The position numbers and the translations under genes were made by a program. Positions 1 through 64,000 of a DNA stretch of 64,000 bases are shown here, piece by piece (within the stretch, counting starts at the first letter, position 1; every line of letters begins with the position of its first letter). The stretch lies in the NCBI RefSeq assembly GCF_015712165.1, contig NZ_JADPZX010000001.1:434001-498000 (forward strand). The letters run 5' to 3'. Under the pieces are notes generated by a model. It saw only the letters and a program-made list of their open reading frames with translations, had not been told where the DNA came from and did not search any database. The stretch comes from Streptomyces spinoverrucosus. GTDB taxonomy: Bacteria > Actinomycetota > Actinomycetes > Streptomycetales > Streptomycetaceae.

Positions 1-243
1 CTCGGCATCTCCACCCTGCCGTTCCTCTACAACGTCTGGCGCACCGCCAGATACGGCAGGACGATGACCATGGACGACCCCTGGGGGTACGGGCGCGGCC
101 TGGAATGGGCCACCGCCTGTCCGCCGCCCCGGCACAACTTCGTCGCGCTGCCCCGCGTACGGTCCGAGTCCCCGGCGTTCGACCTGCACCATCCGGCGAT
201 CGCCCGGCAGCGGCAGCTCCGGAGAGGGGAGCAGACCCGATGA
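1..243 (+). CDS. ctaD: Cytochrome c oxidase subunit I, C-terminal end (partial)
   Basis: This is the last 80 residues of the catalytic subunit of an aa3-type terminal oxidase; the start lies left of the window. The tail is typical of actinobacterial Cta[20 protein letters not shown], then a stretch ending in SPAFDLHHP. The haem and copper ligands lie upstream and cannot be seen. The stop TGA overlaps the ATG of ctaF by four bases (ATGA), so the two are probably translationally coupled. The companion cytochrome b gene stands alone on the other strand, so this may be a second respiratory set rather than the main ctaCDF-ctaE-qcrCAB cluster. That last point is inference. Confidence 0.88.
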
Positions 244-641
244 AGACGGAGGCCGTGCTGTTCGGGGGCGTGGCGCTGTTCTTCGGGGGGATCGCCGCGC
301 TGTACGGCGCGTGGTCCGAGGAGCCGGCCGGCACGGCGGTGCTGGTGATCGCGTTCCTGATGGCGGGCGTGGTGTCGTTCTTCAGCGCGGTGCAGTACCG
401 GCGCAAGGGGCGCCGCCCGCAGGACCGGCTCGACGCCGAGGTCGCCGACGCGGCGGGGCCGGTGGAGTTCTTCCCCGACGAGAGCCCGTGGCCGATCGTC
501 ACGGCGGCGGGCTTCGCGGTGGCGGCGATCGGTGTGGTGTACGGGCTGTGGCTGTTCCTCATCGGTCTCGCGGTGCTGTCCCGGGGGGTTCTGGGCCTGG
601 TTTTCCAGTACGCGCGTCGGGGTGCCGGTCGGCAGGAGTGA
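240..641 (+). CDS. ctaF: Cytochrome c oxidase subunit IV (CtaF family)
   Basis: A 133-residue membrane protein with four hydrophobic segments near residues 5-25, 32-52, 84-104 and 106-125, the usual layout of the small actinobacterial subunit IV. The segment [10 protein letters not shown] before the third helix is a family signature. It is thought to stabilise the aa3 oxidase core in the membrane. The ATG overlaps the ctaD stop as ATGA, which decides the start; a longer in-frame reading from position 105 would run inside ctaD and is unlikely. Its last 83 bases overlap the 3' end of the convergent qcrB gene, an unusually deep overlap. Confidence 0.88.
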
Positions 642-2097
642 GCTCCGGGCGGGGCGCTCCGGGCCGGAACTCGCCGACCGGGCGGTGCTCGCTCTCGTAG
701 GCCCCTTCGACGGTCTGCCGGACGTCGCCGGTCGACACGCCCTCCCGCAGCCGCTGTTCCTCCGCGCGCAGCAGGGCGTGGCACAGCCGTCGGGTGATCA
801 CGAACGCGAGGACCGGGCCCAGCACCAGGGCCACGCGCAGGATCCAGGTCAGGGCGTTCACCGAGATCCGGAAGGCGAACGCCACGACGTCGTTGCCGCC
901 AGCCAGGAGCAGTACGCCGTAGAAGGTGACGCCGGCAACGCCGAGGGCGGTGCGGACGGGACGTTCCCGGGGCCGGTCGCACAGGTGCTGCTCCTGCTCC
1001 CACTCCCCCGTCAGCCGCTGTTCCACGAACGGGTACAGGTACAGGACCGTGAACAGCAGCCCGGGCAGCACGACCGCCGGGAGCAGCACGTTCCACATGA
1101 GGGTGTGCCCGAGGACGACCGTCTCCCAGGGCGGGACGAGGCGCAGCGCGCCCTCCAGGAAGCCGACGTACCAGTCGGGCTGGGCACCGGTCGACACCAG
1201 GTCGGCGCGGTAGGGGCCGTACGCCCAGATCGGGTTGATCTGGGCGACGCCGCCGATCACGGTGAGCAGGCCGAAGGTCATCAGGGACAGGCCGCCCGAG
1301 CCGGCGGTGAACTGGGGGAAGAACGGTCTGCCGACAGCGTTGCGGCGGGTGCGGCCCGGTTCGCGCCACTGGGTGTGCTTGAGGTGGAACACCAGGATGA
1401 GATGCAGGGTGACCAGGGCGATCAGGGCGCCGGGCAGCAGCAGGACGTGCATGACGTACAGCCGGGTGACGATGTCCTCGCCGGGGAACTCCGCGCCGAA
1501 CGCGAACATGCTCAGGTACGTCCCGACGATCGGGATGGAGAGCATGATGCCCTGGGCGATGCGCAGGCCGGTGCCGGAGAGCAGGTCGTCGGGGAGCGAG
1601 TAGCCCGCGAAGCCCTCGGCGAGGGCGAGCACGAACAGGGTGACGCCGATGACCCAGTTGAGCTCGCGGGGGCGGCGGAAGGCGCCGGTGAAGAAGATCC
1701 GCAGCAGGTGCACGCCGATGGCGGAGAGGAAGACCAGGGCGGCCCAGTGATGGGTCTGGCGCAGCAGCAGTCCGCCGCGGACGTCGAAGCTGATCTGCAG
1801 GGTGGAGTCGAAGGCCGCCGACATCTGCACACCGCGCAACGGCCGGTACGAGCCGTCGTAGACGACCTCGGTCATCTCCGGTTTGAAGAACAGCGTCAGC
1901 CACACGCCCGTCAGCAGCAGGACGATCAGGCTGTAGAGGGCCAGCTCGCCGAGCAGGAACGACCAGTGGTCGGGGAACGCCTTGCGCAGCAGGCCGCCCC
2001 CCTCGTACGCGGGCAGGCGGGCGTCGGCCGCGTCGGCGAGCCGGGCTCCTCGGGCAGGGGGGCGTCGCCGGGCCGCCGCCTCGTCGCCTCCTGCCAC
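559..2097 (-). CDS. qcrB: Cytochrome bc1 complex cytochrome b subunit
   Basis: A 512-residue polytopic protein of the quinol:cytochrome c reductase. The four haem-ligand histidines are visible: H116 and H130 in one helix (14 apart) and H217 and H232 in the other (15 apart, the spacing of the b6f/actinobacterial type). The quinol-site PEWY motif appears as PDWY at 307-310. The C-terminus carries extra helices and a polar Pro/Arg-rich tail, as in actinobacterial QcrB. No qcrC or qcrA lies beside it; the neighbour is ctaF, which it overlaps tail to tail. It is therefore probably a paralogue of the main qcrB, but this needs the rest of the genome. Confidence 0.88.
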   Translation of the reverse strand: MAGGDEAAARRRPPARGARLADAADARLPAYEGGGLLRKAFPDHWSFLLGELALYSLIVLLLTGVWLTLFFKPEMTEVVYDGSYRPLRGVQMSAAFDSTLQISFDVRGGLLLRQTHHWAALVFLSAIGVHLLRIFFTGAFRRPRELNWVIGVTLFVLALAEGFAGYSLPDDLLSGTGLRIAQGIMLSIPIVGTYLSMFAFGAEFPGEDIVTRLYVMHVLLLPGALIALVTLHLILVFHLKHTQWREPGRTRRNAVGRPFFPQFTAGSGGLSLMTFGLLTVIGGVAQINPIWAYGPYRADLVSTGAQPDWYVGFLEGALRLVPPWETVVLGHTLMWNVLLPAVVLPGLLFTVLYLYPFVEQRLTGEWEQEQHLCDRPRERPVRTALGVAGVTFYGVLLLAGGNDVVAFAFRISVNALTWILRVALVLGPVLAFVITRRLCHALLRAEEQRLREGVSTGDVRQTVEGAYESEHRPVGEFRPGAPRPELTPADRHPDARTGKPGPEPPGTAPRDR

Positions 2098-2182
2098 CTC
2101 ACGCCACCTCCGACCGCCGCCCGCACCGTCCCGTGCTGTCTATCCCGCACCGGGACGGCGCCGAGCGCCCGTGGGGCGTGAA

Positions 2183-2201
2183 ACACCCCGTTCGGGGGTG
2201 T
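2183..2201 (-). terminator. Stem-loop downstream of the CBS gene
   Basis: ACACCCC pairs with GGGGTGT across a five-base loop (7 bp stem), 10 bases beyond the stop codon of the CBS-domain gene. There is no U-tract, which is usual in streptomycetes. It sits between that gene and the qcrB start, so it may separate the two transcripts. Confidence 0.45.
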
Positions 2202-2211
2202 GCGAAAGGGC

Positions 2212-2631
2212 CTAAACGTTGGGCTTGGCCACGCTGATGTCGCCCAGTGCCGACCCCGAGTCGCGTTCCATCGCCAGGTCACCCAGGGAGACGATGCCCA
2301 CCGGGTGGTCGTGGTCGACGACCGGGATGCGGCGTACGGCGTGTTCGCGCATGAGTTCCACCGCGTGGTCCAGTTCCTCGTCGGGCCGCACGGTCACCAG
2401 GTCGTCGCTGCACGCGGCGGCCACGGTGATCTCGTCGGGGTCGCCGCCGTCGGCGATCGACCTCACCACCAGGTCGCGGTCGGTGACCAGGCCGCGCAGG
2501 TGGTCGCCGTCCGTGACCAGGACGGCGCCGAGGTCCTGGTCGCGCATGATCCGGGCCACCGCCGCGACGGAGGTCTGCGGTTCGACGGTCACCGGGTCGC
2601 CGGTCATGATGTCGCGGACGTACTGGGCCAT
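2212..2631 (-). CDS. Twin CBS-domain protein
   Basis: A 139-residue cytoplasmic protein made only of two CBS motifs, about residues 7-62 and 74-128; tandem CBS modules fold together and usually bind adenine nucleotides. Characteristic pieces are DIMTGDPVTV at the start of the first, GLVTDRDL at its end, and RRIPVVDHDHPVGIVSLGDLA in the second. The ATG is chosen because GAGGAGG stands seven bases upstream. The gene follows a SpoIIE-type phosphatase by 68 bases on the same strand, so co-transcription and a shared stress or energy-sensing role are plausible. The ligand is unknown. Confidence 0.85.
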   Translation of the reverse strand: MAQYVRDIMTGDPVTVEPQTSVAAVARIMRDQDLGAVLVTDGDHLRGLVTDRDLVVRSIADGGDPDEITVAAACSDDLVTVRPDEELDHAVELMREHAVRRIPVVDHDHPVGIVSLGDLAMERDSGSALGDISVAKPNV

Positions 2632-2699
2632 GACGTACCTCCTCGTCTGCTGTTCCTCGCCCTCCGGGTACCCGGGGCGGCCGGGTCGGCACGTGCGGG

Positions 2700-5144
2700 T
2701 CAGCCGTCCAGGGCGAGCTCGCTCCACACCTGTTTGCCGCCGCTGACCGGGACCGTTCCCCAGGCCGCCGACATGGCCTCGACGAGGAGGAGGCCGCGGC
2801 CGCCGGTGGCCTCCCAGCCGATGCGGGTCGGCTTGACGGGGCTGCGCGGGGAGGTGTCGGCGACGGCGACGCGCAGCCGGCTGTCGACGAGGGTGAGGTC
2901 GAGGCGGACCGGGCCGTCCGTGTGCACGAGGGCGTTGGTGACGAGTTCGGAGACGACCAGCAGGACGGCGTCCCTTTGCGTGGTCACGCCCCAGGCGCGC
3001 AGGGTGCGCCGGGTGAAGCGACGGGCGTGCCCGACAGCCTCGGGGACCCGCCACACGGTCCAGGTCTCGCGCCGGGGGCGTATCGCCATGCCGTCGTAGC
3101 GCATGAGGAGCAGCGCCACGTCGTCGCCGCGGTGCGCGTCGCCGAGCAGGCCGTCGGCGACCAGGCCCAGGTGGGCGGGGTCGGAGGCGGCGAGCCGGTC
3201 GGCGAAGCCGGCCATGCCCTCGTCGATGTCGGTGTCGGCGGTCTCGACCAGGCCGTCTGTGGTGAGGGCGAGCAGGGTGCCGGGCTGCAGCCGCAGCGGG
3301 CTCATCGGGAAGTCCGCCTGGACCAGCACGCCGAGCGGCGGGCCGCCCTCGGCCTCCGCGATGTGGGCGCTGCCGTCGGGGTGGCGCACCACCGGGGGCA
3401 GATGGCCGGCGCGGACGCACCAGGCGGAGCCCTCCTCCATGTCGACGTCGACGTAGACGCAGGTGGCGAAGAGGTCGGTCTCCATGTCGACGAGCAGCCG
3501 GTTGGCGTGCGAGACCACGACGTCGGGCGGGTGGCCCTCGACGGCGTAGGCGCGCAGGGCGGTGCGCATCTGGCCCATGAGGGTGGCGGCGCCCGCGCTG
3601 TGGCCCTGGACGTCGCCGATGACGAGGGCGACGTGGTTGTCGGGCAGCGGGATCACGTCGTACCAGTCGCCGCCGACCTCCAGCCCGGCCGTGGCGGGCA
3701 GGTAGCGGGCGACGGCGACCGCGCCGGGCAGCTTCGGCAGACGGCGCGGGAGGAGCTGGCGCTGGAGCATGCCGACGAGTTCGTGCTCGGCGTCGAAGGC
3801 GTGGGCGCGCATCAGGGCCTGTCCGGCGAGGCCGGCGGAGGCGGTGAGCAGGGCGCGTTCGTCGGGGCCGAAGTGGTGCGGGCGGTCCCAGCCGATCAGA
3901 CAGGCGCCGGCCATCCGGCCCGCGGCGGGCAGCGGGAGGACGGCGAGACCGCCGGGGCCGACGTCGGCGAGCGCGGGTTCCAGGGCGGTGCCCGCGGGCC
4001 AGATCTGGGCGCGGCCCTCGCGCAGGGCGGCGGCGAGGGTGGGCATGGCGCGCACGGGCGCGTCGGGCCATTCGGTGCGCCACTCCAGGCGCCACAGCTC
4101 GGGCCAGGCCTCCGGTTCGGGCGGGTCGAGGACGGTGACGACGAGCCGGTCGTGCTCCAGTTCGGCCAGGGCGATCCGGTCGGCCTGCAGGGGTCGGCGC
4201 AGGGCGGCGACCACGGCCTGGCTGACGTCCCGGACGGTGCCGGCGTTGGACAGGGCGGCGGCCAGCCGCTGGATGCGGGCCACGTCCGTGACGTCGGAGC
4301 GCAGCGTCGAGGCGTCGTCGACCGTGCCCGCCAGCCGGGCCGGGACGCCCTCGCCGCCGGGCACCAGGCGGCCGCGCAGCCGGAGCCACTTGGGTGGTCC
4401 GGTGGGCTGGAGCACCCGGAACTCCAGTTCGCGTTCGCCGATCGTCATGTGGTCGGCCTCCACCACGGACATCAGCGACGGCAGGTCCTCCGGCACGGTC
4501 AGGCCGAGCAGCGTCTCGACCTTGCCGTCGAACGCGTCCCGGGTGAGGCCGAACAGCTCCAGGATGTCGTCGCCGACCTCCGCCCGGCCGGTGTCCATGG
4601 CCAGGCTGAACGCACCCGGCGCCAGCTCGCCGCCCTCGACGGGGGCGGCCGGGAAGGGAGCGGCGACCGCGTCGGCGATCAGCTCCAGGCACTTGCGGTC
4701 CTCGGTGTCGAAACCTTCCCGGCACTCGCTCACGGCGAGCAGACAGCTCCCGGCGCCGTCGCGGCGGGCGGGCAGCGCGGCCAGGAAGAAGTCCCGCGCA
4801 GGGGTACGGCGGGCCTCCGCGCGGTCGGCGAGTTCGCCCGGGCCGAGCCACACGGGGTGCCCGGCGTGGTGGGCGTCGGCCACCGGGGAGCTTCCGGCGA
4901 GCGGGTAGCCGTCGCGCAGGCCGTACAGGGTCCTGGGCACGCCGGCCGACTCGGCCAGGCACAGCAGCTCGCCGTCCTCGCTGGGCGTGTACACGGCGGC
5001 GAAGGTCGCTCGCGCGAAGACGAGCACCTGTTCGAGGACCCGGCGCCTGCGTTCGGGGGTGTCCGGGTCGGCCCTGAGCACCGAGAGGGCGTCCTCGGCA
5101 CGCAGCACTCTCGCCCTGCGACCGGCAACGCCCTCACTGACCAC
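2700..5144 (-). CDS. SpoIIE-type PP2C phosphatase with GAF, PAS and histidine-kinase-like ATPase domains (no. 1)
   Basis: An 814-residue multi-domain regulator. From N to C: a GAF-like region (about 30-165), a PAS-like region (175-290), a second GAF (300-445), a SpoIIE/RsbU phosphatase domain (460-660) with VGGDWYDVIP near 489 and VIGDVQGH after it, and a HATPase_c anti-sigma-kinase-like domain (690-814) with the N-box SELVTNALVHT and GGRGLLLVE. Such proteins dephosphorylate anti-anti-sigma factors; the ATPase part resembles RsbW. Start is GTG. It stands divergent from ramC with 205 bases between, and a CBS gene follows. Signal and partner are not evident. Confidence 0.85.
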   Translation of the reverse strand: MVSEGVAGRRARVLRAEDALSVLRADPDTPERRRRVLEQVLVFARATFAAVYTPSEDGELLCLAESAGVPRTLYGLRDGYPLAGSSPVADAHHAGHPVWLGPGELADRAEARRTPARDFFLAALPARRDGAGSCLLAVSECREGFDTEDRKCLELIADAVAAPFPAAPVEGGELAPGAFSLAMDTGRAEVGDDILELFGLTRDAFDGKVETLLGLTVPEDLPSLMSVVEADHMTIGERELEFRVLQPTGPPKWLRLRGRLVPGGEGVPARLAGTVDDASTLRSDVTDVARIQRLAAALSNAGTVRDVSQAVVAALRRPLQADRIALAELEHDRLVVTVLDPPEPEAWPELWRLEWRTEWPDAPVRAMPTLAAALREGRAQIWPAGTALEPALADVGPGGLAVLPLPAAGRMAGACLIGWDRPHHFGPDERALLTASAGLAGQALMRAHAFDAEHELVGMLQRQLLPRRLPKLPGAVAVARYLPATAGLEVGGDWYDVIPLPDNHVALVIGDVQGHSAGAATLMGQMRTALRAYAVEGHPPDVVVSHANRLLVDMETDLFATCVYVDVDMEEGSAWCVRAGHLPPVVRHPDGSAHIAEAEGGPPLGVLVQADFPMSPLRLQPGTLLALTTDGLVETADTDIDEGMAGFADRLAASDPAHLGLVADGLLGDAHRGDDVALLLMRYDGMAIRPRRETWTVWRVPEAVGHARRFTRRTLRAWGVTTQRDAVLLVVSELVTNALVHTDGPVRLDLTLVDSRLRVAVADTSPRSPVKPTRIGWEATGGRGLLLVEAMSAAWGTVPVSGGKQVWSELALDG

Positions 5145-5253
5145 GTCCGTATTACAGCGCTTATGACCGTCGCGCGCAGCCCCTGTGAACGCGGTATGGC
5201 CGCCGGACGGCGAGCGGGGCGGGTGGGCGCTCGAAACACACCGAACAGGTTTT

Positions 5254-5265
5254 TACGCATGCGTA
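5254..5265. promoter_or_regulatory. 12-bp perfect palindrome upstream of ramC
   Basis: TACGCATGCGTA, preceded by a run of five T's, lies about 85 bases before the ramC start in the 205-base gap between the divergent phosphatase gene and ramC. Its position makes it a candidate operator for the ramC promoter. I cannot match it to the RamR site with certainty; it could also be chance. Confidence 0.35.
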
Positions 5266-5349
5266 CCGCACGGGCGTCTCGTGACAGGCGTGACTGTCGG
5301 GGGCCCTCCGACGGCTGGAAGGCTCGTTGCGGTCACGGAGGGGGAGGGC

Positions 5350-7926
5350 ATGGACAAGCGGTACGAGGTGTACGCGCTGGCGGACAGCCACTTCTACGAC
5401 ACGCCGGACCGGCTCGGAGGCGGCAGCGAGCCCCTGTTCGAGACGGCCCGCCGCCCGGCGCCGGAGGGCTGGTCGACGGCCCGCGTCGGCGACTGGCTGA
5501 CGCTGACACCGCTCGGCCCGGACGGCACGCCCGCGGCCGGACCCGCGCAGGGCTGGAAGATCCACGCCTCCGCCACCCGCGCGGACGCGGACCGGATCGC
5601 GGCGATCGTGTGGGACTACTGCGTGCCCCGGCGTATCCCGTTCAAGTTCGTCCCGGCTCCCCACCTGCTGCACCTGCGCAACGCCAAGTACGCCCCGCGC
5701 GACGGCAGCGGCAAGTTCGTCACCGTCTATCCGGCCGACGACGAGCAGCTGCACGTCGTGCTGCGCGAGCTGGGCGAGCTGCTGAACGGCTTCGAGGGGC
5801 CGTACATCCTCACCGACCTGCGCTGGAACGACGGTCCGCTGTACGTCCGCTACGGCGCGTTCGCGCGCACGTTCGTCGTCGACGAGCGCGGTTCGCTGGT
5901 GCCGGCGGTGCGGGACGGCGAGGGGAAGCTGGTGCCGGACCGGCGGACGCCGTCCTTCCGGGTGCCCGGCTGGGTGACGCTGCCCGCCTTCCTCGAACCG
6001 CAGCTCACGGTCCGCAACACCACGACGGTCGGCGACCTGCCGTACCGGATCGAGAAGGCGCTGCACTTCTCCAACGGCGGCGGGGTCTACGTCGGCACCG
6101 ACACGCGCGACGGGCGCCGGGTGGTGCTCAAGGAGGGCCGGCCGCACGCGGGGCTGGCCGCCGACGGGGCGGACGCGATCGCCCGTCTGGAGCGTGAGAA
6201 GGACGCGCTGGAGCGAGTGGCGGGCACCGGGGTGGTGCCCGAGGTGCGCGACTGGTTCACGCTCGGCGACCACCGGTTCCTGGTGATGGACTTCGTGGAG
6301 GGACGGCCCCTGAACTCCTTCTTCGCCGAGCGGCACCCGCTGCTCCGCGCCGACCCGGACCCGCGGGCCGTCGCCGACTACACGGCGTGGGCGCTGCGCA
6401 TCCACCGGGCGGTCGAGCGGGCGGTCGAGGCGGTGCACGCGCGCGGGATCGTCTTCAATGACCTGCACGTCTTCAACATCATGGTGGCCCCGGACGAGGA
6501 GACCGTCCGTCTGATCGACTTCGAGGCCGCCGCGCCCGTCACCGACAACGGCCGCCAAGTCGTCGCCCACCCCGGCTTCTTCGCCCCGCCGGACCGCCGG
6601 GGCACGGACGTCGACCGCTATGCGCTGGCCTGTCTGCGCCTCGCCCTGTTCCTGCCCGTCACCACGCTGTTCGTGGTCGACCGGGGCAAGGCGGCGCATC
6701 TGGCGGACGTCGTCGCGGAGCAGTTCCCGGACCTGCCCAGGGCCTTCCTGGACGAGGCGGTCGCGGAGATCACCCGGGGCGCCGCCCGGCCCTCGCTTTC
6801 CACACCGCTGGTCCGGCCCGGGGACTGGCCGCACAGCCGTGACTCGATGGTCAAGGCGATCCTCGCCTCGGCCACCCCGGAACGCACCGACCGGCTCTTC
6901 CCCGGCGACATCACCCAGTTCTCCGACGGCGGCGGCCTCGGCCTCGCCCACGGCGCCGCCGGTGTGCTGTACGCGCTGGAGCGGACCGGCGCCGAACGGT
7001 ACGAGGAGGGCGAGCGCTGGCTGCTGGCCCGCACCGACCCGCCGCCCGTCGGCACACCGCTCGGCCTGTACGACGGACTGGCGGGCGTCGCCCTGGTGCT
7101 GGACCGGCTCGGCCACCGGCAACGGGCCCTGGACCTGATCGACGTCGTCCTGCGTGAGCGCTGGCAGAAACTCGCCTCCGACCTGCACGGCGGACTGGCC
7201 GGACTGGGCCTGGTCCTCGGCCGGCTGGCGGGTACCACCGGCGAGGAGCGGCTGGCCGAGCGGGCCGAGGAGGCCGCCCGGATCCTTGTGGGACGGCTCG
7301 CCGAGCCGCTGCCCGAGACCCCGCGCCGACGGGCCGGACTGCTGCGCGGCATGACCGGCCCCGCCCTGTTCCTGCTGCGGCACTACGAGGACACCGGCGC
7401 GCGCGAGCTGCTGGACGCGGCCGGGACGGCACTGCGCCGGGACCTGGACTGCTGCGTCGTGCAGAAGGGCGGCTCGCTGGAGGTCGACGAGGGCTGGCGG
7501 ACCATGCCGTACCTCGGCGACGGCAGCGTGGGCCTGGGCATGGTCCTCGACGACTACCTCGCCCACGCCGCCGACGACACCGGCGAGTTCGAGCGGGCCC
7601 GCGCCGGCATCCTCACCGCCGCCACCTCCCGCTTCTACGCGCAGCCCGGGCTGTTCCAGGGCCGCGCCGGAATGATCCTGCACCTCAGCCGCACCGCCAC
7701 GCCGGGCGCCACCAAGGCACGCTTGGCCGAACAGGTCGCCGGGCTCGGCTGGTACGCGCTGGCGTACCAGGGCCAACTGGCCTTCCCCGGCCACCAGATG
7801 ATGCGGCTGTCCATGGATCTCGCCACCGGAACGGCGGGCTGCCTGCTCGCGCTCGGCGCCGCCCTCGGCGACCCGGCCGCCGCGCACCTGCCGTTCCTGC
7901 CGCCGCCCGGCCGGAAGCCGTCATAA
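5350..7926 (+). CDS. ramC: Class III lanthipeptide synthetase LanKC (RamC/AmfT type)
   Basis: An 858-residue cytoplasmic three-part enzyme that makes a SapB-like peptide: it phosphorylates Ser/Thr of the precursor, eliminates phosphate and cyclises. The N-terminal third is the lyase part. The kinase part shows GGGVYVG, K261 in VVLKEG, the catalytic stretch FNDLHVFN (D371, N376) and DFE (D390) in place of DFG. The C-terminal part is LanC-like, with repeated HG..G motifs such as GLAHGAAGVLYALE, and without the zinc-binding CHG of true LanC, as expected in class III. The ATG at 5350 follows GGAGGGGGAGGG. The precursor gene lies 83 bases downstream, followed by the exporter genes. Confidence 0.93.
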   Translation: MDKRYEVYALADSHFYDTPDRLGGGSEPLFETARRPAPEGWSTARVGDWLTLTPLGPDGTPAAGPAQGWKIHASATRADADRIAAIVWDYCVPRRIPFKFVPAPHLLHLRNAKYAPRDGSGKFVTVYPADDEQLHVVLRELGELLNGFEGPYILTDLRWNDGPLYVRYGAFARTFVVDERGSLVPAVRDGEGKLVPDRRTPSFRVPGWVTLPAFLEPQLTVRNTTTVGDLPYRIEKALHFSNGGGVYVGTDTRDGRRVVLKEGRPHAGLAADGADAIARLEREKDALERVAGTGVVPEVRDWFTLGDHRFLVMDFVEGRPLNSFFAERHPLLRADPDPRAVADYTAWALRIHRAVERAVEAVHARGIVFNDLHVFNIMVAPDEETVRLIDFEAAAPVTDNGRQVVAHPGFFAPPDRRGTDVDRYALACLRLALFLPVTTLFVVDRGKAAHLADVVAEQFPDLPRAFLDEAVAEITRGAARPSLSTPLVRPGDWPHSRDSMVKAILASATPERTDRLFPGDITQFSDGGGLGLAHGAAGVLYALERTGAERYEEGERWLLARTDPPPVGTPLGLYDGLAGVALVLDRLGHRQRALDLIDVVLRERWQKLASDLHGGLAGLGLVLGRLAGTTGEERLAERAEEAARILVGRLAEPLPETPRRRAGLLRGMTGPALFLLRHYEDTGARELLDAAGTALRRDLDCCVVQKGGSLEVDEGWRTMPYLGDGSVGLGMVLDDYLAHAADDTGEFERARAGILTAATSRFYAQPGLFQGRAGMILHLSRTATPGATKARLAEQVAGLGWYALAYQGQLAFPGHQMMRLSMDLATGTAGCLLALGAALGDPAAAHLPFLPPPGRKPS

Positions 7927-7947
7927 GGCCGGCGGCCCTCACAGACG

Positions 7948-7971
7948 CGGCTCCGCGCATCGGCGGAGTCG
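7948..7971 (+). other. Stem-loop between ramC and ramS
   Basis: CGGCTCCGC pairs with GCGGAGTCG (9 bp with one G-U pair, 6-base loop), 22 bases after the ramC stop and 39 bases before the ramS start. It could stabilise the 5' end of a processed ramS message or cause partial termination. Inference only. Confidence 0.35.
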
Positions 7972-8009
7972 TGACACCACCCCGTCCCCATGGATGAAAG
8001 GACACGAAG

Positions 8010-8120
8010 ATGGCACTGCTCGACCTGCAGGCGATGGACACCGAGGAGTACACCGGCGGCCAGAGCACCCTCAGCCTGCTCTCCTGTGTCAGCGCGGCGA
8101 GCATCACGCTCTGCCTCTGA
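8010..8120 (+). CDS. ramS: SapB/AmfS-like class III lanthipeptide precursor
   Basis: A 36-residue peptide missed by ordinary length cut-offs. The leader holds the conserved box LLDLQ (residues 3-7), the LanKC recognition element. The C-terminal part has two consecutive S-x-x-S-x-x-x-C motifs: S19-S22-C26 and S28-S31-C35, exactly the labionin/lanthionine ring pattern of SapB and AmfS. AAAGGA lies about 9 bases upstream of the ATG. If the core starts at T15-G16, as TG does in SapB, the core is 22 residues and the leader only 14, shorter than the 21 of RamS. In related species the product is a surfactant that helps aerial hyphae emerge. Confidence 0.93.
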   Translation: MALLDLQAMDTEEYTGGQSTLSLLSCVSAASITLCL

Positions 8121-8140
8121 CCAGCGGCACCCGCACGGCT

Positions 8141-8177
8141 CCGGGCGGCCACTTCCCGCGAGGGAGGGGCCGCCCGG
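8141..8177 (+). terminator. Strong stem-loop after ramS
   Basis: CCGGGCGGCC pairs with GGCCGCCCGG, and an inner stem CTTCCC/GGGAGG with tetraloop GCGA extends it to about 16 bp with one bulged A. It begins 20 bases after the ramS stop and ends 25 bases before ramA. It probably acts as an attenuator, giving much ramS RNA and little exporter RNA. Confidence 0.7.
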
Positions 8178-8202
8178 GGTCCGTCCGTGAGGCGGTACTC
8201 CC

Positions 8203-9912
8203 ATGGCAGGACTGACGAGACAGGCGGATTCCGGCGTACGGGGGCTGATGCGTCCGGCCGGGCGGCACAGCGGGGCACGGTGCGTGGCGCTGTGCCTCGC
8301 CGGTACGGCCGCCACGGGGGCCGGGCTGCTGCTGCCCGCCGCGCTGGGCCGGGCCCTGGACACCTTGCTGGCGGACGGCTCCGCGACCGGCTGGGTGCTG
8401 TGCTGCGCCGGGCTGGTGCTGCTGATCGCCGTGCTGGACGCGGCCGAGACCGTGCTCGTCGGGACTGTCGACGCGCGGACCACGGCCTGGCTGCGGCGCC
8501 GGGTGAGCGGGCAGGTGCTGGCGCTGGGGCCGCGGGCCGTCACCCGGTTCGGGTCCGGTGAGCTGGTCGCGCGGGTCGTCGGCGACGCCGCGCAGGCCGG
8601 GACCGCGCCCGGCGCCCGCGCCACGCTGCTGGCCGCGTGCGCCGGGCCGCTCGGAGGCGTGGTGGCGCTCGCGCTGATCGACCCGTGGCCGGCGGTGGTG
8701 CTCCTCACCGGGGCGCCCGTACTGGCGCTTCTGCTGCGCGCCCTCGCCCGTGACACCGCCGAGTGCGCCGCCGACTACCAGCGGGTGCAGGGGCGGATCG
8801 CGTCCGCGCTCGCCGAGGCGGTCGCCGGTCACCGCACCGTCCGCGCGGCCGGTACGGCGGACCGGGAGACGGCGCGCATCCTGCGGCCCCTGCCCGAACT
8901 GGCCCGGGCGGGCCACCGCATGTGGCGGGTGCAGGGGCGGGCCGCCGGGCAGGCCGTCGCCGTGGCACCGCTGTTGCAGCTGGGCGTGGTCGCCGTCGCG
9001 GGCGTCCTGCTCGCCCGGCACCGGCTCTCGGTGGGTGAGATGCTCGCCGCCGCCCGGTACGCGGTCCTCGCGACCGGCGTCGGCGTCCTCGTCGGACAGC
9101 TGTCCGGTCTGGTCCGCGCCCGTGCGGCCGCCGCCCGGCTCGCGCAGGTGCAGGCCCAGCCCGCGCCCGCGTACGGAACCCGCCCGCTCCCGCCCGGCCC
9201 CGGCCGTCTCCAACTGCGTGGCGTCACCGCCCGCCTGGGCACCCGCACCGTCCTCGACGGCGTCGACCTCGACCTCCCCGGCGGCACCACCCTCGCCGTG
9301 GTCGGCCGGTCCGGCACCGGCAAGTCCCTGCTCGCCGCGCTCGCCGGACGCCTCGCCGACCCGGACTCGGGCGAGATCCTGCTCGACGGCGTCCCGCTGC
9401 GCGACCTCACCCGCACAGACCTGCGCCGCGCCGTCGCCCACGCCTTCGAACGCCCCGCTCTCCTCGGCACCACCGTGGTGGACACCCTCGCGCTCGGCCT
9501 CCCCTCCCCCGACCCCGACCGCATCCGCGAGGCCGCCCGCACCGCCCACGCCGACGACTTCGTCCGCCGCCTGCCGCAGGGCTACGCCACGCCCTGCGCC
9601 GAGGCACCCCTCTCCGGTGGCGAGGCCCAACGCCTGGGCCTCGCCCGCGCGTTCGCCCACGGCGGCCGCCTGCTGATCCTCGACGACGCCCTGTCCAGCC
9701 TCGACACGGTGACGGAACACCACATCACGCGGGCCCTCCTGGCCCGGGGCCGGACGACCCGCCTCATCGTGGCCCACCGAGCCACCACGGCCGCCCGCGC
9801 GGACGCGGTGGCGTGGCTGGACGGCGGCCGGGTGCGGGCGGTGGGGCGGCACGAGGAGTTGTGGAGGGACGCGGAGTACCGGGCGGTCTTCGGGGACGGA
9901 GGGCGGGCGTGA
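8203..9912 (+). CDS. ramA: ABC transporter half, permease-ATPase (RamA/AmfB-like)
   Basis: A 569-residue exporter half: six-helix membrane domain (about 20-320) and nucleotide-binding domain (325-569). Walker A is GRSGTGKS (368-375), signature LSGGEAQ (470-476), and Walker B LLILDDALSS has aspartate D495 where the catalytic glutamate normally stands. It is expected to pair with RamB to export the lanthipeptide across the cytoplasmic membrane. The D-for-E change fits a heterodimer with one weak ATP site. Its stop overlaps the next start as GTGA. Which half corresponds to RamA or RamB elsewhere is assigned by gene order only. Confidence 0.88.
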   Translation: MAGLTRQADSGVRGLMRPAGRHSGARCVALCLAGTAATGAGLLLPAALGRALDTLLADGSATGWVLCCAGLVLLIAVLDAAETVLVGTVDARTTAWLRRRVSGQVLALGPRAVTRFGSGELVARVVGDAAQAGTAPGARATLLAACAGPLGGVVALALIDPWPAVVLLTGAPVLALLLRALARDTAECAADYQRVQGRIASALAEAVAGHRTVRAAGTADRETARILRPLPELARAGHRMWRVQGRAAGQAVAVAPLLQLGVVAVAGVLLARHRLSVGEMLAAARYAVLATGVGVLVGQLSGLVRARAAAARLAQVQAQPAPAYGTRPLPPGPGRLQLRGVTARLGTRTVLDGVDLDLPGGTTLAVVGRSGTGKSLLAALAGRLADPDSGEILLDGVPLRDLTRTDLRRAVAHAFERPALLGTTVVDTLALGLPSPDPDRIREAARTAHADDFVRRLPQGYATPCAEAPLSGGEAQRLGLARAFAHGGRLLILDDALSSLDTVTEHHITRALLARGRTTRLIVAHRATTAARADAVAWLDGGRVRAVGRHEELWRDAEYRAVFGDGGRA

Positions 9913-11756
9913 GCGACGGGCTTCACCGGCGGGGTCTGCGCTTCCTGGGGGCCCGCCGCCGGGTGCTGGTGCGGCTCGGCGGGTGGTCGGTGCTGGAGAC
10001 GGCGCAGACCTTCCTCGTGGGGTACGCGCCGGCGCGGGCGCTCGACGCCGGGTTTCTGGCGGGGCGTACCGATGTCGGGCTGGCGTGGCTCGGGGTGGCC
10101 GCTGTGGGGGTCGTGGTCGGGGCGTACGGGACCGGCCGGGTGTACTGGGCGGTCGCCGACCTGGTCGAACCGCTTCGGGACCGGCTCGTCACGCGGGTGG
10201 TGGCGCGCGGGGTGCGGGAGGCGGACTCTGCGGCGCTGTCCCGGCTCACCCAGCAGGTGGAGATCGCCCGGGACACCTTCGCGGGCCTGGTGATGGTCTC
10301 GCGCTCGTTCGTGTTCACCACGGTCGGCGCCCTGATCGGCCTGTTCTCGCTCGCCCCGGCGCTGCTGCTGGTCGTCGTGCCGCCCCTGGTCGCCGGGCTC
10401 GGCCTGTTCCTCGCCTCGCTGCGGCCCCTGGCGCGCCGGCAGGAGGCCTTGCTCACCGCCGACGAGGCCCTCGCCGGGCACCTGGGCACCGTGTGCCCGG
10501 GCCTGCGGGACATCACGGCGGCCGGGGCGGAGGCCCGGATCGCCGCGGACGTCGGGGAGCGCGTCGACGCGGAGCTGCGGGCCGCCCGCTCGCTGGCCCG
10601 CTGGTCCGTGCTGCGCGTGGCGTCCCTCGCGGTCGGCGGACAGCTGCCGATCGTGCTGCTGCTGGCCGCGGCGCCCCTGCTCCGCACCCACGGCGTCAGC
10701 GCCGGCGCGCTGGTCGGTGCCGTCGCCTACGTCACCCAGTCCCTGCTCCCCGCGCTGCGCAACCTGGTGCACGGCCTGGGCACCAGCGGCTCCCGCCTCG
10801 CGGTCGTCCTCCGACGCCTCGCACCGCCGGAGCCCCCCATGAGCGCCACGGGCACACCAGCCCCACCCCGCCCGAGCGGCGACCCGAACGCCGCCCTCGC
10901 CTTCTCCTGCGTCACCTTCGCCTACGGCCCCACCAGCACCCCCGTCGTCGAAAACCTCGACCTCACCCTCCCCCCGGGCTCCCACCTGGCCGTCGTAGGC
11001 CCGAGCGGCATCGGCAAGTCGACCCTCACCGCCCTCGCCGCCGGGCTGCTCACCCCCCGGCACGGCACCGTCCACGTCTGCGGGCACCCCGTCCCCGGAC
11101 CGGACGCCGCCGCGCGCCGCGTCCTGATCCCGCAGGAGGCCTACGTCCACACCGGCACCCTCGCCGAGAACCTGGGCCACCTCCGCCCCGACCCGGTCCC
11201 CGAGGAGGAGCTGCTCGCCGCGGCCGAGGCGGTCGGGCTGACGCCGCTGCTCGACGCCCTCGGCGGACCTCGGGCGCAGGTCGACCCGGCCGCGCTGTCG
11301 GCGGGCGAGCGCCAGCTGATCGCGCTGACCCGGGCCTACCTGTCGTACGCGCCGCTCGCCCTGCTGGACGAGGCGACCTGTCATCTGGACCCGGAGGCGG
11401 AGGAGCGCGCGGAGCGGGCGTTCGCGGCGCGGCCGGGCGGGACCCTCGTCGTGGTCGCCCACCGCATCAGCTCGGCCCGGCGCGCCGACCGCGTGCTGCT
11501 CATGGACGGCCCGCGCACCGCGTACGGCACCCATGACGAGCTGGTCCGGCGCTCACCGTCGTACCGCGCCCTGGTCGGTGGCCGGCCGCCGCGGTCACAG
11601 CCAGCCCTCGCCGCGCGAGATGCGGATCGCGTCGACGCGGTTGCGGGCCCCGGTCTTGCGGGTGATGGCCGCCATGTAGTTGCGCACCGTCCCGTGGGAC
11701 AGGTGCAGGCTCCCCGCGATCTCCGCGACGGAGGCGCCCTCGGCGGCCAGGGCTAA
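9909..11756 (+). CDS. ramB: ABC transporter half, permease-ATPase (RamB/AmfA-like)
   Basis: A 615-residue partner of RamA with membrane domain (about 15-320) and ATPase domain. Walker A GPSGIGKS (364-371), a degenerate signature LSAGERQ (463-469) and a full Walker B LLDEAT (D487, E488). The weak signature here and the weak Walker B of RamA belong to the same composite site, as in TAP-like heterodimers. The GTG start is set by the GTGA overlap with ramA. The reading frame runs on about 50 residues past the usual end and overlaps the opposing ramR by 162 bases; its TAA stop (11754-11756) is the reverse complement of a ramR TTA codon. Confidence 0.86.
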   Translation: MSDGLHRRGLRFLGARRRVLVRLGGWSVLETAQTFLVGYAPARALDAGFLAGRTDVGLAWLGVAAVGVVVGAYGTGRVYWAVADLVEPLRDRLVTRVVARGVREADSAALSRLTQQVEIARDTFAGLVMVSRSFVFTTVGALIGLFSLAPALLLVVVPPLVAGLGLFLASLRPLARRQEALLTADEALAGHLGTVCPGLRDITAAGAEARIAADVGERVDAELRAARSLARWSVLRVASLAVGGQLPIVLLLAAAPLLRTHGVSAGALVGAVAYVTQSLLPALRNLVHGLGTSGSRLAVVLRRLAPPEPPMSATGTPAPPRPSGDPNAALAFSCVTFAYGPTSTPVVENLDLTLPPGSHLAVVGPSGIGKSTLTALAAGLLTPRHGTVHVCGHPVPGPDAAARRVLIPQEAYVHTGTLAENLGHLRPDPVPEEELLAAAEAVGLTPLLDALGGPRAQVDPAALSAGERQLIALTRAYLSYAPLALLDEATCHLDPEAEERAERAFAARPGGTLVVVAHRISSARRADRVLLMDGPRTAYGTHDELVRRSPSYRALVGGRPPRSQPALAARDADRVDAVAGPGLAGDGRHVVAHRPVGQVQAPRDLRDGGALGGQG

Positions 11757-12203
11757 CACGCTCAGCTCGCGCCGGGTCAGCGGCATCTGGGCGGCCTTGA
11801 CGAAACCGAACCCCAGCGAGTCGTCGACGAAACGTTCCCCCGCGGCGACCCGGCGGATCGCGCGGATCAGCCGCTCGGGCGAGCCCGCCTTGTCGACGTA
11901 GCCGAGCGCGCCCGCCTCGATCGCTCGTCTGAGCAGTCCGGGCCGGTTGCCGTCGGCGAGCACCAGCAGCCTGGGCCGCGTGCGCACCGGGCCCTCGGCG
12001 GTCAGCTCGCCGAGCGGCGGCATGCCGTCGTCGTCCACGCGGTCCAGGTCCACGGCGCAGACGTCCGGCCGCACGGACCGGACCCGGCCGGCGGCGCCGG
12101 ACCAGGCGCTGTCGAAGACCCCCAGATCGGGTTCGCGGCGCAGCCAGTCCGCCAGGATGGATCGCATCAGACACGCGTCGTGCACCAGAAGTACCCGGAT
12201 CAC
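11595..12203 (-). CDS. ramR: LuxR/NarL-type response regulator RamR (AmfR)
   Basis: A 202-residue regulator expected to activate ramC transcription. An N-terminal receiver-like domain (1-120) keeps an Asp in CAVDLD and the Lys of GYVDKAG, but the switch Thr/Ser is replaced in LVLADGN, so phosphorylation is doubtful, as known for RamR. A LuxR helix-turn-helix (about 135-195) contains LTRRELSVLALAAEG and HLSHGTVRNYMAAI. Codon 150 is TTA (11754-11756), making translation dependent on the bldA tRNA. I chose GTG at 12203 because GGAAGGGAC precedes it; an upstream GTG at 12218 would add five residues. It faces ramB tail to tail with a 162-base overlap. Confidence 0.88.
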   Translation of the reverse strand: MIRVLLVHDACLMRSILADWLRREPDLGVFDSAWSGAAGRVRSVRPDVCAVDLDRVDDDGMPPLGELTAEGPVRTRPRLLVLADGNRPGLLRRAIEAGALGYVDKAGSPERLIRAIRRVAAGERFVDDSLGFGFVKAAQMPLTRRELSVLALAAEGASVAEIAGSLHLSHGTVRNYMAAITRKTGARNRVDAIRISRGEGWL

Positions 12204-12513
12204 CGATGTCCCTTCCACTTGCCGTCCGCAGGTTCATGGTGTTGAGCGCGTGCCCCATTCTTGGCGGCCCGCGCCTCGTCGGGGCACGCAAAACCGGCCA
12301 ACGGGGTGCGTGGGGGCGCGCGGACCGCGCCCGTGCTCCGTCCCGCGCATCGAGTCCTGTGGCATGGGCCGGGTCGGTCGGGGTACGCGGTTGCTTTGTC
12401 CAGTCGCCGCCGGTGCCCCCGTGAGTGGGGGCGCTCGCCGTGCGCGGCGGGCCGTGACGAGGGAGATTTGATCCCTGGGACTCGTCCCGCGGCGCTGCGA
12501 GGAGGTGGTCGGC
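12204..12513. other. Divergent intergenic region between ramR and phosphatase no. 2
   Basis: This 310-base gap must hold the ramR promoter (leftwards) and that of the downstream phosphatase (rightwards). The only clear structure is a hairpin at 12415-12432, GCCCCC/GGGGGC with loop GTGAGT, extendable by a wobble pair. I see no convincing gene and no confident promoter boxes. Confidence 0.5.
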
Positions 12514-14649
12514 GTGCCCGACAAGCAGGCGCCCGCGGAGCGCCGGGCCCCACCCGGCGGTTCCCTGATGTCGCTGGCGCTGGCCTCGATGATGGACGGC
12601 GTGCACGCGCACTCCGGCGCGGTGTACCTGCTGTCCGACGACGAGTCCGTACTGGAGATGGCGGTCATGGCCGGGCTGCCCCGGGCGTTCGCGGCGCCCT
12701 GGGAGCGGGTGGGGCTCGGCGCCCCCATCCCGATCGCCGAGGCCGCGCGCGAGCGGCGGCTGATCTGGGTGGGCGGCGAGGACGACATGGCGCGCCGCTA
12801 CCCACGGGTCGCCGTGGTCCTGCCGTACCCCTTCGCGCTGGCCGCGCTGCCGGTGGCGACCGCGACCAAGGTGTACGGGGCGGTGTTCGTGACCTGGCCC
12901 GGCTCGCAGTCCCACGAGCTCTCCGACCGGGAGCGGGGGCAGCTGGCCTCGGCCTGCGACCGGCTCGCCGTGCGGCTCGAGCGGGCCGCCGAGGAGAGCC
13001 GCCCGGTGCTCCCGGAGGCCGATCCGCTCACCACGCTGGGGAGAGCGGCCGGCACGCTGGGCTCGGTCGAGGCGACGCGCATGGTGGCGCGGCTGCCGTA
13101 CGGGCTGTGCTCGCTGGATCTGTACGGGCGGATCTCCTTCGCCAACCCGGCGGCGGCCGAGCTGATCGGCGTACCGACCAGTCGGCTGCTCGGCACCCAT
13201 CTGTGGGCGGCGGTGCCGTGGCTGAACGACCCGGTGTACGAGGACCGGTACCGGGCGGCGCTGATCAGCCAGCACGTCACGTCGTTCGTGGCGCTGCGGC
13301 CGCCGGGCGAGTGGCTGTCGTTCCGGCTGTATCCGAGCGCCACGGGGCTGAGCGTCCGGGTGAGCAGGGCGCGGGCCGTGTCGGAGATGGGCCGGACCGC
13401 GCCCCCGCCCAGCGACGGTCCGTCCCGTCTGGTGACCATCACGCAGCTGTTGAGCCTCGCCGGTGCGCTCACCGAGGCGGTGAGCGTGCAGGACGTGGTG
13501 CAACTGGTCGCCGAGGAGATCGCGCCGGCCGTGGGCAGTCAGGCGCTGGTCGTGCTCGGCTCCCGGGCGGGGCGGCTGCATGTGCTGGGGCACCGCGGCT
13601 ACCCGGACCCGCACCTCGTGGAGCGGTTCGACGGTACGCCGCTGAGCGCGCCGACGCCGGGCGCGCACGCGCTGAACAGCGGGGTGCCCGCGTTCTTCGA
13701 GTCCCAGGCGGAGCTGGAGCGGCTGTATCCGATCCGGCACGCCACCCCGGACGGCTTCGCGGCCTGGGCCTATGTGCCGCTGATCGCCTCGGGACGCCCG
13801 GTGGGCACCTGTGTGCTGGCCTACGCCGAGCCGCACGCCTTCCCCGCCGACGAGCGGGCCGTCCTGACCAGCCTCGGCGGGCTGATCGCCCTGGCGCTGG
13901 AGCGGGCCCTGCTGTACGACGCCAAGCACCAGCTGGCGCACGGGTTGCAGGCCGCTCTGCTGCCCCACTCGCTGCCGCCGCTGCCGGGCATCGACACTGC
14001 CGCCCGCTACCTGGCCGGGACCCGGGGCATGGACATCGGCGGCGACTTCTACGACGTGGTGCCCGTCGAGGGGCTGGCGGCCGCGGTGATCGGGGATGTG
14101 CAGGGGCACAACGTGACGGCGGCCGGGCTGATGGGGCAGATCCGTACCGCCGTGCGCGCGTACACGACGGTGGGGCAGTCGCCGGCCGAGGTGATGAGCA
14201 GGACCAACCGGCTGCTCTTCGACCTCGGGTCCGAACTGTTCGCCAGCTGTCTGTATCTGCGGCTCGACCCGGGACGCGGGCGGGCGGTGATGGCCCGGGC
14301 CGGGCATCCGCCGCCGCTGCTGAGGCGGCCGGACGGCCGGGTCCGCGTGCTGGACCTCGCGGGTGGGCCGCTGCTGGGGATCGACGGGGCGGCGACGTAT
14401 CCGACGACCGAGGTGGACCTGACGCCGGGTTCGGTGCTCGTCCTCTACACCGACGGTCTCGTCGAGTCGCCCGGTGTCGACATCGAGGAGGCGCTCGTGG
14501 AGCTGGGGCGGCGGCTGGCGGTGGCCGGGGACCGGCCGCTGGACGAGCTGGCCGACGTGCTGGTGGGGCAGGAGGGGGGTGGGGAGGAGCGGATCGACGA
14601 TGTGGCGCTGCTGCTGTTGCGGGCGACGGGGGCTGTGGGGGACGACTGA
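12514..14649 (+). CDS. SpoIIE-type PP2C phosphatase with GAF and PAS domains (no. 2)
   Basis: A 711-residue regulator: GAF-like region (about 17-165), PAS-like region (185-290, with PYGLCSLDLYGRISFANPAA), second GAF (310-465) and a C-terminal SpoIIE phosphatase domain (480-705) with IGGDFYDVVP near 508, VIGDVQGHN and the metal-site VLYTDGLVES. It lacks the ATPase domain of phosphatase no. 1. Start GTG at 12514 is preferred because GGAGG lies eight bases upstream; a GTG three codons earlier overlaps that site. Expected role is dephosphorylation of an anti-anti-sigma factor in partner switching. Its position next to ramR is suggestive but shared control is not shown. Confidence 0.84.
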   Translation: MPDKQAPAERRAPPGGSLMSLALASMMDGVHAHSGAVYLLSDDESVLEMAVMAGLPRAFAAPWERVGLGAPIPIAEAARERRLIWVGGEDDMARRYPRVAVVLPYPFALAALPVATATKVYGAVFVTWPGSQSHELSDRERGQLASACDRLAVRLERAAEESRPVLPEADPLTTLGRAAGTLGSVEATRMVARLPYGLCSLDLYGRISFANPAAAELIGVPTSRLLGTHLWAAVPWLNDPVYEDRYRAALISQHVTSFVALRPPGEWLSFRLYPSATGLSVRVSRARAVSEMGRTAPPPSDGPSRLVTITQLLSLAGALTEAVSVQDVVQLVAEEIAPAVGSQALVVLGSRAGRLHVLGHRGYPDPHLVERFDGTPLSAPTPGAHALNSGVPAFFESQAELERLYPIRHATPDGFAAWAYVPLIASGRPVGTCVLAYAEPHAFPADERAVLTSLGGLIALALERALLYDAKHQLAHGLQAALLPHSLPPLPGIDTAARYLAGTRGMDIGGDFYDVVPVEGLAAAVIGDVQGHNVTAAGLMGQIRTAVRAYTTVGQSPAEVMSRTNRLLFDLGSELFASCLYLRLDPGRGRAVMARAGHPPPLLRRPDGRVRVLDLAGGPLLGIDGAATYPTTEVDLTPGSVLVLYTDGLVESPGVDIEEALVELGRRLAVAGDRPLDELADVLVGQEGGGEERIDDVALLLLRATGAVGDD

Positions 14650-14663
14650 GCGGCTGAACAGGG

Positions 14664-14695
14664 CGGTCCGGCCCTCCCGCCGGAGGGCCGGACCG
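14664..14695. terminator. Bidirectional terminator
   Basis: CGGTCCGGCCCTCC pairs perfectly with GGAGGGCCGGACCG (14 bp stem, four-base loop). It lies between the convergent ends of phosphatase no. 2 and the S1 protease gene and can serve both. Confidence 0.8.
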
Positions 14696-14723
14696 TCGCA
14701 CTGCGGGTCGGTCGAGCCGCGGG

Positions 14724-16058
14724 TCAGTTGGTGCCGTTCAGCCCGGAGCCGTCCTCGATGCCGGACTGGTCGCCGACACCGGCTTCCTCACCGGCCTGCT
14801 CCCCGCCGACGGCTTCACCGCCGCCCGCCTGCTCGCCGGCACCGGCCTCTTCGCCCGCGCCTTCGCCGACGCCTTCGCCCGCACCGGCACCTTCGCCGGC
14901 ACCATCGCCCGCACCGGCACCCTCACCGGCACCGCCGGCGTCGCCCGCGCCCAGCGTCGCACCGACCGCCGCCAGGGCCGTGGTGACCGGCTGGAAGAAG
15001 GTCTCGCCGCCGACCGTGCAGTCGCCGCTGCCGCCCGAGGTCAGGCCGATGGCGAGGCCGTCCTGGGTGAACATCGAGCCGCCGCTGTCGCCCGGTTCGG
15101 CGCAGACGTTGGTCTGGATGAGACCGGTGACCGTGCCCTCGGGGTAGTTGACGGTGGCGTCGAGCCCGGTGACCGTGCCGTCGGCGAGGCCGGTGGTGCT
15201 GCCCATCCGGAACACCTCCTGGCCGACGGCGGCTTCCGCGGCCTGGAGGATCGGGACGGTCTGCCCGCCGCCGACGTTGACGTCGCTCGGTGCCTCGGTC
15301 GCGGGGTCGTCGTACTTGACGAGCGCGAAGTCGCCCTCGCCCGGGAAGACGGCCTGGTCGACGGTGGCGATCGGGGCGCCGTTCTGCGCGTCGGACCACT
15401 CGGCCACCGCGACCCCGCAGTGACCGGCGGTCAGGAAGGCCGGGGAGCCGTCGCCCGCGGTGACGTTGAAGCCGAGGGAGCAGCGGGAGCCGCCGCCGAA
15501 TATCGCGTCGCCGCCGGAGGCGAACGTCTTGAAGGTGCCGGCGGACTTCTGGATGGTCGCCATGCCGGAGCCGAGGCTCTGCACGGTCGACTCCAGCGTG
15601 TCCCACTTCTCGCCGGTGACCGTGCTGTCGGCGGTGACCCGGATCTTGTTCGTCCTGGGGTCGACGGCCCACGCGGTGCCCGGGATGGTGGCCTCGGTCT
15701 TCAGCGTCTGCGCGGCGGACTTGAGTTCGGCCGTGCTGTTCTCGACCTGGCGGACCGCCGCGCCCGCCTTCTTGGCCTGGACGACCAGCTGGTTGTTGTC
15801 GCCGACCACGTTGATGACGAGCTGCTGGTTGTCGGCGTCGTAGTAGGAGCCGGCGAAGGCGTCGCCGAGCAGCCCGGCGAGCTGCGAGGCGAGGTCCGAG
15901 GCGTCGCCCGCCTTCAGGGTCTTGGGTGCGGCGGCCGTGTCCTCGGCACCGTCCTGGGACGCGTTGGCGTTCGGCAGCAGGAGTGCCGCCGCTCCGAGCG
16001 CCGCCACGCTGCCCGCCGCGATCGCGGCCTTGCGCTTCGGAATTCGCTTGTGACTCAA
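14724..16058 (-). CDS. Secreted S1 serine protease, streptogrisin-like, with low-complexity tail
   Basis: A 444-residue preproenzyme. The signal peptide (about 1-33) begins MSHKRIPKRK; a pro-region of the alpha-lytic type follows (45-178); the mature chymotrypsin-fold domain starts near 180 in SGGDAIFGGGSRCSLGF. Catalytic triad: H213 (TAGHCG), D243 (GDFALVKYDD), S325 (GDSGG); disulfides C193-C214 and C319-C347 are likely. After residue 370 comes about 75 residues of Gly/Ala/Glu with no Cys and no recognisable binding domain. Start is TTG, with AGGAGG ten bases upstream, and matches streptogrisin signal peptides. A subtilisin-inhibitor gene lies 15 kb away. Confidence 0.9.
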   Translation of the reverse strand: MSHKRIPKRKAAIAAGSVAALGAAALLLPNANASQDGAEDTAAAPKTLKAGDASDLASQLAGLLGDAFAGSYYDADNQQLVINVVGDNNQLVVQAKKAGAAVRQVENSTAELKSAAQTLKTEATIPGTAWAVDPRTNKIRVTADSTVTGEKWDTLESTVQSLGSGMATIQKSAGTFKTFASGGDAIFGGGSRCSLGFNVTAGDGSPAFLTAGHCGVAVAEWSDAQNGAPIATVDQAVFPGEGDFALVKYDDPATEAPSDVNVGGGQTVPILQAAEAAVGQEVFRMGSTTGLADGTVTGLDATVNYPEGTVTGLIQTNVCAEPGDSGGSMFTQDGLAIGLTSGGSGDCTVGGETFFQPVTTALAAVGATLGAGDAGGAGEGAGAGDGAGEGAGAGEGVGEGAGEEAGAGEQAGGGEAVGGEQAGEEAGVGDQSGIEDGSGLNGTN

Positions 16059-16245
16059 GGGTTCTCGACCTCCTGGAGGACGGGGTCAGGGCCGCCGTCT
16101 CTCGGCAGCTGTTGGGGCGCCTGGATGGCCACTGGTACGCACGGGGCGTGCGGGACGTTCAATTCCGGTTCGCCGCGCGCCCGTACGTACGTCGAATCGG
16201 CCATGCTCCGGGCGCGCCGGCCGTGCGCCGGGAACAATCCCCCAT

Positions 16246-16659
16246 ATGACGATGACCACCGCCGAAGCCGACAAGATCCTCTCCGCCAACTTCGCCCCCT
16301 GGGTGCTGGAACTCGGACTGTCCGTCGAAGACTTGGGCGAGGACCGGGCCGTCCTGCGCCTGCCCTGGTCAGCGCGGCTGGCCCGGGAGGGTGGCGCGCT
16401 GTCCGGGCAGGCCCTGATGGCCGCCGCCGACACCGCCACCGTGATCGCCGTCTCGGCGGCGCGGGGCGCCTTCGTGCCGATGACGACGGTTCAGCAGTCG
16501 ACGTCCTTCCAGCGCGCGGTGACGGACTCGGATGTCCTGATCCGGGCGGTGCTGACGAAGCTGGGCCGCCGGATGGCGTTCGCCGACATCTCCATGACGG
16601 CCGCACGGACGGGCGAACTCGCGGCCCACGCGAGCACCGTCTATGCACTCCTGGGCTGA
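16246..16659 (+). CDS. PaaI-family hotdog thioesterase
   Basis: A 137-residue single-domain protein with the hotdog pattern of PaaI/YbgC thioesterases: LSVEDLGEDRAVLRLPWS in the first strands, then GGALSGQALMAAADTATVIAV, the hotdog helix, and FVPMTTVQQSTSFQRAV. These enzymes hydrolyse acyl-CoA thioesters; the substrate is unknown. The start is uncertain: ATG at 16246 and 16252 both lack a clear ribosome-binding site. It is divergent from the protease gene with 187 bases between and has no obvious operon partner. Confidence 0.8.
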   Translation: MTMTTAEADKILSANFAPWVLELGLSVEDLGEDRAVLRLPWSARLAREGGALSGQALMAAADTATVIAVSAARGAFVPMTTVQQSTSFQRAVTDSDVLIRAVLTKLGRRMAFADISMTAARTGELAAHASTVYALLG

Positions 16660-17118
16660 TACGGCCGGTAACCGATCAACAACGGTCTGTTCCGGACGGT
16701 GAGCGGAATCCTGGCTTCAGGGAATCTGCACATCGAATACTCAACCAAGTCACCGGCACCCGGGGTTCTGCACAATCGCGCGCCCCGGGTACGCCTTTGG
16801 GGCGGGAGTGCCGGATTCGCCGACCGGGCGGCAAGGGGTCGGTACGGGGCGATGCCGGGCGGCATGTGAAGAAGTCGCCGACAAGCCGTGCGCACACCTG
16901 CACGGATGGCGGCTACTGGGACTCAAGTGCCCTGGTGAGGCCACTGATTGATTGGAAGCCCACGGTCGCCGCGTGCTTTGATCCATCGCACCGCGGGGTC
17001 CGCCCAAAGCTCCTCGGCCAGGGGTGCCCGGCGCCCACCCGCGGTCGCGGCCGTCCATCTGTCCCCAGAGGGGGCCGCTCCCCCCTTGTGAAATTGCCAT
17101 ACGAAGGGAAGTTCCATC
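16660..17118. other. Long intergenic region upstream of the double-glycine peptide gene
   Basis: These 459 bases are less GC-rich than the neighbours in places (16665-16750, 16915-16960) and should contain the peptide operon promoter. A half-palindrome ACTCAAGTGCCCTG lies at 16921-16934, 185 bases before the peptide start, close to a motif also found upstream of the terpene synthase and of the ricin-domain gene. AAGGGAAG just before the peptide ATG is its ribosome-binding site. No protein gene is convincing here. Confidence 0.5.
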
Positions 17119-17334
17119 ATGAACTCCACCCCCCAGGTTGAGACCGTCGAGATCTCCGACGCCGAGCTCGACAACGTCTCCGGCGGCCTCTCCGTGAACG
17201 CCGTGAACACCGTCGTCGGCGCGGTGGACGGTATCGCCCCGGTCTCCGGCCTGGTCGACACGGTCGTCGGCACCGTCGAGGGTGTCACCGGCCTGAACAC
17301 CGCTCCGGTCACCAACCTGGTCGCCGGTCTCTGA
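17119..17334 (+). CDS. Secreted peptide precursor with double-glycine leader
   Basis: A 71-residue precursor. The leader ends in ELDNVSGG (16-23), a classic class II bacteriocin cleavage site read by C39 peptidases; the downstream exporter has such a peptidase. The predicted 48-residue core (24-71) has no Cys, Lys, Arg or aromatic residue, three acidic residues, and is rich in Val, Gly and Thr. It contains an internal repeat: NTVVGAVDG at 30-38 and DTVVGTVEG at 47-55, 17 residues apart, and APVSGLV / APVTNLV at 40 and 62. Peptides like this are often auto-labelled type A2 lantipeptide, but no LanM or other modification enzyme is near. Function unknown. Confidence 0.85.
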   Translation: MNSTPQVETVEISDAELDNVSGGLSVNAVNTVVGAVDGIAPVSGLVDTVVGTVEGVTGLNTAPVTNLVAGL

Positions 17335-17356
17335 TCGCACACCAGTACCGTTGAGT

Positions 17357-17380
17357 CCCGGAGCCGCACCCGGCTCCGGG
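17357..17380 (+). terminator. Stem-loop after the peptide precursor gene
   Basis: CCCGGAGCCG pairs perfectly with CGGCTCCGGG across CACC (10 bp stem), 22 bases after the precursor stop and 45 bases before the HlyD-like gene. It probably lowers read-through so that precursor RNA exceeds exporter RNA. Confidence 0.7.
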
Positions 17381-17425
17381 GCTCTTCGGATGTCGTAACG
17401 CTCTCCACCCGGTGAGGGAAATTCC

Positions 17426-18232
17426 GTGCAGTTCCGCCAACAGGCCCTCGCCAAGCTCCAGTCGCCGGAGGAGCTCGACCTTCCGGTGCGCCTCGCCCGC
17501 CCGCAGGGCTGGCTCGTACTGTCCGTGACCGTGGTCGCGATGGCTGCCGCGTCCGTGTGGGCGGTGACCGGCTCGGTGACCTCCACGGTGAGCGCGCCCG
17601 CCGTCCTCACGCACGGCGAGGGCAGCTACATCCTGCAGAGCCCGGTCGCGGGCCAGGTCACCGAGATCCTCGCCGAGGAAGGCGCACGGCTCCCCGCGAA
17701 CTCCCCCGTCCTGAAGGTCCGTACGAACGAGGGCGAGACCGTCGTCCGCACCATCGCCGCCGGCCGCCTCACCGCGCTCGCCGCCACCATCGGCCAGATC
17801 ATCGCCACCGGCGCGAACGTCGCCGCCGTCGAGAAGGTCGCCGACGCGGACGACCCGCTGTACGCCACGGTGTACGTCCCCGCCGAGAACGCCGGCTCCA
17901 TCCCAGCGAACGCGGCCGTGGACCTGACCGTGCAGACGGTCCCGACCCAGGAGTACGGCGTCCTGCGCGGCCATGTGAAGTCCGTGGACCGCGCCCCGCA
18001 GTCGCCGCAGGAGATCGCCGCGTTCCTCGGCGACAGCCAGCTCGGCGAGCAGTTCACCAAGGACGGCCGCCCGGTCGCCGTGCTCGTCCGACTGGACAAG
18101 TCGTCCGGCACCGAGAGCGGCTACAAGTGGTCGTCGGCGGACGGACCGCCGTACCCCCTCACCTCCATGACGATGGCCACGGGCTCGATCCGGCTGGCCG
18201 ATCAGCGTCCCGTCGATTGGCTGCTGCCGTGA
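17426..18232 (+). CDS. HlyD-like secretion accessory protein
   Basis: A 268-residue protein with a short cytoplasmic N-terminus, one membrane helix (about 29-49), and an extracellular part with a biotinyl-lipoyl-like hairpin (GEGSYILQSPVAGQVTEILA, 65-84) typical of NHLM-bacteriocin secretion proteins and HlyD adaptors. It should bridge the exporter and the cell envelope. Start GTG follows GAGGGAA. It lies between the peptide gene and the peptidase-ABC gene, overlapping the latter as GTGA, so it is part of one operon. In a Gram-positive host its exact structural role is unclear. Confidence 0.82.
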   Translation: MQFRQQALAKLQSPEELDLPVRLARPQGWLVLSVTVVAMAAASVWAVTGSVTSTVSAPAVLTHGEGSYILQSPVAGQVTEILAEEGARLPANSPVLKVRTNEGETVVRTIAAGRLTALAATIGQIIATGANVAAVEKVADADDPLYATVYVPAENAGSIPANAAVDLTVQTVPTQEYGVLRGHVKSVDRAPQSPQEIAAFLGDSQLGEQFTKDGRPVAVLVRLDKSSGTESGYKWSSADGPPYPLTSMTMATGSIRLADQRPVDWLLP

Positions 18233-20451
18233 CCACCGCCGCACCGGAAACCCGCGGCCGCCGCCGGGCCGCCCCGCCCAAGCGCACCGTCCCCAAGGGC
18301 CGCCGCAAGACCGTCCGCACCCCCACCGTCCTCCAGATGGAGGCCGTCGAGTGCGGCGCCGCCTCCTTGGCGATGGTGCTCGGCCACTACGGCAAGCACG
18401 TCCCGCTGGAGGAGCTGCGCATCGCCTGCGGTGTCTCCCGCGACGGCTCGCGCGCCAGCAATCTGCTGAAGGCGGCGCGCAGTTACGGCCTGACCGCCAA
18501 GGGCATGCAGATGGACCTGGCCGCCCTCGCCGAGGTGAAGGCGCCGGCCGTCCTGTTCTGGGAGTTCAACCACTACGTCGTCTACGACGGCATGGGCCGC
18601 CGCTTCGGCCGCCGGGGCGTGTTCATCAACGACCCCGGCAAGGGCCGGCGTTTCGTACCGATGGAGGACTTCGACGGCAGTTTCACCGGCGTCGTCCTCA
18701 CCATGGAGCCGGGCGACGACTTCACGCGCGGCGGGCGCAAGCCGGGAGTCTGGGGCGCGATGCCCGCCCGGCTGCGCGGCACCGCGGGCACGATGCCCGC
18801 CGCCGTGCTGGCGAGCCTGCTGCTGGTCGTGGTCGGCGCGGCCGTACCCGCGCTCAGCCGGACCTACATCGACATGTTCCTGATCGGCGGGCAGACCTCG
18901 CTGCTGGACGTGCTGTTCGCGTCCATGGGCGCGTGCGTGCTGCTCACGCTGGTGCTGACCTGGCTGCAACAGGCCAACCTGCACCACGGCCGCATCATCT
19001 CCTCGACCCTGTCCAGCGCCCGTTTCCTGCGGCACCTGCTGCGGCTGCCGGTCACCTTCTTCTCCCAGCGCAGCCCGGCAGACCTGGTGCAGCGCCTGCA
19101 GTCGAACGACGCGGTGGCCGAGACGCTGGCCCGCGACCTGGCGGCGGCGGGCGTGGACGCGGTGGTCGTGGTGCTGTACGCCGTACTCCTCTATACCTAC
19201 GACCCGCAACTCACCTTCGTCGGCATCGGTGTGGCGTTGCTGAACGTCGTCGCGATGCGGGTCGTGATCCGGCTGCGCGCGACCCGCACGGCGAAGCTGC
19301 GCGCGGACAACGCCCGGCTCACCAACACGGCGTACACCGGCCTGCAGCTGATCGAGACGATGAAGGCGACCGGCGGCGAGGACGGCTACTTCCGCAAGTG
19401 GGCCGGACAGCACGCCACCACCCTGGAGGAACAGCAGCGGCTCGGCGTGCCGAGCGCCTGGCTGGGCGTGGTCGCGCCGACGCTGGCCACGCTCAACAGC
19501 GCGCTGATCCTGTGGATCGGCGGCATGCGGGCGATCGAGGGCGCCATCTCTGTCGGCCTGCTGGTCGCCTTCCAGGCGCTGGTCACGCGTTTCACCGCCC
19601 CGCTGACCCGGCTCAACGGCGTCGCGGGCCGCATCCAGGACTTCGCGGCCGACGTGGCCCGGCTGAAGGACGTGGAGAACTTCCGCACGGATCCGCTGTA
19701 CGACCGCGCGGGCGGCGACTCCACGCGCAGGCTGCACGGCCATGTCGAGCTGGAGAACATCACCTTCGGCTACAGCCCCCTCGACAAGCCGCTGCTCACC
19801 GGCTTCGATCTGACCGTCGGACCGGGTCAGCAGGTCGCGCTCGTCGGCGGCTCGGGCAGCGGGAAGTCGACCGTGTCCCGGCTGATCTCGGGCCTGTACA
19901 CGCCCTGGGAGGGCGTGATCCGCATCGACGGGCAGCGCCTTGAGGACATCCCGCGTGGCGCGCTCGCGGCCTCCGTCTCCTTCGTCGACCAGGACGTGTT
20001 CCTGTTCGAGGGCTCGGTGCGGGACAACGTGGCGCTGTGGGACCCGTCCATCCCGGACGAGGCGGTGGTCGAGGCGCTGAAGGACGCCGCGCTGCACGAC
20101 GTGGTGATGCGCCGCCCCGGCGGCATCCACAGCCGGGTCGAGCAGGACGGCCGCAACTTCTCCGGCGGGCAGCGCCAACGCCTGGAGATCGCCCGGGCGT
20201 TGGTGCGCCGGCCCAGCATTCTGGTGCTGGACGAGGTGACCAGCGCCCTCGACGCCGAGACCGAGCAGGCCGTCATGGACAATCTGCGCCGGCGTGGCTG
20301 CGCCTGCGTGGTGATCGCACACCGGCTCAGCACCGTGCGGGACAGCGACGAGATCGTCGTACTCCAGCACGGCACGATCGTGGAACGCGGCCGGCACGAC
20401 GAGCTGGTGGCGAGCGGCGGCGCGTACGCGGCGCTGGTCAGGGAGCGGTGA
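18229..20451 (+). CDS. Peptidase-containing ABC exporter (NHLM ABC-1 / C39 type)
   Basis: A 740-residue exporter that should cleave the double-glycine leader and move the peptide out. The C39 cysteine-peptidase domain (about 30-165) has C42 in MEAVECGAAS, H115 in FNHYVVYDG and D135 in FINDPGKG. A six-helix membrane domain follows (185-480), then the ATPase: GGSGSGKS, FSGGQRQR and ILVLDEVTSALD, all intact. The GTG start is fixed by a GTGA overlap with the HlyD-like gene. The next gene starts one base after its stop. The intact Cys/His pair strongly ties this protein to the ELDNVSGG leader upstream. Confidence 0.92.
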   Translation: MTTAAPETRGRRRAAPPKRTVPKGRRKTVRTPTVLQMEAVECGAASLAMVLGHYGKHVPLEELRIACGVSRDGSRASNLLKAARSYGLTAKGMQMDLAALAEVKAPAVLFWEFNHYVVYDGMGRRFGRRGVFINDPGKGRRFVPMEDFDGSFTGVVLTMEPGDDFTRGGRKPGVWGAMPARLRGTAGTMPAAVLASLLLVVVGAAVPALSRTYIDMFLIGGQTSLLDVLFASMGACVLLTLVLTWLQQANLHHGRIISSTLSSARFLRHLLRLPVTFFSQRSPADLVQRLQSNDAVAETLARDLAAAGVDAVVVVLYAVLLYTYDPQLTFVGIGVALLNVVAMRVVIRLRATRTAKLRADNARLTNTAYTGLQLIETMKATGGEDGYFRKWAGQHATTLEEQQRLGVPSAWLGVVAPTLATLNSALILWIGGMRAIEGAISVGLLVAFQALVTRFTAPLTRLNGVAGRIQDFAADVARLKDVENFRTDPLYDRAGGDSTRRLHGHVELENITFGYSPLDKPLLTGFDLTVGPGQQVALVGGSGSGKSTVSRLISGLYTPWEGVIRIDGQRLEDIPRGALAASVSFVDQDVFLFEGSVRDNVALWDPSIPDEAVVEALKDAALHDVVMRRPGGIHSRVEQDGRNFSGGQRQRLEIARALVRRPSILVLDEVTSALDAETEQAVMDNLRRRGCACVVIAHRLSTVRDSDEIVVLQHGTIVERGRHDELVASGGAYAALVRER

Positions 20452-20452
20452 G

Positions 20453-23269
20453 ATGAGAGCCGTGCACGGCGACGACTACGTCCTCGGCGCCCTCGGCTCG
20501 GTGGGCACGCCCATCGACTGCGCCGGGTTCAGCCGTCTGGACCTGGAAGGGCCGCAGGTGCTGTGGCTGGTCGCGGCGGGCGCCCTGGACCTGTTCGCGG
20601 TGGACGCCGCCCAGCAGGGCCACTGGCACCACCTCGGTCGGCTGGAGGCGGGCTCGCTGCTGCTCGGCCCGGTCGCGGGCCCGCAGCACACGCTGATCGC
20701 CCGCCCGGTCCGGGACTGCGTGGTGCACCGCATCGGGCTGCGCGAGCTGTACCAGCCGGCGCAGACGCAGACCTGGTCGTACGACGAGTACGGCAACCCG
20801 CAGTACGTCCCGCCCACCACGAGCCCGCTGGAGTACGCCCTCGCGCTCGGTGTCGGCCGTGGCCTGTCGATCCTCTTCCAGGCACCGACGGCCGGTGAGC
20901 GGGCCGCCGAGATGACCGACGACGACGTGTTCTGGATGCAGGTGCCGCCCGGCAGCGTCCAGTACGGCTCGCTGTACGGCGCGGAGGCGGCCGCCGACCT
21001 GCTGATGGACCCGGCCCTGTGGCAGACCATGGTCGACCAGCAGTACCGGCTGCTGACCACGCTGGACCGCTGGATCGAACAGCTGGAGCGGACCCACGAG
21101 ACCCGTACGGCCGCCGGTATCAAGGCCGGTGAGCAGGTGCGCGCGCAGGCCGACCGGACGCTGCTCGCGGCGATCGGCAAGCCGTCGGCCAAGCGCACCA
21201 CCGCCGCCGACGCGGACGCCACGTACGCCGCGTGCAAGCTGGTCGCCGCCGCGGCCGGGATCCCGCTGGCCGACCCCGGGCACGGCGGCACCGAGAGCGA
21301 CCGTCTCGACCCGGTCGAACGCATCGCCCTCGCCTCGCGCGTCCGTACCCGCGCGGTACGGCTTGACGGCAGCTGGTGGCATGACAACGTGGGCCCGCTG
21401 GTGGGTCAGCGGGCCCTGTCGGGGGCGCCGGTCGCGCTGCTGTGGCGGCGCGGCGGCTATGTGGCGGTGCATCCGGCGACCGGACGTGAGACGCCGATCG
21501 AGAAGGCCAACGCGCCGGAGTTCGAGCCGCGCGCGGTGATGTTCTACCGGCCGCTGCCCGAACGCCCGCTGGGTCCGCTCGGGCTGCTGCGGTTCTGCAT
21601 GCGGGGCACGCGCGGGGACGTGACCGGGCTCCTGCTCAGCGGGCTGGTGACGGTGGCGATCGGCGCGCTGGTGCCCATCGCGACCGGCAAGGTGCTGGGC
21701 GAGTTCGTGCCGAAGGCCCAGGCGGGGCTGATCGCGCAGGTCTGTCTGGCGGTGATGGTCAGCAGTGTCGTCGCGGCGGCCTTCATGCTGCTGCAGAACA
21801 TGACGATCCTGCGCCTGGAGGGTCGTATCGAGGCGACGCTCCAACCGGCGGTGTGGGACCGGCTGCTCAGGCTCCCGACGAAGTTCTTCACCGGCCGCTC
21901 CACGGGTGAGCTGGCCAGTGCGGCCATGGGCATCAGCGCGATCCGCCGCCTGCTCGCGGGAGTCGGGCCCACGGTCGCCCAGTCGCTCACCGTCGGAGCG
22001 ATGAGCCTCGGGCTACTGCTCTGGTACAGCGTTCCGATGACGCTGGCCGCGGTGGGCATGCTCGTCGTGATCGCCGCCGTCTTCCTGGGCCTCGGGCTGT
22101 GGCAGGTGCGCTGGCAGCGCCGCCTGACCGTGCTCACCAACAAGCTCAACAACCAGGCCTTCCAGACCCTGCGCGGCCTGCCCAAGCTGCGGGTCGCGGC
22201 GGCCGAGAACTACGCCTACGCCGCGTGGGCGCGGGAGTTCGCGCGCAGCCGTGAGCTCCAGCAGCGCCTGGGCCGGATCAAGAACCTCACCACCGTGCTC
22301 GGCGCGATCTATCTGCCGCTGTGCTCGCTGCTGATGTTCATGCTGCTCGCGGGCCCGGCGCGGGGCTCGATGTCCGCCGCCGACTTCCTCGCCTTCAACA
22401 CCTCGGTGACGATGCTGCTCACGTCGGTCACGCAGATCACGGGCGCGTTCGTGTCGCTGGTGGCCGCGCTGCCGCTGTACGAGCAGATCAAGCCGGTGCT
22501 GCAGGCGACGCCGGAGGTGCGTACGGCCAGCACCCGGCCGGGCCCGCTCACGGGGGCCGTGGAGGCGCGGCGGCTGTCCTTCCGCTACTCCGACGACGGC
22601 CCCCTCGTCCTGGACGACGTGTCGTTCGAGGTGCGGCCCGGCGAGTTCGTGGCGGTCGTCGGGCCGTCCGGCTGCGGCAAGTCGACGCTGCTGCGCCTGC
22701 TGATCGGCTTCGACAAGCCGGGCTCCGGGAGTGTCCTCTACGACGGTCAGGACCTGGCCGCCCTCGATCAGTCGGCCGTACGGCGGCAGTGCGGGGTGGT
22801 GCTCCAGCACGCCCAGCCGTTCACCGGCTCGATCCTGGACGTCATCTGCGGCACCGAGCCGTACACGCCGGAGGAGGCGATGGCGGCGGCCGAGATGGCG
22901 GGGCTCGCCGAGGACATCAAGCGGATGCCGATGGGCCTGCACACCATCGTCGCGGGCAACGGGGCGATCTCCGGCGGCCAGCGGCAGCGGCTGATGATCG
23001 CCCAGGCGCTGATCCGCCGGCCGCGCATCCTCTTCTTCGACGAGGCGACCAGCGCCCTCGACAACGAGACGCAGCGCAAGGTCATCGAGAGCACCAAGGC
23101 CCTCAACGCCACCCGCATCGTCATCGCGCACCGCCTGTCGACGGTGCTGGACGCCGACCGCGTCATCGTGATGGAGGACGGCAAGGTCGCCCAGCAGGGT
23201 CCACCGGCGCAGCTGCTCGCGGACACGGGCGGCAGGCTGCACGAGCTGGTGCGGCGGCAGTTGACGTAG
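20453..23269 (+). CDS. Second large ABC protein (NHLM ABC-2 type)
   Basis: A 938-residue protein. About 300 N-terminal residues have no peptidase motif; the first 120 resemble a cyclic-nucleotide-binding-like barrel (LVAAGALDLFAVD, GSLLLGPV), as in NHLM ABC-2 proteins. An exporter membrane domain (390-690) and an ATPase with GPSGCGKS, ISGGQRQR and ILFFDEATSALD follow, all motifs intact. It probably works as partner to the peptidase-ABC protein; the role of the N-terminal part is unknown. ATG begins one base after the preceding stop, so the two are tightly coupled. No immunity or modification gene follows. Confidence 0.88.
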   Translation: MRAVHGDDYVLGALGSVGTPIDCAGFSRLDLEGPQVLWLVAAGALDLFAVDAAQQGHWHHLGRLEAGSLLLGPVAGPQHTLIARPVRDCVVHRIGLRELYQPAQTQTWSYDEYGNPQYVPPTTSPLEYALALGVGRGLSILFQAPTAGERAAEMTDDDVFWMQVPPGSVQYGSLYGAEAAADLLMDPALWQTMVDQQYRLLTTLDRWIEQLERTHETRTAAGIKAGEQVRAQADRTLLAAIGKPSAKRTTAADADATYAACKLVAAAAGIPLADPGHGGTESDRLDPVERIALASRVRTRAVRLDGSWWHDNVGPLVGQRALSGAPVALLWRRGGYVAVHPATGRETPIEKANAPEFEPRAVMFYRPLPERPLGPLGLLRFCMRGTRGDVTGLLLSGLVTVAIGALVPIATGKVLGEFVPKAQAGLIAQVCLAVMVSSVVAAAFMLLQNMTILRLEGRIEATLQPAVWDRLLRLPTKFFTGRSTGELASAAMGISAIRRLLAGVGPTVAQSLTVGAMSLGLLLWYSVPMTLAAVGMLVVIAAVFLGLGLWQVRWQRRLTVLTNKLNNQAFQTLRGLPKLRVAAAENYAYAAWAREFARSRELQQRLGRIKNLTTVLGAIYLPLCSLLMFMLLAGPARGSMSAADFLAFNTSVTMLLTSVTQITGAFVSLVAALPLYEQIKPVLQATPEVRTASTRPGPLTGAVEARRLSFRYSDDGPLVLDDVSFEVRPGEFVAVVGPSGCGKSTLLRLLIGFDKPGSGSVLYDGQDLAALDQSAVRRQCGVVLQHAQPFTGSILDVICGTEPYTPEEAMAAAEMAGLAEDIKRMPMGLHTIVAGNGAISGGQRQRLMIAQALIRRPRILFFDEATSALDNETQRKVIESTKALNATRIVIAHRLSTVLDADRVIVMEDGKVAQQGPPAQLLADTGGRLHELVRRQLT

Positions 23270-23299
23270 TACGACCGCCTCGCCGGAAGCGTTCCCGGG

Positions 23300-23335
23300 G
23301 CCGCCGCCTTGGCACAGGCCCGGGCCGAGGGCGGC
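23300..23335 (+). terminator. Probable terminator of the peptide-export operon
   Basis: Outer stem GCCGC/GCGGC and inner stem CCTTGGC/GCCGAGG (one wobble) enclose a 10-base loop, 30 bases after the last exporter gene. The two unpaired bases between stems weaken the call. Confidence 0.45.
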
Positions 23336-23475
23336 TTCACTGCCACTCATGAGGCGTTCCGGAACGGGAAGGCACCCGGATGCTGATCGAGGTGCGGCGG
23401 TCATCGCGGGCATGCAAGCTATTCTCGGCTTCGGCTCGGTCAGCACCGACCTCATGGCCAGAAGGGCACGAGCGC

Positions 23476-23646
23476 ATGAGCCCCGCGAGGACCGCACCCA
23501 CCGATGAGGACGCCCAAGGCGGCTTTGATCATCAGATGCCGCCGCGGCGGATGCCGCCGCTACCCGGCACGCTGATCCAGACCGGCACCGACTCCTACCG
23601 GCTGAGGGCCACCGAGAACGAGTACCGGTCCGCCGGGCGATCGTGA
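23476..23646 (+). CDS. Small hypothetical protein coupled to phosphatase no. 3
   Basis: A possible 56-residue hydrophilic protein, MSPARTAPTDEDAQ at its start, rich in Pro and Arg, with no family I recognise. AAGGG lies about 12 bases upstream of the ATG. Its stop TGA shares a base with the next ATG as TGATG, a classic termination-reinitiation junction, and the next gene has no ribosome-binding site of its own; that is the main argument that it is translated. A reading from 23380 would add 32 residues but lacks support. It may be merely a translated leader. Confidence 0.45.
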   Translation: MSPARTAPTDEDAQGGFDHQMPPRRMPPLPGTLIQTGTDSYRLRATENEYRSAGRS

Positions 23647-24977
23647 TGGCGGGCGGCAAGGAGGAGGAAGGACCGAAGCGGCCGCCCCGCCCCGACTGGT
23701 TGCGGCGTCTGGATGCCGAGGTGGGCCGGGTCGATGAGCAGCTGCGCGCACTGGCCGCCGCCAAGGACCGGATTCAGGGCCTGCTGGACGCAGTGGTGGC
23801 CATCACTCGGGAGTCGGAGTTGCCCGGGGTGCTGCACCGCATCGTGGCCACCGCCATGGACTTGGTCGGCGCCCGCTACGGGGCACTGGGAGTTCTTGAC
23901 GAGTCCGGCGAGCGCCTGGCGCAGTTCATCGCCGTCGGCCTGTCCGAGCAGGAACGCGCGGCCCTGGCCGAGGTGGGGTTTCCTCGCGGTCTGGGCGTGC
24001 TCGGACACCTGATCCGCCACCCCGATCCCTTGCGGATCGACGCCATCTCCTCCCACCCGTCCTCGGTCGGGTTCCCACCCGGCCACCCATGCCTGCGCAC
24101 CCTGCTGGGCGTCGCCGTCAGCGTCCGCGGCGAAATCTACGGCGACCTCTACCTCTCCCAGCGACGCGACGGACGGCCCTTCGGCATCCAGGACGAGCGC
24201 ATCGTCGTCGCCCTGGCCAGCGCCGCCGGCATCGCGATCGAGAACGTCCGCCTCCTCGAACAGGTTCGTGCCGCATCGGAACATTTCCAGCGGCGTTTGC
24301 TGCCGACGTTGCCCGACATGCGGCCCTTCGACGCCGCCGCCATCTACCGGCCCGCCGCCGAACCCCACCACGTGGGCGGCGACTGGTACGACGCCATCCT
24401 GCTTCCGGACGGCGCGGTGGCGGTCGTCATCGGCGACGTGGTCGGCCACGATCTGCATGCCGCCGCCGCCATGGCCTCCACCCGTCACATGCTGCGCGCT
24501 TTGCTGTTCGCCCTGCGTACTCCGCCCAGCGCGGTCCTCGCCCAGCTCGATCGCACCCTTGAAGCCATCACCGACAACCCCGTCACCACCACCAGCCTGG
24601 CGCGCATCGAACCCGTGGGGGCTGCCTGGCGGCTGCACTGGAGCACCGCGGGCCACGTCCCACCTTTGCTGATCACTCCTGGGGGCCGGGCGGAATACCT
24701 GGTCGCGGAGCCCGGACTACCACTGAACGTCGACAGCGGGCAGCCCCGCCTCGACCACACCCACCCCCTGCCCCCGGACGCCACCGTGGTCTTCTTCACC
24801 GACGGCCTTGTCGAACACCCCGACCACTCCATCGACGAGAGCCTGAACGAACTCGCCGAACTCGCCACCCTGCACGCGGCCCTGCCCCTGCAGGACTTCG
24901 TGCAGACCCTGGCCGACCACCATCCCAGCGACGGGCACGACGACATGGCCATCCTCGCCCTGCGCACCCCACGCTGA
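23646..24977 (+). CDS. SpoIIE-type PP2C phosphatase with GAF domain (no. 3)
   Basis: A 443-residue protein: short coiled N-terminus (20-45), GAF domain (45-195, with LVGARYGALGVLDESGERL and ASAAGIAIENVRLLEQ as in DevS-like GAF sensors), and a SpoIIE phosphatase domain (210-443) with VGGDWYDAIL near 243, VIGDVVGHD and VFFTDGLVEHP. Start: ATG within TGATG; a GTG one codon earlier is possible. It should act on an anti-anti-sigma factor. A MASE1 membrane protein follows after 114 bases on the same strand and could supply a sensory input; that link is inference. Confidence 0.85.
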   Translation: MAGGKEEEGPKRPPRPDWLRRLDAEVGRVDEQLRALAAAKDRIQGLLDAVVAITRESELPGVLHRIVATAMDLVGARYGALGVLDESGERLAQFIAVGLSEQERAALAEVGFPRGLGVLGHLIRHPDPLRIDAISSHPSSVGFPPGHPCLRTLLGVAVSVRGEIYGDLYLSQRRDGRPFGIQDERIVVALASAAGIAIENVRLLEQVRAASEHFQRRLLPTLPDMRPFDAAAIYRPAAEPHHVGGDWYDAILLPDGAVAVVIGDVVGHDLHAAAAMASTRHMLRALLFALRTPPSAVLAQLDRTLEAITDNPVTTTSLARIEPVGAAWRLHWSTAGHVPPLLITPGGRAEYLVAEPGLPLNVDSGQPRLDHTHPLPPDATVVFFTDGLVEHPDHSIDESLNELAELATLHAALPLQDFVQTLADHHPSDGHDDMAILALRTPR

Positions 24978-25091
24978 AGCCGCACAGGCCCACAGCGACG
25001 CGGCGAAAGGACAGATGAGCGGTGGTGTGGTGGATCCGGCGGGGCCAGCGGACGATGGACGACGGGGCAAGGCCGAGGGGAAGACTTCCCG

Positions 25092-26108
25092 ATGACTGAT
25101 GCGAGCCGCGACAAGCTCCTGCGCGGTGGCGTGACAGCCCTGCAGATCGGTGCCGTCGCCGCGCTGTATTACGCCTCGGCCAAGCTGGGACTGCTCCAGC
25201 AGCTCGTGCGCGGCCAGGTCACGCCGCTGTGGCCCCCGACCGGCATCGCACTGGCCGGCCTGCTCCTGGTCGGCCTGCGGGTCTGGCCCGGGATCGCACT
25301 CGGTGCCTTCCTGGTCAACATCTCACTCGGGCCATCGATCACCGCCGTGCTCGCGATCACGACAGGCAACACCCTCGCGCCCCTGTGCTCCTACGCGCTC
25401 CTTCGCCGCACCGGGTTCCACCCCCGGATGAACCGCTTCCGGGACGCGCTCGCGCTGGTCTTCCTCGGCGCGTTCACCGGCATGCTCATCAGCGCGACAG
25501 TGGGCACCAGCACCCTGCGCCTCGCTCATGCTCTGCCCGCCGGTGGGTTCTGGCCCACATGGTGGGTCTGGTGGACCGGCGACGCGATGGGCGTTCTGCT
25601 GGTGGCGCCGGTGCTGCTCGTACTCCGCTCGGCGCGCCGGCCGAAGGACACACCACCATCCCGCTGGGGGGAGGCATCGCTGCTTGTGGCGGCCACCATC
25701 GGCGTCGGTTTTCTCCAAACCGCCCCCGCCCCGCTGATCTTCCTCGCCTTCCCACTGCTGACCTGGGCGGCCTTCCGCTTCCAGCGCGCCGGAGCCGCGC
25801 CCTGCGCGCTGGCCGTATCCACCTTTGCGATCCTCGCCGCCACCCGAGGGACAGGCCCGTTCGCCGGTCACACCCTGCTCACCAAGATGATCTCACTGCA
25901 GGCATTCAACGGCGCCGCCGCGCTCACCGCGCTGCTGCTCGCCGCAGCCATCACCGAGCGAAACCAGACCCAGGCAGAAATCGAGCGGGCCTGTAGGCGA
26001 CTCTCCGAGATGGTGGCGAGAACCGCACGGGCACTCGGCGGCCCGCCGGCGGGTCCCGACGCCCAGGGCGACGGGGAGGAGAACGGCGGGCAGACCCGGC
26101 CGCCGTGA
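25092..26108 (+). CDS. MASE1-domain membrane protein without output domain
   Basis: A 338-residue protein with about eight membrane helices across residues 10-290 that match the MASE1 sensory module: YYASAKLGLLQQLV, VTPLWPPTGIALAGLLL and WPTWWVWWTGDAMGVLLVAP. MASE1 normally sits in front of a kinase or GGDEF domain; here only about 45 residues follow, beginning as a short coiled coil (RNQTQAEIERACRRLSEM) and ending in a polar tail. It may therefore signal through a separate protein, possibly the phosphatase encoded just upstream. Ligand unknown. Convergent with the next gene, 10 bases between stops. Confidence 0.85.
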   Translation: MTDASRDKLLRGGVTALQIGAVAALYYASAKLGLLQQLVRGQVTPLWPPTGIALAGLLLVGLRVWPGIALGAFLVNISLGPSITAVLAITTGNTLAPLCSYALLRRTGFHPRMNRFRDALALVFLGAFTGMLISATVGTSTLRLAHALPAGGFWPTWWVWWTGDAMGVLLVAPVLLVLRSARRPKDTPPSRWGEASLLVAATIGVGFLQTAPAPLIFLAFPLLTWAAFRFQRAGAAPCALAVSTFAILAATRGTGPFAGHTLLTKMISLQAFNGAAALTALLLAAAITERNQTQAEIERACRRLSEMVARTARALGGPPAGPDAQGDGEENGGQTRPP

Positions 26109-26118
26109 TCAATGCCCG

Positions 26119-26958
26119 TCAAGGGATGCTCAGCCATGCGGCGGGCACCTGCCCCCGTGGTGCGCACATCTGCGTCGCCAGCGCCCGCAGCGCCGCCGCG
26201 AAGACCGGTGGATTCCGCAGGAACTCCATGTGGATGCCGGGGAACTCCACCCAGGACACGCCGATCCTGTGGGCGATCTCGATCGACGGCCGCGCGTAGT
26301 ACGCGCCCCGGTCGGCCGCGCCCGCGCCCAGCACGATGGGGAAGGGGGCCGCCTTCAGCGCGGCCTCGTCCGGACGGAAGCCGGCGAAGCCGGGCCACTC
26401 CGCGCCGAAGAGGTGGTCCTGGTTTCCGAGGAACCGCTTCCACAGGTCGTCCGGCCAGCGGTACGTCCCCTCCCCGCGCGTCGTCTCCGCGAACCGGCGT
26501 CCCGCCGCCGGGCCGCCGCCCTGCGCGTACAGCGCGGCCATGTCCTGGAAGAAGCCCCGGTCCGGGTCACCGTCGGGCAGGACGTTCACCGCCGGCGGCT
26601 CGTGCGCGATGAGGCCGGACAGTGCCTCGGGGTGCCGTGCGGCCAGCGTGAGGCCGATGATCGCGCCGCCGCTGTTGCCGAAGACCACCGCCCGGCCGCC
26701 CGCCAGGCCGTCGATGAGCGCGCGGGCGTCCGCCGCCTGCCGGGTGAGCCGCATCGGCTCGGTGGAGCGGCCGGTGCTGCGGGAGTTGCCGCGCCGGTCG
26801 TAGGTGATCACGGTGAAGGCGTCGGCGAGTTCCTCGGCGACCTCCGAGTAGTACCCGGCGTCTCCCCCGGCGCCGCTGATCATCAGCAGCGCAGGTCCGC
26901 TCCCCCGCACCTCGTGGTACAGCCCCGCTCCATCGACCTCGAAGACGCCTGTGCGCAT
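26119..26958 (-). CDS. Alpha/beta-hydrolase
   Basis: A 279-residue cytoplasmic hydrolase. The oxyanion strand is LLMISGAGGDAGYY (31-44 region), followed by TYDRRGNSRSTG and the nucleophile elbow GNSGGA, with Ser near 95. The late His is probably in GIHMEF near the end. The fold covers esterases, lactonases and epoxide hydrolases; the substrate cannot be told. The ATG is the natural start of the fold. It is transcribed away from the Ppx gene, with 165 bases between them. Confidence 0.82.
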   Translation of the reverse strand: MRTGVFEVDGAGLYHEVRGSGPALLMISGAGGDAGYYSEVAEELADAFTVITYDRRGNSRSTGRSTEPMRLTRQAADARALIDGLAGGRAVVFGNSGGAIIGLTLAARHPEALSGLIAHEPPAVNVLPDGDPDRGFFQDMAALYAQGGGPAAGRRFAETTRGEGTYRWPDDLWKRFLGNQDHLFGAEWPGFAGFRPDEAALKAAPFPIVLGAGAADRGAYYARPSIEIAHRIGVSWVEFPGIHMEFLRNPPVFAAALRALATQMCAPRGQVPAAWLSIP

Positions 26959-27123
26959 GCGTGCACTCCCCTCGTCCGGACTTCCTCATCCGACGAAACG
27001 TAGGTTCCCCTGCCCGGAAGATCCGGACGGCGACGGTGGCTCCTCCGGCATGTTGGCGCACTCGGGGCGGCGCACGGGGGTGAAGACAGTTGGAGCGGGT
27101 CGTCATCGGGTACCCGCCCGTCC

Positions 27124-28131
27124 ATGCGAATCAGCGTGGTGGATGTGGGGTCGAACACGGTCCGGCTGGTGGTCGCGGACGCGGAGGGCGGAGTGCCGCT
27201 GCCGGTGCACACCGCCAAGTGGCGCCTGCGACTCGCCGAGTGTGTCAAGCCCGGGGAGGCGATCCCCGCAGAGGCCGTCGAACGGCTGGTCGAAGCGGTC
27301 GCCGAGGCGAGCCGTACGGCGACGCGGTGGGGTGCGGCGGGTCCGCTGGCCTTCGCCACGGCCATCGTTCGCGCCGCCCCGAACCGGCTGGAGGTGCTGC
27401 GCACCGTGCGGGCCGGGACCGGGGTGGAACTGTGCACCCTGCCCGGCGAGGTGGAGGCCGAGCTTTCGTTCCTCGGCGCGCGGCGCTGGATGGGGTGGCG
27501 GTCGGGGCCGCTGGCGCTGCTGGACATCGGTGGCGGCTCGCTCGAAGTGGCCTTCGGGCGGGGGCGGTTGCCGGACTTCGTGGCCTCGCTGCCGCTCGGC
27601 GCGGGACGACTGACCCATGAGTTCTTCGCGGAGCATGATCCCCCGTCGCCGGAGCAGCTACGGGCGCTGCGCCGCAAGGTCCGGCACCAGTTGCGCGACG
27701 TCGGCGCGCGCATCCGCTGGGAGGGGCCGCGCTCGGCGGTGGTCACCTCGCGGACCTTCCAGCAGTTGGGCCGGCTGTGCGGTGCCGCGCCGGGGAGGTA
27801 CGGACCGTTCGCGGAGCGGCGGTTGCGGCGCGCCGACCTGAAGGCGGCGACGATCCGGCTGGCCGCGCTGCCTGCCACCGAGCGGGCGCTGCTCCCCGGC
27901 ATCTCCGCGCCGCGGGCCCGGCAGAGCCTGGCCGGGGCGGTGATCGGGCACACGGCGATGAAGGTGACCGGGCTGAAGACGGTCACCGTGTGCCCGTGGG
28001 CGATCCGCGAGGGCGTCCTGCTGCGGCACATCGAGGAGGGCGCTGCCTGGTGGGCGGAGGTCTGCCGGCTCAGCGAGGATGCCGCACCGCCGGACCCGGT
28101 ACCGCTGCGGATCGCGTCCGCCACGTCCTGA
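27124..28131 (+). CDS. Ppx/GppA-family phosphatase (exopolyphosphatase type)
   Basis: A 335-residue member of the ASKHA fold. Phosphate-1 motif VVDVGSNTVRL (5-15) and phosphate-2 motif LLDIGGGSLEVAF (about 137-149) are intact; the catalytic glutamate is probably in the GEVEAELSFLG segment near 115. The length corresponds to the short two-domain actinobacterial form, without the HD domain of long GppA. Expected reactions are release of phosphate from polyphosphate or from pppGpp; sequence alone cannot choose. No clear ribosome-binding site precedes the ATG, but the start fits the first beta strand. Confidence 0.88.
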   Translation: MRISVVDVGSNTVRLVVADAEGGVPLPVHTAKWRLRLAECVKPGEAIPAEAVERLVEAVAEASRTATRWGAAGPLAFATAIVRAAPNRLEVLRTVRAGTGVELCTLPGEVEAELSFLGARRWMGWRSGPLALLDIGGGSLEVAFGRGRLPDFVASLPLGAGRLTHEFFAEHDPPSPEQLRALRRKVRHQLRDVGARIRWEGPRSAVVTSRTFQQLGRLCGAAPGRYGPFAERRLRRADLKAATIRLAALPATERALLPGISAPRARQSLAGAVIGHTAMKVTGLKTVTVCPWAIREGVLLRHIEEGAAWWAEVCRLSEDAAPPDPVPLRIASATS

Positions 28132-28145
28132 TCCCCGGCCTCCGC

Positions 28146-28179
28146 ATGTCAGACGGCCTTCAGATGTCAGACGGCCTTC
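28146..28179 (+). repeat. Two tandem copies of a 16-bp repeat
   Basis: ATGTCAGACGGCCTTC occurs at 28146-28161 and again at 28164-28179 (period 18) in the short gap between the Ppx gene and a small gene. The second copy runs into AGAAGGGAG, the likely ribosome-binding site. It looks like a local slippage duplication. Confidence 0.7.
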
Positions 28180-28194
28180 CAGAAGGGAGCCACC

Positions 28195-28386
28195 GTGACC
28201 AAGCACAGCGAGAACGGCAAGCACCCCGAGGAGCACGCCGAGACGGCCCGCGAGCAGGTCCTGCGCGAGATCCGCGACGCCGAGCCGCGCAAGGCGGAGT
28301 CCCCTGATGACCGCCGGCACCAGGGCGAGGCCGGGGACGCGATCACGCCCGACACGGACGCGCAGGAGGAGTCCTCGGGGGACTGA
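28195..28386 (+). CDS. Small acidic hydrophilic protein
   Basis: A 63-residue protein starting at GTG behind AGAAGGGAG. It has many charged residues (HPEEHAETAREQVLREI, then DAEPRKAESPDDRR), no hydrophobic core and no Cys, so it is probably disordered or helical. I do not recognise a family. Its tail overlaps, on the other strand, the decayed oxidoreductase fragment. Expression with the Ppx gene upstream (63 bases away) is possible. Confidence 0.6.
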   Translation: MTKHSENGKHPEEHAETAREQVLREIRDAEPRKAESPDDRRHQGEAGDAITPDTDAQEESSGD

Positions 28387-28701
28387 CGATGGTGTAGCCG
28401 ATGTCGGCGGGGGCGCCGGAGATCTCGCTGATGACGTGGTGGGCGCCGTCCTCGTTGCCGGTGACGGCCACCCCGGCGACCCGGTTGTAGGGGACGGGCC
28501 TGCCCTGGTCGTCGACCTCGGACCAAAGCAGCTTGTCGTGGACGCCCGGCCAGGCGTCGCCCTCGCGCACCGGCTCGCTCGTCACTCCCGGCGCGATGTC
28601 CAGGTCGACGGCGCGCAGCACCTCGACCTCCACACCGTCCCTCTCCAGCCGCGGTGCCAGTCGGGCGGGAGCCCCGGTGTCACCCGGGTACTCGATCCGG
28701 C
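28380..28701 (-). pseudogene. Remnant of a flavodoxin-fold NAD(P)H-dependent FMN oxidoreductase
   Basis: An open reading on the minus strand resembles this family in two blocks but not in between. The first block (RLERDGVEVEVLRAVDLDI to GDAWPGVHDKLL) matches the second strand and following region; it is joined directly to SEVDDQGRPVPYNRVAG and VTGNEDGAHHVISE, which in intact members comes some 40 residues later. The missing part holds the FMN-phosphate loop (TPxWxG). The true N-terminus and the C-terminal third are also gone. An internal deletion plus truncation by neighbours is the simplest reading. The alignment is from memory of the family. Confidence 0.65.
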
Positions 28702-29724
28702 ATGACGCACGACGACCACGACCACCGGGACCCACGGCTGCCGTCCGCCCGCGGCCCGCTCTCCGCAGCGGTCATCGGCTACCTCCGGGGTACGGGCCCG
28801 CCGCCCGGCGACCAGCAGATCGCGAGCGCGTCCGCGTACGGCGACGACCTCCAGCTGGCCCTCTATCTCTGTTACGAGCTCCACTACCGGGGCTTCGAGG
28901 GCGTGCCCGAGGACCGCGAATGGGACCCCGACCTGCTGCGCGGCCGCGCCGCGCTGGAGGACCGCTTCCTGACCGCGCTGCGCGCCGGCACCCCGGTCCA
29001 TGACAGCGTCGAGGAGGCTCTCGCCGAGATCCTCGTCGAACCGGTCGACGGCACCGGCGTCACCCACTTCCTGCACGACAGGGGCGAGCTGTGGCAGCTG
29101 CGCGAGTACGCCGCCCAGCGATCCCTGTACCACCTCAAGGAGGCGGACCCGCACGCCTGGGTGCTGCCCCGGCTGTGGGGCAGGGCGAAGGCGGGGATGG
29201 CGGCGGTGGAGTTCGACGAGTTCGGCGGCGGCCGCCCCGACCGCGTGCACGCGCGGCTGTTCGCCGACCTGATGACGGACCTGGGCCTGGACACGACGTA
29301 CGGGCACTACCTCGACGCGGCCTGCGCGGAGGCCCTCACCACGGTGAACCTCATGTCCCTGTTCGGCCTGCACCGTTCCCTGCGGGGCGCCCTGGTGGGC
29401 CACTTCGCCGCCGTGGAGGTCACGTCGTCGCCGGGTTCCCGGCGGCTCGCGGAGGCCATGCGCCGGACCGGGGCCGGACCGGCCGCCGAGCACTTCTACG
29501 ACGAGCACGTGGAGGCCGACGCCGTGCACGAGCAGGTCGTCCGGCACGACGTCATCGGAGGTCTGCTGGCGGAGGAGCCTCGGCTGGCCCGCGACATCGC
29601 CTTCGGAATCGACGCGACCGGCCATGTAGAGGATCGCCTCGCCGAGCGCCTGCTCACCGACTGGCGGTCGGGGAAGTCGTCACTACGCACCCCGCTCCCG
29701 TCCGAAACATCCCATAATTCCTGA
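28702..29724 (+). CDS. Iron-containing redox enzyme family protein (haem-oxygenase-like fold)
   Basis: A 340-residue mostly helical protein. Features of the haem-oxygenase-like di-iron superfamily: YELHYRGFEGVPEDREWDP near 55-75 and, near the C-terminus, HFYDEHVEADAVHEQVV, with Glu and His residues placed as metal ligands. Such proteins range from fatty-acid decarboxylases to biosynthetic N-oxygenases; which applies here is unknown. ATG at 28702 is preferred over one 48 bases upstream, because that extension lies in the decayed gene region. The next gene begins directly after its stop, so they form an operon. Confidence 0.78.
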   Translation: MTHDDHDHRDPRLPSARGPLSAAVIGYLRGTGPPPGDQQIASASAYGDDLQLALYLCYELHYRGFEGVPEDREWDPDLLRGRAALEDRFLTALRAGTPVHDSVEEALAEILVEPVDGTGVTHFLHDRGELWQLREYAAQRSLYHLKEADPHAWVLPRLWGRAKAGMAAVEFDEFGGGRPDRVHARLFADLMTDLGLDTTYGHYLDAACAEALTTVNLMSLFGLHRSLRGALVGHFAAVEVTSSPGSRRLAEAMRRTGAGPAAEHFYDEHVEADAVHEQVVRHDVIGGLLAEEPRLARDIAFGIDATGHVEDRLAERLLTDWRSGKSSLRTPLPSETSHNS

Positions 29725-30399
29725 ATGCCGGGGTACCTGAGCGCTGTGAGTCCTCTGGTGCCCCCCGGCGTCTACACGCCCCAGGAAGACACCGCCCTGC
29801 TGGCCGAGGCCCTCTCCGAGGAGCTGCTGCCACCGGGGGCGGACGTGCTCGACGTGGGCACCGGCACCGGTGCGCTGGCGCTGCTCGCGGCGCGCCGCGG
29901 GATGCGGGTCACGGCCGTGGACGTGTCCTGGCGGGCGGTGGGCGCGGCCCGGATCAACGCCTGGCTGTCCGGCGTGACGGTGCGCATCCGGCACGGGAAC
30001 CTCTTCGACCCCGTGCGCGGGCAGACGTTCGACCTGATTCTGGCCAACCCGCCGTACGTGCCGACGCCGGACGGGGGCTCGCGGCCGCGCGGTACGGCCC
30101 GGGCGTGGGACGCGGGCCGCGACGGCCGGCTGGTCCTGGACCGGATCTGCCGGGAGGCGCCCGCCCTGCTGCGCCCGGGCGGGGTCCTGCTGGTCGTCCA
30201 CTCGGCCCTCAGCGGACCCGAGCGGACTGTGGGGTTGCTGCGCGCGGCGGGCCTGAAGTCGAGCGTGATCAGTCGCCGCCGGATCGCCTTCGGGCCCGTA
30301 CTGCGGGAGCGGCAGGGCTGGCTGCGGGAGCGGGGGCTGCTGTCCGCCGCCGAGGACAAGGAAGAGCTGGTGGTCGTCCGTGCCGAACTCCCCGTCTGA
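29725..30399 (+). CDS. HemK2/PrmC-like class I methyltransferase
   Basis: A 224-residue SAM-dependent methyltransferase. Motif I is VLDVGTGTGALALLAAR, motif II VTAVDVSW, and the catalytic NPPY motif stands in LILANPPYVPTP, which marks N-methyltransferases acting on glutamine or adenine; the size fits the HemK2/MTQ2-like group. An N-terminal helical domain as in PrmC is absent. ATG follows the preceding stop without a gap; GTG at 29746 is an alternative start. Target unknown. It overlaps the CDGSH gene by 20 bases. Confidence 0.85.
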   Translation: MPGYLSAVSPLVPPGVYTPQEDTALLAEALSEELLPPGADVLDVGTGTGALALLAARRGMRVTAVDVSWRAVGAARINAWLSGVTVRIRHGNLFDPVRGQTFDLILANPPYVPTPDGGSRPRGTARAWDAGRDGRLVLDRICREAPALLRPGGVLLVVHSALSGPERTVGLLRAAGLKSSVISRRRIAFGPVLRERQGWLRERGLLSAAEDKEELVVVRAELPV

Positions 30400-30592
30400 C
30401 ACTCCCCGCCGGATCACCGTCCAGCGCCGCGGCCCCCTTCTGGTGGAGGGCCCGGTGGAAGTGGAGCTGGAGGACGGTACGACCGTCACCTCCGACCGCT
30501 TCCGGGTCGCTCTGTGCACCTGCCGACGCAGCCGCCGCTACCCCTGGTGCGACACCAGCCACCGGGAACGGGCGCAACGGCCCGACGAGTGA
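30380..30592 (+). CDS. CDGSH iron-sulfur domain protein
   Basis: A 70-residue protein with one CDGSH-type motif: C46-x-C48-x2-S51-x3-P55-x-C57-D58-x2-H61, which binds a 2Fe-2S cluster through three Cys and one His. The N-terminal half forms the beta strands (ITVQRRGPLLVEGPVEVEL). Such proteins are small electron carriers or cluster donors. GTG start lies inside the methyltransferase gene, so the pair is translationally coupled; together with the haem-oxygenase-like gene upstream they form a three-gene operon, and the cluster protein could feed electrons to that enzyme (inference). Confidence 0.9.
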   Translation: MPNSPSDTPRRITVQRRGPLLVEGPVEVELEDGTTVTSDRFRVALCTCRRSRRYPWCDTSHRERAQRPDE

Positions 30593-30593
30593 T

Positions 30594-30639
30594 CCCAGGG
30601 GTCGGCGGGCGGCCCCACTCCGCCCGGCCGACCCCTGGG
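30594..30639. terminator. Large bidirectional terminator
   Basis: CCCAGGGGTCGGC (30594-30606) pairs with GCCGACCCCTGGG (30627-30639), and GGGCGG/CCGCCC continues the stem inside with one bulged G, giving about 19 bp and a 7-base loop. It starts one base after the CDGSH stop and faces the convergent inhibitor gene. Confidence 0.85.
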
Positions 30640-30729
30640 GCGAGACCACAGGGTCCCCGTGACGACGGCCCGCACTCCCCAACTGCGGGTCGCTCGCGGC
30701 ATTCACGGGAACCACGCGATCCCGGTCTC

Positions 30730-31164
30730 TCAGAACGCGAAGACGCTCGTCCCGTACGAGTTCTTCACGCACTCGTTGGCAAAGGTGCGCTCATAGGAGA
30801 CGTACTGGCCCTGCCAGACCCCGTCGACCCGGACGACCACGGGGTCGTACTCCCGGGTGCACCACACGCCGGGCCGGCTCTCCAGGGCGTCGATGTTCCC
30901 GCCCACACCGCGCAGTTCGGCACAGGCCGTGGCGGCGTTCGGGTGCGTCCCGGACGGCGTCGGGGCGCAGCTCAGCGTCACCGCGCGCTCAGGGGTGGCG
31001 GCGGCGGAGCTCTCGCCGTGGGCCGTGGTCAGCACCAGGGCCGACGGGGCGTACAGGGAGGCCGGGTTGGCGGCTGGGGCGGCGTGCGCGGCTCCGGTCA
31101 GGGGTCCGCAGACGGCGACGGCCGTGAGGCCGAGGGTCGCTGCCCAGCGCGCGGGGTTCCGCAT
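30730..31164 (-). CDS. Subtilisin-inhibitor-like protease inhibitor (SSI family)
   Basis: A 144-residue secreted inhibitor: signal peptide about 1-29 ending in AHA, mature part starting near [10 protein letters not shown]. Four cysteines (C66, C81, C102, C132) match the two SSI disulfides. The reactive loop reads C-T-R-E-Y-D-P, so P1 is R104, predicting strongest action on trypsin-like proteases rather than subtilisin (P1 Met in classic SSI). The ATG at 31164 has GGAAGG nine bases upstream; an ATG three codons earlier abuts that site. It may restrain exported proteases during development; a secreted S1 protease is encoded 15 kb away. Confidence 0.94.
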
Positions 31165-31491
31165 TGTGTGCATCCTTCCGCTCGATTGCATGGGTTGCCG
31201 GACGGGGCTTTTGGTCGGTGCCCGACCGGCGACCGCGAGTCTGCCGAGTCCGCCGCCGAAACTCACCTCCACCCCACGGGTTTCAGTAACCTTGCGTGTT
31301 GAAGCAGTGGCGTGAAGTCACGGAATTCGAACGTTACAACCGCCTCAAGTCGCGGCTCTTGATCACCCCGCATGGCCGAATGGCTGGATTTACGCGGTTC
31401 TTTAATCGGCCTGAAACATTCCGGATGCGCTCTGGGCGTAGTCCGCTTTGACCCCTTGTGTTCTTGTGTGCAGCGGCGTAATTGTCATTAC
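31165..31491. other. Divergent intergenic region, inhibitor gene to hypothetical gene
   Basis: These 327 bases separate two divergent genes. The right half (31290-31490) is clearly more AT-rich than surrounding DNA, as expected of promoters. It holds one candidate promoter for the rightward gene at 31456-31484. No small gene or RNA is evident. Confidence 0.5.
31456..31484 (+). promoter_or_regulatory. Candidate promoter giving a leaderless transcript
   Basis: TTGTGT (31456-31461) and TAATTG (31479-31484) are 17 bases apart, optimal for a vegetative sigma factor. Transcription would begin about 7 bases on, at or next to the ATG at 31492. That gene has no ribosome-binding site, so a leaderless message is a consistent reading. 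Confidence 0.4.
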
Positions 31492-32046
31492 ATGATTACG
31501 ACAGAGCAGCAACAGAAACTGCGCGGCTGGTTCGCCGGCCGGCTGCCCGACGACCTCTTCGAGGAACTGACCGAGGTGACGGTCGACCGCGAGGAGATCA
31601 CCGTGATCGGGCGTATCCCCGAACCCCGGCTGGCGGAGGACGCCTCGGCGGGCGAGCGGGAGGCGGCCGTCCAGGGCCGGATCGAGGAGTTCCGGGAGCG
31701 CACCCGGGAGGACCGGATCGCGGTGGCCCGCGAGGCCGAGCACCGGTTCCGCCGGAAGGTGTCCTGGGGCGTGGAGTGCGGCGGGCAGCGGGCGCTGTTC
31801 ACGCATGTCGCGGCGCCGGTCATGACCCGGCTGCGGCAGCCGGAACGCCAGGTCCTGGACACACTGATCGCCGGTGGCGTCGCCCGCAGTCGCAGCGACG
31901 CGCTCGCCTGGTGCGTGCGTCTGGTCCAGCGCCACACCGACGACTGGCTGACCGAGTTGCGGGACTCCCTCGAACACGTCCAGCGCGTACGGGCGCAGGG
32001 GCCCGACGCCGAGTCCCCGCAGGAGACCGCCCAGGACGGAGAGTGA
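31492..32046 (+). CDS. Hypothetical protein
   Basis: A 184-residue soluble protein that I do not recognise. It starts MITTEQQQKLRGWFAGRLPD; the middle (60-110) is a charged, probably helical stretch, and the last third contains LDTLIAGGVARSRSDALAWC, which resembles the helix pattern of a ribbon-helix-helix or MetJ-like segment but is too weak to name. No signal peptide or membrane helix. The start follows a candidate leaderless promoter. The permease gene lies downstream but more than 200 bases separate the likely starts. Confidence 0.65.
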   Translation: MITTEQQQKLRGWFAGRLPDDLFEELTEVTVDREEITVIGRIPEPRLAEDASAGEREAAVQGRIEEFRERTREDRIAVAREAEHRFRRKVSWGVECGGQRALFTHVAAPVMTRLRQPERQVLDTLIAGGVARSRSDALAWCVRLVQRHTDDWLTELRDSLEHVQRVRAQGPDAESPQETAQDGE

Positions 32047-32284
32047 TCGACGACGGTGGTCGAATCGTCCATGACCGACGCGAAAGATGGATGAACCGTC
32101 CTCTGGTCCGGTCCGGCACCGACGCCGTACCGTCGGCGGACCCCCAGCGGACGGCATCCGCCCACGTCGCACACCCCGCGACACCGACGGCCGCCCGCCC
32201 TCCCCCACTGCCGCCACCCCGCGCGCCCGCCGTCCCGTCGCGCCACCCCGCGCTCCATCGCCGCACCGCCACGCTGGAGCCCTC

Positions 32285-33925
32285 TTGTCCCCGCAGTCAG
32301 CACAGCCACCGCAGTCCCCGAAGTCTGCGCAGTCACTGAATTCTCAGCAGACACCACCGTCGGACTCGCCTCCCGCCACTCCCCCGCCCCTCACGGAAGT
32401 CGAGACCCACGGCGTCGACCGCATCCCCGACGCCGAGCGCACCGCGACCCCGTTCGACCTGTTCCGGCTCGCCTTCGGCGGCGCGAACACCTTCTCGACC
32501 TGCGTCCTCGGCGCGTTCCCGATCCTGTTCGGCCTGTCCTTCTGGCAGGGCCTCGCGGCCACAGTCCTCGGGGTCGTCGCGGGCGCGCTGATCCTGTGCC
32601 CGATGGCGGTGTTCGGGCCGGTCAACGGCACCAACAACGCCGTCTCCTCCTCCGCCCACCTCGGCGTGCACGGCCGTGTGGTCGGCTCGTTCCTGTCGCT
32701 GCTGACGGCGGTCGCGTTCTTCTCCATATCGGTGTGGTCCTCCGGCGACGCCCTGATCGGCGGCGCGCACCGGCTGTTCGGCCTGGAGCGCTCCGACGTG
32801 TCGTTCGGCGTGGCGTACGCGCTGTTCGCCGGGCTGGTCCTCGCGGTGTGCGTGTACGGCTTCCGGTTCATGCTGTTCGTCAACAAGGTCGCGGTGACCT
32901 CGGCGAGCGCCCTGTTCCTGCTCGGCGCGATCGCCTTCGCCGGTGACTTCGACCCTTCGTATACGGGCGTGTTCACGGATTCGGCCGACCCTCGGACCCA
33001 GTCGCTGTTCTGGCCGTCGTTCATCGGCGCGGCCCTGATCGTCCTGTCGAACCCGGTGTCGTTCGGCGCGTTCCTCGGCGACTGGTCGCGCTACATCCCG
33101 GCGAGCACCCCGCGCCGCAAGGTGATCGGCGCGGCGTTCCTGTCGCAGCTCGCGACGCTGCTGCCGTTCGTCTTCGGCCTGGCCACCGCCAGCATCATCG
33201 CCACCAAGGCGCCGGACTACGTCGATCCGGCCGCCCCCGACTTCGTGGGCGGCCTGCTGGCGATCTCGCCGTCGTGGTTCTTCCTGCCGGTGTGTCTGCT
33301 GGCGCTGATCGGCGGCCTGTCGACGGGCACGACGGCGCTGTACGGCACCGGGCTGGACTTCTCGTCGGTGTTCCCGCGACTGTCGCGGGTGCAGGCCACG
33401 GTGCTGATCGGCGCGGTGTCGATCGCGTTCATCTTCGTCGGCCGGTTCGGCCTCGACCTGGTGCGGTCCATCTCCACCTTCGCCACGATGATCATCACCT
33501 GCACGACACCATGGATGGTCGTGATGATCCTCGGCTACTGCACCCGGCGCGGCTGGTACGACCCGGAGGCGCTCCAGGTCTTCAACCGCCGCCAGCGGGG
33601 CGGCCGTTACTGGTTTGCGCACGGCTGGAACTGGCGTGGCATGACCGCCTGGTGGGTCTCGGCGGTCATCGGTGTGCTGTTCACCAACATCCCCGGGCAG
33701 TTCGTGGGCCCGCTGGGCGACCTGGCGAACGGCGTCGACATCAGCCTGCCCCTGTCGCTGGCCGTGGCCGCCGTGCTGTTCCTGACACTGCTGCGGCTGT
33801 TCCCGGAGCCGCGAGCCGTGTACGGGCCGCAGGGTGCGCGGCTGGCCCGGACCGTGGACGTGCCGGTGCCGCCCATCACCGGGCCGGGGGCATTGTCAGT
33901 GCCTTCGACTACGTTGCGAGCATGA
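32285..33925 (+). CDS. NCS1-family nucleobase:cation symporter (cytosine/purine permease)
   Basis: A 546-residue membrane protein with twelve helices from about residue 60 on. NCS1 features: FGGANTFSTCVLGAFPILFGLSFWQG (start of TM1-2) and FGPVNGTNNAVSSS (TM3 region). It should import a base such as cytosine, uracil, allantoin or hydantoin with H+ or Na+. I prefer TTG at 32285, five bases after GGAG; ATG at 32087 would add 66 residues with weak codon bias. The first 35 residues are Ser/Gln/Pro-rich. The stop overlaps the next ATG as ATGA, coupling it to a hydrolase. Confidence 0.85.
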   Translation: MSPQSAQPPQSPKSAQSLNSQQTPPSDSPPATPPPLTEVETHGVDRIPDAERTATPFDLFRLAFGGANTFSTCVLGAFPILFGLSFWQGLAATVLGVVAGALILCPMAVFGPVNGTNNAVSSSAHLGVHGRVVGSFLSLLTAVAFFSISVWSSGDALIGGAHRLFGLERSDVSFGVAYALFAGLVLAVCVYGFRFMLFVNKVAVTSASALFLLGAIAFAGDFDPSYTGVFTDSADPRTQSLFWPSFIGAALIVLSNPVSFGAFLGDWSRYIPASTPRRKVIGAAFLSQLATLLPFVFGLATASIIATKAPDYVDPAAPDFVGGLLAISPSWFFLPVCLLALIGGLSTGTTALYGTGLDFSSVFPRLSRVQATVLIGAVSIAFIFVGRFGLDLVRSISTFATMIITCTTPWMVVMILGYCTRRGWYDPEALQVFNRRQRGGRYWFAHGWNWRGMTAWWVSAVIGVLFTNIPGQFVGPLGDLANGVDISLPLSLAVAAVLFLTLLRLFPEPRAVYGPQGARLARTVDVPVPPITGPGALSVPSTTLRA

Positions 33926-34617
33926 CCAACTTTGTATTGGTGGCGGGCACATGGCTCGGCGCATGGGCGTGGGACGAGGTGGCGGCCGAACTGCGCTCGG
34001 CCGGGCACGGTGTCCATGCCACGACGCTGACCGGCCTCGCCGAGAAGCAGGGTGTTCCCGCCGGGCAGCAGACCCACGTCCAGGACATCGTCGGCGAGGT
34101 CGAGCGCCTCGATCTGCGGGACGTCGTCCTGGTCGGGCACAGTTACGCGGGCATACCGGTCGGGCAGGCCGCCGTCCGGATCGGTGACCGGCTGAGGCGC
34201 GTGGTTCTGATGGATGCCAATGTCGCCGTCGACGGGGAGTCGTTCCTGTCGGGCTGGCCGAGCGACCAGGTGCGGGCGGCGATCGAGGAGAACGACGGCT
34301 TCTGGCCCCCGCTGACCGCCGGCGACTACGCGGACCAGGGTTTGACGGACGAGCAGATCACCCGCATCGTCGACGGCTGCACCCCACACCCCGGCGGCAC
34401 ATTGACCGAACCGGCGGTCATGGCCCGTCCACTGAGCGAGGTGCCCGGCACCTACGTCAAGTGCCTCCTCGACGGGGACGAACCATGGGGTGCAGCGGCC
34501 GAGTTGCTCAAGAGTGAGCGCTGGGCGTTGGTGAACATGGACACCGGCCACTGGCCGATGTTCTCCCAGCCGCGCGAACTGGCCGCGATTCTGCACCAGT
34601 CGGTCGCGAGGGAGTGA
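33922..34617 (+). CDS. Alpha/beta-hydrolase coupled to the permease
   Basis: A 231-residue hydrolase of the salicylate-esterase-like (MES/HNL) type: start TNFVLVAGTWLGAWAWDEV, nucleophile elbow VGHSYAG with the Ser near 73, and the catalytic His in NMDTGHWPMFSQP near 213. Family members cleave small esters or hydroxynitriles. The ATG overlaps the permease stop by four bases, so both are made together, which suggests it acts on the imported compound (inference). A hydroxyacid oxidase follows 84 bases later on the same strand. Confidence 0.85.
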   Translation: MTNFVLVAGTWLGAWAWDEVAAELRSAGHGVHATTLTGLAEKQGVPAGQQTHVQDIVGEVERLDLRDVVLVGHSYAGIPVGQAAVRIGDRLRRVVLMDANVAVDGESFLSGWPSDQVRAAIEENDGFWPPLTAGDYADQGLTDEQITRIVDGCTPHPGGTLTEPAVMARPLSEVPGTYVKCLLDGDEPWGAAAELLKSERWALVNMDTGHWPMFSQPRELAAILHQSVARE

Positions 34618-34701
34618 GGCCGCACCGCTGGACGGACCTGCCCTTGATCGCCAGTATCGTCGGGACGACGCGGCTCGACGGCGAGAGGCGGGGACCGGGC
34701 G

Positions 34702-35871
34702 ATGGCGAAGCACTGGGCCGACTTCCAGTACGAGATCTATCTGAACGGGATGACGGGAGCCGTACCGCGGCTGCCGACCGATCTGACGCGGCTGGAGGAG
34801 CTCACCGAGCAGCGGCTCGGTCCCGGCCCGGTGGGCTATGTCGCGGGCAGCGCCGGCGACGGCAGTACGGCCCGCGCCAACCGGGCGGCCCTGAGCCGTC
34901 GCCGGATCGTGCCGCGGATGCTGCGGGACGTGCACGAGCGGGACCTGTCGGTCGAGGTGCTGGGCCGCGCGCTGCCCGCGCCGGTGGCGCTGGCGCCGGT
35001 CGGGGTGCTGTCGATCATGCATCCGGACGCGGAGTGCGCCGCCGCCCGGGCGGCCGCCGCGCAGGGCGTGCCCTATGTGCTGTCCTCGGCGTCCAGCACG
35101 CCGATCGAGCAGGTCGCGGAGGCGATGGGCGACGCCGAGCGCTGGTTCCAGCTGTACTGGGCCAAGGACCGCGAGGTCACCCGGAGTTTCCTGAACCGGG
35201 CGAAGGCGGCCGGGTTCGGCGTCCTGGTCGTCACGCTGGACACACCGCTGCTCGCCTGGCGGCCGCGCGACCTGGACCAGGCCTACCTGCCGTTCCTTCA
35301 CGGGGTGGGCACCGCCAACTACTTCTCCGACCCGGCGTTCCGGGCGGGCCTCGCGAAGCCGGTGCACGAGGATCCGAACGCGGCGGTGATGCACTTCGTC
35401 GGCATGTTCGCGGACCCCGCCAATACCTGGCCGGACCTGGCGTTCCTGCGGGAGAACTGGGACGGCCCGATCGTCCTGAAGGGCGTCCTGCACCCGGACG
35501 ACGCCCGGCAGGCCGTCGACGCCGGAATGGACGGCGTGGTGGTGTCCAACCACGGCGGCCGTCAGGTGGCCGGGGCGACAGCGGCGGCCGACGCGCTGCC
35601 CAGCGTGGTGGCGGCGGTCGGCGACCGGCTGACGGTGCTGTTCGACAGCGGGGTGCGTACCGGGGACGACATCTTCAAGGCGCTCGCGCTCGGCGCGCGG
35701 GCGGTACTGGTCGGACGGCCGTACGTCTACGGTCTCGCGCTCGACGGCCAGGCGGGCGTGGAGCACGTGATCCGCTGCCTGCTCGCCGAACTCGACCTCA
35801 CCCTCGCCCTGTCCGGCCACGCCACACCCGCGACCGTCGGCGCGTCCGACCTCGTGGAGGGCCCCGCCTGA
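34702..35871 (+). CDS. FMN-dependent alpha-hydroxyacid oxidase (lactate oxidase/monooxygenase family)
   Basis: A 389-residue TIM-barrel flavoenzyme. FMN- and substrate-binding landmarks: GYVAGSAGD (45-53), PVALAPVGVLSIMHPD, FQLYWAKDRE, and the catalytic SNHGGRQ with H284 and R287; DSGVRTGDDIFKALALGARAV closes the phosphate site. It oxidises an L-2-hydroxyacid to the 2-oxoacid, giving H2O2 or, if of the monooxygenase type, a shortened acid. Length and N-terminus are closest to lactate 2-monooxygenase-like proteins. The ATG has GGCGAGAGGCGGGGA upstream. Possible link with the preceding permease and hydrolase. Confidence 0.88.
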   Translation: MAKHWADFQYEIYLNGMTGAVPRLPTDLTRLEELTEQRLGPGPVGYVAGSAGDGSTARANRAALSRRRIVPRMLRDVHERDLSVEVLGRALPAPVALAPVGVLSIMHPDAECAAARAAAAQGVPYVLSSASSTPIEQVAEAMGDAERWFQLYWAKDREVTRSFLNRAKAAGFGVLVVTLDTPLLAWRPRDLDQAYLPFLHGVGTANYFSDPAFRAGLAKPVHEDPNAAVMHFVGMFADPANTWPDLAFLRENWDGPIVLKGVLHPDDARQAVDAGMDGVVVSNHGGRQVAGATAAADALPSVVAAVGDRLTVLFDSGVRTGDDIFKALALGARAVLVGRPYVYGLALDGQAGVEHVIRCLLAELDLTLALSGHATPATVGASDLVEGPA

Positions 35872-35897
35872 CCGCCGCGCCGGACGGCCGCAGCCCC

Positions 35898-35918
35898 GGC
35901 CGGCACCGAACGCCGGCC
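35898..35918. terminator. Short hairpin between convergent genes
   Basis: GGCCGGC pairs with GCCGGCC across a 7-base loop, 27 bases after the oxidase stop and 40 bases before the end of the opposing gene. Modest stem, so a weak call. Confidence 0.4.
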
Positions 35919-35957
35919 AGGGCCACGGGGCGCGCGTCCGCGCCCGCCGACTCGACG

Positions 35958-37571
35958 CTAGAACCCGCTGCCGAGCCCCGCCTGCCGTGCCGACGGGTCG
36001 ACCGTCTCCACGACCGACAGCGAGCCCGCGTCGGCCGGCTGCGGATCGGTCAGCCACCGCTGGGCGTCCGATCCGTCGCGCACCTTGACGACGATGTCGG
36101 CTCCCGGGTCCCCGCTCGTGGCGGCGAGCGCCAACTGCTCGTCCCAGCGGGGCAGCAGCTCGCCCCGGACGGTGAGGTCGTACCGCACGTCGTCGGCGCG
36201 CTCGTCGTCCTCGTCGGCGCACGTGCCGAGGATGACGACACCGGCGTCCGCGTGCGAGTCCAGGCACAGCCCGGGGTCGGCCACGCTGCGCAGCAGCCCG
36301 TCGTTCTCGTACGACCACTGCTGGGTCGGTTCGGACGAGCAGCTCTCCAGTACGGCCCCGGCCCCCGCCTCGGCCTCGTCGCGGACGTCGAGGCACAGCT
36401 CGCTCGCGGCGTTGCGCAGCCGGGTCTGCCGGGGTGCGGTGGGGAGTTGGGCAGTGCCGGGGGGCGTGGGCTGGGCCTGGGTGCCGGTGCCGGGTGCCGA
36501 GCCGGTGCCCTCGGTGGCGCCCGCGGAGGCCGTGGGGTCGGTCTCACCGTCGTAGGACGACAGGCTGGTGGCGAGGACGGTGCCGAGCAGTGCGGCGCCG
36601 GCGATGCCCACGCCCGTGCGCAGTGCCCGGGAGGAGCGCCCGGCCACTTTGGGGAAGCGGGCCAGGACACGGTGGCGTGCGGCGCTGCGGGCGCGGGCGG
36701 AGTGCCGGGCGGCGGCGCGCGTGCGCGGCCGGTGCTGGGTGCGGCCCGGCCGGGAGTCGAGATAGCGGCGGCTGCCCCAGCCGAGCACGGCCTCGGCGAG
36801 CAGGACGTCCAGTCCGCCCTCGAAATGGCTGAGCTGTTCGGCGGCGTCACGGCAGTAACGGCACTCCGCCAGATGCTGCTGGACATCCGGCAGCAGGGCG
36901 CCGCCGCGGCGGATCGGGACATCGAGGAGGCGGTTGTAGAAGCCGCAGTCCTTCGACGGCGCGAGTTGCTGATGCGCCCGTACACAGCCCTCGCGGAATT
37001 TGTCCCGGGCCTGTTCGAGGGTGGCCGACGCCGTGTCGGTGTCCATGCCGAGCAGACCGGCGGCGAAGGCGATCGGTTCCGCCTCGACCTCGGTGTGCCA
37101 CAGCAGAGCGCGGGCCGGTCCGGGAAGGCCCTGGAATGCGCGCTCGGCCAGCTTGCGGTTTTCCGGCGTCATGGACTTGGCGGTACGCATACCACGTCCC
37201 CCGGCCGGTTTCTGCAACTCCGGCAGTGCCCCCGTTATTCGCTCCTCGGCCGACCACAGCCGCACGATGTCCCGCACCGTCACCAGCAGCCGCGGCCGCA
37301 GCGCGTCGCCCGTCTCCCCGAGGGTGAGCCGGTCGAAGACCTGGTGGAAGGCGGCGGCGGTGACCATGGACGCGACGCTCGCGGAGGAGGCGAGGCAGAT
37401 CACCGCGTAGTCGTGCGCCGGCTGCCAGTGCCGGGCGATCAGCAGGGCCGTGGAATGGGCGACTTCGGCGTCCGGGGCGCCGGTCAGCCGGGCGGCGAGG
37501 GCCGCGTCGGATTCGCCCGGATCACCGCCCGACGGCGGGTAAGGAGGACGAGGGGGGTGGGGGGTGGGCAC
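35958..37571 (-). CDS. Sigma-like / zinc-finger / membrane / ricin-domain fusion protein
   Basis: A 537-residue protein with an unusual domain order. Residues about 15-185 look like an ECF sigma factor (a region-2-like helical part, then a region-4-like segment around GLLGMDTDTASATLEQARDKF), but are diverged. A zinc-finger anti-sigma motif HLAECRYC (HxxxCxxC) follows near 240. After a basic stretch comes one membrane helix (about 320-340), a Pro/Thr-rich linker, and an outer ricin-B-like lectin part (380-525) with repeats such as ELCLDVRDE and GLCLDSHAD. It could couple carbohydrate binding outside to gene control inside. GTG at 37571 follows GGAAGGA. Confidence 0.75.
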   Translation of the reverse strand: MPTPHPPRPPYPPSGGDPGESDAALAARLTGAPDAEVAHSTALLIARHWQPAHDYAVICLASSASVASMVTAAAFHQVFDRLTLGETGDALRPRLLVTVRDIVRLWSAEERITGALPELQKPAGGRGMRTAKSMTPENRKLAERAFQGLPGPARALLWHTEVEAEPIAFAAGLLGMDTDTASATLEQARDKFREGCVRAHQQLAPSKDCGFYNRLLDVPIRRGGALLPDVQQHLAECRYCRDAAEQLSHFEGGLDVLLAEAVLGWGSRRYLDSRPGRTQHRPRTRAAARHSARARSAARHRVLARFPKVAGRSSRALRTGVGIAGAALLGTVLATSLSSYDGETDPTASAGATEGTGSAPGTGTQAQPTPPGTAQLPTAPRQTRLRNAASELCLDVRDEAEAGAGAVLESCSSEPTQQWSYENDGLLRSVADPGLCLDSHADAGVVILGTCADEDDERADDVRYDLTVRGELLPRWDEQLALAATSGDPGADIVVKVRDGSDAQRWLTDPQPADAGSLSVVETVDPSARQAGLGSGF

Positions 37572-37868
37572 TGAGCGGATTCCTTCCCACGCAAGGTGGC
37601 ACAAAGAGTTCTGTCCGCCGAAAAGGAAGCCGCCCGATTGGTGCGTACCTTTTTGACGGGGTGCGAGGGGCGTGAATTGTGCGCGTGAGCCCGGCCATTA
37701 CACCCCCCGCCGGATGGTTCACACTGTCACAGCTCGCTCTGGGCCAACAAGGCACTTGAGCAACATCAGCGCCACTGACAGAAAGTCAAATTCGGGCGCT
37801 ACTCGTGGCGCGTGGCTCGCCATTCGATATTCCGAGCGCCCCGTGCGAGCGCCCCGGAATGGCCGCTG

Positions 37869-38246
37869 TCAGATCTGCCAGGACCGCAGCCGGTCCGCCG
37901 CACCGTACACATCCGTCTTGCCGTCGATCAGGTCCCGGGTGAGGTCGACCAGCGCGCCGTAGGGCGGGTCGATACCGACGCCGCTGACGAACATGTAGGC
38001 CACGGCGGTCGCGCAGGCGAAGCGGGCGTTGGCCGAGGGCAGCGGCTTGAGCAGGGCGAGGGTGTGCAGCAGGGCGGCGGCCCGCCAGGCGGGGTCGGAG
38101 TTCACGCCGAGGCGGGGCGGGTCGACGCGGTGCCGGGCGACGGCGGCGACCAGCGCGGAGAAGTCGTTGATCGTCGGCTGGTCCGGCAGGACCTCCTCGT
38201 GCCGCTGGAGGAGCCAGGGCACGTCGATGTGCAGGACGGGTGCCAT
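37869..38246 (-). CDS. Doc-like (Fic-fold) toxin with degenerate active site
   Basis: A 125-residue protein with the outline of Doc: LHIDVPWLLQRHEEVL at the start, a helical core AWRAAALLHTLALL, then the loop where Fic/Doc proteins carry HPFxxGNKR. Here that loop reads KPLPSANARFA, so the catalytic His is Lys and the Gly is Ala, while Asn and Arg remain. It may have lost AMP/phosphotransfer activity. It begins three bases after the stop of the small upstream gene, a standard antitoxin-toxin order. Similar degenerate loops occur in other streptomycete Doc relatives as I recall, so this may be a subfamily trait. Confidence 0.75.
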   Translation of the reverse strand: MAPVLHIDVPWLLQRHEEVLPDQPTINDFSALVAAVARHRVDPPRLGVNSDPAWRAAALLHTLALLKPLPSANARFACATAVAYMFVSGVGIDPPYGALVDLTRDLIDGKTDVYGAADRLRSWQI

Positions 38247-38249
38247 CGG

Positions 38250-38495
38250 TCAGGCGACCCGTCCCTCGCCGCCCGCGGGCGGCTCGTCGTCGGGGAAGGC
38301 GGCCGCGAACTCGTCGGCGTGGGCGGCGAAGAACCGGCGGAAGGCTTCGGCGCCCTCCTGCAGCGCCCGGTGCCGGGCGATGTCGGCCGCGGCCGCCTCA
38401 CGCACGAGGGCCTTCATCGACGTACCGCGCTCCTTGGCGATCTGTCGCAGGTCCTCCAGCTCACGATCACTGAACTCCACGTTGAGGGCTGGCAT
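38250..38495 (-). CDS. Antitoxin, ribbon-helix-helix type
   Basis: An 81-residue protein. The N-terminal 45 residues follow the ribbon-helix-helix pattern: strand PALNVEFSD, helix ELEDLRQIAKERG, turn, helix SMKALVREAAAADI. The C-terminal half is acidic and probably binds the toxin. It precedes the Doc-like gene by three bases. RHH antitoxins usually repress their own operon; a tandem 10-bp repeat lies 21 bases upstream of the start, the likely operator. In classic phd-doc the antitoxin is of Phd fold, so this pairing is a variant. Confidence 0.75.
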   Translation of the reverse strand: MPALNVEFSDRELEDLRQIAKERGTSMKALVREAAAADIARHRALQEGAEAFRRFFAAHADEFAAAFPDDEPPAGGEGRVA

Positions 38496-38516
38496 GCGCC
38501 TACGGTACCGCCAGGG

Positions 38517-38536
38517 GTACTTACTCGTAAATACTC
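38517..38536 (-). promoter_or_regulatory. Tandem repeat upstream of the antitoxin gene
   Basis: On the + strand GTACTTACTC is followed directly by GTAAATACTC (8 of 10 identical). It is markedly AT-rich for this genome and sits just upstream of the toxin-antitoxin operon, as expected of an RHH operator or promoter element. Confidence 0.5.
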
Positions 38537-38565
38537 CCAGCTCAGAGGGGTCAGGAGACGGTACC

Positions 38566-40797
38566 TCAGCCCTGGTCCGCCACGAAGGACGCCATCCGGG
38601 CCAGGGCGGCGTTCCAGTTGATCGTCAACTCGTTCGTCGACCAGGACTGGATGTCGTCGATGTAGCAGAACTGACCGACGCAGCCCTGGAGTTTGCTCTG
38701 CGCGTAGGGGTCCTGGATGCTGGAGTTCGGGCCGCCGGCGAGGGTGCCCCGCGGCGGGTTCGGCAGGGCGGGGTCGAGCTGGCGGGCGTACCAGCGGCTG
38801 TGCTGGTTCTGCGCGCCGACCTCGCCGTAGCCGGTGACGTAGGAGATGTTCAGGGCGTTGCGGCCGAGGACGTAGTCCATGCTCTGCAGCGCGCCGTCGC
38901 GGTACTTGCCGGCGCCGGTCAGGTCGTGGGCGGTGGCGATGATCACCGCGTTGTTGAGGACCTGGTGGTTGGAGCCCCAGTCGTAGAGGTTGCCGTCGGG
39001 GGCGTAGGGCATGCCGTACGGCTGTGCCTTCAGCGTGGCCAGATAGCGGTCGGCGCCCTTGATCACCGACTGGCGGACCCTGTCGCGTCCGGGGAGCCGG
39101 TTCGGCACGGTCGCGAGGTCGAGGCGGCCCGCGGCGGCCGTCCGGGCCCAGTCGAAGCCGAGCGGACCGAAGATGTCGGCGGTGTGCACGGGTGAGGTGA
39201 CGATGTGCCGCTCGAACTGCCGCTCCCCGGTGGTGAGATACAGCTCGGCCGCCGCCCAGTAGAACTCGTCGGTCGCGTCGCTGTCGGCGTAGGCGCCACC
39301 GCCGATGCCGTCGTTCGGGTCGGCGTACATCTCCGGGTGCGCGAGGGCCGCCGTCCAGGCCTTGCGCGCCGCCGTGAGTGCCCGCGCCGCGAAGGCGCGG
39401 TCATAGGGCCGGTACAGCCGGGCCGCCTGCGCGGCCGTCGCCGCCAGGTTGAGGGTCGCCTGCGTGGACGGCGGGTGCAGCTCGCGCTTCTGCGGGTCGT
39501 CGCTGGGCAGCAGCGGCAGGCCCGTCCACTGCTCGTCGTGCATCTTGTGGTGCGCCATCCCGGCCAGCGGCTCGCCGTCCGGCACCTGCATCCGCAGCAG
39601 GAACTCCAGCTCCCAGCGGACCTCGTCCAGGAGGTCCGGCACCTTGTTGCCGCTCTCCGGGATGGCGAGGGTGCCGTCGCGGAGCGGGCCGGGCCGTCCG
39701 GTGCGGGCGTGCAGGGCGCGTTCGTAGGTGCTGAGCAGCTCCCAGGTCGAGATGCCGCCGTTGACGACGTACTTGCCGTGGTCACCGGCGTCGTACCAGC
39801 CGCCGGTGACGTCGAGGGTGTGGTCGCAGACTCCCGGCCGGCAGGGCACGTTCGCGTCGCCCTGGTTGGGCGCGACGCCCACGTGTCCGGCGGGGCGTCC
39901 GTAGCCGGGGCGCAGATCGTCGCGGATCTCGATGCCGCTGCGCTGCGTGTAGTAGAACTTCAGCGCGTCCAGCCGCAGCTGCTCGTACACGGCCGCGTCG
40001 ATGTCGAACGGCCGGCTCGTCTCGCCGTCCGCGACCAGCGTGAGGCCCTTGCCGCGGGCCCGGTGGGAGCCGAAGTCGATGGAGTGGACGTTCTGCCCGG
40101 AGGAGACGTCGCCACCGCGCGGCACGGTCCGGCCCCGGGCGAGCACCGCACCCTCGGCACTCTTCAGCTGCCAGGGCAGCGCCTCGGTCGCGTCGGTGAC
40201 GAGGGTGGCGTTCTTCGGCCCGGTGGGCAGATAGGCGACCTGGTTGACGCGGACGCGTGGTCCGGTGTCCGGTTCGTACGGCTCCGGCGGCACCCCGCCC
40301 AGCAGCGACACGTCGTCCATGCAGAAGCGCCAGGCCTGCGCTGCACCGCCGAGCTGGAAGGCGACCTGGCCCTGCGCGGTGTCGACGGGCGAGGTGAAGG
40401 TGTAGGCGTACGCGTCACCGGAGACGCTCAGCTGCGGCTTCACCTCGAACCAGGTGTCGTACGGCGCCTGAGACAGGCCCACGATCGCGCGTACGGCGTT
40501 CCCGGCGGGCGCGCCGGAGGCGGTGAAGGAGAAGCGGTACGACTCCCCCTTCACCAGGGTGAGGTCGTTCTGGCCGACGGCCGCGTCCCAGGGGTTGGCG
40601 GTGCCGCCGGGGACGTCCGCGCAGAGCCGGCCGTCGGACAGGGCGGCGGTGACATTGCTGACCCACCAGGGGTCGGTGGTGCCGTCGAAGGTGCCGTTCC
40701 TGATCTGCTCGACCTCGTCGGCTTCGGCGGGCAGTGCGGTGAGGGCCGTTCCCAGCAGGGCGGTCAGGGACAGCAGGGCGGTTCTGCCTCGGTTCAC
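38566..40797 (-). CDS. Secreted endoglucanase, glycoside hydrolase family 9 with N-terminal CBM4/9
   Basis: A 743-residue secreted cellulase. Signal peptide 1-26 (ends AEA), a CBM4_9-like sugar-binding domain (30-168), an Ig-like CelD_N domain (178-268, starting [15 protein letters not shown]) and the GH9 (alpha/alpha)6 barrel (275-735). Catalytic residues: D336 and D339 in [12 protein letters not shown] activate water, E723 in [10 protein letters not shown] is the acid. Its product should be short cellodextrins. A perfect CebR operator lies 38 bases before the start codon, so it is predicted to be induced by cellobiose/cellotriose. A GH2 gene lies upstream on the same strand. Confidence 0.94.
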
Positions 40798-40834
40798 GTC
40801 GGGGCTCCTCGGGGTGCGGGCGGCGCCCCTGCGA

Positions 40835-40848
40835 TGGGAGCGCTCCCA
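40835..40848. promoter_or_regulatory. CebR operator (cellulose-utilisation repressor box)
   Basis: TGGGAGCGCTCCCA is the exact 14-bp palindromic consensus of CebR, the LacI-family repressor of cellulose genes in streptomycetes. It lies between the GH2 stop and the GH9 start, 38 bases from the latter, overlapping where a promoter would be. CebR itself is not in this window. Confidence 0.9.
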
Positions 40849-40945
40849 AGTTGCGGACGTCCGCCATGCTTGTGCGAGAGGTGACGCCCCGTCAACGGTC
40901 CGGACCGTACTGCTTCTGACGTCCGGACCGTTCGGTGTACGGGGC

Positions 40946-43900
40946 TCAGCCCGCCGGGACCTCCAGCTTGCCGATGCGCACCGCGCCCCGGGCCTCGCCG
41001 GGGTACCGGCTCGTGAGGGTGAGGCGCAGCCGGGAGCCGCGGACCGGCGCGAAGGTGATGACCGTCGGTGTGTCGGAGGCGGTCGCCCAGTCCACGGACG
41101 CGTCCTCGACCGGCACGTAACGGCGGCCGTCCCACACCTCGGCCTCGACGGCCGCGGGCAGGCTGTGCGTCGCGTCCGTGGTGAACCAGACCTCCGCCCG
41201 GTCGAAGGTGCGCGCCCGGCCCCAGTCCACCGACACCCAGTCCTCCGCCCGGGCCCCGTCGAAGGCGGGCAGCAGGGCGGTGGCCGCCTTGTGGAAGCCG
41301 TTGGACCAGCCGGTGGCCGGGTCGCCGTCGAGCATGGCGGCGGGCAGGGTGTCGGGGCGGCCGGAGTAACTGGCGTCCGCGTGCGGGTAGGTGACGGGGG
41401 CCGGGTGGTCGGGGGCGAACTCCGGTGCCGGGGTGGTCGCGGCCGACCGGGCGGGCGTCGTGCGCACGCTCACGGTCCCGGTGCGCAGACCCTTCACGCG
41501 GGCGGTCACCTTCAGGGTGCCGGGCGTGCTGCCGGAGCGGATGATGGCGAGTGCCTTGCCGTGGAAGGCGGTTCGGGTGCTCGCCTGGTAGCGCTCGGCG
41601 CTCTCCTGGCGGCCGTTGTCGAGTCCGGCGAGGGAGCCGCCGCTGACGTCGAACGCGATGAGGTGCTCGGCGTCGGGCACGACGACTCCTCGGGCGTCGA
41701 CGATCTCGGCGGTCACGAAGAGCAGGGAACGCCCGTCCGCGGCGAGGGACTTGCGGTCGGCGGTGAGGCGGACGGCGTGCGCGTCACCGGCCGTGCGCAG
41801 CACATCCGTGGCGACCACCCTGCCGTCGGTGCGGGCCACCGCCTTCAGCTCCCCCGGCTGGAAGGGCACCCGCCAGGTGAGGTGCAGCTTGCCCGCGCTG
41901 CCGTTCGGGCTGGTGTAGCTGCCGGGGTAGGGGCCGTCGGTGAAGGTCTTGTCGTCGCCGGTGGCCTCGGTGGTCTCCAGGTAGCTCCGCCCGTCGAGGG
42001 TCTTCTTGGTGTCGAACCGCCGCAGGCCCAGCGACCGGCCGTTCAGGAACAGCTCGACGGTGTCGACGTTGGCGTACACCCAGACCTCGACCGTCTCCCC
42101 CTTTGCGTGGTTCCAGCTCATCGGCAGCAGATGGACCATCGGCTCGCTCGTCCACTGGCTCCTGAACAGGTAGTACATGTCCTTGGGGAACCCGGCCGTG
42201 TCGACCGCGCCGAAGAAGGACGCCTTCACCGGGAAGACGTCGTACGGCGTGGGCTCGCCGATGTAGTCGATGCCCGACCACAGGAACTGCCCCGTGAACC
42301 ACTTCCGGTCCCGGTCCTTCTTGTGCCCGTACTCGCCGCTCATGGTCCAGGAGGCGAGGTTGTTGTCGTACGAGGAAGTGGCGCGCTTGCCCGGGGTGTG
42401 GTTCTCGCCGGTGTTCAGGTGCTCGGGCTCCTGGTAGGTGCCGCGCGTCGAGGTCTCCGACGACGACTCCGACTCGAAGAGGAAGAGGTGCGGGTAGGCG
42501 GCGTGCAGGGCGTCGACGGACTTGGCGGTGTTGTAGTTGAGGCCGAGGCCGTCCAGCTTGGCCAGCATCAGGTCGGCCGCGGAGCCCTTGGCGGGCAGGC
42601 GGCGGTACTTGTCGGAGCCGATGACGATCGGGCGGGTGTCGTCGGCGGCCCTGATGGCGGCGATGATCCGGTCGGCCATGGCGAGCCCGGCGGTGGAGGT
42701 GGAGTCGGGGACCTCGTTGCCGATGGACCACATGATCACGGCGGGCGAGTTGCGGGCCGCGAGGACCATCTCGGTGGCGTCCCGCTCGCACCACTCGTCG
42801 AAGAACCGGCCGTAGTCGTAGCGGTTCTTGCCGGTCCGCCAGCAGTCGAAGGCCTCGACCTGGAGGACGACGCCCAGCTCCTCGCAGACCCGGATCACCT
42901 CCGGCGAGGGCGGGTTGTGGGAGGTGCGCAGGGCGTTGACACCCATCGACTTCATGATCCTCAACTGGCGGCGGACGGCGTCGATGTGGGTCGCCGCGCC
43001 GAGCGCGCCCAGGTCGTGGTGGAGGTCGACGCCCTTGAGCTTGGCGTAGGTGCCGTTGAGGTGGAAGCCCTCGTCGGGGTCGCAGCGGAAGGTGCGGATG
43101 CCGAAGGGGGTGCGGTGGGTGTCGGTGGTCTGGCCGTCGACGCGCAGCTCGGTGATCAGGGTGTAGCGGTGGTGCGGGGTGGCGAAGTCCCACAACTCGG
43201 GTCGCGCGACGGTCAGTTCATGGATCTCCGCCGCCCGGTCGGTCACGTCGACCGTGGAGCTGGTGCGGGCGACCGTCCGGCCGTCGGGGTCGGTGATGCG
43301 GGAGCGGATCTCGACGGGTCTCGCGGAGCCGGAGGCGTTCACCACGTCCGTGCGCACCCGCACCAGGGCGCGCTCCTCGGTGACCTGAGGTGTGGTGACG
43401 TACGTGCCCCAGCGCGGCACGTGCACGGGGTCGGTGACGACGAGGCGGGCCTCGCGGTGGATGCCGCTGCCGGAGTACCAGCGGCTGCTGGGGAGTTGGT
43501 TCCGCACCTTCACGGCGAGGACGTTCTCGGTGGTGCCGTCGGTGTGCAGCAGGTCGGTGAGGTCGAAGGCGAAGCCGGTGTAGCCGTAGGGGTGGCGGCC
43601 GAGTTCCCGGCCGTTGCAGTAGACGTACGCGTCCATGTAGACGCCGTCGAACTCGACCGAGATCCGCTTGCCGGCGTAGGCGGGCGGCAGGGTGAAGGCC
43701 AGGCGGTACCAGCCGAGGCCGCCGGGGAAGAAGCCGGTGCCGCTGGTGGTGCCGTGGTCGGTGGTCGGGGTCTGCTCGATGCTCCAGTCGTGCGGCACGG
43801 CGACCGCGCGCCACGCCGAGTCGTCGTACACGGGATCGGCGGCGTCGGCGTACGCGCCGGTCGGGTCGGTGATTCCGCCCGGGTCGACCAGCGCGAAGCG

Positions 43901-44044
43901 CCAGCCGTCGCGCAGGGGGACGGCACGTCGGCCGGTGGCGTGCCCGGCGGCGTCGGCGGCCAGGGCACTCGGGGTGCCCACGAGCGCGCCGGCGGCCGGG
44001 GCGGCCGTACCGGCGATCAGAACCGATCTGCGAGTGACCGTCAC
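40946..44044 (-). CDS. Exported glycoside hydrolase family 2 (beta-galactosidase-like)
   Basis: A 1032-residue enzyme. A twin-arginine signal is likely: TRRSVLIAG at 4-12 and a cleavage site near ALA29. Then the GH2 order: sugar-binding domain (45-205), Ig-like domain (215-320), TIM barrel (325-600), further Ig-like/DUF4982-type domains, and a discoidin-like C-terminal domain (885-1030, with [12 protein letters not shown]). Acid/base E444 stands in [10 protein letters not shown], and the nucleophile is probably E526 in FESESSSE. The substrate could be a beta-galactoside, beta-glucuronide or related plant glycan. No CebR box precedes it, unlike the GH9 gene downstream. Confidence 0.9.
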
Positions 44045-44218
44045 GGCTGCTCTCCCTCATCAGAGCCCAGAAGTACTCACAACTGATCGCGAACAAACAG
44101 ATTCTGACGGGATGCCACTCACGCCCGTCAAGGGTGCGGTGAGGTCCTTCTGCCCCGTGCGCCACATCGACCGGATCCGCCTCTTGACGGGTGCGCCGGA
44201 CGGCCTCCGGCGACCGGA

Positions 44219-44246
44219 TTCACGTCGGACGGCGACGCACTAGGCT
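44219..44246 (+). promoter_or_regulatory. Candidate promoter of phosphatase no. 4
   Basis: TTCACG (44219-44224) and TAGGCT (44241-44246) are 16 bases apart; TAGGCT is a common streptomycete -10 box. The start codon is 54 bases downstream. Sequence inspection only. Confidence 0.35.
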
Positions 44247-44299
44247 GGTATGGAAGTGACAGGTTGTTCACTGTGCGTATGCACGATGGAGTGACGACG

Positions 44300-46675
44300 A
44301 TGACCACGGAGTACCCGTTCGACGAGGCCGCTACGGCCCGGGCGGTCATCGACGCCGAGGGCCGGGTGACCCAGTGGGGCGAGGGGGCCCGGCGGCTGCT
44401 GGGCTGGACGGCCGACGAGGTCGTGGGGCGGCCCGCCGCGCGGCTGGTCCAGGGCGCGACGCCCACGCCCCGGGGGCCCCGCTGGGACGGAACGGTCACT
44501 TTGCGCCACCGGGACGGACGTAGGGTGTCCGTATGGCTGCTCGCCCACCGGCGGCCGGGGCCGGGCCGCCGGGAAGGGGACTGCCTCGTCGTCACCCCCC
44601 TTCGGGCCGCCAGGGCCCGCCCGGACGACGATCCGCTGGACCGGGCCGACCTCACCCAGTCCCCCTGCGCCGTGGCGATCTACGACGAACGGCTCCGGCT
44701 GCACCGGATGAACGACGCCCTGGCGGCGGTGATCGGGCTGCCCGAGGAGCGGGTGCGGGGACTGCGCGTGACCGAGATCAGCGGCCGGCTCCAGACCGAG
44801 GAGGTCGAACAGCAGCTGCACCGCGTGCTCACCACCGGGCAGGGGCACGACGTCCGCACCTACGTCCCGGTCGGTGAGGACGGCCGGATGAACGCCTGGC
44901 TGGGCCGGATGGCCCCCGTCACCGACGCGGCCGGGCGGGTGTGCGGGGTGTGTGTCACCGTGCACGACTTCACCGATCAGTACCTGGCCCGCGAGCGGCT
45001 CCAGCTGGTCAACGAGGCGAGCGTCCGGATCGGCAGCACCCTCGACGTCACCCGCACGGCACAGGAGCTGGCCGACGTGTGCGTGCCCGGGCTCGCCGAC
45101 TTCGTCAGCGTCGATCTGCTCGACCCGCGGGAGCCCGGGGGTGAGCCCGTCGCCGGGCCGCTGACCGCGCCGATCACGCTGCGCCGGGCCGCCCACCAGT
45201 CGATCAACCCGGGCAGCCCCGAGGCGGTGGTGGAGCCGGGCGGTCTGGACGTCTATCCCGCCGCCTCCCCGCAGGCCGACTCCCTGCTGGCCGGCCGGAC
45301 GATCGTCGCGGACGTGCCGTCCCGGGCCCTCGCCCGGTGGCTGTCCTGGGACAGGGCCCGGATGGAGCGGGTGCGGCAGTACGGCATCCACTCCACGATG
45401 TCCGTGCCGATCCGGGCGCGCGGCGCGACCCTGGGCGTCGCGGTGCTGACCCGGTTCCGCCACCCGCACCCGTTCACACCGGACGACCAGCTGCTGGCCG
45501 AGGAGATCACGGCACGCGCCGCCGTCTGCATAGACAACGCCCGCCGCTACTCCCGGGAGCGGGAGACCGCCCTCGCCCTGCAGCGCAGCCTGCTCCCGCA
45601 GTCGCTGCCGAACACGGCCGCCGTTCAGGCGTGCTCGCGGTACCTTCCGGCGGCGCGGGCCGGGGTGGGCGGCGACTGGTTCGACGTGATCCCGCTGTCG
45701 GGGATGCGGGTCGCGATGGTGGTCGGGGACGTGGTCGGCCACGGCATCCAGGCCTCCGCCACCATGGGGCGGCTGCGCACCGCCGTGCGCACGCTCGCCG
45801 ATATCGACCTCGCCCCCGACGAGTTGCTCACCCATCTCGACGACCTGGTCCTGAGGCTGTCCGACGAGGCCGGTTCGGACGACGGCACCGGGGAGGTGGG
45901 CGCGACCTGTCTGTACGCCGTGTACGACCCGGTGTCCCGGCGCTGCACGCTCGCCCGGGCCGGGCATCCCTCGCCGCTCATGGTGCGGCCGGGCGGTACG
46001 GCCGAGGAGGTCGAGCTGCCCGCCGGACCGCCGCTGGGGCTCGGCGGGCTGCCGTTCGAGGCGGTCGAGCTGTATCTGCCCGAGGGCACCGTGCTGTCGT
46101 TCTTCACCGACGGGCTGATCGAGTCCCGCGACCGGGACGTCGGCACGGGTCACGAACGGCTGCGCGAGGCACTCTCCCGGTCCTCCGCCTCCCTGGACGA
46201 GACGTGCGACCGGATCCTGCACCGCCTGCTGCCGACCGGCGGCGCCTCGGACGACGTGGCCCTGCTGCTGGCCCGCACCCAGGGACTGCCCGCCTCGCGG
46301 GTCGCGACCTGGGACATCCCGGCCGACCCGGCGCTGGTCGCACCGGTACGCAAGCAGGTCATCGACCAACTCGGCACCTGGGGGCTGGAGGAGGCCGGGT
46401 TCACCACCGAGCTGGTGGTCAGCGAACTGATCACCAACGCCATCCGGTACGGCACCCACCCCATCCGGCTCCGGTTGATCCACGACACGGCCACCCTGAT
46501 CTGCGAGGTCTCCGACACCAGCCACACCGCCCCGCATCTGCGGCGCGCCAAGATCTGGGACGAGGGCGGCCGCGGCCTCCTCCTGGTCGCCCAGCTCACC
46601 CAGCGCTGGGGCAGCCGGCACACCCCCGAGGGCAAGACGATCTGGGCGGAACTGGCACTGTTCGAGGAGGAGTAG
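44300..46675 (+). CDS. SpoIIE-type PP2C phosphatase with PAS, GAF and ATPase domains (no. 4)
   Basis: A 791-residue regulator: PAS-like domains (about 5-95 and 110-235, with RAVIDAEGRVTQWGEGARRLLGW marking the first), GAF (240-415), SpoIIE phosphatase (425-655) with VGGDWFDVIP near 457, VVGDVVGHG and LSFFTDGLIESR, and a HATPase_c domain (665-790) with the N-box SELITNAIRYG and GGRGLLLVAQL. It could therefore act both as anti-sigma kinase and as phosphatase. ATG at 44300 has GGAG eight bases upstream; a GTG 36 bases earlier is less likely. Domain set is like phosphatase no. 1 but with PAS first. Confidence 0.86.
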   Translation: MTTEYPFDEAATARAVIDAEGRVTQWGEGARRLLGWTADEVVGRPAARLVQGATPTPRGPRWDGTVTLRHRDGRRVSVWLLAHRRPGPGRREGDCLVVTPLRAARARPDDDPLDRADLTQSPCAVAIYDERLRLHRMNDALAAVIGLPEERVRGLRVTEISGRLQTEEVEQQLHRVLTTGQGHDVRTYVPVGEDGRMNAWLGRMAPVTDAAGRVCGVCVTVHDFTDQYLARERLQLVNEASVRIGSTLDVTRTAQELADVCVPGLADFVSVDLLDPREPGGEPVAGPLTAPITLRRAAHQSINPGSPEAVVEPGGLDVYPAASPQADSLLAGRTIVADVPSRALARWLSWDRARMERVRQYGIHSTMSVPIRARGATLGVAVLTRFRHPHPFTPDDQLLAEEITARAAVCIDNARRYSRERETALALQRSLLPQSLPNTAAVQACSRYLPAARAGVGGDWFDVIPLSGMRVAMVVGDVVGHGIQASATMGRLRTAVRTLADIDLAPDELLTHLDDLVLRLSDEAGSDDGTGEVGATCLYAVYDPVSRRCTLARAGHPSPLMVRPGGTAEEVELPAGPPLGLGGLPFEAVELYLPEGTVLSFFTDGLIESRDRDVGTGHERLREALSRSSASLDETCDRILHRLLPTGGASDDVALLLARTQGLPASRVATWDIPADPALVAPVRKQVIDQLGTWGLEEAGFTTELVVSELITNAIRYGTHPIRLRLIHDTATLICEVSDTSHTAPHLRRAKIWDEGGRGLLLVAQLTQRWGSRHTPEGKTIWAELALFEEE

Positions 46676-46794
46676 GGCTGCGGAACGCCTCTCGCGTTTC
46701 GCCCTTCGCGGTGCCGCCCCCGCATCGGTCGCCCGGCACGGGGCACAAGCACCAGTACGTACGCATCGGCGAACGTCCGGGAGTGTTGAGGAAC

Positions 46795-47460
46795 ATGACA
46801 TCCACGTCCCCGTCCGCACACCCCTCCTCCTCGGCGCACCGCCCGGCGCTCCTGGTGAGCGCGGTCGCGGTGCTGGGCCTGCTGACCGGCTGCGGCGGCG
46901 CGGCCAACGGCACGACGAGCACCCCGCGGCAGCAACCGCCCGCCACGAGCGCCACGCAGACCACGGGCACCACGGACGCCGCGTCGGCGAGCGGGCCGAG
47001 CGCCCCCGGCGAGGCGGCACCCTCCACCGGCCCCGAGCGAGGCACCCGCTGCCACACCTTCGAACTGCGTGCCTCCGTCGGCCGTGTCAACCCGGGTGCC
47101 GGGCAGCGGAACTACCCCGTCGTCCTGACCAACACCTCGTCCCGCACCTGCACCTTGTACGGCTATCCGGGCGCCGCCTTCGTCGACGCGTCCGGCAGGC
47201 AGCTCGGGCCCGACCCGGTGCGCGAGGGCGACTCGCCGGCCAGGGTCACGCTGGCGCCGGGCGACAGCGCCTGGTCCGGCCTGTCGTACACCAGCCCCGA
47301 ACTCACCGGCGCCCGTACGGACACCCCCGCGTCGCTGCTGGTGACCCCGCCGGACGAGCGGGACCAGCTGAGGGTGCGGTGGACGGGCGGTGAGGTGCCC
47401 GTGGCCGGGAACGAGTCGGAGGTGTCCCTCACGGTCCTGCGCCCGGGTACCGGGGCCTGA
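46795..47460 (+). CDS. DUF4232 lipoprotein
   Basis: A 221-residue exported lipoprotein. A signal helix is followed by the lipobox LLTGC (Cys at 33), a Thr/Ser/Pro-rich linker (35-85), and a DUF4232 beta domain that begins CHTFELRASVGRVNPGAGQ and contains YPVVLTNTSSRTCTLYGYPG, with two cysteines likely in a disulfide. Family function is unknown; the domain looks like an Ig-type surface module. GAGGAAC precedes the ATG. It ends 78 bases before the end of the convergent AraC-type gene. Confidence 0.87.
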   Translation: MTSTSPSAHPSSSAHRPALLVSAVAVLGLLTGCGGAANGTTSTPRQQPPATSATQTTGTTDAASASGPSAPGEAAPSTGPERGTRCHTFELRASVGRVNPGAGQRNYPVVLTNTSSRTCTLYGYPGAAFVDASGRQLGPDPVREGDSPARVTLAPGDSAWSGLSYTSPELTGARTDTPASLLVTPPDERDQLRVRWTGGEVPVAGNESEVSLTVLRPGTGA

Positions 47461-47538
47461 TCCCGGCGCGAGTCCCGCCGAGCTCCTTCCCTCGGCCCGG
47501 GGCACGGCCCGACGTCACCCGAGTGGCCCAGCCTTCCG

Positions 47539-48441
47539 TCACCGGTGTGCGGCCCGGTACGCCCCGGGAGGGCTTCCGAAGCGCTGGTGGAACACCCGGT
47601 TGAAGTGGAAGGGGCTGGCGAATCCCGAGGCGGCGGCCACGCGTTCCACGGACAGGTCGGTGCCCTCCAGCAGCCGGGCGGCGTGCCCCAGGCGTGCCTC
47701 GCGCAGGGCTCGCATCGGGGACTCGCCGACCTGCTGGGCGAACAGGTGCGCGAACCGTGAGGGGGACAGCGCGACCGCCTCCGCCAGCGAGCGGACGGTG
47801 TGCGCGGCGCCGGGGTCGGCGGCGATGAGCGCCTGGGCCCGGCGGACCCGGGCGTCGACGCCCGGCGGTGGCGGCGGGGTGCGCGCGGCGGCGGCCGTGA
47901 GCAGGACGACCTCCTCCAGGGCGCACAGCGCCAACTCGTGGGCCGCCGTGCCGTGGGCGACGGCGACCCGGTCGTCGGCGGGCGTCGTCGCGGGCGGTGC
48001 CTGCGCGCCCGTCCAGCGGGCGTCGGCGAGCATCCGGCGGAACGCCGACTCCACCCGGCCGTGCAGCACGGCAGGGACGGGCACGACGACATGGACGCCG
48101 TCTCCGGTGTCGTACGGGCGCAGCCAGGGCCGCCAGGACGGGCGGGCCTGGCAGTGGGCCCACCAGAAGCGCCAGCGGCGGGCGTCCGGGGCGACGCCGT
48201 AGCCCTGCGGGACGCCGGGCGCGAGCGCCACCAGGTCGCCCGGGCCCGCCCGTGTCTCGGTGCCGCCCTGGCGCAGTCGGCCCCGGCCGCCCGTCGTCCA
48301 GGTGAACAGCCAGCTGTCCGCGCCGCGTGGCCGATCGACGGCGTAGCCCGGAGACTGGTCGAAGTGGCCGACCACCACCAGGCCGGGCGGCGGTGCGGGA
48401 TCGCCGGGGGCAGCAGCCCCGGGCAAGTCGTCAGCGCTCAT
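47539..48441 (-). CDS. AraC-family transcriptional regulator
   Basis: A 300-residue regulator: N-terminal cupin-like sensing domain (15-150, with RGRLRQGGTETRAGPGDLVALAPG) and a C-terminal double helix-turn-helix (200-298) ending in ASGFASPFHFNRVFHQRFGSPPGAYR, the AraC signature. Members of this layout sense sugars. The start is uncertain: ATG at 48441 sits six bases after GAGG; ATG at 48447 and GTG at 48453 are alternatives. It is divergent from a dioxygenase gene with 69 bases between, so that gene is its most likely target. Confidence 0.86.
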   Translation of the reverse strand: MSADDLPGAAAPGDPAPPPGLVVVGHFDQSPGYAVDRPRGADSWLFTWTTGGRGRLRQGGTETRAGPGDLVALAPGVPQGYGVAPDARRWRFWWAHCQARPSWRPWLRPYDTGDGVHVVVPVPAVLHGRVESAFRRMLADARWTGAQAPPATTPADDRVAVAHGTAAHELALCALEEVVLLTAAAARTPPPPPGVDARVRRAQALIAADPGAAHTVRSLAEAVALSPSRFAHLFAQQVGESPMRALREARLGHAARLLEGTDLSVERVAAASGFASPFHFNRVFHQRFGSPPGAYRAAHR

Positions 48442-48510
48442 GGACATCCTCACGGCTGGACTTGGGGCCTAGCGTGGTGCACCGAGGACACCTCACCGAG
48501 GAGTGGACGC

Positions 48511-49329
48511 ATGACAGCCACGGACATGGGCGCCGCCGGTCATCCCATCCTGACCGAGGAAGGGCTCGCACGGTTCCAGGAGGACGGCTTCACCGTCGTA
48601 CGCGGGCTGTTCGGGTACGACGAGATCGACCGCCTGTGCGCGCAGTTCACGGCGCTGCACGCGGCCGGGCCCGTGCCGGGGCACTTCGAGCCGCGGGAGG
48701 GCGACGACCCGCTCGCCGCCTACCCGAGGGTCATGCACCCGCACGAGATCAACGAATTGGCGCTGCGTTTCCTGCTGGACGCGCGGCTGCGGAGTGTCCT
48801 GGAGGTGCTGCTCGGCGAGGAGGTGCTGGCCGCGCAGAGCATGTTCTACTTCAAGCCGCCGGGTGCGCGGGGGCAGGCGCTGCACCAGGACAACTTCTAT
48901 CTGCGGGTCGAGCCGGGCACGTGTGTGGCGGCGTGGGTGGCCTGCGATGTGATCGACCGGGTCAACGGCGGTCTGGAGGTCGTGCCGGGCACGCACCGGA
49001 TGGACATCTTCTGCCCGGAGGAGGCGGACGAGGCGGTGTCGTTCGCACGGGAGTACGTACCGCCGCCGCCCGGGCTCACGCCGGTGCCGGTCGACCTGCG
49101 GCCGGGTGACGTCCTGTTCTTCAACGGCAGCCTGGTGCACGGCTCCGGGCCGAACCGCGCCACCGACCGCTTCCGCCGCTCGTTCATCGGCCACTACGTC
49201 GGCCGCTCCGCCGAACGCATCGGCGGCTACTACCGCACGCTGACGATGAGCGGCGACCGGGTGCCGCTGCCGGAGAGCGAGGGCGCGGGCCCGTGCGGCA
49301 CGGAGTTCGACCCGCCGGGCCCGCACTGA
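48511..49329 (+). CDS. Phytanoyl-CoA-dioxygenase-family Fe(II)/2-oxoglutarate oxygenase
   Basis: A 272-residue double-stranded beta-helix oxygenase. The iron triad is H125-x-D127 in LHQDNFYLR and H210 in LVHGSGPN; the following Arg in RFRRSF likely binds 2-oxoglutarate. N-terminal LARFQEDGFTVVRGLF is typical of the family. It probably hydroxylates a small molecule such as an osmolyte or a biosynthetic intermediate; the substrate is unknown. GAGTGG precedes the ATG. The AraC-type gene is divergent; the aldo/keto reductase gene converges with three bases between stops. Confidence 0.88.
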   Translation: MTATDMGAAGHPILTEEGLARFQEDGFTVVRGLFGYDEIDRLCAQFTALHAAGPVPGHFEPREGDDPLAAYPRVMHPHEINELALRFLLDARLRSVLEVLLGEEVLAAQSMFYFKPPGARGQALHQDNFYLRVEPGTCVAAWVACDVIDRVNGGLEVVPGTHRMDIFCPEEADEAVSFAREYVPPPPGLTPVPVDLRPGDVLFFNGSLVHGSGPNRATDRFRRSFIGHYVGRSAERIGGYYRTLTMSGDRVPLPESEGAGPCGTEFDPPGPH

Positions 49330-49332
49330 GTC

Positions 49333-50301
49333 TCAGTGACCGGAGATGGGGTGCGGGGTGTAGGGCTGCTCCAGCTCCTCGATCTCCTTGTCGGTGAGCC
49401 GCAGTTCGACGGCGGCCACCGCGTCGTCGATGTGGTGCGGCTTGGCGGCACCGATGATCGGGGCCGTCACCGTGTCCTGGTGCAGCAGCCAGGCCAGGGC
49501 GACCTGGGCGCGCGGCACGCCCCGGTCGTTCGCGATCCGGGTGACGGCCTCGACGATGGTGCGGTCGCCCTCCTGGTAGAGGCCGCTGCCGAAGTTGTCG
49601 TTGGCGCTGCGCTCGGTGGTGGTGCCCCAGTCCCGGGTGAGACGGCCGCGGGCGAGCGGGCTCCACGGCAGGACGCCGACGCCCTGGTCCGCGCAGAGCG
49701 GCAGCATCTCCCGCTCCTCCTCGCGGTAGAGGAGGTTGTAGTGGTTCTGCATGGACACGAACCGGGTCCAGCCGTGCAGTTGGGCCGTGTACTGCGCCTT
49801 GGAGAACTGCCACGCGTACATCGAACTCGCCCCGATGTAGCGCACCTTGCCCGCCTTGACCAGGTCGTGCAGCGCCTCCATCGTCTCCTCGATCGGCGTG
49901 TCCGGGTCCCAGCGGTGGATCTGGTAGAGGTCGACGTAGTCGGTGCCGAGGCGGCTGAGGCTGTGGTCGATCTCGGTCATGATCGCCTTGCGGGAGAGCC
50001 CGCCGCCGTTGGGACCGGGCCGCATCCGGCCGTGCACCTTCGTCGCGAGCACGATCTCGTCCCGGCGGGCGAAGTCCCTGAGCGCCCTGCCGACGATCTC
50101 CTCGCTGGTGCCGTCGGAGTAGACGTTCGCGGTGTCGAAGAAGGTGATCCCGGCCTCCAGCGCCTGCCGGATCAGCGGGCGTGACGCCTCCTCGTCGAGG
50201 GTCCACTCGTGCGCGCCCCGGTCGGGAAGGCCGTAGGTCATGCAGCCCAGACAGATCCGCGACACGTCCAGGCCCGTCGAACCGAGCTTCACGTACTGCA
50301 T
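49333..50301 (-). CDS. Aldo/keto reductase
   Basis: A 322-residue NADPH-dependent TIM-barrel reductase. Catalytic tetrad segments: FFDTANVYSDG (Asp and Tyr), VLATKVHG (Lys) and YQIHRWD (His); the cofactor end shows IIGAAKPHHIDDAV. It resembles the YakC/IolS-like group acting on aldehydes. ATG at 50301 is chosen because AGGAG stands eight bases upstream; an in-frame extension to 50361 has no such site. It is downstream of the flavoprotein gene on the same strand, but a hairpin at 50389-50442 probably separates them. Confidence 0.9.
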   Translation of the reverse strand: MQYVKLGSTGLDVSRICLGCMTYGLPDRGAHEWTLDEEASRPLIRQALEAGITFFDTANVYSDGTSEEIVGRALRDFARRDEIVLATKVHGRMRPGPNGGGLSRKAIMTEIDHSLSRLGTDYVDLYQIHRWDPDTPIEETMEALHDLVKAGKVRYIGASSMYAWQFSKAQYTAQLHGWTRFVSMQNHYNLLYREEEREMLPLCADQGVGVLPWSPLARGRLTRDWGTTTERSANDNFGSGLYQEGDRTIVEAVTRIANDRGVPRAQVALAWLLHQDTVTAPIIGAAKPHHIDDAVAAVELRLTDKEIEELEQPYTPHPISGH

Positions 50302-50388
50302 CGTTGCTGCTCCTGCCGTCGGAAGTGGGATTCCGAGGCGAGCGTACGTCTTCGTGCGCACTCCAGCCGCCGGAGCCGGACAGGCGCC

Positions 50389-50442
50389 AGGGCCTGTTGC
50401 GAAAGTGGCCTCGTCGCCCGGAGGGCGGCCGCAACAGGCCCT
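50389..50442. repeat. Inverted repeat, terminator or mini-element
   Basis: AGGGCCTGTTGC (50389-50400) and GCAACAGGCCCT (50431-50442) form a perfect 12-bp stem around 30 bases that hold a second small stem CGCCC/GGGCG. The right arm includes the stop codon of the flavoprotein gene. The ends resemble terminal repeats of some IS5-like elements, so it is either a terminator or a very small non-autonomous remnant. Confidence 0.6.
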
Positions 50443-50959
50443 AGCCGTCCAGCAGGTCCAGGGCCCGTTCCCAACGGAAGGCGTCGCGGTCTTCCTCGCC
50501 GGAGTACGGCTCGCCGAAGCGGATTCCCATGCCCCGCAGCCGTATCAGGCTGTCGTTGTAGGCGGGATGGGCGGCCAGCGCGTCCGCGACGCAGGGCAGG
50601 ACCGCGATCGGGACGCCCAGGCCGTACGCCTCGCACAGGGTGGCGACGGCGAGGGTGTCGGCCAGGCCGGTCGCCCACTTGTTGATGGTGTTGAAGGTGG
50701 CCGGCGCCACCACCACGGCGTCCGGCGGCGGGAACGGGCGTGCCTCGCCCGGCGTGCGCCAGGCGGAGCGGACCGGGCGGCCGGTCTGCGCCTCCACGGC
50801 GGCGGTGTCGAAGAAGCCGCCCATCGCGACGGGAGTCGCGATGACGCCCACCTCCCAGTCCCGCTCCTGCGCGGCGGTGATCAGTTTGCTGACGTCCGCG
50901 GCGATCCCGGCAGCACAGACGACGACGTAGAGGAAAGGCTTCCCGTCCTGTTCGGTCAC
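50441..50959 (-). CDS. Flavoprotein of the HFCD (EpiD/PPC-decarboxylase) family
   Basis: A 172-residue protein with the Rossmann-like flavin fold of homo-oligomeric flavin-containing Cys decarboxylases. The N-terminal LYVVVCAAGIAADVSKLI is the FMN-binding strand-helix, and VVAPATFNTINKWATGLADTL replaces the PASANT motif region. The substrate-recognition region lacks the usual PxMN sequence, so decarboxylase activity is not assured. GTG start. It is followed by an inverted repeat and preceded by the DUF1348 gene with 9 bases between, so these two are likely one transcript. Confidence 0.8.
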   Translation of the reverse strand: MTEQDGKPFLYVVVCAAGIAADVSKLITAAQERDWEVGVIATPVAMGGFFDTAAVEAQTGRPVRSAWRTPGEARPFPPPDAVVVAPATFNTINKWATGLADTLAVATLCEAYGLGVPIAVLPCVADALAAHPAYNDSLIRLRGMGIRFGEPYSGEEDRDAFRWERALDLLDG

Positions 50960-50968
50960 GCGGAAACC

Positions 50969-51415
50969 CTACTGAACGGGCAGTGGCGCTTCCGTTCGCG
51001 GGCCGAGGATCCGGCGCTCGCGCTCCTCGATGCGCACGTCGTTGATGCTCGCCTCGCGACGGGTCATCAGCCCGTTCTCGTCGAACTCCCACAGCTCGTT
51101 GCCGTACGACCGCCACCACTGGCCGTCGGCGTCCCGGCACTCGTACTGGAAGCGGACCGCGATGCGGTTGCCGTCGAACGCCCACAGGTCCTTGCGCAGC
51201 GCGTACTCCTGCTCGCGCCGCCACTTCGCGGTGAGGAACTCGACGATCTCGGCGCGGCCGGTGACGAAGGTGTCGCGGTTGCGCCAGACCGATTCCTCGG
51301 AGTAGGCGAGGGCGACCTTGTGCGGGTCGCGGGTGTTCCAGGCGTCCTCGGCGGCCCGCACCTTCTGCGCGGCGGTCTCGCGGGTGAAGGGCGGCAGGGG
51401 CGGGCGAGTGGTCAT
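50969..51415 (-). CDS. DUF1348 / SnoaL-like (NTF2-fold) protein
   Basis: A 148-residue protein of the NTF2-like fold. The opening [22 protein letters not shown] and the segments [26 protein letters not shown] and [20 protein letters not shown] are typical of DUF1348. It may bind or isomerise a small hydrophobic ligand. GAGGAG lies seven bases before the ATG. It is divergent from a TetR-family gene, with two identical palindromes in the 105-base gap, so it is very likely repressed by that regulator. Confidence 0.88.
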
Positions 51416-51436
51416 GGGTGCTCCTCGGAGGAAGAT

Positions 51437-51454
51437 GGAGAACGACCGTTCTCC
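51437..51454. promoter_or_regulatory. Operator 1 of the TetR-family regulator
   Basis: GGAGAACGACCGTTCTCC: perfect 8-2-8 palindrome, 22 bases upstream of the DUF1348 start. The same arms recur at 51473-51490 with a centre-to-centre distance of 36 bases. Confidence 0.82.
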
Positions 51455-51472
51455 GACACGGCTGCTACCGTA

Positions 51473-51490
51473 GGAGAACGCACGTTCTCC
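51473..51490. promoter_or_regulatory. Operator 2 of the TetR-family regulator
   Basis: GGAGAACGCACGTTCTCC: perfect 8-2-8 palindrome with arms identical to operator 1, 30 bases before the TetR start. Together the two sites can shut both divergent promoters. Confidence 0.82.
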
Positions 51491-51520
51491 CGTCAAGGAA
51501 GTCAAGGAAGAGGTCGGTTC

Positions 51521-52105
51521 ATGGACAACGCCGTCGCCCGGGAGCGGGCTCTGGACGCCGCGGAGCGGCTGTTCTACGGGCGCGGCGTGCAGTCCGTCGG
51601 CATGGACGACGTACGCGGCGCCTCGGGGGTCTCGCTGAAGCGGCTGTACCAGCTGTTCCCGGCGAAGGAACAGCTGGTCGAGGCGTACCTGGAGCGGCGT
51701 GACGTGCGCTGGCGGGGGCGGCTCGCCACCTATGTGGCGGCCCGGGGGGAGCCCCGGGAGCGGATCCTGGCCGTCTTCGACTGGCTGGCGGAGTGGTTCG
51801 GCGAGGCGGACTTCCGCGGCTGCGCCTGGATCAACGCGTACGGCGAACTGGGCGCCGTCTCCGACCGGGTGGCCGAGCAGGTGCGGGCGCACAAGCGGGC
51901 CTTTGGGGACTACGTCGGCACTCTGGTCGCCGACGCCGGGCTGCCCGCCACGCTCACCGGGCCGCTGTGCCTGCTGGCGGAGGGCGCCATGGTGACGGCC
52001 GGGATCACGGGGAGCACGGAGCCTGCCGCGCAGGCGCGCGAGGGGGCGCGGCTGCTGCTGGCGTCGGATGTCACCTCGGCCGGGGACGGTTCGTCGAGGG
52101 AGTGA
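51521..52105 (+). CDS. TetR/AcrR-family repressor
   Basis: A 194-residue repressor. DNA-binding domain 5-50: [21 protein letters not shown], then [22 protein letters not shown], the usual recognition helix region. The C-terminal ligand domain includes [23 protein letters not shown], with CAWINA recalling the cysteine-bearing segment of NemR-like quinone/electrophile sensors. AAGGAAGAGG lies upstream of the ATG. It probably represses itself and the divergent DUF1348-flavoprotein pair through the twin palindromes. An ECF sigma gene follows by 24 bases. Confidence 0.92.
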
Positions 52106-52129
52106 CGGAGCAGGCCGAGGAGGTGACCC

Positions 52130-53011
52130 ATGGGCGTCCAGGAGGAGCTGGCGGCGCGCTTCGAGGCGGAGCGCGGGCGGTTGCGGGCGGTCGCGTTCCG
52201 GATGCTGGGCTCGCCCGACGAGGCGGACGACGCCGTCCAGGAGGCATGGCTGCGGCTGAGCCGCGCCGGCGGCGACGGAGTCGGCAACCTGGCGGCCTGG
52301 CTGACGACGGTGGTGTCCCGGATCTGCCTCGACATGCTGCGGGCCCGCGCGGCCCGGCGCGAGGAGCCGTACGGCCAGGAACTCGACGGCGACGGCAACG
52401 TGCCCGAGGACGAGGCGGTGCTGATCGACTCGGTGGGACTCGCACTGCTGGTCGTGCTGGACACGCTGGGGCCGGCCGAGCGGGTCGCGTTCGTGCTGCA
52501 CGACCTGTTCGCCGTGCCCTTCGAGGACATCGCCCGGATCGTCGACCGGTCGCTGCCGGCGGCCAAGAAGCTGGCCAGCCGGGCCCGGCACAAGGTGCGG
52601 GGCACACCGGCGCTGCCCGCCGCCGAGGTGGACCGGCACCGGCGGGTCGTCGAGGCGTTCCTGGCCGCCGCGCGGGGTGGTGACATCGGCGCGCTGCTCG
52701 ACGTACTGGCCCCGGACGTGGTCCGCCGTGCCGACCCGGCCGTCCTGCCGCCCGGGGTGGCTCCGGTGCTGCGGGGTGCCCGTGCGGTGGCCGAGGGGAC
52801 CGTGCGGTTGCGCGAGCGCTCCCGGCACGCGGTCACCGCGCTCGTCGACGGCCACGTCGGCGTCGTCGTCGCCCCGCGCGGACGGCTGCTGTTCGCCCTC
52901 ACGGTCACCGTCGAGGGTGACCGGATCGGCTCGTACGAGGTTGTCGCCGACCCGGCGCGGCTGCGGCGGCTGGAGCTGGCGGTGCTGGACGGGCTCGGCT
53001 CGGAGCGCTGA
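52130..53011 (+). CDS. ECF sigma factor with C-terminal SnoaL-like domain (SigJ/ECF41-like)
   Basis: A 293-residue sigma factor. Region 2 (10-75): [23 protein letters not shown]; region 4 (100-155): [22 protein letters not shown] and [24 protein letters not shown] SnoaL-like domain of about 130 residues follows and likely tunes activity in place of an anti-sigma factor; near its end [12 protein letters not shown] occupies the place of the NPDKL motif of ECF41. AGGAGG is nine bases before the ATG. It lies downstream of the TetR gene with 24 bases between and is probably co-transcribed. Confidence 0.88.
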
Positions 53012-53144
53012 AGGCCCGGGCCACCGCCTGACCCGGGAGGCAATCGCGGCACCCGGGAGTGTCGGCCCGGCGGATGAATCCCGCGTTTGTCAGTGTTGGG
53101 CACGGTGATTGCCGGCTTCGGTACACGACGATGGGACGGTTGCC

Positions 53145-53591
53145 ATGCCTCTTGAGGGCGAGTACGAGCCCAGCCCGACGCAGTGGGTGCGCGAGCAGGT
53201 GGAGTTGTACGAGAGCTCCGGCGGCACCAAGGGAACGACCCTGCTGGACACCGGGTTGCCCGTGGTGCTGCTGACGACCCGTGGCGTGCGGAGCGGCAAG
53301 ATCCGCAAGACGCCGCTGATGCGGGTGGAGCACGAGGGGCGTTACGCCATCGTGGCGTCGCTGGGCGGCGCGCCCAAGCACCCGGTCTGGTACCACAACG
53401 TCAAGGCCGATCCGCACGTGGAACTCCAGGACGGCCCGGAGAAGCGGGACATGACGGCCCGGGAGGTCAGCGGCGCGGAGAAGGAGCAGTGGTGGGAGCG
53501 GGCCGTGGCCGCGTATCCGCCGTACGCCGACTACCAGAAGAAGACCGACCGTGTGATCCCGGTGTTCGTGCTCGAAACGGTCGACGGCTGA
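53145..53591 (+). CDS. Deazaflavin (F420)-dependent nitroreductase-family protein
   Basis: A 148-residue split-barrel protein of the Ddn family. Landmarks: [26 protein letters not shown] split over 50-75, [23 protein letters not shown], and the C-terminal [18 protein letters not shown]. These bind F420 and reduce quinones or nitro compounds. The ATG at 53145 starts [18 protein letters not shown], the usual N-terminus; an upstream reading from 53109 is not supported. A strong terminator follows the stop. Confidence 0.9.
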
Positions 53592-53644
53592 GTTCTTTTC
53601 CGGTGCCGTGATGCATGAAGGCTCAGATGCCGGGCACCCGCACG

Positions 53645-54694
53645 TCAGGCCCCGCCGCGTTCCCCCGTCGCGGCGGGGCTTTCGTCTGCCTCCTGGGCGA
53701 GCCGGTCGGTCACGTCGAGGAAGATCTGGTCGGCCTCGGGCACGGTACGCGCGATCGACCGCTTGATGCGTACGGCGACCTCCTCGACCCGCTCGCTGTC
53801 CAGCCCGGGAACCAGGTCGACGCGGGCGGCCACCAGCGCGGAGTCGATGCCGGTCTTCATGGTGAACAGCGCCTCCACGCTGTCGATCTCGGGCTGCGCC
53901 CGCAGCAGTGCGCGGATCCTGCCGCTCGCCTCCGGGTCCGCGGCCTCGCCGATCAGCTGGGCGCGGGCGTCCTTGCCGAGCCGGTAGGCCACGTACACCA
54001 GCAGCGCGCCGATGGCCAGCGACGCGGACGCCTCCCACACCACCTCGCCGGTGGCCATGTGCAGCGCCATGCCGGTGATGGCGAGGGTCAGGCCGAGCAC
54101 CGCGGTGCCGTCCTCGGCGACGACGGTGCGCAGGGCCGGGTCGCGCAGGCCGTCGGCGACGCCCTGCCGGCGCAGTTGGTGCAGGGCGCGGAGCAGGGAG
54201 GCTCCCTCGGCGAGCAGGGCGACGCCCAGGACGATCAGCCCGGCCGCATAGCCGGCGAAGGTCTCCTCGGTGCCCTTGGTGAGCGCCTCGAAGCCCTGGA
54301 AGAAGGAGAAGCAGCCGCCCATGACGAAGATCCCGACGGCCGCGAGCAGCGACCAGAAGAAGCGTTCCTTGCCGTAGCCGAAGGGATGCCGCCGGTCGGC
54401 GGGGCGGCGGCTGCGGCGCAGCGCGGCCAGCAGGAAGACCTCGTTCAGACTGTCGGCCACGGAGTGCGCCGCCTCCGACAGCAGGGCGGGCGAACCGGCG
54501 AGCACACCGCCGATCACCTTGGCGACCGCGATCACCAGGTTGGCCGCGAGCGCGACGAGCACGGTCACGCGGGTCCTGCGATCGATGCTGTGGCCGGTCT
54601 TCGCGTCGGTCTGGGGGGTGGTCTCGGGGACGGTCTCGCGGTCCGTCCCGGGGTCGGTGTTGGGTGTCGATGTGTCCGTGGGTGTGCCGCTCAC
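53645..54694 (-). CDS. Cation diffusion facilitator (CDF) metal transporter
   Basis: A 349-residue transporter with a Thr/Asp-rich tail of about 30 residues at the N-terminus and six membrane helices (about 38-245). The metal-site helices show SEAAHSVADSLNEVFLL (His and Asp of site A) and VVAEDGTAVLGL in helix 5. A cytoplasmic ferredoxin-like domain (260-330) follows. It should export Zn2+, Mn2+ or Fe2+ in exchange for protons. Start GTG at 54694 (or one codon earlier) is approximate; no good ribosome-binding site. Its last codons carry the hairpin that terminates the opposing gene. Confidence 0.88.
   Translation of the reverse strand: MSGTPTDTSTPNTDPGTDRETVPETTPQTDAKTGHSIDRRTRVTVLVALAANLVIAVAKVIGGVLAGSPALLSEAAHSVADSLNEVFLLAALRRSRRPADRRHPFGYGKERFFWSLLAAVGIFVMGGCFSFFQGFEALTKGTEETFAGYAAGLIVLGVALLAEGASLLRALHQLRRQGVADGLRDPALRTVVAEDGTAVLGLTLAITGMALHMATGEVVWEASASLAIGALLVYVAYRLGKDARAQLIGEAADPEASGRIRALLRAQPEIDSVEALFTMKTGIDSALVAARVDLVPGLDSERVEEVAVRIKRSIARTVPEADQIFLDVTDRLAQEADESPAATGERGGA
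53649..53682 (+). terminator. Terminator of the F420-dependent gene, inside the CDF 3' end
   Basis: GCCCCGCCGCG pairs perfectly with CGCGGCGGGGC across 9 bases and is followed by TTT, so it points to the + strand transcript. It starts 57 bases after that gene's stop and lies within the last codons of the convergent CDF gene. Confidence 0.8.
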
Positions 54695-54802
54695 CACCGC
54701 CGGTTGCCCCCGTCGGGGCGGATCACACCGTGCCGGGCGCGGAAACGGGGGAACTCGGGAACCCGGTCGGCAGCATTGCCCACGCCAGGGAGGAGAGAGG
54801 TC

Positions 54803-55834
54803 ATGAGCGGCCAGGGCGACGGGAACGGTGACGGCAACAGCGCCTACGGCCGGAAGTCGTTCCAGCGGTCCAAGAGTCACTTCGCGGACCGGATCACGGC
54901 GGACGGCCGGGACGGCTGGCCGGTCGCGGCGGCGCGTTACCGTCTGGTGGTCAGCCGTGCCTGTCCGTGGGCGAGCCGCGCGGTGATCTCGCGGCGGCTG
55001 CTGGGGCTGGAGGCGGCGATGTCGATGGCCATCGCCGACCCGATCCAGGACGACCGCAGCTGGCGCTTCACCCTCGACCCGGACGGCCGCGACCCCGTCC
55101 TGGGCATCCGCTTCCTCAGCGAGGCGTACGACAGGCGGGAGACCGGCTACCCGGGTGGTGTCAGCGTGCCGGCGATCGTCGACGTACCCACCGGGAAGCT
55201 GGTCACCAACGACTACCAGCGGATCACCCTCGACTTCGCGACCGAGTGGACCGCCCTGCACCGTCGGGGCGCACCCGACCTGTACCCGGAGGGGCTGCGG
55301 GACGAGGTCGAGGCGGTGATGGCGGACGTCTACGAGGACGTCAACAACGGTGTGTACCGGGCGGGTTTCGCCACCGGGCAGGAGGAGTACGAGGCCGCCT
55401 GCGCGGACGTCTTCCGGCGGCTGGAGCTGCTGACTCCGCGGCTGGCCCGGCAGCGCTATCTGGTCGGTGACACGATCACGGAGGCGGACATCCGGCTGTT
55501 CACCACGCTGGTCCGCTTCGACGCGGTCTATCACGGCCACTTCAAGTGCAACCGCTGGAAGCTGACGGAGAACGAGGTGCTGTGGGCGTACGCCCGCGAC
55601 CTGTTCCAGACGCCCGGCTTCGGTGACACCGTCGACTTCGACCACATCAAGCGGCACTACTACCAGGTGCACACCGGAATCAACCCGACCGGGATCGTGC
55701 CGCTCGGCCCGGACCTCGCGGGCTGGTTGACGCCGCATCACCGGGAGGAACTCGGCGGGCGCCCGTTCGGGGACGGCACGCCTCCGGGGCCGGTGCGCCC
55801 GGGCGAGGAGGTCCCGGCGGCGGGCCGGCCCTGA
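54803..55834 (+). CDS. Xi-class glutathione-transferase-like hydroquinone reductase (Ecm4/YqjG family)
   Basis: A 343-residue protein of the glutathionyl-hydroquinone reductase family. The catalytic Cys is C54 in SRACPWASRAV; further family segments are VSVPAIVDVPTGKLVTNDY, DVYEDVNNGVYRAGFATGQ and ITEADIRLFTTLVRFDAVYHGHFKCNR. In glutathione users it removes glutathione from quinols; actinomycetes use mycothiol, so the thiol partner here may be mycothiol (inference). GGAGAGAGG lies just before the ATG. It is divergent from the CDF gene by 108 bases and followed by a DUF4235 gene 32 bases on. Confidence 0.9.
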   Translation: MSGQGDGNGDGNSAYGRKSFQRSKSHFADRITADGRDGWPVAAARYRLVVSRACPWASRAVISRRLLGLEAAMSMAIADPIQDDRSWRFTLDPDGRDPVLGIRFLSEAYDRRETGYPGGVSVPAIVDVPTGKLVTNDYQRITLDFATEWTALHRRGAPDLYPEGLRDEVEAVMADVYEDVNNGVYRAGFATGQEEYEAACADVFRRLELLTPRLARQRYLVGDTITEADIRLFTTLVRFDAVYHGHFKCNRWKLTENEVLWAYARDLFQTPGFGDTVDFDHIKRHYYQVHTGINPTGIVPLGPDLAGWLTPHHREELGGRPFGDGTPPGPVRPGEEVPAAGRP

Positions 55835-55866
55835 GAAACCGTTCACAGCGAACCAAGGAGACCCAG

Positions 55867-56172
55867 GTGGCCAAGAAAAAGAAGAAGCAGAAGCTCCCCG
55901 TCGCCTACCAGCCCGTCGGATGGGTGCTGGGGTGGGCCGGCGGTTGGCTGGCCGGGCTCGCCTTCCGCAAGACGTGGATGGCGATCCGGCACGAGGAGGA
56001 CGCGCCGGACGCGCTGGACCCGGACCGCGGCTGGGGCGAGATCGTGCTGGCCGCCGCGATCCAGGGCGCCATCTTCGCGGCCGTGCGCAGCGCCGTGGAC
56101 CGCGGCGGCGCGAAGGCCATCGAGCGCTCGACCGGTGTGTGGCCGGCGGCGCAGAAGGGCGGCCGGGACTGA
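55867..56172 (+). CDS. DUF4235 membrane protein
   Basis: A 101-residue protein that starts MAKKKKKQKLPVAYQPVGWV (GTG start, AAGGAGA upstream). Hydrophobic segments at about 17-35 and 57-78 and the stretch DRGWGEIVLAAAIQGAIFAAVRS are the DUF4235 pattern. Function unknown; it is probably a small membrane protein. It follows the glutathione-transferase-like gene with 32 bases between and may share its transcript. It converges with the VOC gene, 12 bases between stops. Confidence 0.88.
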   Translation: MAKKKKKQKLPVAYQPVGWVLGWAGGWLAGLAFRKTWMAIRHEEDAPDALDPDRGWGEIVLAAAIQGAIFAAVRSAVDRGGAKAIERSTGVWPAAQKGGRD

Positions 56173-56184
56173 GCCCGGCCCCGC

Positions 56185-56577
56185 TCAGCCCTGCTTCGGT
56201 GCCGTGGGCAGGGCGCGGCGCAGGGTGAAGGAGTGGCCCGCCGGGTCGGCATAGCCGCGTTCCTCGAACGGCCCGGCGGAGTCCTTGGTGTCCACGGGAC
56301 GCCCGCCCAGCGAGACGATCCGGCGCTCGGCCGCGTCCAGGTCCGTGACCAGGAACTCCAGATGCGCCTGGAGGGAGTTCTCGGGGCGCGGCCAGCTCGG
56401 CGGCGTGGCGTTGACATCGCGCCGGAACGCCAGGCGGGTGCCGTCGGCGCTCCTGATCTCCACGCGGTTGGCGGTCGCGTCGGTCTCCTCGGCCTCCATC
56501 AGCTCCTTGTAGAACACGGCGAGCTTCTCGGGCTCGGCACAGTCGAGCACCACGACGCCCGCGGTCACCACTGACAT
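56185..56577 (-). CDS. VOC-family (glyoxalase/bleomycin-resistance fold) protein
   Basis: A 130-residue protein with two beta-alpha-beta-beta-beta modules. TAGVVVLDCAEPEKLAVFYKEL starts the first; LQAHLEFLVTDLDAAERRIVSLGG the second; YADPAGHSFTLRR the last strand. It is the stand-alone type close to the glyoxalase-like domain of unknown substrate. The ATG behind GGAGGAGAC is a good start. No evident partner gene. Confidence 0.88.
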   Translation of the reverse strand: MSVVTAGVVVLDCAEPEKLAVFYKELMEAEETDATANRVEIRSADGTRLAFRRDVNATPPSWPRPENSLQAHLEFLVTDLDAAERRIVSLGGRPVDTKDSAGPFEERGYADPAGHSFTLRRALPTAPKQG

Positions 56578-56921
56578 GTCTCCTCCGAAGGGTCCAGGGG
56601 CACGGGACGCTGCTGCCCCGCCGCCCTGTCCTTGCGGATATCCCGGCCCGCCGGATTCAGACGCCTCGGAACCGTCTGAGCGGCCCGTCAACTGCCGGGT
56701 GCCCTGTGGGGGGTGGGAGTGTACGCAGCTCAAGTGCCTTGAGCAGTAACCCAGATCACGGCCGTGTCACGGTATAGATCATTTACGCCCTGGGCAGCCT
56801 CGTAGCGCTTCTCGGTTCAACTTTCGGCCAGCGAAGCTCAGTTCGAATGAACGGACGGTCGTGCGGGCCGTCCGCTCGCAGGGCGGGGGGACTCTGCGTT
56901 CCGTCTCCCGAAAGGAAGCGC
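56578..56921. other. Intergenic region upstream of the terpene synthase gene
   Basis: These 344 bases separate divergent VOC and terpene synthase genes. The part from 56725 to 56850 is AT-rich for this genome and holds two palindromes: GCTCAAGTGCCTTGAGC at 56728-56744 and CCGTGTCACGG at 56762-56772, followed by TATAGAT. These are likely regulatory. No small gene was seen. Confidence 0.55.
56728..56744. promoter_or_regulatory. 7-3-7 palindrome upstream of the terpene synthase
   Basis: GCTCAAG-TGC-CTTGAGC is a perfect dyad 177 bases before the start codon. The half-sites CTCAAG/CTTGAG look like those of MerR/SoxR-type operators, but SoxR sites have a four-base centre. The first 14 bases recur exactly at 37748-37761 (other strand). 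Confidence 0.55.
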
Positions 56922-57953
56922 ATGCCTCAGGACGTCCGATTCGACCTCCCCTTCGAGACCCCTGTCAGCGACCATCTGGAGTACGCCCGCGAGCGCCATC
57001 TGCGCTGGGTGTGGGAGAAGGGACTGGTGCGCAGCCAGGCCGGCTTCGAGGAGTACTGCTCCTGGGACCTGCCCCAGGCCGCGGCGCGCACCTACCCGTA
57101 CGCGTCGGCGGACGACATGGTCGTCCTGATGAACTGGTTCTCACTGGCCTTTCTCTTCGACGACCAGTTCGACGCCGGCCGGCCTGACCGTGCCGACCGG
57201 GTCGCGGAGGTGGCGCGCGAGCTCATCGTGACGCCCCTGCGTCCGGCGGGCAGCCGGCCCCGGGTGGTGTGCCCGATCACGGTGGCCTGGACCGAGGTCT
57301 GGGAACAGCTCTCGGATGGCATGTCCCTGACCTGGCAGACGCGGTTCGCCGCCTCCTGGGGCCGCTTCCTCGCGGCGCATGTCGAGGAGGTCGATCTGGC
57401 GGCGCAGGGGCTGGCCGGATCGTTGGGGCCGGACGCGTACGCCGTCTTCCGGCGCCGTACGGTCGGCATCCATCACAGCATCGACGCCGGTGAGCGAAGC
57501 CGCCGTTTCGAGGTGCCGGCGCAGGCGATGGCGCATCCGCTGATGGAGCGGATGCGGGATCTGGCCGCGGACACCATCGGGTTCATGAACGACATCCACT
57601 CCTTCGAGCGCGAGCGGCGCCGGGGCGACGGCCACAACCTGATAGCCGTGCTGCACAAGGAGCGGGGCGGTTCGTGGCGGGAGGCGGCGGACGCGGCGTA
57701 CCGCATGACGACCGACTGCCTCGCCGAGTACCTGGAGCTGGAGGCCGGGGTGCCGCGGATGTGCGACGAGCTGGGCCTCGACGAGGACGAGCGGACCCGA
57801 GTGCGGATGGGCGTGGAGGCCATCCAGCACTGGATCAACGGCAACTACGAGTGGGCCCTGACCACCGGCCGCTACGCGGCGGCGAAGGACGGTCCCGTCG
57901 CCACGGCCGAACGGGCCGGGCGGGGCTCGGTGGACGATTTGCTGGCGGTGTAG
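56922..57953 (+). CDS. Class I terpene synthase (sesquiterpene-cyclase type)
   Basis: A 343-residue all-helical cyclase. The Asp-rich motif DDQFD (80-84) and the NSE motif N223-D-I-H-S227-F-E-R-E231 bind the Mg2+ ions that hold farnesyl diphosphate; R178/R179 and the RY pair in TGRYAAAKD near the end complete the site. The opening MPQDVRFDLPF recalls pentalenene-synthase-type enzymes, but the product cannot be named. AAAGGAAG precedes the ATG at 56922. It is convergent with the conservon P450 gene across a strong terminator; a functional link is possible but unproven. Confidence 0.93.
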   Translation: MPQDVRFDLPFETPVSDHLEYARERHLRWVWEKGLVRSQAGFEEYCSWDLPQAAARTYPYASADDMVVLMNWFSLAFLFDDQFDAGRPDRADRVAEVARELIVTPLRPAGSRPRVVCPITVAWTEVWEQLSDGMSLTWQTRFAASWGRFLAAHVEEVDLAAQGLAGSLGPDAYAVFRRRTVGIHHSIDAGERSRRFEVPAQAMAHPLMERMRDLAADTIGFMNDIHSFERERRRGDGHNLIAVLHKERGGSWREAADAAYRMTTDCLAEYLELEAGVPRMCDELGLDEDERTRVRMGVEAIQHWINGNYEWALTTGRYAAAKDGPVATAERAGRGSVDDLLAV

Positions 57954-57984
57954 AACGGGGCGACTGCCCGGTTTGCCCCTCGAA

Positions 57985-58048
57985 GGGTGGTCCGCCGTGG
58001 GGCCGGACCGGCGACAGGCCGGGACCGGGGCCCCACGGCGGACCTCCC
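57985..58048. terminator. Very strong bidirectional terminator
   Basis: GGTCCGCCGTGGGGCC (57989-58004) pairs perfectly with GGCCCCACGGCGGACC (58029-58044); beyond one T-T mismatch three more G-C pairs extend it. The 24-base loop is itself structured. It separates the terpene synthase and conservon transcripts. Confidence 0.85.
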
Positions 58049-58058
58049 GCGTCAACCA

Positions 58059-58095
58059 CGCTGCGGGTCAATACACAAACGCTGCTGGTCAATAC
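58059..58095. repeat. Direct repeat of 16 bp at the conservon 3' end
   Basis: CGCTGCGGGTCAATAC (58059-58074) and CGCTGCTGGTCAATAC (58080-58095) differ at one base; period 21. They end two bases before the P450 stop codon. Function unknown. Confidence 0.65.
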
Positions 58096-58097
58096 GC

Positions 58098-59348
58098 CTA
58101 GACGGCGAACTCGACCGGCAGGCTGTCCAGTCGGGACTCCCAGCTGGACGCCGTGGAGGACAGTTCCTCCGGTGGGACCGCGAGGCGCAGGCCCGGCAGC
58201 CGGTGCAGCAGGACGTCGACGGCGATCTCGATGATGGCCTGGCCGATGTTCTGCCCGGGGCACTCGTGCGGGCCCGAACTGAACGCCAGGTGCGACTGGT
58301 TGCCCTGGACCGACACGCCCTGGTCGGGCCGGACCTCCGGGTCGAGGTTGCCGGCCGCGAGGCCGAGGACGAGCAGGTCGCCCTCCTTGACCGGGCAGCC
58401 GCCCAACTCCAGGTCGGCGGTGGCGAACCGGCCCGGCAGGACGGCCAGCGGCGGGGTGTCCCACATGACCTCCTCCACCACCGAGGAGACCGTCAACTGC
58501 CCGCTGACCAGGCCGGAGAGCCGTGAGACGTCGGTGAGCAGCAGTTGCAGCACCCGGGCGAGCAGATTGCTGGTCGTGGTGTGCCCGGCGATCAGCACCA
58601 GACGCAGATGGCTGACGACCTCGTCCATGTCCAGCCCGGCGGGGTGCTCCAGCAGGGCGGTGGTGAAGTCGGCTCCCGGTTCGTCCCGCTTGCGCTCGGC
58701 GAGTTCGCCGAGGATCTGCCGGATGTGCCCGTCGTGCACGATGGCGTCCTCGCCACCCTTGAGCACCTGGGCAGACGATTCGACCAGCCGGCGCCCCTCG
58801 CTCTCGGCGAGCCCCAGCACCCGGGTGAGGACGAGCATCGGCAGGTACTCGGCGTAGTCCGTCACCAGGTCGGCGCGCCCCACGTCCGCGAACGCGTCGA
58901 TCTGCTTGTTGGCGAAGTGCGTGGCGTGCCGCCGGATGCCGCGCGCGGCCGCGGCCTGCAGCCCGTCGTTGACGGCGCCGCGCAGCCTGCGGTGCGGTTC
59001 GCCGTCCTGCGAGACGCAGTCGGGGCGCCAGCCGATCATCGGGATCAGCGGCGAAGTATCCCCGACCCGGCCCTCCCGCCAGTCCCGCCAGGTCCGGGCG
59101 TCCCGGGTGAACTGGAGCGGGTTGTCGAGAACCCGCCGGTTGTCGCGGTAACCGAGCACCAGCCAGGCCGGGACGTCGCCCTCCAGCAGCACCGGGGCGA
59201 CCGTGCCGTGTTCCTTGCGCAGCCGCTCGTAGATGGCGGCCGGCTCGGTCGCCGCCTCCGGCCCGTACAGGCGGGTGAGGTCGCCGGAGCCGTGGGCGAC
59301 GGGGCAGCCGTGCGGGGTGTCGGGACCGTTTAAGGTCTGGTCGTTCAT
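58098..59348 (-). CDS. cvnE: Conservon cytochrome P450 (CvnE, CYP157-like) lacking ExxR arginine
   Basis: A 416-residue P450. The haem-Cys loop is FSSGPHECPG (C363) and the I-helix AGHTTT (254-259), both normal. The K-helix ExxR motif reads E293-V-M-W296: Trp replaces the invariant Arg, as described for the CYP157 family, which is found in conservons. Codon 6 is TTA (59331-59333), so translation should depend on bldA. The ATG overlaps the cvnD stop by four bases. Expected redox partners are ferredoxins; the substrate is unknown, though a terpene synthase is encoded next door on the other strand. Confidence 0.92.
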   Translation of the reverse strand: MNDQTLNGPDTPHGCPVAHGSGDLTRLYGPEAATEPAAIYERLRKEHGTVAPVLLEGDVPAWLVLGYRDNRRVLDNPLQFTRDARTWRDWREGRVGDTSPLIPMIGWRPDCVSQDGEPHRRLRGAVNDGLQAAAARGIRRHATHFANKQIDAFADVGRADLVTDYAEYLPMLVLTRVLGLAESEGRRLVESSAQVLKGGEDAIVHDGHIRQILGELAERKRDEPGADFTTALLEHPAGLDMDEVVSHLRLVLIAGHTTTSNLLARVLQLLLTDVSRLSGLVSGQLTVSSVVEEVMWDTPPLAVLPGRFATADLELGGCPVKEGDLLVLGLAAGNLDPEVRPDQGVSVQGNQSHLAFSSGPHECPGQNIGQAIIEIAVDVLLHRLPGLRLAVPPEELSSTASSWESRLDSLPVEFAV

Positions 59349-59950
59349 CGGGACTCCAGTGCGACGGCGGAGCGTTCCTTCAAGTGACGTATCAGGGCGA
59401 CGAGCACGTCACGGCTGGAGGTCCGGTCGCGGGCGTCGCAGGCCACGACCGGGATCTGCGGGGAGATGTCGAGGGCGTCCCGGATCTCCTCGATCGGATA
59501 CTCCTGGGAGTCGGGGAAGACGTTGAGCGCCACCACGAAGGGGACGTTCTGCCGCTCCATCTCCTCGATCGCGCGGAAGCTGGAGGCCAGGCGGCGGGTG
59601 TCCACCAGCACGACCGCGCCGAGCGCGCCCTTGAACAGGCCGTTCCACAGGAACCAGAACCGCTCCTGCCCCGGCGTGCCGAACAGGTACAGCATCAGGC
59701 TGTCATTGATGCTGATCTTGCCGAAGTCCAGGCTGACGGTGGTCTCCGTCTTGTCGGCGACGCCGATCAGATGGTCGACGTCGGCGCTGGCCTGGGTGAG
59801 GGTCTCCTCGGTGGTGAGCGGCTTGATGTCGCTGACCGAGCGGACCATCGTGGTCTTCCCGGTGCCGAACCCGCCGGCGATCATCACCTTCACCGAGCGG
59901 GTCTTCCCGGCCGCCGCGCTGCCGGGTTGGTCAAAGCCTTTCAAGTCCAC
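59345..59950 (-). CDS. cvnD: Conservon GTPase-like protein (CvnD)
   Basis: A 201-residue ATP/GTP-binding protein of the conservon type. The P-loop is GGFGTGKT (26-33); switch II reads LFGTPGQERFWFLW; the place of NKxD is VALNVFPD, as usual in this family, so base specificity is altered or relaxed. With CvnA-C it is thought to form a membrane-associated complex resembling eukaryotic G-protein signalling. GTG at 59950 follows GAGG and overlaps cvnC by 20 bases. Confidence 0.92.
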   Translation of the reverse strand: MDLKGFDQPGSAAAGKTRSVKVMIAGGFGTGKTTMVRSVSDIKPLTTEETLTQASADVDHLIGVADKTETTVSLDFGKISINDSLMLYLFGTPGQERFWFLWNGLFKGALGAVVLVDTRRLASSFRAIEEMERQNVPFVVALNVFPDSQEYPIEEIRDALDISPQIPVVACDARDRTSSRDVLVALIRHLKERSAVALESR

Positions 59951-60302
59951 TGAGTACCTCCTCAAGGAGCGCGAGGTCGGGCCCGCGACCGGCGTCGTGC
60001 GCCGGTATGGGGTCACGGGCTTCGACGCGGCCTGCTTCGAGCAGGTCCGCCAGCAGCACCGCGAGAATGTTGAAGGGCAGGTGGAGATGGGCGCCGAGTT
60101 CGGCCACCGACAGCGGTTCGCGGCAGCGCCGGATGATCTCCGCGTGCTCGTGCTGCATGCCCGGGGCGGGGGCGGCTCGGGAGACGATGAGGGTCGCCAC
60201 GTCGAGGCTCGACGCCGAACCGCCCGGTCCGCTGCGCCCTTTGGTGAGGACGTAGTAGCGCTCGAGACCGGACGGGTCCGTCGGCCGGCGGGGAACACTC
60301 AT
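59931..60302 (-). CDS. cvnC: Conservon DUF742 protein (CvnC)
   Basis: A 123-residue protein with the DUF742 layout: PSGLERYYVLTKGRSGP at the start, then a winged-helix-like part with HAEIIRRCREPLSVAELGAHLHLP and NILAVLLADLLEAGRV. It is always the third member of conservons and may bind nucleic acid or the other members. The ATG overlaps the cvnB stop by four bases (ATGA). It overlaps cvnD by 20 bases. Confidence 0.92.
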   Translation of the reverse strand: MSVPRRPTDPSGLERYYVLTKGRSGPGGSASSLDVATLIVSRAAPAPGMQHEHAEIIRRCREPLSVAELGAHLHLPFNILAVLLADLLEAGRVEARDPIPAHDAGRGPDLALLEEVLSGLERL

Positions 60303-60709
60303 CCAGAGTGCTCCTCCAGGCGCGGAGTGGTGCCCAGGAGTTCGCCCATCCTGCGAGCCAGGTCCCGCATCTGATGACCCAGCAGGCCCTGGTCGAGGCC
60401 TTCGCGCGCGAGGACACCGAGGTATGTCTCCACGCCCGCGCGGACCACGAAGAGGTGACCGCCGTCGACCTCGATCATGGCCAGCCGCAACTGTCCCGCG
60501 AACTTGGGGAACTGCGCGGCGACCGGCTGGGCCAGCGCCTGCAGTCCGGCCACCACGGCGGCGAAACGGTCCACGTCGTCGGGGTCTTCGGCGCCGTAGG
60601 AGGTGATGGCCTTGCCGTCACTGGAGGCCACGAGGGCGAAACGGATCTCCTGGATGCTCTCCACCAGATCGCGGAGCGCCCAGCTCACGTCGGTTCCCTG
60701 TTGCGTCAT
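60299..60709 (-). CDS. cvnB: Conservon roadblock/LC7 protein (CvnB)
   Basis: A 136-residue roadblock/LC7-fold protein: LRDLVESIQEIRFALVASSDGKAI forms the first helix and strands, and GQLRLAMIEVDGGHLFVVRAG the central sheet. Roadblock proteins act as GTPase regulators, here presumably of CvnD. It begins five bases after the cvnA stop and overlaps cvnC by four bases, so it is within a tight operon. Confidence 0.93.
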   Translation of the reverse strand: MTQQGTDVSWALRDLVESIQEIRFALVASSDGKAITSYGAEDPDDVDRFAAVVAGLQALAQPVAAQFPKFAGQLRLAMIEVDGGHLFVVRAGVETYLGVLAREGLDQGLLGHQMRDLARRMGELLGTTPRLEEHSG

Positions 60710-60714
60710 GTGGA

Positions 60715-62466
60715 CTAGTCGCTCTCTTCAGTGCGGTGCTCTGCGGACTCGCGTGCGGCGGTCGACTCGCGGCCGGCCGGCCCGGATCCCTCGCTGTCCT
60801 CACGTCCGGCGGTGGCGAACGCGGCCAGGCCGGTGAAGGACGTGTCCGGCGGTACGGCGGAGACGGCCGCCTCCTCGGTCCGCGCGGCGCCGGCGGCCGG
60901 GGCGGGCTCGGCCGACTCGCTCCGCCTGCTGCGGCGCCGGGGCAGTCCACCGGGCGTGGTGTCCTGCGCCGGGGCGGCGTCGGGGGCGGGCTCGTCGGTC
61001 GCCGGTCGCGGTGCGGTGGCGGGGGCCGCCGACGCGGTCGGGGCGGAGGCCGACGCGGTCGGGGCGGAGGCCGACGCGGTGGCCGGGGTGGCCGCGGGCA
61101 GCGGGCTGAAGTACTTGTGCGGGACCACGACGACCACCGAGGTGCCGAGCCAGGGCGAGTCCGCGAAGGTGACGCGGATGCCGTAGCGGCGGGCGAGGAT
61201 ACCGACGACGCGCAGGCCGATGTTGGCGTCCTCCGAGACGCCGCCCAGGCCGGGGCCGCCGGCGGTGCCGGCGAGGGCGTGGTCGGCCTCGCGCTTCTTC
61301 TCCTCGCTCAGGCCCTTGCCGGAGTCCTGGATCTCGATGCCGACGCCGTTGGGGACCTCCTTGCCGGAGACGACCACCGGCTCGGTGGGCGGCGAGTAGC
61401 GGGTGGCGTTGTCCAGCAGGTGCGCGAAGATCAGCGTGAGGTGGTCCACCAGGCCGCCGTCGACGCCCAGTTCGGGCAGATGGCGGAGCTCGACGCGGTG
61501 GAACTCCTTGATCCGGCCGATGCCGCCGCGGACGACGCTGAGCAGCCGCTGCGGCTCCTGCCACTGCCGTCCCGGGCGGTCCGAGCCGCCGAGCACGCCG
61601 ATGCTGGCGGCCAGACAGTCGGCGGGGCCGATCGCCTGGTCGAGCTCCATCAGGCCGCGTGCCACGGACGGGAGCCGGCCGTGCTCGCCCTGCATCTCGT
61701 GCAGCCGGCCACGGAGCTTGCTGGTGAGCACGTGGATCCGGTTGCCGATGCCGACGACCGCCTGCTCGGCGGAGGTGGAGCGATTGAACTCCTCCTCGAC
61801 GCCGATCAGCGCGGTGCGCAGGACCTTGCGAAGGTCGGCCTGGAGTTCGGGCGCGACCTTGGCGCACTGGTTGGTCGAGGGCAGCAGGTCGTCGATCGCG
61901 TCACCGGCGCGCAGCCGCCGCAGCGCCTCGGGCAGCTGCTCGTTCGCGAGCCGGGTGACCGCGGCATGCTGGTGGGTGAGGCGCTCCTGCCAGATGGCGG
62001 TCTGCTCGGCGAGCTGTGCCTCCAGGCTCTGGGCCTGCTCGGCGAGCTGCGCCCGGTAGCCGTCGGCCTGCTCGGCGAGGCGGGCCTCGTAGCCCTCGGC
62101 CTGCTCGGCCAGCTGGGCCTCGTACGCCCGTGACCGGTCGGCGAGTTGGGCTTCGTGGGCGGCGCGTTCGGCGGCGTGCTTGCGCTCCAGGCCCGCCACG
62201 TGCTGCTGCCACTGCTGGGAGTGCTCGGCCTGCGAGGTGCGGAAGGTGTCCTCCGCGCGGCGCAGTTGCGTCCGGGTACGGATCAGGAGCCGTACGCACA
62301 CGGATCCGGCCGCCGTCGCCGCGACACCGGCGACGGCCGCGGTTATTCGCTCCGAGCTCATGAACGTGGCGGCAACCGTCCCGCCTCCTAAGGCCAGCGG
62401 CATCAGCCACCAGCTGTACCAGGCGACAGGGGCCCGCGCCGCCGGGGGCGGGGTGGCGAGTTCCAT
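60715..62466 (-). CDS. cvnA: Conservon sensor kinase-like protein (CvnA)
   Basis: A 583-residue membrane protein. Two hydrophobic helices lie at about 15-35 and 42-62, followed by a long coiled coil (70-190) with repeated LAEQA heptads, a helical dimer region, and a HATPase domain with the N-box HLLDNATRYS near 350 and IQDSGKGL after it. The last 130 residues are Ala/Pro/Thr-rich and probably disordered. Codon 26, in PLALGGG, is TTA (62389-62391), so bldA dependence is predicted. ATG at 62466 has GAAGG six bases upstream; a codon-pair upstream ATG is possible. First gene of cvnABCDE. Confidence 0.92.
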   Translation of the reverse strand: MELATPPPAARAPVAWYSWWLMPLALGGGTVAATFMSSERITAAVAGVAATAAGSVCVRLLIRTRTQLRRAEDTFRTSQAEHSQQWQQHVAGLERKHAAERAAHEAQLADRSRAYEAQLAEQAEGYEARLAEQADGYRAQLAEQAQSLEAQLAEQTAIWQERLTHQHAAVTRLANEQLPEALRRLRAGDAIDDLLPSTNQCAKVAPELQADLRKVLRTALIGVEEEFNRSTSAEQAVVGIGNRIHVLTSKLRGRLHEMQGEHGRLPSVARGLMELDQAIGPADCLAASIGVLGGSDRPGRQWQEPQRLLSVVRGGIGRIKEFHRVELRHLPELGVDGGLVDHLTLIFAHLLDNATRYSPPTEPVVVSGKEVPNGVGIEIQDSGKGLSEEKKREADHALAGTAGGPGLGGVSEDANIGLRVVGILARRYGIRVTFADSPWLGTSVVVVVPHKYFSPLPAATPATASASAPTASASAPTASAAPATAPRPATDEPAPDAAPAQDTTPGGLPRRRSRRSESAEPAPAAGAARTEEAAVSAVPPDTSFTGLAAFATAGREDSEGSGPAGRESTAARESAEHRTEESD

Positions 62467-62728
62467 CTGCATCCTTCGAGCAACACGATCGAACAACGGG
62501 GGGTGGGCATGGCGATCGCACTCATGAGTACGCACTGCGACGTCGACCCGTCGCGGACGTGTCAACTCGCAGCGCCGGATGGGAGCTTATCGGGTTCCAA
62601 CCCGAAAGGATCAACCTCACGGGCTCAGTGGAGGTGAGGGTTCCGTCACTCTCCGCCAGGAACCCGTTAATCGACAAGTCGGCAGGTCACTCGCAGTTGC
62701 GCGCCTGCTGGTCGCGCGGGACGTCGGA

Positions 62729-63676
62729 TCACCGCGTGCTGTGGAACGTACGGCGGTACGCCTGCGGTGAGACGCCGATCGCGGCGTGCAGGTGCTGGCG
62801 CAGGGACGCGCCCGTGGCGAAGCCGACCTGGCCGGCGATGCGGTCGACGGGGAGGTCGCTGGACTCCAGGAGGTGCCGGGCGCGGGCGACGCGCTGCTGG
62901 ATGAGCCAGCGGCCGGGGCTGACGCCCACCTCGTCGTGGAAGCGGCGGGCGAAGGTGCGCAGGCTCATCCGGGCGTGTGCGGCGAGGTCGGACAGGGTCA
63001 GCGGTTCGCCGAGGCGTTCGAGGGCCCAGGCGCGCGTGGCGGCCGTGCTCGCGGCGCCGGTCTCCGGCACGGGCTGCTCGATGTACTGGGCCTGGCCGCC
63101 GTCCCGGAACGGGGGCACGACACAGCGCCGCGCGACGGTGTTGGCGAGCCGGCTGCCGTGGTCCTTGCGTACGAGGTGCAGGCAGACGTCGACGCCCGAG
63201 GCTGCTCCGGCAGAGGTCAGGACGGGGTCGTCGTCGACGAAGAGGACGTCCGGGTCGAGGTCGATGTGCGGGAACATCCGCCGGAAGTGGTCGGCGACCT
63301 GCCAGTGCGTGGTCGCTTTGCGGCCGTCCAGCAGTCCGGCGGCGGCCAGGACGAAGGCGCCGGTGCAGATGGACACGATGCGGGTGCCGGGCCGGATCCG
63401 GGCGAGCGCTTCCAGGGCCTCGTCCGGGACGTCGGCGGTGACGGACGCCGGCGCGACGGGCGCGATCACCACCGTGTCGGCGGTGGCCAGGGCCTCGGGG
63501 CCGTGCTCGACGGTGACCGAGAAGTCGGCGTTGGTGCGCACCGGTCCGCCGTCGACGCTGCACGTCAGCACCTCGTACCAGCCGTCGGCCGCGCCGAAGA
63601 TCCGGCTGGGGATGCCCAGTTCGAAGGGGTACACGCCGTCGAGGGCCAGCACCACGACCCGCTGCACACGTTGCAT
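62729..63676 (-). CDS. GlxA-type regulator: DJ-1/PfpI domain plus AraC helix-turn-helix
   Basis: A 315-residue regulator. Residues 7-170 form a DJ-1/PfpI-like domain with the nucleophile-elbow-like IVSICTGAFVLAAAGLLDG; 215-312 hold the AraC-type double helix-turn-helix (LSDLAAHARMSLRTFARRF and GQVGFATGASLRQHLHAA). Such proteins sense small metabolites and activate neighbouring genes. It is divergent from an oxidoreductase gene with 71 bases between, and a 10-bp inverted repeat spans that gap. It ends 262 bases before the cvnA start region and is not part of the conservon. Confidence 0.92.
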   Translation of the reverse strand: MQRVQRVVVLALDGVYPFELGIPSRIFGAADGWYEVLTCSVDGGPVRTNADFSVTVEHGPEALATADTVVIAPVAPASVTADVPDEALEALARIRPGTRIVSICTGAFVLAAAGLLDGRKATTHWQVADHFRRMFPHIDLDPDVLFVDDDPVLTSAGAASGVDVCLHLVRKDHGSRLANTVARRCVVPPFRDGGQAQYIEQPVPETGAASTAATRAWALERLGEPLTLSDLAAHARMSLRTFARRFHDEVGVSPGRWLIQQRVARARHLLESSDLPVDRIAGQVGFATGASLRQHLHAAIGVSPQAYRRTFHSTR

Positions 63677-63711
63677 GGCACGATCCTATCGAAGCTTGGC
63701 AATCGTGCCAT
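63675..63711. promoter_or_regulatory. Inverted repeat between divergent regulator and oxidoreductase
   Basis: ATGGCACGAT (63675-63684) and ATCGTGCCAT (63702-63711) are perfect inverted copies 17 bases apart; a smaller dyad TGGCA-ATCG-TGCCA lies at 63697-63710. The left arm covers the regulator start codon, so binding would also block its own translation start region. Confidence 0.6.
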
Positions 63712-63747
63712 TTTCCGAACGGGCGGGCGCGGGCAGGCTGGGTCACC

Positions 63748-64000
63748 ATGAGCGATGTGAACACCATGCGAGCCATCAGCCAGGACGTCCTCGGCGGTCC
63801 CGAGGTACTCAGGGAAGTAGAGGTGCCGCGGCCGACCCCCCGGCCGAACGAGGTGCTGGTCCGGGTGCGGGCCGCCGGCCTCAACCCGACCGACTGGAAG
63901 CACCGCGCCACCGGCGGGTTCCTCGGCGAGCCGCCCTTCACCCTCGGCTGGGACGTCTCCGGCGTCGTCGAGGAGACCGGTATCGGTGTCGCCCACTTCC
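63748..64000 (+). CDS. NADP-dependent oxidoreductase of the quinone-reductase/MDR type (partial, runs off the end)
   Basis: The first 84 residues of a medium-chain reductase: MRAISQDVLGGPEVLREVEVPRP at 7-29 is the usual opening, VLVRVRAAGLNPTDWKHR the substrate-side strand-helix, and FTLGWDVSGVVEETG the GroES-like fold. No zinc ligands are seen, in keeping with the zinc-free quinone-oxidoreductase branch. The nucleotide-binding half lies beyond the window. It is divergent from the GlxA-type regulator and is that protein's likeliest target. Confidence 0.88.
   Translation, partial: MSDVNTMRAISQDVLGGPEVLREVEVPRPTPRPNEVLVRVRAAGLNPTDWKHRATGGFLGEPPFTLGWDVSGVVEETGIGVAHF

Follow-up and report, generated by a model that had tools for sequence, protein, structure and literature searches.

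Organization of the export locus

The window analyzed here is a stretch of 64,000 nucleotides from contig NZ_JADPZX010000001.1 of Streptomyces spinoverrucosus. Its region 17119–23269 had been described in the first-pass annotation as a four-gene peptide export set, and all four open reading frames were verified together with their positions. A precursor gene (17119–17334) is followed by genes for an HlyD-like adaptor, a C39 peptidase-containing ABC exporter and a second ABC protein. The features of the locus and of its neighbourhood are listed in Table 1.

Table 1. Features of the export locus and its surroundings (positions within the window)
Feature	Position	Strand	Basis
Class III lanthipeptide (SapB/ram-type) cluster	5185..11756	+	LanKC 5185–7926, RamS-like precursor 8010–8120, ABC genes 8203–9912 and 9813–11756
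Motif GCGTGCTTTGATCCATCGCACCGCGG, also upstream of unlinked orphan precursors in other genomes; candidate site for a regulator or sigma factor	16971..16996	+	motif search
Likely ribosome-binding site GAAGGGA	17103..17109	+	read from sequence
Leader peptide, 23 residues, ending in DAELDNVSGG	17119..17187	+	translation
Core, 48 residues and stop; rich in V, G and T, acidic, no Cys, no Lys or Arg	17188..17334	+	translation
14-bp hairpin in the precursor–exporter gap; probably a partial terminator	17353..17384	+	hairpin search
HlyD-like adaptor, GTG start	17426..18232	+	TIGR03794 below cut-off; Pfam HlyD_3
C39 exporter with peptidase, permease and ATPase parts; its GTG start overlaps the stop of hlyD	18229..20451	+	TIGR03796
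Second ABC protein, a permease-ATPase lacking the peptidase, with an N-terminal extension of about 254 residues	20453..23269	+	TIGR03797 match from residue 255

Precursor peptide

The leader end ELDNVSGG and the 48-residue core proposed earlier were both confirmed, and the core is free of cysteine. Neither TIGR03793 (NHLP) nor TIGR03798 (Nif11) was among the NCBIfam matches of the precursor (P0001) up to E = 0.1, and the score against the generic double-glycine model TIGR01847 was 13.6, with a cut-off of 15.7. The assignment to double-glycine substrates follows from the Gly-Gly end of the leader and the adjoining C39 exporter, whose catalytic residues are intact. The dN/dS ratios, obtained with 74 distinct close sequences, were 0.30 for the leader and 0.59 for the core, the latter suggesting merely mild constraint. 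The structure of the precursor was modelled with low confidence (mean pLDDT 59.5, pTM 0.25).

Among 101 distinct cores of linked precursors, the net charge ranges from −5 to 0 and none contains Cys (0/101). Since no linked core has a Cys, there is no support for the name “type A2 lantipeptide” given in databases; nor does a dedicated LanM exceed the cut-off in the window’s own genome.

Exporter proteins

The C39 exporter scored 1032.8 bits against the NCBIfam model TIGR03796 (cut-off 853.3), and the second ABC protein 881.9 bits against TIGR03797 (cut-off 709.4). The HlyD-like protein reached 146.4 bits against TIGR03794, below the cut-off of 156.2; its best stretch, residues 103–268, falls on profile positions 252–417, and the protein is a clear homologue, though under the curated line. 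The label “NHLM-type export set” holds for the exporter, with both ABC families over the cut-off, but not for a strict NHLM cargo, given the 23-residue leader and the lack of an NHLP or Nif11 match.

The C39 residues Q36, C42, H115 and D135 are all present in the exporter of the window, including the Cys, His and Asp reported as intact earlier, and all four are kept in 112 of 113 aligned relatives, the remaining alignment being too short for two of them. Residues 33–736 of the exporter align with PCAT1 (4ry2) and residues 36–738 with ComA (8hf4).

Distribution in Streptomyces

Of the 151 Streptomyces genomes sampled, 111 gave a match to the HlyD-like protein. In the loci fetched for the best 80 of 394 relatives, all four proteins were matched in unchanged order (80/80), the match of the second ABC protein being shortened in three. 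The precursor is present at 112 of 114 linked loci examined, and its homologues number 672 at E ≤ 0.001. Judging from these loci, the conserved four-gene order is far beyond chance. The flanking genes differ between distant lineages, as judged in part from their lengths and strands.

Modification enzymes

A class III LanKC (NF038151, 1165.7 bits) is encoded in the window, and its gene ends about 9 kb upstream of the precursor. The earlier statement that no modification gene lies nearby overlooked this cluster, but it is correct for LanM, none of which exceeds the cut-off in the window’s own genome. In the 111 exporter-positive genomes, LanM was found over the cut-off in 25 and not in the other 86, class III LanKC did not exceed it in 37, and neither enzyme was found over the cut-off in 29. 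By hand tally, 21 of the 91 genomes with the precursor have a LanKC on the same strand, 7–11 kb upstream. The SapB-type cluster is outside the conserved unit, yet syntenic in a subset of species. Class III substrates of the SapB type have Ser and Cys in the core, the second of which is absent from the core of the window.

A linked modification gene as a member of the conserved unit was rejected on account of the lineage-specific flanks. Because the flanks vary, the cores are Cys-free and 29 genomes possess neither LanM nor LanKC over the cut-off, the unit as such appears to contain no modification gene. These observations support the view of the first-pass annotation that the cargo is a plain peptide.

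Orphan precursors

Unlinked (“orphan”) precursors with a leader of the same kind and other cores were found in 43 of the 111 exporter-positive genomes and in none of 40 exporter-negative ones (Fisher p = 2 × 10−7, not corrected for relatedness). The orphan gene was fetched and its leader read in 38 of the 43 genomes; G060, G069, G079, G092 and G137 are search matches only. The leader was recognized by the first patterns in 41 of 44 fetched loci and by a looser pattern in L163, L170 and L174, which are also precursors. Seven of the 41 cores contain one Cys, and 40 of 41 have a net charge of 0 or below. The cores belong to several unlike types, which were judged by eye and not counted because single-linkage clustering fused 24 of the 41 into one class through low complexity.

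A search for Peptidase_C39 in 29 of the 43 orphan-bearing genomes found the linked exporter in all 29. In 28 of them no other frame of ABC length contains a C39 domain; the exception, G117, has a second such frame adjoining a LanM. No match to the HlyD-like protein of this set was obtained at the 44 fetched orphan loci, where ABC matches were only generic (26–41% identity), and a Pfam scan of nine neighbouring genes revealed no RiPP maturase near orphans. The products of these nine genes are an MFS transporter, an acyltransferase, two sigma-factor-like proteins, an M23 peptidase, a DUF4262 protein, a BTAD-domain protein and two proteins without a family.

Comparison of the precursors suggests that the exporter probably serves unlinked precursors with the common leader and upstream motif. 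Since no orphan was found in the window’s own genome at E ≤ 10−4, the exporter may have a single cargo there.

Upstream motif

The motif upstream of the precursor has one match in the window at up to three mismatches (shuffle expectation 0.00), and its 12-mer CGTGCTTTGATC has a single site in the window’s own genome. Searching 61 genomes for CGTGCTTTGATC gave 41 sites, 37 of which precede a precursor of the linked or orphan family; the reversed control gave 2 sites. Exact TTTGATC, expected by chance 0.01 times per 320 nt, is located upstream in 75 of 80 close linked loci and in 26 of 41 orphans, plus all three recognized by the looser pattern, so that it is missing from 15 of 44. It precedes 13 of 32 divergent linked precursors and is missing from the other 19; the six close loci analyzed together with these 32 all have it and are left out of this count. 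In the most diverged linked group (L141–L160), it is found solely in L143. With so many orphans, divergent linked precursors and nearly all of the latter group lacking it, the TTTGATC motif is not universal in the family.

Intergenic hairpin

Of 113 linked loci, counting that of the window, 107 have a best precursor–hlyD hairpin whose stem runs for at least 9 bp without a break; among random 110-nt stretches the figure was 35 of 400. In an alignment of 26 hairpins, hand-picked rather than sampled at random from the 91 distinct ones, 99.7% of cells pair, both sides change at 10 of 16 pairs, and the covariation score was reached by none of 500 shuffles. A CCCCGG..CCGGGG hairpin is also located 3′ of 16 of 41 orphans. 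The idea of the hairpin as a speciality of linked loci was dropped on this ground, and the similar position after orphans makes a terminator likelier.

Relation to known systems

Single C39 exporters handling several double-glycine peptides from different loci are known from the streptococcal ComAB and BlpAB systems, which are Firmicute pheromone and bacteriocin systems without a second NHLM-type ABC gene. In Streptomyces, SapB (RamS/AmfS) is a small secreted peptide, lanthionine-modified by LanKC and encoded in a cluster with its own ABC genes. The peptide of the window differs from it in being Cys-free, although the two loci are syntenic in a subset of species.

The available text on the NHLM/NHLP cassette (PMC2887384) describes the same exporter families as in the window (TIGR03794, TIGR03796 and TIGR03797), and precursors with hypervariable cores that can be distant from the modification and export genes. 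The Gly-Gly in these precursors is at an average position of 83 (NHLP) or 70 (Nif11-type), compared with the 23-residue leader of the window, and their modification is carried out by LanM-like enzymes or cyclodehydratases, whereas the set of the window has no linked modification gene. Cyanobacterial C39/HlyD “bacteriocin” clusters, according to the accessible part of their description, likewise combine C39 ABC exporters with double-glycine precursors, in most groups several to a cluster, the NHLP and Nif11 members among them being mostly acidic (PMC3140520). There the surroundings of the clusters were searched for precursors along with modification enzymes, whereas the Streptomyces orphans are dispersed solo genes, many of them sharing a motif.

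The four-gene set itself has already been published: S. coelicolor SCO0753–SCO0756 comprise a hydrophobic, Cys-free peptide and its exporter and are conserved in many Streptomyces (PMC6629963). The gene order, from the small precursor through the HlyD homologue to both ABC components, is that of the window, and no structural difference is apparent from the available part of that account. The published length of 77 aa for SCO0753 fits the 71-aa form if an upstream start adds six residues, as it does in P0048. From the architecture and the S. violaceoruber homologue P0302, we infer that the set of the window is of the SCO0753–SCO0756 type. In a strain that has sco5282 activated and grows dispersed, SCO0753 was the top overexpressed gene (log2 6.3), with values of 4.25–4.4 for the exporter genes, and SCO0753–SCO0756 were nearly silent in the null mutant (PMC6629963). 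These fold changes show that SCO0753 was induced more strongly than the exporter genes, not that it had more mRNA, and do not prove a partial terminator. SCO0753 and two genes of the SapB cluster are also upregulated in a published aor1 deletion mutant. No report detecting a peptide product of such a set was found in the literature. The orphan precursors and the common upstream motif are new here; neither they nor the hairpin are mentioned in the accessible part of the SCO0753–SCO0756 account.

Proposed function of the system

The locus is likely to encode an NHLM-type exporter of the SCO0753–SCO0756 type, acting as a hub for dispersed, co-regulated and unmodified cargo peptides. The C39 exporter, its non-peptidase ABC partner and the HlyD-like adaptor would recognize the short conserved double-glycine leader, and a cut after Gly-Gly would release an unmodified, Cys-free, acidic and hydrophobic peptide of about 48 residues. 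Unlinked genes with a like leader and other cores, many of them behind CGTGCTTTGATC, would supply further cargos in many species, and the hairpin 3′ of the linked precursor would probably pass only part of the transcripts into the exporter genes. The sequences directly show the gene architecture, the similar leaders, the common motif, the hairpin and the genomes with a single exporter, whereas cleavage, export, absence of modification, co-regulation and a role at the surface are inferred from them and from published expression data. The published expression data and the partial synteny with the SapB-type cluster suggest that the peptides perhaps have a surface or morphogenetic role at the hyphae.

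Exported, membrane-active class II (non-lantibiotic) bacteriocins are an unlikely alternative. Double-glycine leaders and C39/HlyD export sets are typical of such antimicrobials, their streptococcal producers have multiple cargos per exporter, and one database entry names orphan P0206 a class IIb bacteriocin; the consistently acidic or neutral linked cores and nearly all orphan cores argue against this reading. Moreover, distant lineages have no flanking genes in common, so the set appears to bring no immunity gene along.

A role of the exported cores as pheromones for a two-component sensor is rather improbable. Hydrophobic cores of 48 residues are long for pheromones, and several unlike types of orphan core are a poor fit to one receptor, even though the common upstream motif is compatible with a regulon and the leader has a weak similarity to the model for peptide pheromone VP1 (17 bits, cut-off 85). 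The dependence of SCO0753–SCO0756 on the sco5282/sco5283 two-component system, reported in the available part of the published account, would also agree with signalling (PMC6629963).

There is little to recommend the view of orphans as relics, that is, precursor genes duplicated with their promoters, moved and deprived of function. One orphan class has, by eye, about 60 nt of its 5′ region in common with the linked gene, so that this class at least arose by duplication, but several unlike core types recur across species with conserved cores, and the leader and often the motif are retained while the remainder differs. The profile of one orphan class gave 624 matches at E ≤ 0.001, some of them perhaps linked-type precursors. 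Modification in trans, for example by the class III LanKC upstream in the window, is similarly doubtful: Ser and Thr are present in the cores and the LanKC recurs at a like distance in some genomes, but thioethers need the Cys that linked cores lack, the LanKC cluster has a RamS-like precursor and ABC genes of its own, and in many exporter-positive genomes LanKC or LanM is not found over the cut-off, as counted above.

Returning to the exporter hub, we put forward a broader scheme tentatively. Streptomyces might possess an exopeptide regulon whose single regulator would act at CGTGCTTTGATC and control dispersed, species-specific, unmodified double-glycine peptides that leave through one NHLM-type exporter, coat or tune the hyphal surface beside SapB and set mycelial dispersal; the cores would be swapped, with leader and promoter unchanged.

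Most of the sampled Streptomyces genomes carry the exporter set, and the annotation of its peptide as a lantibiotic cannot be right. Genome mining centred on exporters overlooks distant solo precursor genes. With the common leader and motif, the orphan loci become a searchable set, from which candidate cargos can be listed for each genome and tested, and the regulator that binds the motif may be found.

Organisation of the export set and its published counterpart

The four reading frames of the set lie exactly where the first-pass annotation had placed them. The genes are packed as in an operon: the GTG start of the C39-ABC gene and the hlyD stop overlap, and a single base separates the C39-ABC stop from the second ABC gene. 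Against the NCBIfam models of the NHLM export cassette, both ABC proteins score above the cut-off, whereas the HlyD-like protein stays below its own (146.4 vs. 156.2 bits). The C39 protein aligns over residues 33–736 with PCAT1 (4ry2), an exporter of solved structure, and over residues 36–738 with ComA (8hf4). Its peptidase had been described as having an intact Cys/His/Asp, and this is borne out: Q36, C42, H115 and D135 are conserved in 112 of 113 aligned relatives, the remaining alignment being too short to show two of these residues. About 254 N-terminal residues of the second ABC protein lie outside the TIGR03797 model and have no Pfam match.

Features of the window
Feature	Position	Strand	Remark
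SpoIIE-type phosphatase gene	2700–5144	−	GAF or PAS domains
SapB/ram-type cluster	5185–11756		LanKC, RamS-like precursor, two ABC genes
LanKC	5185–7926	+	1165.7 bits vs. cut-off 575
RamS-like precursor, 36 aa	8010–8120	+	read from DNA
SpoIIE-type phosphatase gene	12505–14649	+	GAF or PAS domains
Alpha-lytic-type protease gene	14724–16058	−	Pro_Al_protease + trypsin; upstream of precursor
Stretch with the CGTGCTTTGATC site	16971–16996
Precursor, 71 aa	17119–17334
Perfect 14-bp hairpin	17353–17384		G-U pairs counted; between precursor and hlyD
HlyD-like gene	17426–18232
C39-ABC gene	18229–20451
Second ABC gene	20453–23269
N-terminal part of second ABC protein	20453–21217		outside TIGR03797
SpoIIE-type phosphatase gene	23643–24977	+	GAF or PAS domains

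The set is already known: SCO0753–0756 of S. coelicolor have the same architecture. The S. violaceoruber homologue P0302, together with 77-aa forms that start further upstream, makes the window precursor the likely counterpart of SCO0753. The accessible text of PMC6629963 describes SCO0753 as a hydrophobic, cysteine-free peptide and the four genes as conserved in this arrangement in many Streptomyces. No gene was more overexpressed than SCO0753 (log2 6.3; exporter genes at log2 4.25–4.4) in the dispersed strain that carries the activated sco5282 allele; in the null mutant SCO0753–0756 were almost silent. The parts of PMC6414726 and PMC5882110 seen report only an expression change for SCO0756. 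A "type A2 lantipeptide" gene is named in another strain (PMC13047742, seen in part), and many database entries label the precursor so.

Distribution and properties of linked precursors

Of 151 Streptomyces genomes drawn in one sample, 91 have a match to the precursor (E ≤ 1e-6) and 111 to the HlyD-like protein (E ≤ 1e-30); these 111 exporter-positive genomes include G026 and G036, which match at just 46% and 34% identity. Twenty genomes had HlyD without a precursor match. In 18 of these a diverged precursor lies immediately upstream; the other two are G026 and G036, in one of which the locus is at the end of a contig. An order-level draw of 245 genomes gave matches (E ≤ 1e-4) in 145, covering two of eight genera. 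Among 114 linked loci examined (80 close and 34 picked for divergence), 112 contain a precursor. L160, a linked locus from a divergent species, has two distinct precursors with leaders ahead of the exporter genes.

None of the 101 distinct linked cores contains Cys; their net charges run from −5 to 0, and Val, Gly, Thr, Leu and Ala are abundant. Across 74 distinct close sequences, the leader has a dN/dS of 0.30 and the core one of 0.59. Structure prediction for the precursor gave a low-confidence model (mean pLDDT 59.5, pTM 0.25).

Orphan precursors

A second, weaker group of precursor matches consists of unlinked genes with a near-identical leader and different cores. Counted from these matches and a profile of one class (A1), such orphans occur in 43 of 111 exporter-positive vs. 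0 of 40 exporter-negative genomes, kinship ignored. From 38 of the 43 genomes 44 orphan loci were fetched; the other five (G060, G069, G079, G092 and G137) are known from search matches alone. The leader was read in all 44 loci, with a strict pattern in 41 and a looser one in three. The own genome of the window has no orphan at E ≤ 1e-4.

None of the 44 loci matches the HlyD of the set; their ABC matches are generic (26–41% identity), and a single 29% match covers part of LanKC. Among the largest 25 neighbour clusters, genes are shared by at most five of the 44 loci, of the same or similar core types. Orphans with cores like LAGAASVEAPLVGG (L117, L165, L167 and L168) have a conserved neighbourhood with an adjoining sigma-factor-like gene, and both copies scanned (L117, L165) contain sigma-70 regions.

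Peptidase_C39 was searched in 29 orphan-bearing and 12 exporter-negative genomes. The linked exporter is present in all 29, and 28 have no further C39 domain in an ABC-length frame; three of these (G006, G043 and G065) have an extra weak match in a frame of 191–245 residues. In G117 a second exporter adjoins a LanM. Four of the 12 exporter-negative genomes have a C39 match.

Shared upstream motif and hairpin

The motif CGTGCTTTGATCC..CGCACCGCGG is common to linked and orphan precursors whose core types differ, mostly 75–165 nt ahead of the start codon. TTTGATC, expected by chance 0.01 times per 320 nt, lies upstream of 75/80 close and 13/32 divergent linked precursors, and of 26/41 orphans plus all three read later. 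In the most diverged linked group (L141–L160) the exact form occurs in L143 only, so in this group the motif is missing or has diverged. The 12-mer CGTGCTTTGATC has 41 sites across 61 whole genomes (reversed control, 2), of which 37 precede a precursor (28 read directly, 9 by coordinates); the four others are in G034, G046, G047 and G012, the last two genomes with one each. One of the sites revealed L202, whose precursor type has a variant form of the leader and also occurs in L163, L170 and L174. The own genome's sole site is that in the window.

A stem of at least nine uninterrupted pairs is present in the precursor–hlyD gap of 107 of 113 linked loci and in 35 of 400 random 110-nt stretches from orphan loci. 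Among 26 hairpins chosen by hand, pairing is kept in 99.7% of cells, both partners change in 10 of 16 pairs, and the covariation score was reached by none of 500 shuffles. Since similar hairpins lie 3′ of 16 of 41 orphans, a terminator, presumably leaky at the linked locus, is the natural reading. That SCO0753 is induced more strongly than the exporter genes, as given in the accessible text of PMC6629963, is compatible with a leaky terminator and does not prove it.

Neighbouring genes and modification enzymes

No linked modification gene looks like a member of the conserved set: its flanking genes vary among distant lineages, and no maturase was seen within the unit. The earlier statement that no modification gene lies nearby holds for LanM, of which the own genome has none over the cut-off, but it had missed the LanKC of a SapB/ram-type class III lanthipeptide cluster ~9 kb upstream. 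By hand tally, 21 of the 91 precursor-positive genomes have a LanKC 7–11 kb upstream in the same orientation, a count in which draft genomes hide links across contigs. Part of the genus shares this synteny, and the cluster stands outside the four-gene unit. The alpha-lytic-type protease gene is conserved in 80/80 close loci and absent beside the set in distant lineages, where, among the linked loci compared, only L123, L124 and L125 have a relative, several kb off. Three SpoIIE-type phosphatase genes surround the locus.

Counting matches over cut-off, 25 of the 111 exporter-positive genomes have LanM, and 29 have neither LanM nor class III LanKC. The core may nevertheless be modified on Ser or Thr by an unlinked enzyme, or by families beyond LanM and LanKC.

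Proposed export route and role

In the most likely scheme, the exporter would recognise the precursor leader, the C39 domain would cut after Gly-Gly, and the core would leave the cell unmodified. Since both kinds of precursor have the leader, and in many cases the motif, in common, unlinked cores probably leave by the same exporter and answer to the same regulator as the linked core.

The exporter type and dispersed, hypervariable precursors are already known for NHLP and Nif11-type peptides (PMC2887384), and C39 clusters with many precursors for cyanobacteria (PMC3140520). Compared with what the accessible parts of these papers describe, the Streptomyces set differs in its short leader, in a linked cargo that is Cys-free and without a linked maturase, in orphans that are solo genes, and in the common upstream motif. 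The literature searched, which covered few subscription papers, gave no description of the orphan cargos or the motif. A putative action at the hyphal surface is favoured over a bacteriocin or pheromone role, because the cores are acidic and hydrophobic, published work links the system to mycelial dispersal and SapB-cluster expression, and there is partial synteny with a SapB-type cluster.
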